This document shows positions 1-37,508 of a DNA stretch of 37,508 nucleotides, one piece after another. The stretch's first letter is position 1; each line of letters starts with the position of its first letter. The notes beneath the pieces are model-generated. The model ran no database searches. It was not told where the DNA came from and saw only the letters and a list, made by a program, of their open reading frames with translations. Position numbers and translations under genes: made by a program. Source of the stretch: an uncultured Alphaproteobacteria bacterium (GTDB lineage: Bacteria > Pseudomonadota > Alphaproteobacteria > Bin95); the NCBI GenBank assembly GCA_937891825.1, contig CALAHN010000158.1:1-37508 (forward strand), in the 5' to 3' direction.

Positions 1-391
1 TGTTGTCCCCGAGATTGAGATTGGTGAGGGCCTGGAGCTTGGCGATGTGCGCGGCATCGGCTGCGTCTAAGTCGGCGTAGACGAGCGCTAAGTTTTGTAA
101 TCCAGTCAGAGAAGCGATACTTGCTGTGACGCCCGGCGCAAACTTCAGGCCGGAAATGCAGAGGGTGTGAAGACTAGCGAGGCGGCCGATGCCTGCTAAG
201 CTGTCTGCCGCGAAAAGGTGAGCCAGATATATCGGCGCCCCCTGCGGCAGGGAAGCCGATATATCGCCTTTCATCCACGCAAAGTCTTCGCCAAGCAGCG
301 CGAGCGTGGTCCAATTTTCCGTCTCTGCTTGGGCCACGATGCGTGCGAGGTCAGCCGCGGTTTCGAGGCGGATTATTTGGCGGTCGGACAT
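1..391 (-). CDS. Leucine-rich-repeat protein, 3' part beyond window edge
   Basis: An open frame reads leftwards from ATG at 391 and is still open at base 1, so at least 130 residues are coded and the C-terminus is missing. The start is supported by GGAGG six bases upstream (rev. comp. of 398-402). Residues from about 80 onward show the leucine-rich pattern of repeated L-x-x-L-x-L units (for example LASLHTLCISGL, LTGLQNLAL, LQALTNLNLGDN), so the visible part enters an LRR solenoid, normally a protein-binding surface. No signal peptide is evident at the N-terminus. It is divergent from the phage terminase operon, with a 238-bp gap. It could be a prophage cargo gene or the host gene flanking the prophage; the window does not decide. 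Codon use (TTA, AGT, ATA) looks less GC-biased than in the phage genes. Confidence 0.75.
   Translation of the reverse strand, partial: MSDRQIIRLETAADLARIVAQAETENWTTLALLGEDFAWMKGDISASLPQGAPIYLAHLFAADSLAGIGRLASLHTLCISGLKFAPGVTASIASLTGLQNLALVYADLDAADAAHIAKLQALTNLNLGDN
226..265. repeat. Nested inverted repeat inside the LRR gene
   Basis: Perfect 11-bp arms GATATATCGGC (226-236) and GCCGATATATC (255-265) enclose a second perfect hairpin, CCTGC-G-GCAGG (241-251). The structure lies within the LRR coding sequence. It could be a protein-binding or recombination site, or chance within codons. Confidence 0.55.
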
Positions 392-493
392 GGCGAGCCT
401 CCAAGCGATTGGCGCTGGCGGGGCGGGCGCCGGCGGGGGAGTGTAACGGCGGCATGGGCGCTCGCGCCAGAGGTGCGTGCCCGCGGCCGGGGC

Positions 494-524
494 TTGTATG
501 GGAGAGTATATTCCCTATATGTTC
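494..524 (+). promoter_or_regulatory. Putative promoter with LexA-like site ahead of the terminase operon
   Basis: TTGTAT (494-499), a 16-bp spacer and TATATG (516-521) form a weak sigma70-like promoter about 110 bp upstream of the small terminase. Overlapping the -10 is ATTC-N7-GTTC (510-524), one mismatch from the alphaproteobacterial LexA box GTTC-N7-GTTC. The 10-mer TATATGTTCC (516-525) is the exact reverse complement of GGAACATATA at 6190-6199 in front of the capsid gene. That repetition supports a real regulatory site, but a phage-specific activator or repressor could bind it instead of LexA. Confidence 0.4.
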
Positions 525-629
525 CAGAGAGGGCATGCGCCCGCCGCTTGGCGCCGCGCCGTTCCCTCCCAACACATCAACGATACGGCGCCGGTTCGCG
601 CCGGTTCGCGCGTTTCTGGAGTGACGATC

Positions 630-1205
630 ATGACGCCGAAGCAGGACCTTTTCGTTCGGGAATATCTGGTCGATCTGAGTGCGCCGCAGGCCGCAAAGCG
701 CGCCGGATATGGCGGGCGATCGAGCGCCAAGCTGATGCGAACGCCCGTTGTCCTGGCGAAAATCCGGCAGGCGCAGGCCGAGCGGGCGGCGAACCTGGCG
801 GTTTCGGCGGAGCGGGTGCTGGCGGAATATGCGCGGATCGCCTTCGCCAATATGGCGGATTTCGCGGACTTTGGGCCCGATGGGCTGACGCTGAAGGACA
901 TGGCGGCGCTCACGCCCGAGCAGACCGCCGTCATCGCGGAAGTCACGGAGACGAAAACCAGCCGGGGCGGCGTCGTGCGGTTCAAGTTGCATGACAAGCT
1001 GGCGGCGCTGAATGCGCTCGCCAGGCATATCGGCCTCGCGGCGCCGGAGAAGCTGGCGCTGACCGACAGCACGGGCGCCGATCTCCCGCCGCCGGACCCA
1101 TCGGAAATCGCCCGCCAGATCGCCTTCGCCCTCCGCCAGGGGATCGAGGATCGGGCGGGTTCTGATAAAGAACAAAACAAGAAAAAAAGATCCGACAGGG
1201 ATTGA
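630..1205 (+). CDS. Phage terminase small subunit
   Basis: This is the DNA-recognition subunit that brings phage DNA to the large terminase for packaging. The 191-residue product opens with MTPKQDLFVREYLVDLS, followed by an APQAAKRAGYGG helix-turn-helix segment (residues 15-35), the hallmark of the Terminase_2 family. The middle contains the usual helical oligomerisation region with an FANMADFADFGPDG segment, and the C-terminus is a charged, lysine-rich tail (DKEQNKKKRSDRD). ATG at 630 has GGAG at 618-621, eight bases upstream. The same frame extends upstream to 477 but without family-like sequence or a ribosome site. It is the first gene of the late operon. A terminator-like hairpin lies between it and the large subunit. 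Confidence 0.9.
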   Translation: MTPKQDLFVREYLVDLSAPQAAKRAGYGGRSSAKLMRTPVVLAKIRQAQAERAANLAVSAERVLAEYARIAFANMADFADFGPDGLTLKDMAALTPEQTAVIAEVTETKTSRGGVVRFKLHDKLAALNALARHIGLAAPEKLALTDSTGADLPPPDPSEIARQIAFALRQGIEDRAGSDKEQNKKKRSDRD

Positions 1206-1326
1206 ATCCGGCGCGGGCGTTCCCATCTTCTGGAACGGGAGAGGCGCGTCCTTCAGGATCGCCCGCGACCCCGTTGCAACCACTGACACGACCGACCCTC
1301 CCGCCCGATGCCCGCCGGCCGGTCCA

Positions 1327-1344
1327 AGCCCGCGCGGGCTTTTT
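1327..1344 (+). terminator. Terminator-like hairpin between the terminase genes
   Basis: The palindrome AGCCCGCGCGGGCT (1327-1340) is followed by a run of T (1340-1344), as in a rho-independent terminator or attenuator. It sits in the 187-bp gap 1206-1392. That gap also holds a smaller hairpin, CGTTCC (1218-1223) pairing with GGAACG (1232-1237). It may lower transcription from the small terminase into the large one. Confidence 0.5.
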
Positions 1345-1392
1345 CATGGGCTGTCGCGCTGTCCTGTCCACATGCCTGGGAGATGCAAGCCC

Positions 1393-2961
1393 ATGTCGCT
1401 GCTCGACGACATTCTTGCGCGCTATGCGGCGCTCGATCCGGCCGTCCAGGCCGATGTGGCGGCGCGGGCGGCGGCGGCGGTGGGGGACCGGGTCTGGCTG
1501 CCCAATCCGGGGCCGCAGACGGAGGCCTATTTCTCGAAGGCCGACGTCACCCTGTTCGGCGGGCAGGCGGCGGGCGGCAAGAGCGACCTGCTGCTGGGGC
1601 TGGCGGCGACGGCGCACCGGCATAGCCTGATCATGCGCCGGGAATATGTGGCGCTCGCCGGGCTGACGGAGCGGGCGGGCGCGATCCTTGGGCGCGGCGC
1701 CGTCCGCCTCGCGCCGCCGCCGCGCGCCACGACCGCCGACGGGCGCCTGATCGAGTTCGGCGCGGCCCAGCATGTCGGCGACGAAGCCAAGTTTCAGGGA
1801 CGCGGCCGGGATTTCCTCGGGTTCGACGAGGCGGCCCAGTTCACGGAAGCGCAGGCGCGGTTCCTGATGGGCTGGGTCCGGACCGCAATCCCCGGCCAGC
1901 GGGCGCGGGCGGTGCTTGCGACCAACCCGCCGCTGGACGCGCGCGGCGAATGGCTGATCCCCTATTTCGGCCCCTGGCTCGATCCCGCCTATCCGAAGCC
2001 GGCGCGGCCGGGCGACCTCCGCTGGTTCGTGACCGCGCCCGACGGCAAGGACCTGGAAACGCCGGACGGGCGGCCGGTCGAGCTTGCGGGCCAGACGCTC
2101 CGCCCGAAGTCGCGGACCTTCATCCCGGCGGCGCTCGCCGATAATCCCTATCTGGTCCGCACGAATTACCGGGCCGAGCTGGATGCGCTGCCGGAGCCGC
2201 TCCGCGCTGCGATCCGCGACGGCGATTTTCTCGCGGCCCGCCAGGACGATGAGTGGCAGATATTGCCCGCCGCCTGGGTCGAGGCCGCGATGCGGCGCTG
2301 GCGGCCGGCGCCGCCGGAAAGCGCGCCGATGTGCGCCATCGGCGTCGACGTGGCGCGGGGCGGCGCGGACCAGACAGTGCTCGCGATCCGGCACGACAAC
2401 TGGTTCGCGCCGCTGGTCGTGAAGCCCGGCGCCGAAACGCCGCTCGGCACGGACGTGGCCGGCCTCGTCGTCGCCTGCCGCCGGGATAGCGCGCTGCCGG
2501 TGATCGACATGGGCGGCGGCTATGGCGGCGCGGTGATCGAACATCTGGCGGGGGCGAACGCCATTCAGTGCATCGGCTTCGTGCCGGCCGGCGCATCGAC
2601 GGCGCGGACGGCGGACGGGCAATTGCGCTTCGCCAACAAGCGGGCGGAAGCCTGGTGGAAGTTCCGCGAGGCGCTCGATCCATCGGGGGCGGACGCGGTC
2701 GAGATGCAGTTGCCGAACGATCCGATCCTGCTGCGCGACCTGACGGCGCCGACCTTCCGCGTCGGCCCGCGCGGCATTCAGGTCGAGGCGAAGGATGAGA
2801 TCAAGGCGCGGCTCGGCCGGTCGCCCGACCGGGGCGACGCCGTCGTCCTGGCCTGGGCCGGCGGCCCGCGCTGGCGCACCCACGAAACCCAATGGCGCGG
2901 TCACGCCCGCCGCCGGCCCGAGGTGATCCTCGGCCGGCCCCATCAGAAACGCAGGAGATAA
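1393..2961 (+). CDS. Phage terminase large subunit (ATPase/nuclease)
   Basis: This is the packaging motor: the ATPase drives DNA into the procapsid and the nuclease cuts the concatemer. In the 522-residue product the Walker A is GGQAAGGKS (56-64) and the Walker B is FLGFDE (141-146). The C-terminal RNase H-like nuclease shows acidic residues in the expected places: Asp319 in IGVDVARGG, Asp372 in VIDMGGG and Asp482 in RGDAVVLAW. Length is normal for the family. The start at 1393 is preferred over an in-frame ATG at 1372 because GGGAGA (1378-1383) is well placed only for 1393. The next gene begins two bases after its stop codon. Confidence 0.93.
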   Translation: MSLLDDILARYAALDPAVQADVAARAAAAVGDRVWLPNPGPQTEAYFSKADVTLFGGQAAGGKSDLLLGLAATAHRHSLIMRREYVALAGLTERAGAILGRGAVRLAPPPRATTADGRLIEFGAAQHVGDEAKFQGRGRDFLGFDEAAQFTEAQARFLMGWVRTAIPGQRARAVLATNPPLDARGEWLIPYFGPWLDPAYPKPARPGDLRWFVTAPDGKDLETPDGRPVELAGQTLRPKSRTFIPAALADNPYLVRTNYRAELDALPEPLRAAIRDGDFLAARQDDEWQILPAAWVEAAMRRWRPAPPESAPMCAIGVDVARGGADQTVLAIRHDNWFAPLVVKPGAETPLGTDVAGLVVACRRDSALPVIDMGGGYGGAVIEHLAGANAIQCIGFVPAGASTARTADGQLRFANKRAEAWWKFREALDPSGADAVEMQLPNDPILLRDLTAPTFRVGPRGIQVEAKDEIKARLGRSPDRGDAVVLAWAGGPRWRTHETQWRGHARRRPEVILGRPHQKRRR

Positions 2962-2963
2962 CC

Positions 2964-3197
2964 ATGGGCGGATTGCTCAAGACCCCGAAACCGCCGGCGC
3001 CGGTCGAACCGCCGGCCATCCCCGACCGCGACGGCGAGGCCGAACGCCGCGCGCGCCGCCGCAGCCTAGCCGCGAGCCGCAGCCGCTCCGGCGTGCTTTC
3101 GACCATCCGGCAGAAGGCGGGCGGCACGCTTGGCGCCAGCACCATCCTCGGCAGCTTCGGCGCAGGCGGGTCGAACGACCGCCTGGGGGGCCTCTGA
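2964..3197 (+). CDS. Small conserved phage protein between terminase and portal
   Basis: The 77-residue protein starts at ATG 2964 with AGGAG six bases upstream (2953-2957). It has a proline-rich N-terminus (LKTPKPPAPVEPPAIP), a basic stretch (ERRARRRSLAASRSRSG) and a glycine-rich C-terminus. Short proteins with this layout, a Pro-rich head then RRRxRAS-like and LGxxxxLG-like motifs, are common just before the portal gene of podoviruses and are usually annotated as hypothetical. The layout recalls T7 gp7.3, a minor virion/tail protein, but that link is only a resemblance in composition and position. Its TGA overlaps the portal ATG (TGATG). Confidence 0.7.
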   Translation: MGGLLKTPKPPAPVEPPAIPDRDGEAERRARRRSLAASRSRSGVLSTIRQKAGGTLGASTILGSFGAGGSNDRLGGL

Positions 3198-4972
3198 TGC
3201 AGACAGGCGATGCGCGCGGCCCGGATGATGACCCGGCCGCAGCGGACGCCCGCCGCGACAGAGCGGCGGCGCGCGTCCAGGGCTTGATCCAGGAAGGCGA
3301 GCGCCTGTTCGCCCAGCGGACGGCGCTCGCCGGCCACTGGCAGGACGTCGCCATGAATTTCTATGTGGAGCGGGCGGATTTTACCGTCGGCCACGGCGGC
3401 GGCTTCGATTTCGCGAGCCATCTGATGACCGGCCAGCCGATGCAGGCCCGACAGGAGCTGGCGAACGCCATCGGCGGCATGCTGCGGCCGCCCGGCCGGA
3501 ACTGGTTCGCCCTGCGCGCCAGACACGGCGGCCCGAAGGACGGCGTGCTCTCCCAGGCGGTCAAAGCCTGGCTGGAGAACCGCCAGCGCGTCATGCGCGA
3601 AGCGATGTATGAGCCGGCGGCGATGCTGCAACGGGCGACCAAGCAGGCGGACAACGATTATGTGACCTTCGGCAACGCCGTGATCTCGGTCGATGTGAAC
3701 TGGCGCGACACGGCCTTGCTGTATCGGTGCTGGCATCTCCGGGATGTGGCGTGGCTGGAGGATTTCACCGGCCGGATCGATGAGGTGCATCGGCGCGAAA
3801 CCCGCTCGGCCCATGACGTGATGCGCCTGTTTCCGGCAAGCCATGCGCCGGAACTCGCGCTGTTGCGGCCGGAGGAAGCCCGCCAGCGCCAGATCCAGTG
3901 CCGCCATATCGTGTTGCCGGCCGACCGGTTCGGCGATCCGTCGATCCGTCAGCCCTATGTCTCGGTCTATATCGACGTCGAGCATGACCGGCTGATGGAA
4001 GCGGCGGGGCGGCCGACGCTGGGCTATGTCATCCCGCGCTGGCAGACGATTTCCGGCTCGCAATACGGCTTCTCGCCGACCGTCGTCGCGAGCCTCGCCG
4101 ACGCCCGGACGTTGCAGGACATGACGCGCACCATCCTGGAAGCGGGCGAGAAGGCGGTCGATCCGCCGATGGTCGCGACCCAGGAAGCGGTGCGCTCGGA
4201 CCTCGCGTTGTTTCCGGGGGGCGTGACTTATGTCGACGCGGCTTATGACGAGCGGCTGGGCGCGGCGCTCCGGCCGATTTCCCAGGACCGCTCCGGCTTG
4301 CCGGTCGGACTGGAGATGCAGCAGGACCTGCGCGCCCAGATCGCGGCCGCCTGGATGCTGAACAAGCTGACGCTGCCCGGCGCCGGCCAGGGCATGACCG
4401 CCTATGAGGTCGGCCAGCGCATCCAGGAATATATCCGCCAGGCCTTGCCGCTGTTCGAGCCGATCGAGGCCGAATATAACGGCGCGCTTTGCCAGGAGAC
4501 GTTCAAGACCCTGGCCTCGGTCAATGCGTTCGGCGACCGCTTTCAATTGCCGGACGAGCTGCTCTCCGAAGAGGTGGAATTCGAGTTCGACAATCCCTTC
4601 ACCGTCGCCGGCGATCAGGAAGCGCTGGTCCGATATCGGGAAGTCGCGGGCGTGCTCGCGGCCCAGAAGCAGATCGATCCGGCGGCCGATGTCGAACTCG
4701 ACCTGCGCGCCATGTACCGCGATACGCTGCAGGCGGTCGCGGGCTCGGCGCGCTGGATCAGGGACGAAGCCCAGGCGGCGGCGGCGCGGGCGGCGCTCGA
4801 CCGGGAGGCCGAGCAGGCGGCGGCCATGAACGCGCTCGCGGCAGGCGGGGCGGCCGCGAGCAGCGTCGGCCAGGGCGCCAAGGCGGTCCGCGAAGGCGTC
4901 GGCGATCAGGCGCTCGAGGCCTTGCTCGCCGCCGCGGCGGAGGAAGGGGCGGCGGACGATGAAACTGCATAA
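3197..4972 (+). CDS. Portal (head-tail connector) protein, T7/podovirus type
   Basis: The 591-residue portal forms the dodecameric ring at the packaging vertex through which DNA enters and leaves, and to which the short tail attaches. Family features visible are the N-terminal helical region ending in ALAGHWQDVAMNFYVERADF, the RQELANAIGGMLRPPGRNWFALR segment typical of Head-tail connector proteins, YGFSPTVVASLADARTLQDM in the middle (crown/stem area), and TAYEVGQRIQEYI near residue 400. The C-terminal 80 residues are alanine-rich and coiled-coil-like. Translation is probably coupled to the preceding gene through the TGATG overlap, and its end overlaps the next start by 14 bp. Confidence 0.92.
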   Translation: MQTGDARGPDDDPAAADARRDRAAARVQGLIQEGERLFAQRTALAGHWQDVAMNFYVERADFTVGHGGGFDFASHLMTGQPMQARQELANAIGGMLRPPGRNWFALRARHGGPKDGVLSQAVKAWLENRQRVMREAMYEPAAMLQRATKQADNDYVTFGNAVISVDVNWRDTALLYRCWHLRDVAWLEDFTGRIDEVHRRETRSAHDVMRLFPASHAPELALLRPEEARQRQIQCRHIVLPADRFGDPSIRQPYVSVYIDVEHDRLMEAAGRPTLGYVIPRWQTISGSQYGFSPTVVASLADARTLQDMTRTILEAGEKAVDPPMVATQEAVRSDLALFPGGVTYVDAAYDERLGAALRPISQDRSGLPVGLEMQQDLRAQIAAAWMLNKLTLPGAGQGMTAYEVGQRIQEYIRQALPLFEPIEAEYNGALCQETFKTLASVNAFGDRFQLPDELLSEEVEFEFDNPFTVAGDQEALVRYREVAGVLAAQKQIDPAADVELDLRAMYRDTLQAVAGSARWIRDEAQAAAARAALDREAEQAAAMNALAAGGAAASSVGQGAKAVREGVGDQALEALLAAAAEEGAADDETA

Positions 4973-5243
4973 GCCCGAACCCTGGAAGCCGGCGGACTAC
5001 GACCGCGCCGATCATGTGGCGGTGATCGCGCTCGCGGCCGGGACGGCGACGCCCGCCCAGCAGCACATCGCCTGGGCGTGGATCCTGTTCGCGTCCGGCG
5101 TCAGCGACAAATCCTTCCGCGCGGGCGGCCTCGCCGGCCAGCGCGACACGGATTTCGCCGAAGGCAAGAAGTGGGTCGGCGAGCAGATGCTGAAGCTCGC
5201 CCAGACCAATCCCGCAATCCATGACAAGCGAGACGAACCATGA
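4959..5243 (+). CDS. Small phage protein, Bbp19-like
   Basis: A 94-residue protein begins inside the portal gene's last codons and ends in an ATGA overlap with the scaffold gene. The C-terminal half, with QRDTDFAEGKKWVGEQMLKLA, matches my recollection of a short conserved phage domain that follows the portal in Bordetella phage BPP-1 (Bbp19) and relatives; its role is not established. The N-terminal half, with AQQHIAWAWILFAS, is moderately hydrophobic but too polar for a clear membrane span. The position between portal and scaffold suggests a head-assembly or minor virion role. A homology search would settle the family. Confidence 0.65.
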   Translation: MKLHKPEPWKPADYDRADHVAVIALAAGTATPAQQHIAWAWILFASGVSDKSFRAGGLAGQRDTDFAEGKKWVGEQMLKLAQTNPAIHDKRDEP

Positions 5244-6139
5244 CCGATACCGAGATGCCCGGCGCCGACGCGCCCGAAACCGATGTCGATGACGCGGACG
5301 CCACGATGCTGGCCAAGCTGCTGAACGACGGCCAGGCGGACCGTGCCGGGGCTGACGCGGATGCTGCGGCCTGGCCGGAGGACTGGCGGGCCAGGCTGGC
5401 GGGCGCGGACGAACGCCTCGCCCGGCGGCTCGAGCGGTTCCAGTCGCCGCGGGCGGTGATGGACTCCCTCCTCGCGGCCGAAGCCCGGCTCCGGGGCGGG
5501 GACAAGGGCCTCGCCGCGGATGCAAGCCCCGAGGCGCTCGCCGCCTGGCGCGCCCAGAACGGCATTCCGGAAGCGCCGGAGGACTATGAGGTAGCGCTCC
5601 CCGACGGCATGCTGATCGGCGAAGAGGATCAGCCCCTGGTCGACGCCTTCCTGGCGACGGCCCATACGGCAGGCATGACGCCGGATCAGGTCAACCGGAC
5701 GCTTGGCTGGTACTACGATCACGTCGATCGGCAGATGGCCGACCAGGCCGAACAGGACTCGATCCGCCGCGAGGCTTCGGCCGGCGCGCTCGCGAAGCTC
5801 TGGGGCGCGCGCTTCAAGGCGCACGCCAATCAGGTGAACGCCTTCCTCGGCGACGCGCCGGAGGGCATGCGCGAAAGCTTGCTGGCGGCCCGCCTGCCGG
5901 ACGGCTCGCTGCTGGCGGACGATGTCGGCATCCTGGCCTGGCTCGGCGACATCGCCGCCAGGACCCGCGGCGCGCCCACCCTGACGCCCGCCGCCCAGGG
6001 CGGCATGGCCAGCGCCGTCCGCGACGAGATCGCGAAGATCGAGGCCTACATGGCGTCCGACCGTTCGGCCTATTTCAAGGACGAAAAAGCCCAGGCGCGG
6101 TATCGGGAACTGCTTGAAGCGGCCGCGCCGCGCCGCTGA
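5240..6139 (+). CDS. Capsid assembly scaffolding protein
   Basis: The 299-residue acidic protein lies directly before the major capsid gene, the standard scaffold position. The N-terminus is rich in Asp/Glu/Ala (MTDTEMPGADAPETDVDDADATM) and likely disordered. A motif EDYEVALPDGMLIGEEDQPLVDAFLATAHTAGMTP, typical of podoviral scaffolds (around residues 112-150), follows. The C-terminal third is helical and ends basic (YRELLEAAAPRR), as expected of the capsid-binding end of scaffolds. ATG 5240 overlaps the previous stop as ATGA. The protein should be transient, guiding procapsid formation and then leaving or being degraded; no protease gene was identified nearby. Confidence 0.85.
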   Translation: MTDTEMPGADAPETDVDDADATMLAKLLNDGQADRAGADADAAAWPEDWRARLAGADERLARRLERFQSPRAVMDSLLAAEARLRGGDKGLAADASPEALAAWRAQNGIPEAPEDYEVALPDGMLIGEEDQPLVDAFLATAHTAGMTPDQVNRTLGWYYDHVDRQMADQAEQDSIRREASAGALAKLWGARFKAHANQVNAFLGDAPEGMRESLLAARLPDGSLLADDVGILAWLGDIAARTRGAPTLTPAAQGGMASAVRDEIAKIEAYMASDRSAYFKDEKAQARYRELLEAAAPRR

Positions 6140-6173
6140 CGGCAGCGCGGCGGATTTTTTCCTGCCGGAAGAC

Positions 6174-6205
6174 TTGCAAAATCCGCAAGGGAACATATAT
6201 CGAAC
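6174..6205 (+). promoter_or_regulatory. Putative capsid-operon promoter overlapping a LexA-type box
   Basis: TTGCAA (6174-6179), a 16-bp spacer and TATATC (6196-6201) resemble a sigma70 promoter. Overlapping it is a perfect GAAC-N7-GAAC direct repeat (6191-6205), the LexA-box form used in alphaproteobacteria. It lies in the 249-bp gap 6140-6388 before the capsid gene. The rest of that gap holds only GC-rich sequence with no further feature I can support. The layout matches the site at 494-524. Confidence 0.45.
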
Positions 6206-6388
6206 ATCAGAGAGCGCGCGTCCGCCGGCTGACCCGTTTCGGCGGCCCCGGCGGCGGCGCTTTCCTTCCTCAGTAGCAGTGGCCCCGATGGCGGGCGGGC
6301 GGTTTCGGCCGCTTGTTCCCGCGTCCTTCGGCCGACCCATGGCGAACAGGCTCCCCACCCATCCAATCGCAATCGAGGAGCTTGCACC

Positions 6389-7219
6389 ATGACCGCGACA
6401 GCGGCCCAGACCCAGTACCGGAAAGAGTTCGTTTCCGGCTTCGAGCAGCGGATGTCGCTGCTGCGCCAATCCGTGACCAAGGAAGCCGTCATCAAGGGCA
6501 ATCAGGCGACGTTCCTGGTCGCCGACAGCGGCTCGGCGACGGCGCAGACCCGGGGCAATAACGGCAAGATCCCGGCGCGCTCCGATACCCTGACCCAACC
6601 GACCGCGACCCTCGTCGAAAAGCACGATCTGGTGCAGCGCACCGGCTTCGACGTCTTCGCGAGCCAGGGCGACGGCCGGCGCATCATGCAGGAAACCAGC
6701 ATGGGCGTGATCAACCGCGACATCGACCAGACGATCCTGACCGAGCTCGCGACCGCCTCCCAGTCGACCGGCGCGGCGGCGACCGCCAGCCTGACGCTGG
6801 TGCTCCGGGCCAAGACGATCCTCGGCAATAACGAGGTGCCGTTCGACAACAACATCTCGGCCGTCGTCAGCCCGGCGTTCCACGCCTACCTGATGCAGAT
6901 CGACGAATTCGCGAGCGCCGACTTCGTCAACAACAAGCCCTTCACCAGCGAACAGCAGATGTTCCGCTGGGTCGGCGTCAACTGGATCGTCCATCCCAAC
7001 CTGCCGGGGAAAGGCACGAACGCCGAGCAGTGCTTCATGTATCACGCCAGCGCCATCGGCCATGCCTGCAACATCGACGAGCTGCAAAGCGAAATCGGCT
7101 TCAACGCCGAGCAGCAGTATTCCTGGGCGCGGACGTCGATCTTCATGGGCGCGAAGCTGCTGCAGAACGCCGGCGTCGTCACGATGGCCCATGACGGCTC
7201 TGCCCTCGTCGCCGCCTGA
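6389..7219 (+). CDS. Major capsid protein
   Basis: The 276-residue protein builds the head shell. It opens TATAAQTQYRKEFVSGFEQRMSLLRQSVTKEAVIKGNQATFLVADSG, matching the capsid family found in temperate podoviruses after the scaffold gene. Later landmarks are SMGVINRDIDQTILTELATAS (about 109-130), AVVSPAFHAYLMQIDEFASADFVNN (150-175) and a C-terminal SEIGFNAEQQYSWARTSIFMGAKLLQNAGVV segment. The start is well defined: AGGAG (6376-6380) lies eight bases before ATG 6389. Its own upstream promoter-like region fits the need for high expression. The next gene follows after 23 bp. Confidence 0.92.
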   Translation: MTATAAQTQYRKEFVSGFEQRMSLLRQSVTKEAVIKGNQATFLVADSGSATAQTRGNNGKIPARSDTLTQPTATLVEKHDLVQRTGFDVFASQGDGRRIMQETSMGVINRDIDQTILTELATASQSTGAAATASLTLVLRAKTILGNNEVPFDNNISAVVSPAFHAYLMQIDEFASADFVNNKPFTSEQQMFRWVGVNWIVHPNLPGKGTNAEQCFMYHASAIGHACNIDELQSEIGFNAEQQYSWARTSIFMGAKLLQNAGVVTMAHDGSALVAA

Positions 7220-7242
7220 CCTGAAGAAAGGAACGCAGAACG

Positions 7243-7503
7243 ATGGCTTATAGCGCCAACAACCCGCCCAGCCTGATCGCGGACAGCATCGGCGGCGGCG
7301 GCTCCCTCTGGCTGTACAAGTCGGCTGACGACGACGCGACCGTGAATGGCGCGAACTACGTGGCGAACGCCCGTGATCTCGGCCTCGCGGTCGGCGACCT
7401 CGTGCTCGTCATCGATACCGCGACGCCGAAAGGCTCCTTCCACTATGTGGCGAGCCTCAACGCCGGCGGCGCGGCGACCCTGGCCTTCGGCGCGGTCGCC
7501 TGA
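7243..7503 (+). CDS. Small virion protein following the capsid (possible head decoration)
   Basis: An 86-residue protein, MAYSANNPPSLIADSIGGGG followed by LWLYKSADDDATVNGANYVANARDLGLAVGDLVLVID, belongs to a short family often found immediately after the capsid gene in phages of this type. The composition (Gly/Ala/Asp, beta-strand-like, no charged tail) would suit a head decoration or accessory protein, but this is inferred from position. AAGGAACG lies ahead of ATG 7243. A strong hairpin (7540-7567) follows its stop, so it probably shares a high-abundance transcript with the capsid. Confidence 0.75.
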   Translation: MAYSANNPPSLIADSIGGGGSLWLYKSADDDATVNGANYVANARDLGLAVGDLVLVIDTATPKGSFHYVASLNAGGAATLAFGAVA

Positions 7504-7539
7504 TCGGCGGCCGCCTGGCCTGAGAGCCGGGGCTGAGGG

Positions 7540-7567
7540 CGGGGGCGGCGTTACGGCGCCGCCCCCG
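7540..7567 (+). terminator. Strong GC hairpin after the capsid pair
   Basis: A perfect 11-bp stem (CGGGGGCGGCG 7540-7550, CGCCGCCCCCG 7557-7567) encloses a 6-nt loop. There is no T run, so it may act as a transcript stabiliser or partial terminator separating abundant capsid mRNA from the tail genes. The surrounding gap is 7504-7625. Confidence 0.5.
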
Positions 7568-7625
7568 GACGGCGCCCGCGCCCCATGTCTGCCGCTTGAA
7601 TTCCATACCCCCAGGGAGACCTCCC

Positions 7626-8111
7626 ATGACGATCCCCCAAACCCCGGCGCCGGCGCGCTCGAAGCGCCTTGCGCCGCATCGGCTCAATCTCGCGGAGTTT
7701 GTCCGTTCGCCCTATCGCCTGACGCCGGAGATGGGCGCCACGCTCGACGATGTGCTGGCGCCCGACTATCTGGTCCATGTCGCGGAGCGGCTGAAGGCCG
7801 GCGACAAGCTGGAAATCATGCCGGACTGCATGACCTGGTACGCCGAAGCGCTTGTCGTCGACGCGACCCGGCTTTCGGCCAGGATCGCGCTGCTCGTCGG
7901 GCCGATCGTAATCGACGCCGGCGAACAGGTGCTGGCCGATGACGCTTTCGAGGCCCGCTGGATCACCCCGGCCGTCCGCTTCGGCGTCCGCCGCAAGGCC
8001 GACGGCGCTTATGTCGTCAAGAACCTCGCGACCAAGGCGGACGCCGAGCGCTGGATCGCGGACCGCGTCGGCCTGCGCGCCGTCGCCTCGACCGAGGAGC
8101 CCCGCCCGTGA
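7626..8111 (+). CDS. Hypothetical phage structural/head-completion protein
   Basis: The 161-residue product is unrecognised at family level. ATG 7626 is preferred over a TTG at 7596 because GGGAG (7614-7618) is correctly spaced for it. The N-terminus is Pro/Arg-rich, the middle (LAPDYLVHVAERLKAGDKLEIMPDCMTWYAEALVVDA) looks like alternating helix and strand, and the C-terminus (VRFGVRRKADGAYVVKNLATKADAERWIADRVG) looks like a small beta domain that could mediate protein contacts. The position between head and tail tubular genes, with a GTGA overlap into the latter, suggests a virion or assembly role. Confidence 0.65.
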   Translation: MTIPQTPAPARSKRLAPHRLNLAEFVRSPYRLTPEMGATLDDVLAPDYLVHVAERLKAGDKLEIMPDCMTWYAEALVVDATRLSARIALLVGPIVIDAGEQVLADDAFEARWITPAVRFGVRRKADGAYVVKNLATKADAERWIADRVGLRAVASTEEPRP

Positions 8112-8743
8112 CCGACCGGTTGAGCCTCTATAACAAGGCGCTGCTCTATTGCTCGGAGACGCCGCTCGCGAGCCTGGCGGACGATGCTGTCGCCCGCCAT
8201 GTGCTCGATGCGGTCTGGGACGGCGGCGCCGTCGCGAAGATCCTGGAGGAGGGCTATTGGAACACGGCGCTCCGCACGCTCGAACTCGATTTCGACACGG
8301 ACGTGGAGCCGCCGTTCGGCTATGCCCGCGCCTTCCGGCATCCCGACGATCTGATCCGCGTCAATGCGCTGACGACCGATCCCTACCTGACCGAGCCTTT
8401 GCTCCGCTACCTGGACGAGGCCGGGTACTGGTATGCCGATGTCGACTGCCTGTACGTCTCCTATGTGTCGGAGGATCCGGCGTTCGGCGGCGATCTGGCG
8501 CGCTGGCCGGCGTCGCTCGCGGAAGCGGCGGCCCGGTGGCTGGCGTCGGTCGCAGCCCACGGCTTCAACAAGGCCGAGGCGCAGATCCAGCGGATGGAGC
8601 TGGCGGCCGAGCGCGCCTTCACGGTCGCCCGCAGCCGCGACGCCATGAACCAGCCGACGCGGTTTCCGCCTGCCGGCCGCTGGACCACGGCGCGGCGGGG
8701 CTTCGGCGGGCAGGGGCGGGATCCCCACAGCCGATGCGGGTGA
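8108..8743 (+). CDS. Tail tubular protein A-like (gp11-type) adaptor
   Basis: The 211-residue protein resembles T7 gp11-type tail tubular proteins, which form the ring joining portal and nozzle. MTDRLSLYNKALLYCSETPLASLADD with VLDAVWDGGAVAKILEEGYWNTALR is the characteristic N-terminal helical bundle. FGYARAFRHPDDLIRVNALTTDP and YADVDCLYVSYVSED follow as the central beta part, and a helical C-terminal half contains ERAFTVARSRDAMNQ. It starts at GTG 8108, overlapping the previous stop as GTGA, with GAGGAG just upstream (8094-8099). Its last 10 bp overlap the next gene. The final 20 residues are Gly/Arg-rich and may be flexible. Confidence 0.82.
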   Translation: MTDRLSLYNKALLYCSETPLASLADDAVARHVLDAVWDGGAVAKILEEGYWNTALRTLELDFDTDVEPPFGYARAFRHPDDLIRVNALTTDPYLTEPLLRYLDEAGYWYADVDCLYVSYVSEDPAFGGDLARWPASLAEAAARWLASVAAHGFNKAEAQIQRMELAAERAFTVARSRDAMNQPTRFPPAGRWTTARRGFGGQGRDPHSRCG

Positions 8744-11406
8744 CGCCGGCGCTGCTCGCGTTCAATCGCGGGCTCTTGTCGCCGCTCGGTCTGGCGCGCA
8801 TGGACCTTGCGCAACTGCAACTCTCCGCCGAGGAGCAAACCAACTGGATGCCGCGGGCGCTCGGTTCGATGATGCTGCGGCCGGGCTTCGAATATCTGGG
8901 CCCCGTCCGGAACCATGCCGCCGCCGTCACGATCCCGTTCGTGTTCGAGGTCGACGACCAGGCGCGGCTCGAGTGCACGCCGGGCTACATGCGGCCGTGG
9001 ATCGATGACGCCGTGCTGACGCGGCCCCCGGTGGCGACCCGTTTGCTGAACCCGGATTTCTCCGTCGGGCTGACCTACTGGACGGCGGCCGACGAGGGCG
9101 CCGCCGCATCGACCTGGGCCGCCGGCGAGCTCCGGCTGAAGGGCGACGGCGTCAATCCCGCCCGCCGACGCCAGGCCGCGACAGTCGCCCTGGGCGAGAT
9201 CGGCCTGGAGCACGCCGTTCGGATCGAAGTGCGGCGCGGCCCTGTCATCCTCAAAGTCGGAACGGGCGAAGGCCTGGACGATCTGATCGGCGCGACGGCG
9301 CTGGCGCCGGGCTGGCATTCCCTGAGCTTCACGGCGAGCGCCGCCGACGTGCATGTCGAAGTCTCCCATAGCGGCGATTTCACGGTCGCGCTCGCCCGCG
9401 TCGATATTGAAGGCGGCGGGCCGATGGATGTGCCGACGCCCTATGCCGCCGCCGATCTGGCCAAGCTGCGCTGGACCCAATCGCGGGACGTGATCTTCCT
9501 GGCCTGCGACGGTTATCAGCAGCGCCGGATCGAGCGGCGCGGACCCCGGTCCTGGTCCGTCGTCCGCTATGAAGCCGACGACGGCCCGTTTCGGGACGAG
9601 AACCTTGGCCGGACGACCTTGCAGGCGTCCGCGCTTTCCGGCGACGTGACCTTGACCGCCTCGGCGGACGTGTTTCAGGCGGGCCATGTCGGCGCCCTGT
9701 TTCAACTGACGAGTTCCGGCCAGCGCGTGGCCGTGACCGCTGCTTTGCCCGATCCGGCGGCGGACGTGTTCTCGGGGTCGATCCGGGTGACGGGCGTCGG
9801 CCAGACCCGCGCTTTCACCGCGACCCGCGCCGGCGGCGCCGACCATGTGGCGACGCTGCAACGGTCCGTCGGCGTCGAAGGCGATTGGGAGGACGTGCAG
9901 ACGATCCCGGTCGGGGCCGGAACCACGATCGACGACGGCCTCGACAACCAGATCATCTTCTACCGGATCGGCGTCAAGGCGGCCGGGTTCGGGGCGGACG
10001 GTCCGGTCGATCTCAGCTTGAGCTTCGCGCGCGGCGCGATCGACGGCGTCGCGCGGATTACCTCGGTCTTCGGCCCGCGGCTTGCGGCGGCGGTCGCGCT
10101 GAAGCCCTTTGGCGAAACCGAACCGACGGAGATCTGGGCCGAGGGCGAATGGTCCGACGCACGGGGCTGGCCGACGGCGACGGCGTTGTTCCAGGGCCGC
10201 CTCTGGTGGGCCGGGCGCGGGCGGCTCTGGGGCTCGGTCTCCGATGCGTTCGCAAGCTTCGACGCTGGCTTCGACGGCGACGCCGGACCGATCGCCAAGA
10301 CCATCACCGATGGTCCGTCCGATGTCATCTCCTGGATCGCCGTCGGCCAGCGCCTGACCCTGGGCGCGGTCGGCGGCGCGCTCGAAGCCAGGTCGTCGTC
10401 TCTGGATGAGCCGCTGACCCCGACGAACTGCCACTTGAAGCGGTTCGCGACGACGGGCGTCGCGTCAATGCCGGCGGTCGTCATCGACGATCGGGTGCTG
10501 TTCGTCGAACGGGCGGGGCAGGAGGTGATGGAAGCCAGTCTGGGCGACCGCGCCGTCATGCAGACGCTGCGGCTGACGGCGCTGGTGCCGGAACTGGGCG
10601 GCGGCGGCTTCCGCAAGCTTGCGGTGCAGCACCAGCCGGACGTCCGGGTCCATGCCCTCCGCGCCGACGGCACGGCCGCCTGCCTGATAACGGACCCCGC
10701 CGAAAACGTGCGTTGCTGGATCGAGATCGAAACCGATGGCGAAATCGAAGACGTGACCGTGATGCCGTCGGCGCTTGAAGATGCGGTCTATTACACGATC
10801 AAGCGCACGATCGGCGGCCAGACGCGGCGCTATCACGAGCGGTGGGCGCCGGAGAGCGCCTGCAGGGGCGGGACGGTCAATCGCCTGGCCGACAGCCATG
10901 TCTGCTATGCGGGGCCGGCGACGGCGACCGTATCGGGGCTGGCCCATCTGGAAGGCAAGCCCGTCGTGATCTGGGCGGACGGCGCGGCGCGGGCGTCGGC
11001 AGTCGTCGCCGGCGGCGCTGTCGCGATTTCCGGCGCGCCGGCGACATCGGCGACGGTCGGGCTCGGCTACCGCGCCCGTTATCGCAGCGTGAAGCTGGCG
11101 CACGGCGCGCAGAAGGGCACGGCCTTGATGCAGCCAAAACGGATCAATCGGCTGTCGTTCATTCTGGCGGACGTGCATGCGTCCGGCCTGCGGTTCGGCC
11201 CCTCCTATGAGGCGCTGACGCCGCTGCCGGCGTTGCCGGCCTTCAAGCCGATCGATCCGGATAAAGTGCACCGCCATTACGACTTCGACGGCGCGCAGTT
11301 TCCCGGAGTCTGGACGACGGATGCCCGGGTCTGCCTCGAAGCGGCGGCGCCGAAGCCGGTCACGGTGCTGGCGATGGCGGTCGATCTTGAAACCGTCGAA
11401 CGGTGA
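8734..11406 (+). CDS. Large tail tubular protein B-like / nozzle protein
   Basis: This 890-residue protein is the largest virion gene. The N-terminal segment MRVTPALLAFNRGLLSPLGLARMDLAQLQLSAEEQTNWMPRALGSMMLRPGFEYLG is the conserved opening of large podoviral tail proteins that I equate with the tubular B/nozzle component. The body is rich in beta strands. WPTATALFQGRLWWAGRGRLWGSVSDAFASF (about 480-515) and SDVISWIAVGQRLTLGAVGGALEAR are typical family segments. The same frame is open upstream to 8149, but that is a shadow of the preceding gene; ATG 8734 begins exactly at the conserved sequence and overlaps the upstream stop by 10 bp. The ribosome site is weak, so translation is probably coupled. 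Confidence 0.82.
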   Translation: MRVTPALLAFNRGLLSPLGLARMDLAQLQLSAEEQTNWMPRALGSMMLRPGFEYLGPVRNHAAAVTIPFVFEVDDQARLECTPGYMRPWIDDAVLTRPPVATRLLNPDFSVGLTYWTAADEGAAASTWAAGELRLKGDGVNPARRRQAATVALGEIGLEHAVRIEVRRGPVILKVGTGEGLDDLIGATALAPGWHSLSFTASAADVHVEVSHSGDFTVALARVDIEGGGPMDVPTPYAAADLAKLRWTQSRDVIFLACDGYQQRRIERRGPRSWSVVRYEADDGPFRDENLGRTTLQASALSGDVTLTASADVFQAGHVGALFQLTSSGQRVAVTAALPDPAADVFSGSIRVTGVGQTRAFTATRAGGADHVATLQRSVGVEGDWEDVQTIPVGAGTTIDDGLDNQIIFYRIGVKAAGFGADGPVDLSLSFARGAIDGVARITSVFGPRLAAAVALKPFGETEPTEIWAEGEWSDARGWPTATALFQGRLWWAGRGRLWGSVSDAFASFDAGFDGDAGPIAKTITDGPSDVISWIAVGQRLTLGAVGGALEARSSSLDEPLTPTNCHLKRFATTGVASMPAVVIDDRVLFVERAGQEVMEASLGDRAVMQTLRLTALVPELGGGGFRKLAVQHQPDVRVHALRADGTAACLITDPAENVRCWIEIETDGEIEDVTVMPSALEDAVYYTIKRTIGGQTRRYHERWAPESACRGGTVNRLADSHVCYAGPATATVSGLAHLEGKPVVIWADGAARASAVVAGGAVAISGAPATSATVGLGYRARYRSVKLAHGAQKGTALMQPKRINRLSFILADVHASGLRFGPSYEALTPLPALPAFKPIDPDKVHRHYDFDGAQFPGVWTTDARVCLEAAAPKPVTVLAMAVDLETVER

Positions 11407-11842
11407 CCGGATAAGGCCCGCGAGCGCCGAAGACATCCTGGCCTTCTATGGCCGTCGTCTGCCCTGGCGGGCCCGGGCGCTCGCCGTCACGGACGCTGCC
11501 AGCCGGTTGATCGGCCTTGGCGGGTTCAGCTTGCAGCCCCATGGCTTGACGGTCTTCATGGATGTCGCGACGGGGGTCGACCCGGCACGCCACAAGCGGG
11601 TCCTGATCCGGGCGGGCCGTCAGGTGATGCAGACGGCGCGGGCCATGGGCCGGCCGGTGCTGGCCTGCCGTGAGGCGGATTGGCCGGCCAGCGCCAACCT
11701 GCTGGCGCATTTCGGCTTCGAGAAAATCTCAGGCGAGGGCGCAGGCGAAATGTGGGCGCTCAATACAGCAATTGAGCCGTTTGGCGGGCTGGAACGGCCT
11801 GGCGAAGGCGGAACAGGAGAGAGAGCATGGGCAATCCGTTGA
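11387..11842 (+). CDS. T7 gp13-like GNAT-fold internal virion protein, start uncertain
   Basis: The product (about 150 residues) reads IRPASAEDILAFYGRRLPWRARALAVTD, then a strand-turn-strand GLGGFSLQPHGLTVFMDV, a helix KRVLIRAGRQVMQTARAMGR and a final ANLLAHFGFEKISGEGAGEMWAL. This is the N-acetyltransferase-like layout of the T7 gp13 family. The start is unclear: no ATG or GTG is in frame near the conserved opening. A TTG at 11387 would add eight residues; an ATA at 11411 fits the family start but is very rare. A GTG overlapping the previous stop (11403) is in another frame and meets TAA after three codons. It overlaps the next gene by 16 bp. Confidence 0.65.
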   Translation: MKPSNGDRIRPASAEDILAFYGRRLPWRARALAVTDAASRLIGLGGFSLQPHGLTVFMDVATGVDPARHKRVLIRAGRQVMQTARAMGRPVLACREADWPASANLLAHFGFEKISGEGAGEMWALNTAIEPFGGLERPGEGGTGERAWAIR

Positions 11843-12309
11843 TGGCGGCCGGCAGCGCGATCGGTCCCGCGATTTCAATCGTCTCGAACTTGCGCGCGGC
11901 GAAGAGCGCCAATCAGATGGCGAAGGCGCAAGCTGCCGAATTGCACAAGCGGGCAAACCACAGGCGCGCCTTGAGCCAGCGCGAGGCGCAGGACGCAGCG
12001 ACAAAATCCGCGCTCGCCCGTTCGCGGTTTCGCGCGCTCGCCGCCGCGGGCGGCGGGGGCGGCGACCCGACGACGCGCACGGTCCTGGCGCGTATCCAGG
12101 GCGAGGGCGCGCTGAATGCGCTCAACTTGCTCGCCAATGGCGAATTCCGGGCGCAGAGCCATGATTTCGCCGGCGACGCCGCCAGGTTCGAAGGCAAGGT
12201 TCGATACCAGAAGGCCGTTCTGGATGCGATCTCCGACGCGACCTCGTTCGCCGCGAAGTTTGCGCAACCGCAGCCCGGACAGGCGAAGCGGACCGCGCCG
12301 CCCAGATAA
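11827..12309 (+). CDS. gp14-like small internal virion protein
   Basis: The 160-residue protein has an N-terminal Gly/Ala-rich hydrophobic segment (MGNPLMAAGSAIGPAISIVSNL), a long basic helical region rich in Ala, Gln and Arg (KSANQMAKAQAAELHKRANHRRALSQREAQDAATKSALARSRFRALAAAGG), a GGGGG hinge near residue 77 and a helical C-terminus ending in proline-rich sequence. This amphipathic organisation and the position after a gp13-like gene match T7 gp14-type proteins, which line the portal channel and help form the ejection conduit in the host envelope. GGAGAGAGAGC precedes ATG 11827. It is the last virion gene before the aminotransferase; no large gp15/gp16-like ejection protein follows. Confidence 0.7.
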   Translation: MGNPLMAAGSAIGPAISIVSNLRAAKSANQMAKAQAAELHKRANHRRALSQREAQDAATKSALARSRFRALAAAGGGGGDPTTRTVLARIQGEGALNALNLLANGEFRAQSHDFAGDAARFEGKVRYQKAVLDAISDATSFAAKFAQPQPGQAKRTAPPR

Positions 12310-12420
12310 GGCGCGCGGGCCGCTAACCCTTATGGGCTTTGCGTTTGCGGGCGATGCCGCTAATGAAGATCGGGCGCTGTTGTGGCGCGGCCTTCAGCTT
12401 TGTTTTCCGGATTGACCGCC

Positions 12421-13527
12421 ATGTCCCGATATCCGTTTACGCCGCATGTGGGTTCGCTGCCCGAGACGGTTCCGTTCGTCGGTCCCGAAACGCAGGAGCG
12501 GCAGCGCGGCGCGCCCTTCACGGCGCGGATCGGCGCCAATGAAAGCGTGTTCGGGCCATCCCCCAGGGCGATTGCCGCCATGGCGGCCGCGGCGGCGGAG
12601 GTCTGGAAATATGGCGATCCCGAGAATCATGACCTGAAACAGGCGCTGGCCGCGTTCCATGGCGTGCGCCCGGAAAACATCGTCGTCGGCGAAGGCATCG
12701 ACTGCCTGTTGGGCTATCTGGTTCGCATGGTCGTCGATCCGGGCACGCCGGTCGTGACGTCCGCCGGGGCTTATCCGACCTTCAACTATCACGTCGCCGG
12801 GTTCGGCGGGCGCCTGGACCTGACGCCTTACCGGGACGACCGGGAAGACGGCCCGGCGTTGATCGCACGGGCGGCCGCGCTCAAGGCGCCGCTGATCTAT
12901 TTCGCCAATCCGGATAACCCCATGGGGAGTTTCTGGCCGGCCGACGACGTCCAGGCCATGATCGACGCGACGCCCGATGGCGCGATTCTGTGTCTCGACG
13001 AAGCTTATATCGAGTTCGCGGCCGATGGCGCAGCGCCGCCCCTGGATGTCGGCAATCCGAAAGTCATTCGGATGCGGACCTTCTCGAAGGCCTATGGCAT
13101 GGCGGGCGCGCGGATCGGCTATGCCATTGCGGAAGCGGGACTGGCGCTGGCGTTCAACAAGGTGCGCAACCATTTCGGCGTCAACCGGATCGCGTTGGCG
13201 GGCGCGCTCGCCGCGCTGGAAGACCAGGCCTATCTGGCGGATGTCCGCCGCCAGGTCGCGGCCGCGCGCATGCGGATCGGCGATATCGCCCGCCAACATG
13301 GCCTTCAGCCATTGGCCAGCGCCGCCAACTTCGTCGCGATCGATTGCGGCCGCGACGGCGCCTATGCAAGGGCGATCCTGCAAGGGCTCGTCGCGGAGGG
13401 CGTGTTCGTCCGGATGCCCTTCGCGGCGCCCCAGGACAGGTGCATCCGCATCTCCGCCGGCAAGACCGCGGACCTGGATGCCTTCCAGGCCGCCTTGCCG
13501 AAAGCGCTTGCCGCCGCCGCTGCCTGA
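12421..13527 (+). CDS. PLP-dependent aminotransferase, HisC-like, within the prophage
   Basis: A 368-residue fold-type I aminotransferase resembles histidinol-phosphate aminotransferases. Landmarks: the arm/substrate segment ARIGANESVFGPSP (40-53), KYGDPENHDLKQAL (75-88), the cofactor-binding VVGEGIDCLLGYLVR, FANPDNPMGS (the Asn that contacts PLP), CLDEAYIEF (Asp that pairs with the pyridine nitrogen) and RTFSKAYGMAGARIGYA with Lys223 as the Schiff-base lysine; RISAGK near the end holds the carboxylate-binding Arg. All key residues are present, so it should be active; the substrate is unknown. It sits between the gp14-like and tail appendage genes in the same direction, with 111-bp and 150-bp gaps, the layout of a phage cargo gene (moron). 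GC and codon use look like its neighbours. The ribosome site before ATG 12421 is weak. Confidence 0.9.
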   Translation: MSRYPFTPHVGSLPETVPFVGPETQERQRGAPFTARIGANESVFGPSPRAIAAMAAAAAEVWKYGDPENHDLKQALAAFHGVRPENIVVGEGIDCLLGYLVRMVVDPGTPVVTSAGAYPTFNYHVAGFGGRLDLTPYRDDREDGPALIARAAALKAPLIYFANPDNPMGSFWPADDVQAMIDATPDGAILCLDEAYIEFAADGAAPPLDVGNPKVIRMRTFSKAYGMAGARIGYAIAEAGLALAFNKVRNHFGVNRIALAGALAALEDQAYLADVRRQVAAARMRIGDIARQHGLQPLASAANFVAIDCGRDGAYARAILQGLVAEGVFVRMPFAAPQDRCIRISAGKTADLDAFQAALPKALAAAAA

Positions 13528-13560
13528 CGGGCGCCGGGCCGCGAAATTTTTCTCGATCCG

Positions 13561-13614
13561 TTATTGCGATTTCCGCAAATAACCCCACATAGGCGTTCGC
13601 GGACTTGCGTCCGC
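13561..13614 (+). promoter_or_regulatory. Palindromic AT-richer spacer behind the aminotransferase
   Basis: In the 150-bp gap 13528-13677 an imperfect palindrome centres on TTGCG-ATTTC-CGCAA (13564-13578) with flanking TTAT/ATAA. It is followed by a hairpin GCGGAC-TTGC-GTCCGC (13599-13614). Either could be an operator or terminator for the aminotransferase unit. No clear promoter is visible. Confidence 0.3.
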
Positions 13615-13633
13615 CCGAGCGCGTCATGCTCAA

Positions 13634-13657
13634 GGGCCGTCCGCTGGGCGGCCCCTT
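13634..13657 (+). terminator. Terminator-like hairpin before the tail appendage genes
   Basis: GGGCCG (13634-13639) pairs with CGGCCC (13649-13654) across a 9-nt loop, flanked by AA on the left and CTT on the right. It is placed 21 bp ahead of the next start codon, as is common for phage intergenic terminators. The T run is poor. Confidence 0.4.
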
Positions 13658-13677
13658 CACGTTTGGAGATCCGCCTC

Positions 13678-14271
13678 ATGCCGAACTTATCGACCGATCG
13701 CCGTTTCGGCGTCGCCGCAGCGCTTGCGGTCAAGGCGCCCGTCCGGGCGGCGGCGACAGCGCCGGTGACGCTCGCCGGCCTGCAATCGATCGACGCCGTG
13801 GCGCTCGCCAGCGGCGACCGCGTGCTGGTCATGGGTCAGGCCGACCCGAAGCAGAACGGCGTCTATCTTGCCGGGCCGAGCGCCTGGGCGCGGGCGCCGG
13901 ATTTCAATGACAACCGCGATGTCGTCTCCGGCACGCGCGTCTTTGTGGCGGGCGGCGCGTTGAACGGCGGCAAGGAATACGTGGCGGCGGCCGATGGACC
14001 GGTGACGCCGGGCCTGACGGCGCTCGCATTCGAACGCCATGCGACCGTCATGCATAAGCGAGGCGGGCATGACCGCCGCGAGCGCGGTCGCGACCGCGGG
14101 CCAGAGCAGCTTCGCGCTCGCCTACCGGAGCGGCGCTGCGCTCTTCGCGGTCAATGGCGTGATCCAGGACTCGGCGGACTATGTGGCGGCGGACGGCGCG
14201 ACGGTCGTCTTCGCGCATGGCCTCAACGCCGGCGATGTCGTCTCGGCCCACAGCCTCGCGCCCATCTATGA
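13678..14271 (+). CDS. Tail appendage/fibre module protein, frame changes near its end
   Basis: From ATG 13678 (GGAG at 13665-13668) the frame codes a recognisable phage tail-fibre module of about 120 residues: NLSTDRRFGVAAALAVKAPVRAAATAPVTLAGLQSIDAVALASGDRVLVMGQ, then NGVYLAGPSAWARAPDFNDNRDV and GTRVFVAGGALNGGKEYVAA. After about position 14050 the same frame turns into arginine-rich shadow sequence up to the stop at 14271, while the meaningful reading moves to the +1 frame (next entry). Either the two were one fibre protein split by a 1-base indel, or this gene lost its original stop codon; a TAA at 14055-14057 lies one base out of frame with a restart 11 bp later. The module usually decorates tail fibres or spikes. 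Confidence 0.65.
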   Translation: MPNLSTDRRFGVAAALAVKAPVRAAATAPVTLAGLQSIDAVALASGDRVLVMGQADPKQNGVYLAGPSAWARAPDFNDNRDVVSGTRVFVAGGALNGGKEYVAAADGPVTPGLTALAFERHATVMHKRGGHDRRERGRDRGPEQLRARLPERRCALRGQWRDPGLGGLCGGGRRDGRLRAWPQRRRCRLGPQPRAHL

Positions 14272-14710
14272 ATTGCAGCCGGCCGCCTTCAGCGCCCGAT
14301 TGGCGTCATCGTCGGCGAATGCGACGGGCGCAGGGCTGGTCGCAGCCGTGATCTGCGATACGGAGTTCGCCGACGAAGGGGCGGTCTATGATCCGGTCGC
14401 CGGCCTCTTCACCGCGCCGACGACCGGTCTCTACCAGTTTAACCTGTCGGTCGGGCTAAGCGGACTGACGCCGGCGATGACAGACATTGCGCTGACCCTG
14501 ACCGCCGGCGGCCTGGCGTTCGTCGCACGGTCGGCGTTCGCCGATCCGGCGCCGGCCGCCGCCACATTGCGGATCAGCCAGCTGGCGCCGATGGCGGCGG
14601 GCGACGTCGCCAGCGCTGCGATTGTGGCGTCCGGCGGCGCCGGGGATGTCGCCAGCCTGATCGGGGGCTTGCCCTCGGAGACTTTTTTCTCCGGCTTCCT
14701 GGTTCGCTAG
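14069..14710 (+). CDS. Tail appendage protein with C-terminal beta-sandwich (C1q/TNF-like)
   Basis: The 213-residue product begins MTAASAVATAGQSSFALAYRSGAALFAVNGVIQDSADYVAADGATVVFAHGLNAGDVV, a short beta module widespread in phage fibres. It continues with FSARLASSSANATGAGLVAAVICDTEFADEGAVYDPVAGLFTAPTTGLYQFNLSVGLSG, the signature layout of a C1q-like jelly roll (FTAPxxGLYxF), ending in FFSGFLVR as such trimeric domains do. GAGGCGGGC lies directly ahead of ATG 14069, so independent translation is possible, although the overlap with the preceding frame suggests the two were once fused. Likely a trimeric receptor-binding or fibre-tip protein. Confidence 0.65.
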   Translation: MTAASAVATAGQSSFALAYRSGAALFAVNGVIQDSADYVAADGATVVFAHGLNAGDVVSAHSLAPIYELQPAAFSARLASSSANATGAGLVAAVICDTEFADEGAVYDPVAGLFTAPTTGLYQFNLSVGLSGLTPAMTDIALTLTAGGLAFVARSAFADPAPAAATLRISQLAPMAAGDVASAAIVASGGAGDVASLIGGLPSETFFSGFLVR

Positions 14711-14761
14711 CTGGACGGGCGGCGCGGGCGTCGCGCTGCATAACCATTGGAGACTTGACCC

Positions 14762-17296
14762 ATGAGTTCACCCACCTACGGACCCGCAGGCGTGCTGGCT
14801 GAGGGCGCCGCCGAGTTCGTGACCTGGAAACAGTTCGGCGCGGTCGGGGACGGCGTCGCGGACGATGCGCCTGCGATCAACGCCTGCATGGCGCATGCAA
14901 AGGCCAACGGCCTGGAAGTCCGCGCCAGCAAACCGGCGGTCGGATATCGGATCGCCAGCCCGATCGACATCTATGACGGGACGATCCTGCGGGGCGGCAA
15001 TCGGGTGCATACCCGCGTCATCGCCGACCGGACGCACGGCGTCGTCATGGCCGACAGCCCAAGCGCGGGCGGCGGTCCGGGCCATACCGGCGATTGGGAA
15101 ATCCACAATATCCTGTTTGTCGGGAATGACGATACGGCGCTCGACGGCGACGATCATATCGGCCTGAATATCGAGCGCGCGGTCCGGTTCCTGGTCGATC
15201 GCTGTGAAGTGCGGGGCTTCACCAATGCCGTCGTCATCGACGGCCGCACGGGACCGAACGGCGCCTTCGGAGTCGGCGACGGCAAGTTCGTCGATTGCCT
15301 GCTGCAAATCGATACCGCCAAGCCGCAGTTCAACCCGAACAATGCCTATCCCCAGGATCTGGTGGCGTTTAAATCAGAACAAAACGGGACCGGAGGCGCC
15401 GATGGCGTCTCGTTTCACAATTGCCGGTTCTATGGCGAAATCTCGACCCAGGCGAAGCTCTTCGAAGGCGATGGCGCCGAGACCGACCTTGCCTATGGCG
15501 CGATCCTGGAAGGCTTCGCGGTCACGAAGGTGTTGACCGACGCGGCGCATATGCAGCTCGACCATGTCGCGACGGCCGGCGGCGCGCGCGACCGACTGAC
15601 CGCCGGGGTCGAGTACGCGCTGAGCGGCGCCGGCACGAACACGCCAAGCTTCGATTTCGCGGGCGGCTCCGCGCCCCTGGGCGCGCCAGCCGCGGTCCCG
15701 CTCCTGAGCGCGACGGGCGACGGCGTGACGAAGGCGTTTCGCCTGGGCGCGCGGCCCTCATATCCCGCGTCGGTCGGCGGCCGCTCGGTCGTCGCGCGCG
15801 TGGCGGGCGTCGCACAGACGCCAGGCGCCGCCTACTATGTCGTCGACGAGAACAACCGGACATTCACGTTCACAGGCTCGGCCGCGAACGACACCCTGAC
15901 CGTCGGCGCGACCGGTATCCTGGAGTTCCTGGACGCCGAGGGCAATGCCGCGACCGGTCGGATCGTCCGGCTGACGACGACCGACGCCCTCCCGGCGGGG
16001 CTTGTCGTCGCGACCGACTATTATGCGACCGCGATCGATATCGCGACGGGCGCCTTCAAGCTTGCGGCCACATATGCCGACGCGATCGCGGCGACGCCGA
16101 CGGTGATCGACCTGACCGACGCCGGAAGCGGCGCCCATAGCGTCACGCTCGCCAACGCCATCGAGTTCACGGCAGCGCCGGCGGCGAGCGCCGCGATCGC
16201 GGTCGCGGATCTCAACCTGCGGGCGCGCTGGATCGATCCGAATGTCCCGGCTTGCGTTCGCTTGTGCCGGGGCGCGCAACGGATCGGCTTTTTCTCCTGC
16301 GCCTTCGGCGGCGGCCGGGTCGGCGTCGATTTCAATCATGCGCGTCGCTGTCTGATCGCAGACGCCTACTTTCAGATCCATGAGCACGCGGTCAGCTTCG
16401 GCGCCGATGCGACGGAAAACGCCATGGTGGGGTTCTCCAGCCGGACGGACGCGACGATCCTGTTCGACTTCGCCGATGACGGCAGCATCGCCGAAACGAA
16501 CCAGATCGACGCCTTCCTCCCCAAGAATACAGCTGTCCGGGATCAGTTCCTGATCAAGGAAAGCTTCGACGAAAGCGACGATGACGCGGGCATGCTGCGG
16601 AAGGCGGCGAATATCGTCAGCCTGGAGAACCGGAACGCCGACGGCTTCATTCAATTGAAGATCGGCGCCAAGATCGTCTACGGCTTCAGCAACAACCTGG
16701 ACGCACACTCGTTCTATAACAAGGCGGGCGGCGAGCTGGTCCGGATCAGCGAATTCAGCGGCGACGCACGGGTATCGGCGGCGTCCGGCAAGGGCCTGCA
16801 GATGCGCTCCGACAACGGCGGCAAGAATGTCACGCTCTCGACCGCCGGCGGCTTTTATCCGGGCCTGAACGGATCCCAGGACCTCGGTCTTGCATCCAGA
16901 CGCTGGAGCACGGTGTTCGCCGCGACCGGCGCGATCGACACGTCGGACGCCGGCCTGAAACAGGACGTCCGCGCCCTGACGGCCGCCGAAGCCGCGGTCG
17001 CCCTGCGGCTATGCGATCTGGCGCGGATCTTCCGCTTTGTCTCGGCCGTCGCCGAGAAAGGCGCCGGCGCGCGCCTGCATGCGGGCGTGCTTGCCCAGGA
17101 CGTCGCCGCCGCCTTCGCCGCGGAGGGGCTGGACGCCGCCGCCTACGGCGTCTGGTGCTTCGACGCCTGGTACGAGGACGCGGAGGGCGCGCTTTACGAT
17201 GCGCCCGGCGAGGGCCGGGTTCTCAAGGAGATGCAGGGCGTGCGCTACGCCGAACTCTACGCCTTCATGATGTCGGCGCTGGCGACGCTGCTGTAG
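14762..17296 (+). CDS. Tailspike with pectate-lyase-like beta-helix and S74 self-cleaving chaperone
   Basis: The 844-residue protein probably binds and degrades a host surface polysaccharide. Residues 20-60 (VTWKQFGAVGDGVADDAPAINACMAHAKANG) are the entry motif of pectate_lyase_3-type right-handed beta-helices, which run on past residue 230 (DGVSFHNCRFYG) and resume around 490-620. Between them is an inserted beta-rich region (about 280-480) made of fibre-like modules. The C-terminus is a Peptidase_S74 intramolecular chaperone: IDTSDAGLKQDVRAL carries the catalytic Ser728 and Lys733 with the normal five-residue spacing, followed by HAGVLAQDVAAAF and the final helix. It should trimerise and release about 117 residues by autocleavage before Ser728. 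GGAG precedes ATG 14762. Confidence 0.9.
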   Translation: MSSPTYGPAGVLAEGAAEFVTWKQFGAVGDGVADDAPAINACMAHAKANGLEVRASKPAVGYRIASPIDIYDGTILRGGNRVHTRVIADRTHGVVMADSPSAGGGPGHTGDWEIHNILFVGNDDTALDGDDHIGLNIERAVRFLVDRCEVRGFTNAVVIDGRTGPNGAFGVGDGKFVDCLLQIDTAKPQFNPNNAYPQDLVAFKSEQNGTGGADGVSFHNCRFYGEISTQAKLFEGDGAETDLAYGAILEGFAVTKVLTDAAHMQLDHVATAGGARDRLTAGVEYALSGAGTNTPSFDFAGGSAPLGAPAAVPLLSATGDGVTKAFRLGARPSYPASVGGRSVVARVAGVAQTPGAAYYVVDENNRTFTFTGSAANDTLTVGATGILEFLDAEGNAATGRIVRLTTTDALPAGLVVATDYYATAIDIATGAFKLAATYADAIAATPTVIDLTDAGSGAHSVTLANAIEFTAAPAASAAIAVADLNLRARWIDPNVPACVRLCRGAQRIGFFSCAFGGGRVGVDFNHARRCLIADAYFQIHEHAVSFGADATENAMVGFSSRTDATILFDFADDGSIAETNQIDAFLPKNTAVRDQFLIKESFDESDDDAGMLRKAANIVSLENRNADGFIQLKIGAKIVYGFSNNLDAHSFYNKAGGELVRISEFSGDARVSAASGKGLQMRSDNGGKNVTLSTAGGFYPGLNGSQDLGLASRRWSTVFAATGAIDTSDAGLKQDVRALTAAEAAVALRLCDLARIFRFVSAVAEKGAGARLHAGVLAQDVAAAFAAEGLDAAAYGVWCFDAWYEDAEGALYDAPGEGRVLKEMQGVRYAELYAFMMSALATLL

Positions 17297-17362
17297 CCGG
17301 GCTCGGCCCCGGCGCAATTCGCCAACCCATCCTGCCCACGCCATTTGACCAAGGAGCGCCCC

Positions 17363-17740
17363 ATGGCGACGATCAATCCCACACTTCAATCGCGGCCGCT
17401 GCCGGACCCCTCCATCGGCGAAGGCGTCGTGCAAACCGTGACCTGGACGGCGCTGACGGCCGCGAACGCCGTCGGCGGCGGCGTCGAAATCAATGGCCGA
17501 ATCGCCGATTGCGTGTTCCAGGCGAGCGGCGCGTTCGACGGCGCGACGCTGGCTCTCGAAGGATCGAATGACGGCGTCGCCTGGGCGCCGTTGACGGACA
17601 GCGCCGGCGCTGCGATCGCGCTGACCGCAGGCGGGTTCGCGCAGCCTGAGGCGCGCCCCGTGCTGGCGCGGCCGGCGACGACGGGCGGCGGCGGCGGCCA
17701 GGATATCGACGTCGTGCTCGCGATCCGGGTCGGGCGCTAG
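17363..17740 (+). CDS. Small phage tail-associated beta-sandwich protein
   Basis: The 125-residue protein follows the tailspike and starts at ATG 17363 with AAGGAG (17351-17356) six bases upstream. VQTVTWTALTAANAVGGGVEINGRIADCVFQASGAFDGATLALEGSNDGVAWAPLTDSAGAAIALTAGGFAQPEARPVLARPATTGG is a familiar short phage family whose core is a galactose-binding-like (discoidin-like) beta-sandwich with the GSNDGVAWAPL motif. A virion-surface or adhesion role is plausible. A six-bp stem (17296-17301 with 17308-17313) lies in the gap before it. Confidence 0.7.
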   Translation: MATINPTLQSRPLPDPSIGEGVVQTVTWTALTAANAVGGGVEINGRIADCVFQASGAFDGATLALEGSNDGVAWAPLTDSAGAAIALTAGGFAQPEARPVLARPATTGGGGGQDIDVVLAIRVGR

Positions 17741-17743
17741 GCC

Positions 17744-18133
17744 ATGCCCGCAGAGGATCCCGGAGCGCCCGCGCCGCAGTCTGGGCCATTGCCGTCCGAC
17801 TGGCATCTGGACCGCAAGTTTTCGTTGACCCTGGTCGCGGCCATCGTCGGCCAGCTCGCCATCGCGACCTGGTTCGCATCGAAGATGGATAGCCGGATCG
17901 AAATCCTGGAACAGCGCCACCTCAGCCTGGCTGAGACCACGGTCGAGAACCGCTTGTTTCATATCGAGCAGCGCATCCGGCTCTGGGACCGGGTGAACGC
18001 CCAGGGCGAAGGGCTGAACGCCTTCCGCGCCGAACTCGCCGGCGTCAACGCTCGCCTGGAAGCGCTGACCCGATCCATCGACCGGTTGACCCGGATCGCC
18101 GACAGAACCCGCCTGGACCCGGCGCAGCGCTGA
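17744..18133 (+). CDS. Single-TM coiled-coil lysis-cassette protein
   Basis: The 129-residue product starts three bases after the previous stop. A proline-rich, probably cytoplasmic, N-terminus (1-22) is followed by one membrane span (SLTLVAAIVGQLAIATWF, about 27-46) and a long charged helix (DSRIEILEQRHLSLAETTVENRLFHIEQRIRLWD and onward) typical of a periplasmic coiled coil. Its location directly upstream of endolysin and holin suggests a spanin-like or holin-accessory role. There is no lipobox and no second overlapping spanin frame that I can support, so the exact role is open. Confidence 0.6.
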   Translation: MPAEDPGAPAPQSGPLPSDWHLDRKFSLTLVAAIVGQLAIATWFASKMDSRIEILEQRHLSLAETTVENRLFHIEQRIRLWDRVNAQGEGLNAFRAELAGVNARLEALTRSIDRLTRIADRTRLDPAQR

Positions 18134-18194
18134 CTGGCGCCGCCACGGCGCGTCCGTCGGCCATCGCCGCCGCTGACACAGCAGGAGACATATC

Positions 18195-18611
18195 ATGCCC
18201 CGCCATAGCCAGCGCAGCCTGGCCAATCTTTCCGAAGCCCATCCGGCGCTCAAGGCCGTTTTCAGCGAAGTCATCAAGCGGTTCGATCACGTCGTCATCG
18301 AGGGCTATCGCGGCAAGGCCGAGCAGGACGCGGCGTTCCACGCCGGGAAATCCAAGCTGAAGTTCCCGCAATCCATGCACAACCGATCGCCCGCCCTCGC
18401 CGTCGACGTCTGCCCCTATCCGATCGACTGGAGCGATGTCCGGCGCTTCCATCTGTTCGCGGGCTATGTGCTCGCGACCGCCCTCGCCATGGGCGTCCGG
18501 CTCCGATGGGGCGGCGACTGGGACGGGGATTTCAACTGGCGGAACCAATCCTTCCATGATCTGCCGCATTTCGAACTGCTCGACGCAGGCCCCTATGCCA
18601 TCGCCGTATGA
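18195..18611 (+). CDS. Endolysin, M15-family L-alanyl-D-glutamate peptidase
   Basis: This 138-residue zinc peptidase is of the T5 endolysin/VanY kind and cleaves peptidoglycan stem peptides at the end of infection. The metal site is visible: His62 in QSMHNRSPALAVDV with Asp71, then the C-terminal DLPHFEL with Asp122 as probable general base and His125 as the third zinc ligand. EGYRGKAEQDAAFHAGKS is the characteristic N-terminal segment. No signal peptide is present, so export needs the holin encoded next. AGGAG (18183-18187) precedes ATG 18195. Confidence 0.92.
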   Translation: MPRHSQRSLANLSEAHPALKAVFSEVIKRFDHVVIEGYRGKAEQDAAFHAGKSKLKFPQSMHNRSPALAVDVCPYPIDWSDVRRFHLFAGYVLATALAMGVRLRWGGDWDGDFNWRNQSFHDLPHFELLDAGPYAIAV

Positions 18612-18630
18612 GCCAGTCAGGAGACATTCG

Positions 18631-19044
18631 ATGAGCCTTCTGGGCACGATTCTCGGGGCCGGCGTCGCGGAGCCGGTGCGCGCTGTGGCCACGATCCTGG
18701 ACGACCTTTTCACGTCCGACGAAGAACGGCTGGACAAGCAGGAAGCGTTGCTGCGGCTGGCGCAGCGCCCGGCGCTGGTCCAGGCGGAAATCAACAAGGT
18801 GGAGGCGCAGCACCGCTCGGTCTTCGTCGCCGGGTGGCGGCCGTTTATCGGCTGGGTCTGCGGTTGCGCGCTCGCCTATTCCTTCGTCGCCAGGGACCTG
18901 CTGGCCTGGGCGCTTGCGGTCGCAGGCTCGACCGCGGCCGCGCCGCCGGAACTGGCGATGGAGCATCTGATCACCATCCTGATGGCGCTGCTCGGCCTCG
19001 GCGGTTTCCGGACCTTCGAGAAGCTGCAAGGGAGGGCCAAGTGA
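18631..19044 (+). CDS. Phage holin (Holin_3TMs-type)
   Basis: The 137-residue protein has an amphipathic, charged N-terminal part (DDLFTSDEERLDKQEALLRLAQRP) and then the family motif RSVFVAGWRPFIGWVCGCALAYSFVARDLLAWALAVAG, giving one or two membrane spans. A last span is EHLITILMALLGLGGFRTFEK. This order is characteristic of the three-TM holins that follow endolysins in alpha- and betaproteobacterial prophages. It permeabilises the inner membrane so the peptidase reaches the wall. AGGAGA (18619-18624) precedes ATG 18631, and the stop overlaps the next ATG (TGATG). Confidence 0.85.
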   Translation: MSLLGTILGAGVAEPVRAVATILDDLFTSDEERLDKQEALLRLAQRPALVQAEINKVEAQHRSVFVAGWRPFIGWVCGCALAYSFVARDLLAWALAVAGSTAAAPPELAMEHLITILMALLGLGGFRTFEKLQGRAK

Positions 19045-19130
19045 TGGGGCTCGATCCTCGCATGATCTGGCTGGCGCTCTTCGGGTCCGTTCTGATCCTG
19101 GCGGCGCTGACGACCAGCCCGCAAGGCTAG
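19044..19130 (+). CDS. 28-residue membrane peptide coupled to the holin
   Basis: A very short ORF (MGLDPRMIWLALFGSVLILAALTTSPQG) starts on the TGATG overlap with the holin stop codon, with GGGAGG (19030-19035) eight bases upstream. It is essentially a single membrane span with a short polar tail. The arrangement suggests a translated lysis-accessory or antiholin-like peptide, but no family is recognised. It is the last phage gene; the following 83 bp (19131-19213) up to the PrpD stop must contain the right prophage junction or lie beyond it. Confidence 0.55.
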   Translation: MGLDPRMIWLALFGSVLILAALTTSPQG

Positions 19131-19213
19131 GTCTGCATCCAGGCGGCCGGCGACGGCCCCTGGGAGGCGCTCTGCCTGCGGGCGACCCGGTCTAAGCGGC
19201 TGGCGGCCAGGCG

Positions 19214-20596
19214 CTACGGCGCCGGCGCGATGCAGAGGTCGATGAGATCGCGGATATCGGCGAGCCCCTCGATGCCGGCGACCGCGGCTTCCAGTCGGGC
19301 CGCCTGGGCGCCTGGAACGACCGGCGCCGCGTTGGCGCAGTTCTTGTAGAACTTCGCAAGATGCGCTTCCGGCGGCATCGGATTGGCAGGCGCGCCGTAG
19401 ATCGCTTCCAGGCGGATTTCATGACGGGCGCCGGATGCGAGGCGCACTTTCATGGCGATCGGCGACATGGCGTTCGGATCGGGGTTATCATCGGCTGCGA
19501 TATGGATGCGGCCCGCCAGCCCCAGCCGCTCGGGCGCGGCGATCGCGGCGGGGCTGAAGTCCTCGACGCCGACATCGTTCCGGAGGAAAGCGGTCGCGAC
19601 GACATATTGGCCGGAGAGCCGCGCGTAATTCGGCGTCATCCGGTCGTGCGCCGGCCGGCCGATCAGGCGCTGCGTCAAGCTGGGCGTCCGGCAGTCGACC
19701 CGATCGATCTCGGCGGCTGTAAAGCCGTGACGCCGGGCCAATTGCAAAGCCGCATCGACGAGCCCATGCGTCGCCCGTCCGGACGGGAACGGTTTGTGCG
19801 CGACTTCCGTTATGCGCCAGGTCTTACCCAGGGTCGCGGCCACGGCTTGAACATCGTGGTCGCCTTCGAAATTGGCAAAGTAGCCGTAGGGGCCTTCCAG
19901 AATATGCTCCGGCGCCTCCATGCCGCGGGCGGCCAGCTCGACCGCCAGCACGGCATTGCGGGCGTTGAAGCCGGCCTGCATGGCGAGCAGAGCCTTGCCT
20001 TCGGTATGCGCCTGCATCGTCCCGCCCATCTGGCCATAGGCGATGCTCATGGCGGCGAGGACGCCCGTCGTATCCAGGCCGCGCAGGCGCGCCAGGGCGG
20101 CGGCCGCCCCAAAACCGCCGGCGGTCGCCGGGCGGAAGAAGGTCAGCGGCGCTTTCGATGCGACCCCCAGGCCGGCGGCGATATCGACGCCCAGGATCAG
20201 CGCCGTCAGGAACGCCTCGCCCGATATGCCGCCCCGCATATCGGCGTAGGCGCTCATGGCGCCCAGCAGCACGGCCATCGGATGGACGACGGCTTGCTCA
20301 TGGACGCAATCGAACTCCGAATTGTGGATCTGATAGGCGTTTGCGAGCGCCGCGGCGGGCCCTGGCAACACCCGGCCGCTGGCGAGAACCCGCGCGGCGC
20401 CGCAGCTCGGATCGACGCCGAAACTCGCCTGAGCGTCGAGCAGTTCCTCGACCCAGGGCGCGGCGGACCCGACGATGCCGACCCCCAGACTGTCCAGCAG
20501 GAATACCTTCGCCCGCGCGATCGCCGCCGCCGGCATCTGGTCGAGGCGGGTCGTCGCGGCGTGTTCGGCGAATGCCCAGGCAGCGTCGCGCATCAT
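19214..20596 (-). CDS. MmgE/PrpD family protein (2-methylcitrate dehydratase-like)
   Basis: The 460-residue protein of the MmgE/PrpD superfamily shows VFLLDSLGVGIVGSAAPWVEELL near the N-terminus, AALANAYQIHNSEFDCVHEQAVVHPMAVLLGAMSAYADMRG (about 85-125), the all-helical domain with GVDIAAGLGVASKAPLTFFRPATAGGFGAAAALARL, and HKPFPSGRATHGLVDAALQLARRHG at the start of the small domain. Members dehydrate 2-methylcitrate or act as epimerases or decarboxylases on dicarboxylates; many paralogues have unknown substrates. Without prpB or prpC nearby a methylcitrate role is not supported. It is translationally coupled (ATGA) to the upstream flavin monooxygenase, suggesting one degradative pathway. Confidence 0.88.
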   Translation of the reverse strand: MMRDAAWAFAEHAATTRLDQMPAAAIARAKVFLLDSLGVGIVGSAAPWVEELLDAQASFGVDPSCGAARVLASGRVLPGPAAALANAYQIHNSEFDCVHEQAVVHPMAVLLGAMSAYADMRGGISGEAFLTALILGVDIAAGLGVASKAPLTFFRPATAGGFGAAAALARLRGLDTTGVLAAMSIAYGQMGGTMQAHTEGKALLAMQAGFNARNAVLAVELAARGMEAPEHILEGPYGYFANFEGDHDVQAVAATLGKTWRITEVAHKPFPSGRATHGLVDAALQLARRHGFTAAEIDRVDCRTPSLTQRLIGRPAHDRMTPNYARLSGQYVVATAFLRNDVGVEDFSPAAIAAPERLGLAGRIHIAADDNPDPNAMSPIAMKVRLASGARHEIRLEAIYGAPANPMPPEAHLAKFYKNCANAAPVVPGAQAARLEAAVAGIEGLADIRDLIDLCIAPAP

Positions 20597-21699
20597 GCCG
20601 GTCGCGGCAGGGTTTCAAGATGCTGGCTGAGCTTGGGCGCGACGACCTCCGCCAGGCGCTGCATGGAGGATTGCCAGCGGTCGCCGCCGTCCCAATCCTG
20701 GCCCGCCATCAACAGCGTTCCGAAGGGACCGGCGCGGTCCGCCAGATCGATCAGGCGGGCCAGCACCGTGCTGGCGGACCCGGCGATGACGCAGTCGCGG
20801 ATCGCGTCAGCGACGCCGAGACGCGCATTCATGGCGGCGGCGGGCTCGTCGCGCATCGCCTCCAGTTCATCCATGTTCCGGAGCGAGCGGAGATAGCGGA
20901 AATAGAAGGCGAAGTCCCCATCGGGATCGTCGATGATGGCCTGGGCTTCCCCGTCCGTCTCGGTCACGAGGATGTTCCTGGCGAGGCGCCAGACCGCTGG
21001 GTCGGCCGGTTTGCCGAGCGCGCTCCGCGCTTCGGCATAGGTCCGCCATTGCTCGATGACATCGGCTTCCGAAATGAAATTGGCGGAGATCGGGAGGAAA
21101 TCATGTTCCGCGCAGACCGCCGCCGCGCCGGAGCGGGCGGAGACCATCGCCATTGCGAATGGCGGATGCGGCTGCTGCATCGGCTTGGGCAGGAGGCCGA
21201 GGCCATGACGCGGCCAATGGGTCGAGGCGTTGGTCATGGTCAGGCCGTTTGACTCGATCTCGAAAACGCCGTCGGCCGCCCAGAGCGCTTTCACCGCCTG
21301 GACATGCGCCAGGGCGATCCGGTTGCGCGCCGCCATGTCGGTTTCGCCGAAGAACTCGGCATCGGAGATCAAACCGCCCGGTCCGACGCCGAGCATCAGC
21401 CGTCCGCCGGATAATTGGTCGAACATTGCAGCTTCGGCCGCGACGATGCCGGGATGGTGATGGGGCAGGTTGACGACGCCGGTGCCGAACCGGATCTGGC
21501 TGGTTTCGGAAATCAGGCTCGCGAAGAACAGCATCGCCGATGGGATCTGCTCGACCTTCGAGGTGAAATGCTCGCCGATCCAGGCTTCGTCGAAGCCGAG
21601 CCGGTCGGCCAGCAGGATCATCTCGCGGTCTTCCGCAAGCGCCTGGGCGTAGGGTTTCTCGGGGCGATGCAGCGGCATCGCGAACAGGCCTAGTCGCAT
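20593..21699 (-). CDS. LLM-class flavin-dependent monooxygenase
   Basis: The 368-residue luciferase-like monooxygenase opens MRLGLFAMPLHRPEKPYAQALAEDREMILLADRLGFDEAWIGEHF, the strand-helix start of the TIM barrel. It continues with INFGTGVV-like IRFGTGVVNLPHHHPGIVAAEAAMFDQLSGGRLMLGVGPGGL, the flavin/phosphate-binding region. The start is set by this conserved opening; GGAG lies 12 bases upstream. Such enzymes use reduced FMN and O2 to oxidise diverse small molecules. It is the first gene of a two-gene operon with the MmgE/PrpD protein and is divergent from the PuuE-like gene across a 123-bp gap that holds a promoter-like sequence. Confidence 0.88.
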   Translation of the reverse strand: MRLGLFAMPLHRPEKPYAQALAEDREMILLADRLGFDEAWIGEHFTSKVEQIPSAMLFFASLISETSQIRFGTGVVNLPHHHPGIVAAEAAMFDQLSGGRLMLGVGPGGLISDAEFFGETDMAARNRIALAHVQAVKALWAADGVFEIESNGLTMTNASTHWPRHGLGLLPKPMQQPHPPFAMAMVSARSGAAAVCAEHDFLPISANFISEADVIEQWRTYAEARSALGKPADPAVWRLARNILVTETDGEAQAIIDDPDGDFAFYFRYLRSLRNMDELEAMRDEPAAAMNARLGVADAIRDCVIAGSASTVLARLIDLADRAGPFGTLLMAGQDWDGGDRWQSSMQRLAEVVAPKLSQHLETLPRPA

Positions 21700-21763
21700 G
21701 ATCGATCGACGCTCCAATGGGCAGGGGTCAACTGGATGGGGGAGTGTGCGCGGCTTTGGACGG

Positions 21764-21792
21764 TTCCGGCAACCGGCTTGCTCCACTATGAT
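21764..21792 (+). promoter_or_regulatory. Putative promoter of the PuuE-like gene
   Basis: TATGAT (21787-21792) is a good -10 hexamer; 17 bp upstream lies a weak -35, TTCCGG (21764-21769). It is 31 bp ahead of the PuuE-like start at 21823, in the divergent gap 21700-21822. Confidence 0.35.
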
Positions 21793-21822
21793 AGGGGCGG
21801 CAGGCAAGCAGGGGCGACAGCG

Positions 21823-22764
21823 ATGACGGACCGACCGCGCGACTTCGTTGGCTATGGCGGCAATCCGCCGAATGCCCAATGGCCGGGCGGCGCCCGCCTT
21901 GCATTGAATTTTGTCCTGAATTTCGAGGAAGGCTCCGAGCCGAACCAGTTGGACGGCGACGGCTATACGGAAGTCGGGCATACGGAATCGCCGGCTTCGC
22001 CGGTGCCGCTCGACCGCCGCGACCTCGCCGCGGAGAGCATGTTCGAATATGGCTCCAGGGTCGGGTTCTGGCGGATCCACCGGATGTTCCAGACGCGGGA
22101 TATGCCCTACACCGTCTTTGCGTGCGCCATGGCGATCGAGCGCAACCCGCCGGCCGCCCAGGCGATCCGCGAGGCGGGCCTGGATGTCTGCTGCCACGGC
22201 TGGCGCTGGATCGAGCATTTCAAGCTGACCGAGGCCGAGGAGCGCGAGCACATCCGCCGTGCCGTCGTCTCGTTGGAGCAAACGCTCGGCAAGAAGCCGG
22301 ACGGTTGGTATTGCCGCTACGGGCCAAGCGAAAATACGCGCCGGCTGGTCGTCGAGCATGGCGGGTTTCTCTACGATTCCGATGCTTATAATGACGACCT
22401 GCCCTATTGGACGACTGTCCTCGGTCAGGACCATCTGGTCGTGCCCTATGGGCTCGCGAACAATGACGGCCAGATGACGCGCGGGCGGATCGGCACCGGC
22501 GGGCAATTCTTCGAGTTCCTCAAGGATGCTTTCGATATTCTCTATGAAGAAGGCGAAACCAGCCCGAAGCTTATGAACGTCGGCCTGCATATGCGGATTG
22601 TCGGCCAGCCGGCGCGCGCGGCCGGGTTGAAGCGGTTCCTCGACTACGTGCAGTCAAAACCGGATGTCTGGATCGCGCCCCGGGTCGAGATCGCCCGGCA
22701 CTGGATGAAGCTGCATCCGGCCCCGCTTGTCGCTCAGGGCAGCAGCGGCGGAAACCGCAAGTAG
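21823..22764 (+). CDS. PuuE-type polysaccharide deacetylase-family protein (allantoinase-like)
   Basis: The 313-residue NodB-fold protein resembles PuuE, the cofactor-independent allantoinase of some proteobacteria. Family landmarks are MTDRPRDFVGYGGNPPNAQWPGGARLALNFVLNFEEGSE (start), SRVGFWRIHRMFQTRDMPYTVFACAMAIERNP, CCHGWRWIEHFKL with the conserved His-Gly-Trp-Arg-Trp, and LPYWTTVLGQDHLVVPYGLANNDGQM. The start at 21823 begins exactly where the family does. No urate oxidase, OHCU decarboxylase or transthyretin-like hydrolase gene is nearby, so an allantoin role is only one option; hydrolysis of another cyclic or acylated amide is equally possible. Its 3' end overlaps the convergent CMD-domain gene by 31 bp. 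Confidence 0.85.
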   Translation: MTDRPRDFVGYGGNPPNAQWPGGARLALNFVLNFEEGSEPNQLDGDGYTEVGHTESPASPVPLDRRDLAAESMFEYGSRVGFWRIHRMFQTRDMPYTVFACAMAIERNPPAAQAIREAGLDVCCHGWRWIEHFKLTEAEEREHIRRAVVSLEQTLGKKPDGWYCRYGPSENTRRLVVEHGGFLYDSDAYNDDLPYWTTVLGQDHLVVPYGLANNDGQMTRGRIGTGGQFFEFLKDAFDILYEEGETSPKLMNVGLHMRIVGQPARAAGLKRFLDYVQSKPDVWIAPRVEIARHWMKLHPAPLVAQGSSGGNRK

Positions 22765-23882
22765 GCGTCGAACTGTACGTTCAGCCCCTTGAGCAGGCCT
22801 GCGACCAGGCGGTACTGACCGACGATGAACATCAGGTCGATCGCTTTTGGCGGGGTAACCTGCGTCGCAATGCGGCGCCATTCCGTATCTGTCAGCGTAA
22901 ATCGGGCCATGAGCGCCTCGACGCTCTCAAGGATCGCCTTGTCGGCGCCGCGCCATCGATCGTCGGCCGAGCCCGGCTGGATCGCTTCCACCTCATCCGG
23001 CGTGACGCCCCGGGTGAGCGCGATCGGCACATGCTGAGCCCATTCGTAGGCGGAGCCTGCAAGCCAACCGGTCCTCAGGATGACGAGCTCGCGCTGCCTC
23101 GGGTCCAGCGTCTGCTTGTGCAGGCAGTGGTTGAAGAACGGCAGCCAGCGCCGAAGCAGGTTCGGGTGATGGGCCAGCGTATCGATGATGTTGACCGTCG
23201 GGAACTGGCCGCGAGCTTTCGCAAGGATCTCCCGCGTTTGCCGGTCGGCCTCTGCATTGCTCAACGGTTCGATCCGGGGGGGCGGGCGCGGCGCCAAAGG
23301 CGATGACTGGGTGACGTTCGGCGTGGGCGTGGGCGGCGGGTTCGCGCCGAAGCCGGGATAGCCGGGGTCAGGCGGCACCGCCAGCGCATTCAGGGCCATC
23401 GCCAGCATCACGTAGTTGCCGACGAGCGCCAGCGTTTCGATCGCCTGGGGCGCATCCCAATGATCGCGCAATTTGTCCCAGTCGCGGTCGCCGACGTTCG
23501 GGCCGGCGATCAACGTGTCGGCGACGCGCAGCAGCGCCCGCTCCGCCGGGTTCCACAAGGGCGCGGTCGGACCGGCTTGAATGGCCGCGAACTCGGCCTC
23601 GGCAAACTCGCACTCCTTTGCCGACATAACCACATGTTGCGACCATTCATATTCACAGGCGGTCTGCCACGCGACGCGCAAAATCAAGATTTCGCGCGCC
23701 CGGGCCGGCAGCGCGCCCTTGAACAGGAAATGATTGGCGAAAACCGACCAGCGCCGGAAAAGATCCGGGTGGTGCATTAGAACCTTCATGACATTCAAGG
23801 CGCCGAGTGGGCCCTCGGCCAGCGCCTTCATGTCGTCGGGCCATGTATCTGGCTCCAGCAAGGCGAGGCGGGGGCGGCTCAT
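22734..23882 (-). CDS. Double carboxymuconolactone-decarboxylase-domain protein
   Basis: The 382-residue protein has two AhpD/CMD-like helical domains joined by a proline-rich linker (about 169-205, including NPPPTPTPN). Domain 1 carries REILILRVAWQTACEYEWSQHV (Cys76, His83). Domain 2 repeats the segment as RELVILRTGWLAGSAYEWAQHV, but the cysteine position is Ser277 while His284 is kept. Both domains have the HHPxLxRRW lead-in. Family members include gamma-carboxymuconolactone decarboxylase and peroxidase-like AhpD; the lack of a CxxC motif argues against an AhpD disulfide role. ATGA overlap couples it to the upstream Rieske oxygenase, so it may act on that enzyme's product. Confidence 0.85.
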   Translation of the reverse strand: MSRPRLALLEPDTWPDDMKALAEGPLGALNVMKVLMHHPDLFRRWSVFANHFLFKGALPARAREILILRVAWQTACEYEWSQHVVMSAKECEFAEAEFAAIQAGPTAPLWNPAERALLRVADTLIAGPNVGDRDWDKLRDHWDAPQAIETLALVGNYVMLAMALNALAVPPDPGYPGFGANPPPTPTPNVTQSSPLAPRPPPRIEPLSNAEADRQTREILAKARGQFPTVNIIDTLAHHPNLLRRWLPFFNHCLHKQTLDPRQRELVILRTGWLAGSAYEWAQHVPIALTRGVTPDEVEAIQPGSADDRWRGADKAILESVEALMARFTLTDTEWRRIATQVTPPKAIDLMFIVGQYRLVAGLLKGLNVQFDAYLRFPPLLP

Positions 23883-25042
23883 ACTGAAATCTCTCCATCA
23901 ACGGGCGGCAGCGCTAGCGCCGCACGGATCATACGGTGAAAATGCTGTAGAGCCGGTTCATTGCGCCCAAAAACAATATGGCTTTGCGCGCCGGATCGAA
24001 AGCTTTGTTGAATGCCTTCGCCGACGGGAAAATCTTCTTCCTCAACGGTCTTCAGCAGCAAGGCGAGGTTGCGGTCCCAGTGGGCTTCTGACTCAGGCGT
24101 ATCCGCCGGCCTCGGGATCAAAAGGGTGACGCGAAATTGAACGGCGTCGGTTCCCTTTGGGAAAACGTGCCAAAGTTCCACATGTTCGCCTTGCCAGACC
24201 AACACCGTGTTTGGGAACAGGATGTAGACGGCGGCGACATGGCGGGGCAGGTTCCACTCAGCTTCTGGCGTGGTTTTGAGTTCGGGCAATGTCCGCCGCG
24301 CAAACATCAGCCGCAAATTTTCCCCGTAGGCGTCGAAGGCCCCTAGATTTGGGTGAAAAATCGGGTGAATGGTCTGATTGTGCAGCACGCTGAAATGATA
24401 GGATTCCAGGAAAGTGTCGATCCCGAGTTTCCAGTTCAGCCGCCATTCGGAATCATAACTCTTGAAGTGCGTGAACCCTGCGAGGTCGAATGCGGCAAGC
24501 TCTGGCGCGAGGCCGCCGAGCGCCGCGTCGACATCGAAGGCGGGTCCGGGCGTCGGCCGGACGAAGATCAGGCCGTAGCGTTCGATGGCCGGCAGCTTAG
24601 TCAGGCCATGGGTCGCTTTGTCGACGCCGTCGAATGCGGCGTCGTCCGGCCGGCGCGCCAGCTTGCCGTCAATGCCGTAGACCCAGGCATGATACGGACA
24701 GACAAACCCCCGGGCCTCTCCACAGCCTTCCGCGACGCGCGCGCCCCGGTGCCGGCAGACATTCAAAAATGCACGGACGACGCCTTCGCCATCCCGCGTC
24801 AACAGGATTGGCAAGTCGAAAAGATCGTGGGCGAGAAAGGTATTCGGCCCCGGGAGTTGCGCAGATGCAGCGAGGACGAGGGGGCGATCCTGAAATAGCG
24901 ACTGACGTTCGGCGTCGGCTTGTTTTGGCGAGATATAATCGTCAACGGGATTACGGTATACATCCTGTGCGTGCGATGTTGTCCCGGCCTCAATGTAACC
25001 CATAAGCCGCTTTGCCTGCGCGATACGCTCATTCTGCAACAT
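23879..25042 (-). CDS. Rieske non-haem iron oxygenase, alpha (catalytic) subunit
   Basis: The 387-residue aromatic-ring-hydroxylating oxygenase-type subunit has a Rieske [2Fe-2S] site CRH-x16-CPYH (Cys96, His98, Cys115, His118). The catalytic domain has the mononuclear iron motif in GIDTFLESYHFSVLH (bridging Asp209, ligands His216 and His221), with the third acidic ligand expected in the C-terminal EEEDFPVGEG region. Such enzymes insert O2 into aromatic rings or demethylate quaternary amines, and need reductase partners that are not in this window. ATG 25042 has GGAGG eight bases upstream. It is the first gene of an operon with the CMD protein and is divergent from the RTX genes. Confidence 0.92.
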   Translation of the reverse strand: MLQNERIAQAKRLMGYIEAGTTSHAQDVYRNPVDDYISPKQADAERQSLFQDRPLVLAASAQLPGPNTFLAHDLFDLPILLTRDGEGVVRAFLNVCRHRGARVAEGCGEARGFVCPYHAWVYGIDGKLARRPDDAAFDGVDKATHGLTKLPAIERYGLIFVRPTPGPAFDVDAALGGLAPELAAFDLAGFTHFKSYDSEWRLNWKLGIDTFLESYHFSVLHNQTIHPIFHPNLGAFDAYGENLRLMFARRTLPELKTTPEAEWNLPRHVAAVYILFPNTVLVWQGEHVELWHVFPKGTDAVQFRVTLLIPRPADTPESEAHWDRNLALLLKTVEEEDFPVGEGIQQSFRSGAQSHIVFGRNEPALQHFHRMIRAALALPPVDGEISV

Positions 25043-25093
25043 TTTGGGACCCTCCGTCGCGCAGCATGCATTTGCCTGTTGGGTTTGTCACCA

Positions 25094-25127
25094 TTGCGTT
25101 CTGTGGCTTTATGCTGTAGAAATACAG
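25094..25127 (+). promoter_or_regulatory. Putative RTX promoter with a palindrome
   Basis: TTGCGT (25094-25099), 17 bp and TAGAAA (25117-25122) form a weak promoter about 120 bp ahead of the first RTX gene. The -10 lies inside the palindrome CTGTA-GAAA-TACAG (25114-25127), a possible operator. A second small hairpin, ACCCG-TTGG-CGGGT, is at 25141-25154. The divergent gap is 25043-25244. Confidence 0.35.
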
Positions 25128-25244
25128 GCGAAAACGTACTACCCGTTGGCGGGTCGATGGTTGGATTCTGATAGCGCTGCGTCATATCGGTCATGTTCGC
25201 CCTCGACTGACAGCGGCTCGTGTTAAGACGGAGGCAGGCAAGTC

Positions 25245-27776
25245 ATGGCGATTTTCACCGGCGACGAAGGCGACAATACAATCGCCGGGTTGGAAGAAGA
25301 CGATACGATTAACGGGGCGCAAGGCGATGATGTCCTGAGTGGGCTGGGCGGGAACGACTTGCTCATCGGCGGCGACGGCGCGGACCAACTCAATGGCGGC
25401 GATGGCGAGGACGCGCTAATCGCGGATGCTGGCGTCGATTTTCTCGACGGCGGCGCAAATTTCGACACCGCTGTGTTCGCCGACCGGACCGGCCCAATCC
25501 GCTTTGAGATCGACGGCGGCCTTTGGAGTGCGTTCGATGAGGCGTCGTTGGACGGCGCGACCGGGCTGGTAATCGGCCAGGCGCAGAACGTGGAACAGGT
25601 GGTCGGGACAAACAGCGGCGACACCTTCAACATCGCCTCGACGTTCAGTGCGGATGCAGGAAATTTCATCAGTATCCGTGGCTTGGGCGGCAATGACACG
25701 ATCAATGCGCTTGGCAATCTCGGCGATGTCATCGTGCGGGCTGATTATCGCAATGCAAATGCCGGCGTCCTCGTCGACCTCCAGGCGGGGAGCGCGCGCA
25801 GCGCTCAGGCAAACGATTTGGCAGGCGTCGGCGTCGACGCCTTGTTCCAGGTGTTGCAAGTGCGCGGGTCCAACTTCGGCGATCAGCTTCTGGGCTCGAA
25901 TTCAGCTATCCAGGAAAGTTTCCGGCCAGAAGGCGGCAACGATTTTATCGACGGGCGCGGCGGCCAGGACCGGTTGGACTACCTCAACGCGCCGCTCGGC
26001 GTCACGGTCGATATGGCGACGGGCATAACGCTTCAGGACGGCTTCGGCTTCCGCGACTTCTTCCGGAATATCGAGAATATTCGCGGATCGTCGAACGCGG
26101 ACACAATCTCCGGGAACGCGGGCAGCAACTTCTTTCAGCCGCTCGGCGGCGACGACATTTTGAACGGCCGGGACGAAGTCGATACGGTCAGCTATCAGTT
26201 CGACACGGCCAGTCCGATCAACGTCTTGTTGAGCGCGGTTTCGACCGTCTCTGGCGACGTCAATGTCGGCACGGATCAGTTAATCGATATCGAAAGCGTC
26301 GTCGGCACATCCGGCGACGACCGTTTCGAGGCGCGCGCCGATTTCGATGCTTCCTTCGGACAGTTCAATATCTTCGAAGGCCTGGCCGGCGACGATGTGA
26401 TCATCGGCAATGGTTTTACCCGGATTGAATATGACCGTAGCCCGACAGCCGGGATTTTCGCCGATCTGCGGGCCGGTCTCGTGCGGGGCGATGCGAGCGT
26501 CGGCGTCGATACGGTTTCCGGCATTTTCGAAGTGAAGGGCACCGCCTTCGACGATCGGCTCTTCGGTTCGGACAATGCGCCGGATGGCGAAGAAGACTTT
26601 GAAAGTTTCAATGGTCTTGGCGGCAATAACTTGATTGACGGGCGCGGCGGCATTGACCGGGTGAATTACTTCAATGCGCCGGGCGGCGTCAGCGTCGATC
26701 TTTCCGCTGACATCGCACTGAACAACGGCTTCGGCCAGCGGGATACGCTGTTCAACATCGAGAATGTCCGCGGCAGCAATTTTACGGACACGTTGATCGG
26801 CGATGACGGCAATAACAGGTTCGAGCCGCAATTGGGCTCGGACTTTATCGATGGCCGCGAGGGGTTCGACACGATCGATTATGGTTTGATCCTGTCGAAG
26901 ATCAGCGTCGATCTGCGTCTCGGCACCGTAATTCACACGAATGGCGACCGGCAGGTGGTCGAAGACATTGAACAGGTGCGGGCGGGCAAAGGCGATGACG
27001 ACATTGTCGGGACCGGCGGCGACAACAATGTCGAAGGGGATGACGGGGACGACCGGATTGTCGGCCTGTCTGGCGCTGACGAACTGGACGGGAATGAGGG
27101 CGACGATGTGCTGTTCGGCAACAGCGGCGACGATGTCCTGATCGGCGGCAATGGCGACGACCGGCTGAATGGCGGGTTCGGCGCCGACCGCATGGAAGGC
27201 GAACGGGGCAGCGATATCTACTTCGTGGACAACGCGGACGACGTGATTGTCGAAATGGCCAACGGCGGCGTCGATACCAACATCGTTATATCGACGGTGA
27301 CGTTCGTGTTGCCGGCGGCGGTGGATAACCTCCTTCTCGGCAGGGCTTCGGTGGTCGGGATCAATGGAACCGGCAACGGCAATGACAATACGATCGCCGG
27401 CAATGGCGACAACAACGTGCTCGCAGGGCTGGGCGGCGACGACATCCTTAACGGCGGCGCTGGCGATGATGAGCTAATTGGCGGGAATGGCGATGACATT
27501 CTCATCGGCGGTTCGGAAGCGGACTCAATGCGCGGGGACGCCGGCCAGGACATTTTTGTGATCGAGTTTGAGGGCGGGAGCGGAAACGTCATCCAAGATT
27601 TTGTTTCGGGCACGGATCGGATCGACTTCAGCGAATTCGGCTTCGCGAATGATTTCGAGGCGTTGGCGCTGTTCACCGACCAAGAAGGGGGCACGCGCTT
27701 TGTCTCCGAGGGCGTCAGCTATCTTGTGGCCGGCGTTTCATCGGCCGATTTCTTCAATGGCGACTTCATTCTTTGA
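25245..27776 (+). CDS. RTX / haemolysin-type calcium-binding protein 1
   Basis: The 843-residue, strongly acidic protein is built of glycine-aspartate nonapeptides (GGxGxDxhx) that fold into calcium-binding parallel beta-rolls, clustered at about 15-70, 577-665 and 710-775. Between them a module recurs several times: GVxVDL, FRNIENIRGS then a GLGGNDFIDGRGG-like link. No N-terminal signal peptide is seen. The C-terminal stretch DRIDFSEFGFANDFEAL to FFNGDFIL is the usual end of type I secretion substrates, so it is probably exported by an ABC/MFP/TolC system not encoded here. No catalytic domain is visible; an adhesin or surface-layer role is plausible. GGAGG (25230-25234) precedes ATG 25245. 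Confidence 0.88.
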   Translation: MAIFTGDEGDNTIAGLEEDDTINGAQGDDVLSGLGGNDLLIGGDGADQLNGGDGEDALIADAGVDFLDGGANFDTAVFADRTGPIRFEIDGGLWSAFDEASLDGATGLVIGQAQNVEQVVGTNSGDTFNIASTFSADAGNFISIRGLGGNDTINALGNLGDVIVRADYRNANAGVLVDLQAGSARSAQANDLAGVGVDALFQVLQVRGSNFGDQLLGSNSAIQESFRPEGGNDFIDGRGGQDRLDYLNAPLGVTVDMATGITLQDGFGFRDFFRNIENIRGSSNADTISGNAGSNFFQPLGGDDILNGRDEVDTVSYQFDTASPINVLLSAVSTVSGDVNVGTDQLIDIESVVGTSGDDRFEARADFDASFGQFNIFEGLAGDDVIIGNGFTRIEYDRSPTAGIFADLRAGLVRGDASVGVDTVSGIFEVKGTAFDDRLFGSDNAPDGEEDFESFNGLGGNNLIDGRGGIDRVNYFNAPGGVSVDLSADIALNNGFGQRDTLFNIENVRGSNFTDTLIGDDGNNRFEPQLGSDFIDGREGFDTIDYGLILSKISVDLRLGTVIHTNGDRQVVEDIEQVRAGKGDDDIVGTGGDNNVEGDDGDDRIVGLSGADELDGNEGDDVLFGNSGDDVLIGGNGDDRLNGGFGADRMEGERGSDIYFVDNADDVIVEMANGGVDTNIVISTVTFVLPAAVDNLLLGRASVVGINGTGNGNDNTIAGNGDNNVLAGLGGDDILNGGAGDDELIGGNGDDILIGGSEADSMRGDAGQDIFVIEFEGGSGNVIQDFVSGTDRIDFSEFGFANDFEALALFTDQEGGTRFVSEGVSYLVAGVSSADFFNGDFIL

Positions 27777-27796
27777 GTTTGACCAAGGCAGCGCTG

Positions 27797-27848
27797 GCCG
27801 CGATTGCGGCTTTGACGCAAGCAGTCACAGGCGCCTGACGGCAGGCGC
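27797..27848 (+). promoter_or_regulatory. Two hairpins between the RTX genes, one abutting the ribosome site
   Basis: GCCGC-GATT-GCGGC followed by TTT (27797-27813) is a weak terminator-like hairpin. GCGCCTG-ACGG-CAGGCGC (27831-27848) is a perfect 7-bp stem ending one base before the GGAGG ribosome site (27849-27853) of the second RTX gene. The gap is only 81 bp, so the genes may share a transcript with differential expression. Confidence 0.45.
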
Positions 27849-27857
27849 GGAGGAAAG

Positions 27858-30800
27858 ATGATGGCAGTAGTAGTCGGCACCCACTGCGGCGACGAACTCA
27901 ACGGAACGGACGATGCCGACGATATCGACGGCCTCGGAGGCGACGATCAAATTTTTGCCGGCGATGGCAATGATCGCGTACTTGGCGGCGATGGCGATGA
28001 CGAGATCTCTGGGCAAGCGGGCAACGATTTCCTCGAAGGCGGTCTTGGCTCGGATGTGCTGCTTGGCGGCGATGGTTTCGATTTTGCGTCATTCGCCGAC
28101 CGCTCGGATACGGGCTTTACTTTCTTCATGAACGTGGCGCCGACCGCGCAAGCAAAGATCGGCGGCGAAATCGACACGCTGATCAGCATCGACGCCGTTG
28201 TGGGGTCGCGTCTGGCGGATACGTACAACGCAGACGCTGCATTCGTCGGCGATGACGGCTCGCCATTCAATCAGTTCGAAGGCCTTGAGGGCGACGACGA
28301 GATTTTTGGCAATGGCGACACCCGTATTTCATATACGCGGGCGACCGGCGGCGTCATTGTCGATTTTGTGCAAGGCAGCGCCCAAGGCATTGCGGGCGAC
28401 GCGGGCGTGGGCGTTGACAGCTTCTCCGGCGTATCGTCCGTCAACGGCTCCCAGTTCGATGATATTCTGCTTGGGTCGGACTCCGATGCATTCGAGAACT
28501 TTCGCGGCCTCGGAGGCGACGATCAAATTTTTGCCGGCGATGGCAATGATCGCGTACTTGGCGGCGATGGCGATGACGAGATCTCTGGGCAAGCGGGCAA
28601 CGATTTCCTCGAAGGCGGTCTTGGCTCGGATGTGCTGCTTGGCGGCGATGGTTTCGATTTTGCGTCATTCGCCGACCGCTCGGATACGGGCTTTACTTTC
28701 TTCATGAACGTGGCGCCGACCGCGCAAGCAAAGATCGGCGGCGAAATCGACACGCTGATCAGCATCGACGCCGTTGTGGGGTCGCGTCTGGCGGATACGT
28801 ACAACGCAGACGCTGCATTCGTCGGCGATGACGGCTCGCCATTCAATCAGTTCGAAGGCCTTGAGGGCGACGACGAGATTTTTGGCAATGGCGACACCCG
28901 TATTTCATATACGCGGGCGACCGGCGGCGTCATTGTCGATTTTGTGCAAGGCAGCGCCCAAGGCATTGCGGGCGACGCGGGCGTGGGCGTTGACAGCTTC
29001 TCCGGCGTATCGTCCGTCAACGGCTCCCAGTTCGATGATATTCTGCTTGGGTCGGACTCCGATGCATTCGAGAACTTTCGCGGCCTCGCTGGCAACGATT
29101 TTATCGATGGGGCGGGCGGCGTCGATGACCGGGCGGATTTTTCAAATTCTCCCAATGGCGTGATTGTCGATCTGGCGGAAAATCTGGCGCAAGACGGCTT
29201 CGGCACAGTCGACTTCCTGTTTAATATTGAGGATGTCCGCGGCTCGTCCCAAGCGGATACGCTTGCGGGCGATGCCGCGGACAACACCTTCCGCGGGCTG
29301 GCGGGGAATGACCAGCTGATCGGTCGAGATGGTTTCGATACCGCGGATTATCGCGCCGACGCCACAGCGGGAATCTCTGTCGAACTTAGCGCTACGGCGA
29401 CGGTCGCAACATTGAGCGTCGACGAAGGGGCTGAAGTCTCGGGGCCAAGCATCGGATTCGATGAAGGCGGGGTCGGGACCGATACGCTGGTCGGCGTCGA
29501 GCGCGTGCTGGGCTCGCGCTTCAACGATATATTCATCGCCGATCTTGCATTCGACAACGGCAGCGCATCGGACAGTGCGGCGCGTCGGCAGTTCAATGCG
29601 TTCCGTGGCGGCGATGGCGACGACGATATCACCGGCAACGGCGTAACCCGTCTGGAATACATTGATGCGACCAGCGGCGTGACGGTCAGTCTTGCCCTTG
29701 GTCAAGGCCAGGCAACCGATATGCATGTAAACGCCGCAATCGGGATCGATACATTTACCGGGGTGTTCGAAGTGCGCGGGTCGCGCCATAACGACATCCT
29801 AACGGGCTCGGACCTGAACCCTGAGGCAGGGTTTGAAAGCTTTATCGGCGAAGATGGCGACGACGCCATTGATGGCGGCGGCGGGTTGGACCGCCTTAGC
29901 TATTCGACCTCGCCCGGCGGGGTCGTCGTCGACCTGACGGCAGGGACTGCCGAAGACGGGTTCGGGGCGACCGACACCTTCAGCGGGATTGAAGGCGTTC
30001 GCGGATCATTCTTCGATGATCGATTGTCTGGCGATGTCGGGGACAATTTTTTCGAAAGCTTGCAGGGCGACGATGTTATCAACGGCCGCGGCGGCGACGA
30101 TCTTGCATCCTATGCTGGCCTATCCCGGGCAGTTGACGTCAATCTTGCGCTCCGGGTCGCCGACAAGGGCGGCGATGGCCGGGATACCCTGATCAGCATC
30201 GAAGATGTTGCGGGCTCGATCTTCGGCGATTCCATCGTCGGCTCCACCTCCTCGAATACGTTGAGCGGCGACGCCGGGGCCGACCGGATCGTCGGACTAA
30301 CCGGAAACGATATCCTGAATGGCGGCTCCGGCGACGACGTCTTGTTCGGGAATAGCGGCGCGGACACGTTGAACGGCGGCGACGGCGCCGATCGCCTGAA
30401 CGGCGGATTCGGCGTCGATACGATGGCCGGCGGCGCTGGGGACGATATCTATTTTGTCGATGAAAGCTCTGACGTCGTCATCGAAGGCGCTGACGAGGGC
30501 TTTGACAAGGTCGTTATCCAGCAAGGCACTGGGTTTTTCGGCGCCGTCGCCAATGTCGAAGTTTATATTCTGGACTTCAGCGCGGGGACGACCGGGTTTC
30601 TCAACGGGTTGGACAATTTTAACGATACGCTGATTGGCGGCGACAGCCACGATAGTTTGAACGGCTTCAGCGGCGACGACTTGCTGCTCGGCGGCAATGG
30701 CGATGACATCCTCCAGGGCGGCGAAGGCAACGACCTTCTGCGCGGCGAGGCTGGCAATGACACGCTTAGCGCCGGCGCCGGCGATGACATTCTCCTGGGC

Positions 30801-31232
30801 GGCGCGGGGAACGATGCGCTGATCGGCATCAGCGGCTTCAACCGGCTGAACGGGCAAGCTGGCGATGACACTCTGATTGGCGGCAACGGGGCCGATCGGC
30901 TGAATGGCGGGCTCGGAGATGATGTGATGTTCGCAAATGGGAACGGCGAGGATGTGAACCTCAGCGATGGGGCGACGGACCGCTTCCTGATTGCGGCGAA
31001 CAGCGGCATCGACACGATCTTCGGCTTCATCGACGGCGAAGATCAAATCGACTTCCGGGGCATCAACGATCAAACTGGTCGTTTCCCGAGTTTTGCGGCC
31101 GTCGCGCAGACAATTTCCGAAGTTAATGGCAATGCCACGATCACGATCAGCACAAACGACATCATCACGCTAGTCGGCGTTCCGGCAAGCGCGCTTGACG
31201 CCTCCGACTTTATTCTGGCGAACGTCGGCTGA
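27858..31232 (+). CDS. RTX / haemolysin-type calcium-binding protein 2
   Basis: The 1124-residue paralogue of the preceding gene has the same alternation of RTX nonapeptides and modules such as GGVIVDFVQGSAQG and GVIVDLAENLAQDGFGTVDFLFNIEDVRGSSQADTL. RTX runs lie at about 20-55, 215-245, 800-870 and 915-1030, and a type I-secretion-like C-terminus follows (DQIDFRGINDQTGRF to SDFILANVG). No signal peptide or enzymatic domain is visible. Residues 25-216 and 217-408 are identical because of a 576-bp tandem duplication. Two ATGs are adjacent (27858 and 27861); GGAGG (27849-27853) is better spaced for the second. Likely a secreted or surface calcium-dependent structural or adhesive protein. Confidence 0.88.
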   Translation: MMAVVVGTHCGDELNGTDDADDIDGLGGDDQIFAGDGNDRVLGGDGDDEISGQAGNDFLEGGLGSDVLLGGDGFDFASFADRSDTGFTFFMNVAPTAQAKIGGEIDTLISIDAVVGSRLADTYNADAAFVGDDGSPFNQFEGLEGDDEIFGNGDTRISYTRATGGVIVDFVQGSAQGIAGDAGVGVDSFSGVSSVNGSQFDDILLGSDSDAFENFRGLGGDDQIFAGDGNDRVLGGDGDDEISGQAGNDFLEGGLGSDVLLGGDGFDFASFADRSDTGFTFFMNVAPTAQAKIGGEIDTLISIDAVVGSRLADTYNADAAFVGDDGSPFNQFEGLEGDDEIFGNGDTRISYTRATGGVIVDFVQGSAQGIAGDAGVGVDSFSGVSSVNGSQFDDILLGSDSDAFENFRGLAGNDFIDGAGGVDDRADFSNSPNGVIVDLAENLAQDGFGTVDFLFNIEDVRGSSQADTLAGDAADNTFRGLAGNDQLIGRDGFDTADYRADATAGISVELSATATVATLSVDEGAEVSGPSIGFDEGGVGTDTLVGVERVLGSRFNDIFIADLAFDNGSASDSAARRQFNAFRGGDGDDDITGNGVTRLEYIDATSGVTVSLALGQGQATDMHVNAAIGIDTFTGVFEVRGSRHNDILTGSDLNPEAGFESFIGEDGDDAIDGGGGLDRLSYSTSPGGVVVDLTAGTAEDGFGATDTFSGIEGVRGSFFDDRLSGDVGDNFFESLQGDDVINGRGGDDLASYAGLSRAVDVNLALRVADKGGDGRDTLISIEDVAGSIFGDSIVGSTSSNTLSGDAGADRIVGLTGNDILNGGSGDDVLFGNSGADTLNGGDGADRLNGGFGVDTMAGGAGDDIYFVDESSDVVIEGADEGFDKVVIQQGTGFFGAVANVEVYILDFSAGTTGFLNGLDNFNDTLIGGDSHDSLNGFSGDDLLLGGNGDDILQGGEGNDLLRGEAGNDTLSAGAGDDILLGGAGNDALIGISGFNRLNGQAGDDTLIGGNGADRLNGGLGDDVMFANGNGEDVNLSDGATDRFLIAANSGIDTIFGFIDGEDQIDFRGINDQTGRFPSFAAVAQTISEVNGNATITISTNDIITLVGVPASALDASDFILANVG
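27929..29080 (+). repeat. Perfect 576-bp in-frame tandem duplication inside RTX gene 2
   Basis: Copy 1 is 27929-28504 and copy 2 is 28505-29080. I see no base difference between them; the translations of several frames are also identical. The first eight bases of the unit (CGGCCTCG) recur after copy 2 at 29081-29088, which could have served as the short homology for slippage or unequal crossover. Each unit codes 192 residues. Confidence 0.95.
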
Positions 31233-31248
31233 TCGCGGAAGAGGGGGA

Positions 31249-31353
31249 ATGAGCTGGCGCATCCGCCATTTGGACGCGCCGGCGGCCGGCCTCATATCTC
31301 CGCTGCGCAATGATCCGTTCCTGATATCGACCCAACTCAACCAGCCAATTTAA
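31249..31353 (+). CDS. Possible 34-residue leader ORF before the MFS gene
   Basis: A short ORF runs from ATG 31249 to TAA at 31351-31353. GAGGGGG directly precedes it, and it ends 13 bp before the MFS start codon, whose own ribosome site (AGAGG) overlaps the stop codon. The peptide (opening MSWRIRHLDAPAAGLISPLR) has no recognised family or membrane span. It may be a translated leader coupling translation to the transporter, or chance. Confidence 0.3.
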   Translation: MSWRIRHLDAPAAGLISPLRNDPFLISTQLNQPI

Positions 31354-31366
31354 GAGGCTGGCGCAT

Positions 31367-32560
31367 ATGTCGATCAGCACCCTTTGGCGCGCCGGCGGAC
31401 TTGTCCTGACGCTGGCGTTCCTGACGTTGTTTGTCGGCGGCGGCAGCCGTCATGCCATTGGCCTTGTGCTGAAGCCCATGGTCGACGGCCTTGGCTGGGA
31501 CCGAACGCAGCTTGGCGCAGTGGTGGCGCTGTTCATGGTCGTGACGGCGCTCACCATGGCGGCAGTCGGACGGCTGGCGGATCGCTTTCCGCCCGGCTTG
31601 ATCCTCTCTGGCGGGTTCGTTATCAGCGCCGTCGGGATCGGCGGCATGGCGTTCGCAGAAACCGCCTTTCAGGTCATGCTGCTCTATGGGGTCACCTTCG
31701 CCGTCGGAAATGGCGCGGTCTCGATCACGCCGGTCGGCGTGATGCTGACGCGCACGTTCGGGCGGCAAGCCGGGCTGGCGAACGCGATCGCGATCGGCGG
31801 CATGGGCATCGGGCAGTTGGCGATCCTCGCAGGCCTCGTCCAGGTGCTGGCGGCCGACGGCTGGCGGGACGTGTTCCTTTGGCTCGGCGTCTTCAATGGC
31901 CTGGCCGCGCCCTTGTTGCTGCTGGGCCTCAGGCGTTCCGACGCCGCGGCCCGGCGGGCGGCGCGGCCGGCGTATGACGGGATGACCGTGCGTCAGGCGG
32001 CGGGCACGAAGGCGTTCTGGGCGTTGATGCTGGTCTATGCGGTCTGCGGCTTTCAGGATTTCTTCGTCTCGACCCATGTGGTCGCGATCGCCCTCGACAA
32101 TGGCCTGGCGTCGGTATTCGCCGGAAATCTGCTGGCGTTCATGGGTCTTGCCGGCCTCGCGGGCGTGATCGCCGCCGGCGCCTGGTCGGACCGCGCCGGT
32201 CCAGTCTGGCCGACGGCCGCCTGCTTCGTGCTGCGGCTGGCGATCTTCGGCCTGATCATGACGGCGACTGACGCGACGGCGATAGCGCTGTTCGCGCTGC
32301 TATACGGCGTCACCTACTGGGCGACCGCGCCCTTGACGGTCATCTTCGTCCGCGACCGCTTCGGCGAGAAGAACCTTGGCCTGATATCCGGCCTCGTGAC
32401 GATGACGCATCATGGCGCCGGCGGCCTCGGCGCGCTTCTGGGCGCGATGATCTTTGACGCCCAGGGGAACTATCAATCGGCCTTCGTCCTGATGGCGTTG
32501 CTGTCCGCAGTCGGTCTTGTCGCGACCGTCGCGCTCCGCGGCGGCCGGTATTCCCGTTGA
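31367..32560 (+). CDS. Major facilitator superfamily transporter
   Basis: The 397-residue, 12-span carrier has its first span at about 10-30 (GLVLTLAFLTLFVGGGSRHAIG), then the loop 2-3 motif GRLADRFPPGLIL (MFS motif A, G-x-L-a-D-r) near residue 67, and a central cytoplasmic loop rich in Arg/Ala (RRSDAAARRAARPAYDG, about 185-200). The second half repeats the motif as AGAWSDRAGPVWP. Overall it resembles monocarboxylate/oxalate-formate-type MFS carriers found with catabolic genes. Substrate is not predictable. It may be co-expressed with the leader ORF upstream. The downstream dioxygenase-like gene follows after 99 bp. Confidence 0.9.
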   Translation: MSISTLWRAGGLVLTLAFLTLFVGGGSRHAIGLVLKPMVDGLGWDRTQLGAVVALFMVVTALTMAAVGRLADRFPPGLILSGGFVISAVGIGGMAFAETAFQVMLLYGVTFAVGNGAVSITPVGVMLTRTFGRQAGLANAIAIGGMGIGQLAILAGLVQVLAADGWRDVFLWLGVFNGLAAPLLLLGLRRSDAAARRAARPAYDGMTVRQAAGTKAFWALMLVYAVCGFQDFFVSTHVVAIALDNGLASVFAGNLLAFMGLAGLAGVIAAGAWSDRAGPVWPTAACFVLRLAIFGLIMTATDATAIALFALLYGVTYWATAPLTVIFVRDRFGEKNLGLISGLVTMTHHGAGGLGALLGAMIFDAQGNYQSAFVLMALLSAVGLVATVALRGGRYSR

Positions 32561-32575
32561 TCGCGAGCGATCGAC

Positions 32576-32584
32576 TTATCCACA
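32576..32584 (+). promoter_or_regulatory. Perfect DnaA box
   Basis: TTATCCACA, the consensus DnaA-binding 9-mer, lies in the 99-bp gap between the MFS and dioxygenase genes. It is a single box with no AT-rich unwinding region, so not an origin; it may be regulatory or chance. Confidence 0.4.
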
Positions 32585-32659
32585 GTGCGGCGATTCCGCA
32601 GGACAGGCCGGACTGATACCGTTCGGAGCATTGGCGCCGTGAACGAGGATGGGCAGGAC

Positions 32660-33427
32660 ATGGGCGGACTGACGGCGGCGGAACTGGAGCAGTATCATGC
32701 TGACGGCTATGTCACGCCGGACGCGCGCCTCTCGGACGAGCTTCTGGCTGATATCCGCGCGGCCCATGACCGGTTGGTGGCGCGCCATCCGAAATTCCGG
32801 AATTACTGTTCCCATCTCCTGGCATATGACTTGGCATTCCTGAACGTCGCGCGTGAGCCGATGATCCTGGATTGCGTCGAGCAGGTGCTCGGCCCCGATA
32901 TTGCGCTCTGGAATTCCAGCTTTTTCGCGAAGCCCGCTCATGACGGCCAGAAAACGCCCTGGCATCAGGACGGCGAATACTGGCCGATCCGCCCGCTCGC
33001 GACTTGTACGGTCTGGATCGCGATCGACGACGCGACCCCGGAAAATGGCTGCCTCCGCATGATCAGGGGCTCGCACAAGGCCAGGCGCCTGGCCCGGCAC
33101 ACGACCAATCCGGCGGAGAACCTGACGCTGCATCAGGAACTGGCGGCGGAGGAATTCGACGAAAATCAGGCGGTCGATCTTGTGCTGAAGGCCGGGCAGT
33201 TTTCGCTGCACGATGTCTTCCTCTATCACGGATCGGAAGCCAACCTGTCGCCGAAGTCCCGGCGCGGCATGACGCTGCGGTACATGCCCACGACCTCGGT
33301 TTTCGACCGGGCGATGGCGAAGCGTCTGGCCGATGAGAAGGGCGTGACGGACCACACCGACCGCACCACGTTCCTTATGCGCGGCCGGGATCAGTCCGGG
33401 GAGAACGACTTCCGCGTGCGCTTGTAG
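32660..33427 (+). CDS. Phytanoyl-CoA dioxygenase (PhyH)-family protein
   Basis: The 255-residue Fe(II)/2-oxoglutarate oxygenase fold has the iron triad WHQD (His102, Asp104) and the distal His190 in VFLYHGSEANLSPKSRRGMTLRYMP, where Arg202 probably binds the 2-oxoglutarate carboxylate. GYVTPDARLSDELLADIRAAHDRLV is the usual PhyH N-terminal region. The start at 32660 fits family length; GAGGA lies ten bases upstream. A GTG at 32639 is an alternative with GGAG upstream. Bacterial members hydroxylate varied small acids or metabolites. It ends only 4 bp from the convergent aldolase gene. Confidence 0.88.
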   Translation: MGGLTAAELEQYHADGYVTPDARLSDELLADIRAAHDRLVARHPKFRNYCSHLLAYDLAFLNVAREPMILDCVEQVLGPDIALWNSSFFAKPAHDGQKTPWHQDGEYWPIRPLATCTVWIAIDDATPENGCLRMIRGSHKARRLARHTTNPAENLTLHQELAAEEFDENQAVDLVLKAGQFSLHDVFLYHGSEANLSPKSRRGMTLRYMPTTSVFDRAMAKRLADEKGVTDHTDRTTFLMRGRDQSGENDFRVRL

Positions 33428-33431
33428 GGCG

Positions 33432-34550
33432 TTACCAGCCGTTGACTCGGGTCCATTGACCGTTCAAGCGGCCGTCTTGCAGCAAGCGGTAGCCGGGATA
33501 CGCGGCGGCGGTGAAACAGGCGTGGTTTGGCAACACCCGGACCTGGGCGCCGACCGGGAGCCGGGCATACCATTCCGGATCGGCGATATCGATCTTGCCG
33601 TGTTCCTGGCTCGCGCCGTTGACCGCAAGCCCTTCGAGCGGCGCCGCTGTCTCCGGATCGACGACGAGGCCGTAGCCGACGTTCGGAAGATGGGCATGGG
33701 CGCTGATATCCTTCGATAGCGCCAGACCGCCAGCGTCGATCAGGATGCGGCCAGCCTCGCGGTTGTGGCCGATGACGGTCGCGAGCACCGAAAGCGCAAG
33801 GTCTTCCGGCTGGCAGACGCCGCGGGACATCTGGTCCAGGTCAAAGGGCATGTAGACGCCGGCGCGCACTTCGGTGACGCCCGTCAGGTCCTCCGCGAAG
33901 GCGACTGTCGGCGTCGAGCCGATGCTGACGATATCCGCGGCATAGCCCGCTTCCCGCAGTCTCCTGGCGGCGGCGACGGCGGTATCCCGTTCGGTCGCGG
34001 CGATCGGCCGGACGTCCGCCGGATCCTTGGCGCCGTAGCTGTGGCCGGCGTGAGTCAGCACGCCGCGCACGCGGTTGCCGCCCGCCTCGATCGCCGCCGC
34101 GACGGCCAGAAGGTGCGGGCTCGCGGCCGGCAATCCGCCACGGGCGTCGCCGCAATCCACCTCAATCAGAAAATCCAGGTCCATGCCGGCGGCGGCTTCG
34201 GCGAGCCGGGTGGAATCCGTCAAAAGCAGCAGATCGGCGCCAAGCTCCTGGCGAATGCGGCGGGCGCGGGCGAGTTTCGCCGGGGCCATCCCGACGGCAT
34301 AGAGGATATCCCTGTAGCCGGCCCTGGCGAAATGCTCCGCCTCGGCCAGGGTCGAGACCGTGATCGGGCCGCTCGCGCCGACAGTCATGCGCGCCGCCTC
34401 GACGCATTTCAGGGTTTTCAAATGCGGGCGAAGCGTAACGCCATGGCGGGCGGCGATGGCGTTGAATCGGTCGATGTTACGCTGCAGCCGGTCGATATCC
34501 AGCAGCAGGCAAGGCGTTTCGAGTTGGGCGAGATCGTCGGTCAAGCTCAT
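33432..34550 (-). CDS. D-threonine aldolase / D-serine dehydratase-like PLP enzyme
   Basis: The 372-residue fold-type III (alanine racemase-like) PLP enzyme shows ETPCLLLDIDRLQRNIDRF and RPHLKTLKC, with Lys45 as the expected Schiff-base lysine. HAGHSYG, VSIGSTPTVAF and VRAGVYMPFD follow from the barrel. The C-terminal LPNHACFT provides His343 and Cys345, the zinc pair typical of the metal-dependent D-serine dehydratase/D-threonine aldolase (DSD1) family. It probably cleaves or dehydrates a beta-hydroxy D-amino acid. It is translationally coupled (ATGA) behind the CoA-transferase gene on the minus strand. Confidence 0.9.
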   Translation of the reverse strand: MSLTDDLAQLETPCLLLDIDRLQRNIDRFNAIAARHGVTLRPHLKTLKCVEAARMTVGASGPITVSTLAEAEHFARAGYRDILYAVGMAPAKLARARRIRQELGADLLLLTDSTRLAEAAAGMDLDFLIEVDCGDARGGLPAASPHLLAVAAAIEAGGNRVRGVLTHAGHSYGAKDPADVRPIAATERDTAVAAARRLREAGYAADIVSIGSTPTVAFAEDLTGVTEVRAGVYMPFDLDQMSRGVCQPEDLALSVLATVIGHNREAGRILIDAGGLALSKDISAHAHLPNVGYGLVVDPETAAPLEGLAVNGASQEHGKIDIADPEWYARLPVGAQVRVLPNHACFTAAAYPGYRLLQDGRLNGQWTRVNGW

Positions 34551-35710
34551 TCGGCGGCGCTCCGGCGTTTGGCGGCAAGTTCGGCGAGCACCTCATCCTG
34601 ATGCTGGCCAAGCGTGGGCGCCGCGCGCCGGACGCCGCCCGGCGTCTTCGAGAGCTTGATTGGCGTCCCAAGCGTCTTGCCGGGACCGGCTTTCGGATGA
34701 TCGACGGCCGCCACCATGTCGCGGGCCAGGATATGCGGGTCCGCTAGCGTCTCCAGATGGTTCATGACCGGGCCGCAGGGGATGTTCTTGGCGTCGAAGA
34801 GCCGGAACCAGTGATCGGTCGGCTGCGTCTCAAAGTAGGGCGCCAGCAGCGCGGCTAGTTCCTGCTGGCGGGCGACCCTGTCCTTCTTTTCCGTGAAGCG
34901 CGGGTCGGCCAGGAGATGCTCGGCGCCGATGATCCGGCAGGTTTCCTCCCAGAACCGTTGCTGGGATGCCCCGAGGGCGAACCAGCCGTCGGCCGTCGGG
35001 AAGATCTGGTAGGGCGCGCTGCCGCGATGCCCCTGTCCAAGCCGCTCGGGCTGCTGGCCGGTCGCGAACACGTTCGCGGCCTCGTACACGCACATCGAGA
35101 GCGCCGAATCCAGCAGCGAGACGTCCACTTGCTGGCCTTCGCCGGTCTTGGCCCGGTGCTGCAGCGCCGTCAGGACGCCGATGGCGCCGTTCATGCCTGC
35201 CGCGACGTCGGAGATCGCGATCGGCAACCGGTAGGGGCCGCCCTCGGGCGGGCCATTGATCGTCATCAGGCCGGACATCGCCTGCGCGACCAGATCGAAG
35301 CCGCCGCGCGGGCTGTAAGGCCCCGTCTGGCCGAAGCCGGAGATCGAGCAATAGATCAGGCCGGGATTGCGCGCCGCCATATCGGCATAGCCGATGCCGA
35401 TGCGCGCGGCGACGCCAGGGCGGAAATTCTCGATCATCACATCCGCCCTTTCGACCAGGGCGATCGCCGTCGCCAGATCGTCCGGGTTCTTGAGGTCAAG
35501 CGCGATCGAGCGTTTGTTGCGGTTCCACAGCATGAACGGCGCGCCTTCGCCCGCGACGTGCGGCGGGCTGGCGCGCAAATCGTCGCCCTTGCCCGTGCGC
35601 TCTACCTTGATCACGTCGGCGCCCTGGTCGGCCAGGATCATGGCGCAATACGGGCCGGATAGGTGATTGGTGAAGTCGATGACGGTCAAACCGTCAAGCG
35701 CGCCTGGCAT
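34547..35710 (-). CDS. Family III CoA-transferase (CaiB/BaiF type)
   Basis: The 387-residue enzyme transfers CoA between acyl groups. Landmarks are LTVIDFTNHLSGPYCAMILADQGADVIKVER (1-40), NRNKRSIALDLKNP, MIENFRPGVAARIGIGY, SISGFGQTGPYSPRGGFDLVAQAMSG, and ISDVAAGMNG, in which Asp168 is the expected catalytic aspartate that forms the aspartyl-CoA thioester. Length is normal. GGGAGG is positioned ahead of ATG 35710. It heads a two-gene operon with the PLP enzyme and is divergent from the enoyl-CoA hydratase-like gene across 94 bp, suggesting CoA-thioester catabolism of a carboxylic acid. Confidence 0.92.
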   Translation of the reverse strand: MPGALDGLTVIDFTNHLSGPYCAMILADQGADVIKVERTGKGDDLRASPPHVAGEGAPFMLWNRNKRSIALDLKNPDDLATAIALVERADVMIENFRPGVAARIGIGYADMAARNPGLIYCSISGFGQTGPYSPRGGFDLVAQAMSGLMTINGPPEGGPYRLPIAISDVAAGMNGAIGVLTALQHRAKTGEGQQVDVSLLDSALSMCVYEAANVFATGQQPERLGQGHRGSAPYQIFPTADGWFALGASQQRFWEETCRIIGAEHLLADPRFTEKKDRVARQQELAALLAPYFETQPTDHWFRLFDAKNIPCGPVMNHLETLADPHILARDMVAAVDHPKAGPGKTLGTPIKLSKTPGGVRRAAPTLGQHQDEVLAELAAKRRSAAE

Positions 35711-35804
35711 CCTGCTGCCTCCCCTGGAAATTGCCGCTATGGTGGCAAGCCTGTACCCCGATTGGCAACCGAGCCGCCGTCACAATAGAGGATCCGCGCG
35801 ACCC

Positions 35805-36581
35805 ATGCCCGACATTCTGACCGATCTCCGCCCCGATGGCGTCGCCGTCGTCACGATTTCGCATCCCGAGCGCAAGAACGCTTGCACCCAGGCGATGTGG
35901 CAGGCGCTTGGGAAAACCTTCACGGCGCTTGCGAGCGATCCCACGGCGCGGGCGGTCATTCTGACCGGGGCCGGCGATACGTTCTGCGCGGGCGCGGATA
36001 TCAGCGAGTTCAAGACGGCCCGCAACAATGCCGCGGCCGCCGCTTCCTATTCCGCCGATGTCGACGCGGCCGAAACCGCGATCCACGACATGCCGAAGCC
36101 CGTGATCGCGGCGATCCGCGGTCCCGCCATCGGCGGCGGGTGCGGCCTGGCGCTCGCGTGCGATTTCCGCCTTGGCGACGAGCGGACGCGGATGGGCATC
36201 CCCGCCGCCCGCCTGTCGGTCGTCTATTCCTTGAAGGAAACGCAGATGCTGGCGGAGGTCGTCGGCCCGAGGAACGCCAAGCGCGTGCTGTATTCCGGCG
36301 ACTATTTCGATGCGGACGGCGCCAAGCGGCTCGGCATGCTGGATGAGATTGTCGAGGATCCGATGGCCGCCGCCGTCGCCTATGCGAGCCATATCGCCGA
36401 GCGGGCGCCGCTCTCCGTCCGGGGCGCCAAGCTCGCCATCAACGCCATCGCGGCCGGCGCGATCGCCGACGTGGCGAAGCAGTATGAGGCGCTCCGCGCC
36501 CAGGCGGCGGATTCCCATGATTACGCCGAAGGGCAAAAAGCGTTTATGGAGAAGCGCAAGCCCTCGTTTCAAGGTCGGTAG
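35805..36581 (+). CDS. Enoyl-CoA hydratase/isomerase-fold protein with altered active site
   Basis: The 258-residue crotonase-fold protein has oxyanion-hole segments GDTFCAGADISEF (57-69) and RGPAIGGGCGLALACDFRLG (105-124). The two glutamates of classical hydratases (Glu144 and Glu164 in rat crotonase) are replaced: Gly114 in GGGCGLAL and Ala134 in GIPAARLSVV. It is therefore unlikely to be an ordinary enoyl-CoA hydratase; an isomerase, thioesterase or decarboxylase activity of the fold is more likely, with the acid/base elsewhere (for example near VYSLKETQM). The frame extends upstream, but homology starts at 35805, with AGAGGA 12 bases before it. It probably forms an operon with the membrane protein that begins 11 bp after its stop. 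Confidence 0.88.
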   Translation: MPDILTDLRPDGVAVVTISHPERKNACTQAMWQALGKTFTALASDPTARAVILTGAGDTFCAGADISEFKTARNNAAAAASYSADVDAAETAIHDMPKPVIAAIRGPAIGGGCGLALACDFRLGDERTRMGIPAARLSVVYSLKETQMLAEVVGPRNAKRVLYSGDYFDADGAKRLGMLDEIVEDPMAAAVAYASHIAERAPLSVRGAKLAINAIAAGAIADVAKQYEALRAQAADSHDYAEGQKAFMEKRKPSFQGR

Positions 36582-36592
36582 GAGCCAGCACG

Positions 36593-37508
36593 ATGGCGGA
36601 TGTCAGCGAAGAAGACATGCAGGCCGCGGTCGCGAGCGGCGTGCTCGACGAGCGGCAAGCCGCCCGCCTGAAGGCCTTCGCCGACGCCCGCGCCGGCTTT
36701 CGGGAGCAGATGCCGAAGGATGACGAGCCCTTTGAGTTTTTTCGCGGCTTCGGCGAAATTTTTATCTCCGTCGGTCTCATGCTGCTCCTCGGAGCGGTCG
36801 CCACGTTGGCACCAGTCGACACGCTGACCGGCGGCGGCTTGGGCTATGGCGTCGTGATGGCGATCGGCCTCGGCCTATCCGTCGCTCTCACAGGCTATTT
36901 CGCGCGCCGGCGTCGGATGTCCCTGCCCAGCATCGTGCTGACGAGTTGGTTTGCCTATTTTCTGGCAAGTCTGGTGGTGGTCGGGTTCCTGTCCTTCGAT
37001 TGGCAAATTCAGGATATCAAGCGTTTCGGCGGCTTGGCTGCCTGCCTGGCAGCCGCGGCCGGCATGGCGGTCTATTACCTGGCATTCCGCGTGCCGTTCA
37101 CGATGCTGCCGCTCGGGCTGTTCGTTTTCGCTTTCATCCTGGCGGCGTCTTTGAACCTGACCGAGTTTAACGATGTGCTCGACGATCCGGCGACCGTGGT
37201 GTTCGATCTGGCGCAGTCGCCTGGACCCGCGGCGGCGATGCTGATCTTCGGCCTGCTCGCCTTCGCGGCTGCGATCTGGTTCGATTTGAAGGATCCCTAC
37301 CGCCTGTCCCGGTACTCCGCCACGGCATTCTGGCTGCATGTGCTTGCGGCCCCGGCGCTGGTCAACACGATTTGCCTGACGCTTTACAATGTCGGCGGCG
37401 CGGTCGGATATCTCGCGGCGACGCTGGCGTTCTTCGTGATGGCCGCGCTGGCGCTGATTGTCGACCGGCGATCCTTCCTGCTGTCCGGAGTCGCCTATTT
37501 CGGGCTGG
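36593..37508 (+). CDS. Multi-pass membrane protein, C-terminus beyond window edge
   Basis: The frame is open to the right edge (305 codons). A soluble N-terminal helical part (MADVSEEDMQAAVASGVLDERQAARLKAFADARAGF) carries the VLDERQAARL-type motif that precedes the membrane domain in DUF2157-like proteins. From about residue 54 at least eight membrane spans follow (for example EIFISVGLMLLLGAVATL, GYGVVMAIGLGLSVALTGYF, SWFAYFLASLVVVGFL, PLGLFVFAFILAASL). Function is unknown. TAGGAG at the hydratase stop codon serves as its ribosome site, indicating co-translation with that gene. Confidence 0.8.
   Translation, partial: MADVSEEDMQAAVASGVLDERQAARLKAFADARAGFREQMPKDDEPFEFFRGFGEIFISVGLMLLLGAVATLAPVDTLTGGGLGYGVVMAIGLGLSVALTGYFARRRRMSLPSIVLTSWFAYFLASLVVVGFLSFDWQIQDIKRFGGLAACLAAAAGMAVYYLAFRVPFTMLPLGLFVFAFILAASLNLTEFNDVLDDPATVVFDLAQSPGPAAAMLIFGLLAFAAAIWFDLKDPYRLSRYSATAFWLHVLAAPALVNTICLTLYNVGGAVGYLAATLAFFVMAALALIVDRRSFLLSGVAYFGL

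Follow-up and report, generated by a model that had tools for sequence, protein, structure and literature searches.

The capsid promoter of a podovirus-type prophage in an alphaproteobacterium probably carries an operator for the host repressor LexA, which is the best reading of an exact LexA-like box placed over its -10 element. The prophage lies in the window, the whole stretch of 37,508 nucleotides analysed here; the window is the whole of contig C158, so its base 1 is a contig end, and the host genome (G000) comprises 4,297,217 bases in 163 contigs. The window holds the late cassette of this prophage, running from the gene for the small terminase subunit (terS) to the holin gene (630-19044) and holding packaging, capsid, tail and lysis genes only (Table 1). 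The late genes are open frames whose order is collinear with that of the two closest relatives, L098 and L099, an aminotransferase gene excepted. This class I/II (HisC-like) gene (12382-13527) lies between virion genes in the window and is absent from both relatives.

Host metabolic genes follow to the right of the cassette, beyond the holin gene, and the sequence right of the holin gene resembles, by eye, the remnant of a gene that is intact in L257. An RTX-like calcium-binding-repeat ORF occupies 27858-31232; within its translation, a segment of about 0.58 kb seems to be tandemly duplicated. The left neighbour of terS is a truncated opposite-strand ORF of leucine-rich-repeat character by eye, without Pfam or PHROG match, while in L098 the gene directly left of terS is an opposite-strand guanylate-cyclase-domain gene without a phage-family match. 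No integrase, repressor or replication genes were seen in the window, which starts at the contig end, and the early region of the prophage, outside the window, was not found. In the distant relatives L187 and L213, repressor-like and replication genes are located upstream of terS. Several leads were rejected: the integrase on contig C47, considered as the missing half of the prophage, has no adjoining phage structural genes, contig C123, considered as a prophage, offers an S24/HTH regulator only, the repeats at the cassette ends that resembled att sites amount to an 11-bp match only, and an empty-site comparison through the MmgE/PrpD neighbour failed, synteny being absent in G001. Searches with the capsid gene gave no match at all in the 4 other genomes of the genus and, at E<=1e-60, none in the 13 further genomes of the order, which indicates an element that is recent or mobile rather than vertical and leaves a vertically kept gene transfer agent unsupported.

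Table 1. Regulatory sites and late genes of the cassette, in window coordinates.
Feature	Position	Strand	Basis
Putative terS promoter, TTGTAT-N16-TATATG	494..521	+	sequence; -35 at 494-499, -10 at 516-521
Candidate LexA box GAACATATAGGGAAT, 1 mismatch, overlaps -10	510..524	-	sequence, pattern scans
Shared 10-mer GGAACATATA, copy 1	516..525	-	word scan of window
Terminase small subunit (TerS)	630..1205	+	PF03592 E 7.6e-26; phrog_51
Terminase large subunit	1393..2961	+	phrog_979 E 2.2e-31
Portal / head-tail connecting protein	3197..4972	+	PF12236 E 7.7e-55; phrog_332
Probable scaffold protein	5240..6139	+	inferred from position; phrog_3742 (unknown function)
Putative capsid-operon promoter, TTGCAA-N16-TATATC	6174..6201	+	sequence; -35 at 6174-6179, -10 at 6196-6201
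Shared 10-mer GGAACATATA, copy 2	6190..6199	+	word scan of window
Exact candidate LexA box GAACATATATCGAAC, GAAC-N7-GAAC, overlaps -10	6191..6205	+	sequence, genome scans, relatives
Leader hairpin CCGCCGG-CTGAC-CCGT-TTCG-GCGG-CC-CCGGCGG	6222..6254	+	covariance model R1, 18.1 bits, E 0.43 in 859 kb
Major capsid protein	6389..7219	+	PF19821 E 8e-30; phrog_3437 E 4.2e-65
Tail protein	8108..8743	+	phrog_394
Tail protein	8734..11406	+	phrog_376 E 1.2e-131
Internal virion protein	11827..12309	+	phrog_418
Tail spike/fibre, S74-type C-terminal chaperone	14792..17296	+	PF13884; phrog_7121
Endolysin	18195..18611	+	phrog_465 E 1.9e-34
Holin, last intact cassette gene	18631..19044	+	phrog_3427 E 1.8e-30

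The capsid-side promoter and box sit between the scaffold and capsid genes, with two GAAC half-sites 11 bp apart placed over the -10 element. The original prediction had described this arrangement of a promoter and a perfect GAAC-N7-GAAC upstream of the capsid gene, and it is present exactly as claimed; the second promoter and box, preceding the TerS gene, likewise lie where they had been placed, and the 10-mer said to be common to both sites in inverted orientation is there. What distinguishes the capsid site is the combination of an exact box, an AT-rich spacer and a promoter position. In a sigma-70 scan at 9/12, neither the capsid-side nor the terminase-side -35/-10 pair passes, both being weak matches, which leaves the promoter assignment dependent on position and on the relatives. 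Sigma-70 consensus matches near the capsid genes of relatives (7/55 vs 4.3 expected) were not convincing.

The host genome was searched for the box pattern with the reversed pattern as control, and the surroundings of every exact box were classed by spacer composition and coding frames. The bare box is no evidence, since the genome has 83 exact copies of GAAC-N7-GAAC and 96 of the reversed control, with no excess; the AT-rich exact class, however, consists mostly of SOS promoters. Only 5/83 exact boxes have a spacer with at least 6 AT of 7, and four of these five lie in promoters: the class is made up of the divergent uvrA/ssb pair, nrdA, lexA, the capsid gap of the window and one coding frame on contig C88, the identities of UvrA, SSB and ribonucleotide reductase being confirmed by Pfam. 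The single lexA gene of the host has an exact box (GAACCAAAATAGAAC) 86 bp upstream of the matched LexA domain; the frame caller placed this box inside an over-extended ORF, and its actual position is upstream of the LexA domain. A 1-mismatch box lies within the recA promoter (GAACATTTCGTGGAC) and another in the promoter region of mmcB (PF06319; GAACATAATAGAAAC), so that a single mismatch does occur upstream of SOS genes. These host promoters uphold, within this genome, the identification of the box form as the alphaproteobacterial LexA site. Among related genomes, 4/10 other lexA genes examined have an exact upstream box and 6/10 have none. A small weight matrix based on five host SOS sites carried too much noise to rank the sites reliably and was set aside.

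Two further loci of the host also carry boxes of this form. On contig C47, an exact box (GAACCGTTTTCGAAC; 64110-64124, L017:1501) lies 43 bp before an integrase-like gene, in an island that by eye also has topoisomerase-like and RecD-like genes. On contig C123, a 1-mismatch box (GAACAAAATACGAAA; 1952-1966, L231) lies upstream of the S24-peptidase/HTH regulator.

Conservation was followed in relatives gathered in three ways. The capsid protein was compared with viral contigs, giving L098 (85%) and L099 (82%), with none other above 63%; an alignment search gave 25 loci, mostly from proteobacterial genomes, and the large terminase gave 45 viral contigs, the sets overlapping. The scaffold-capsid gap of L099 contains an exact box (GAACATAGATAGAAC) between TTGACG and TATATA with a 17-bp spacer (TTGACG-N17-TATATA), a clear case of a box at a promoter. 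In L098, the same gap contains an exact box in reversed orientation (GAACATATCGCGAAC) at a distance of 1,054 bp from the capsid gene; two extra ORFs without Pfam match have been inserted next to this box (L098:6345-7459). Neither of these two loci has, besides the gap box, another exact box whose spacer holds 4 or more AT, and the other relatives (950,766 bases) hold 11 such boxes; from this density, the chance of a box in the gap is 0.005 for L099 and 0.022 for L098. Across the window, L098 and L099, the GAAC half-sites are fixed and the spacer is variable, as in host LexA boxes. Some 70 more distant relatives, whose capsids are at most 63% identical or which were found by terminase only, have no such box in the gap, L160 aside; there, an exact box richer in AT than average lies just past the scaffold match, 732 bp before the capsid gene, in a locus that is AT-rich and gammaproteobacterial. 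The box is thus not ancestral, and a single clade seems to have gained LexA control of the capsid promoter. When viral contigs were scanned for the exact sequence of L099 and the window, no further convincing case emerged: the matches outside L099 were in contigs rich in AT, within coding frames or, in one instance, over a ribosome-binding site.

The original prediction extended SOS control to both late operons. The capsid side of this proposal is supported by the host box form and by conservation in the two closest relatives; the terminase side fared worse, and LexA control of terS is the less sure of the two. The terminase-side box reads ATTC-N7-GTTC on the + strand, its mismatch being GAAT, and L098 lacks a counterpart ahead of terS; in L099 the contig covers only the last 28 bp before terS. 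A reading in which the capsid-side box alone is a LexA operator and the terminase-side box a chance or decayed likeness is therefore a serious, if minority, possibility: to the mismatch and the missing counterpart in L098 it adds that AT-rich boxes with at most 1 mismatch are no commoner in the genome than the control (45 places, 6 of them exact, vs 48). Against it stand the 10-mer GGAACATATA and the same kind of -10 overlap that the terminase site has in common with the capsid site, the single mismatches of the recA and mmcB boxes, and a chance of about 0.002 for a one-mismatch AT-rich box in the 230-bp gap (39 places in 4.3 Mb), a figure for a pattern chosen post hoc. Within the window, GGAACATATA occurs at only two places even allowing 1 mismatch, where 0.20 are expected, and 2/100 shuffles contain at least 2 copies; GAAC-N7-GAAC with at most 1 mismatch is at chance level there (28 vs 26 expected). 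One further 1-mismatch AT-rich box (GAACAAAACAAGAAA, 1170-1184) lies at the terS 3' end, upstream of terL.

The joint pattern GGAACATATNNNGAAYAT has exactly three copies in the genome, namely both window sites and one on contig C8 (position 18308); allowing at most 2 mismatches, there are 10 genome matches vs 1 in the control. These counts are suggestive only, because the sites were already known when the pattern was composed. The third copy (C8:18308-18325, L002:1221-1238) precedes a roughly 297-aa ORF that has no Pfam or PHROG match and is directly followed on the opposite strand by a transposase-like gene. Such shared sequence might instead mark both window sites as operators of a phage-encoded repressor or late activator. 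The bases ATATA, common to both sites, extend beyond the LexA half-sites, and a phage regulator could be encoded in the missing early region; more distant relatives have phage repressor-like and replication genes upstream of terS. This explanation is nevertheless unlikely, given that the third copy precedes, on another contig, an ORF without phage-family matches, that half-sites rather than spacers are fixed among the three phages in the manner of host boxes, and that lexA, uvrA and nrdA have the same box form. It is more doubtful still that both likenesses are chance or functionless relics in a dead prophage, for although the bare box is not above control and an apparent gene remnant lies right of the holin gene (whole in L257; by eye), exact boxes are conserved in L098 and L099, the AT-rich exact class is otherwise almost solely one of SOS promoters, and the late genes are open and collinear with those of both relatives.

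Additionally, the leader between the putative capsid promoter and the capsid gene contains a hairpin. In the 170 nt upstream of the capsid gene at 55 loci (the window and relatives), GGMYAMCCY-like words occur at 8.6 per kb vs 0.23 elsewhere and GCYCC words at 12.0 vs 1.8 per kb. They belong to a hairpin whose outer stem closes in GG/CC and whose inner stem has 2-4 pairs, the two being separated by an asymmetric 5+2 internal loop (MYAMC / CY); a GNRA-type loop often caps it. In its strict form the hairpin reaches 1.96 per kb in leaders vs 0.044 elsewhere. Covariation was assessed on hits picked by sequence words alone (n=36), with partners shuffled 2000 times. The next two flanking positions pair in 30/36 and 28/36 hits vs 23.3 and 14.6 on shuffling, and 0/2000 shuffles equal either count, a signal that kinship and repeated modules inflate somewhat. 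The covariance model R1 finds 38 matches in 859 kb, nearly all in capsid leaders on the sense strand, with L099:13472 and L148:8818 as exceptions; 14 of the 38 lie outside the training set, the window hairpin among them. This window copy is a weak match and is not outstanding in a whole-genome search. Many relatives have the hairpin in their leaders, often in 2-3 copies (L163:9834-9864 and 9906-9936, L164:9846-9876, L104:7786-7817). No Rfam family matched it in the loci searched, and aligning the leaders globally over their full length yielded no consensus fold, the hairpin emerging only from modules aligned singly. The covarying hairpin is possibly a new RNA element of capsid leaders in proteobacterial podovirus-type prophages, and at the 5' end of the capsid mRNA it may act on stability or translation.

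Several known systems approach this arrangement. Direct LexA control of structural genes had been called unusual for a prophage; unusual it is, and precedents exist. Operon I of the Staphylococcus aureus pathogenicity islands (SaPIs), which contains a terS homolog and capsid-size genes, is reported to be LexA-controlled (Ubeda et al. 2007, as cited in PMC11442139). The likeness would lie in host LexA acting on a mobile-element operon with terS and capsid-morphogenesis genes, and in the window a 1-mismatch candidate box (510-524) precedes terS; SaPIs, however, use helper-phage capsids and a Gram-positive SOS box, whereas the window element encodes its own capsid, portal and tail, and its box is the alphaproteobacterial direct repeat. 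The temperate phage GIL01 is repressed by host LexA together with phage gp7 at promoter P1, and SOS induces its lytic growth (PMC4551915). Its LexA sites lie at this lysogenic promoter of immunity and replication genes, unlike the window candidates at structural-gene promoters. The SOS consensus of Caulobacter, GTTCN7GTTC (PMC12700426), has the same box and spacing as the window; here the target would be a prophage capsid operon. In Dinoroseobacter shibae, a LexA site was predicted in silico at the gene transfer agent (GTA) cluster (PMC6473078), another phage-derived structural cluster in an alphaproteobacterium, but the window cassette is podovirus-like, and no usefully similar cassette was found in the 13 further genomes of the order. 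In our best reading, the difference from these systems is that LexA would act directly, through an operator of alphaproteobacterial type, on the capsid promoter of an element that encodes its own capsid, a form of control that a single clade has gained. No earlier report of an alphaproteobacterial LexA operator on a prophage capsid promoter was found in the open-access literature.

In the textbook account, a prophage is induced by way of its own repressor or of an antirepressor. With a LexA operator on the capsid promoter, host LexA would instead keep the capsid, tail and lysis genes silent while the DNA is intact. Upon DNA damage, active RecA would prompt LexA to cleave itself, and the capsid operon would then be transcribed along with recA, uvrA and nrdA; through the weaker inverted copy at the terS promoter, the packaging genes would answer to the same switch. 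Computation established the capsid box, its likeness to host SOS boxes, its presence in the closest phages and its absence in distant ones; on these grounds, LexA may bind and repress the capsid promoter and damage may induce it. It is a long shot that in the clade of the window, L098 and L099 the integrated element is a late-gene-only cassette without repressor, integrase or replication genes of its own, for which host LexA is the only switch; if true, damage alone would yield particles, an SOS-driven, GTA-like use of a podovirus. The putative leader hairpin would be a second regulatory element, testable separately from the LexA box. A LexA operator directly on the capsid promoter would couple particle production to damage without any relay through early genes. 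Its restriction to a single clade would also allow the gain of LexA control to be dated and tested.
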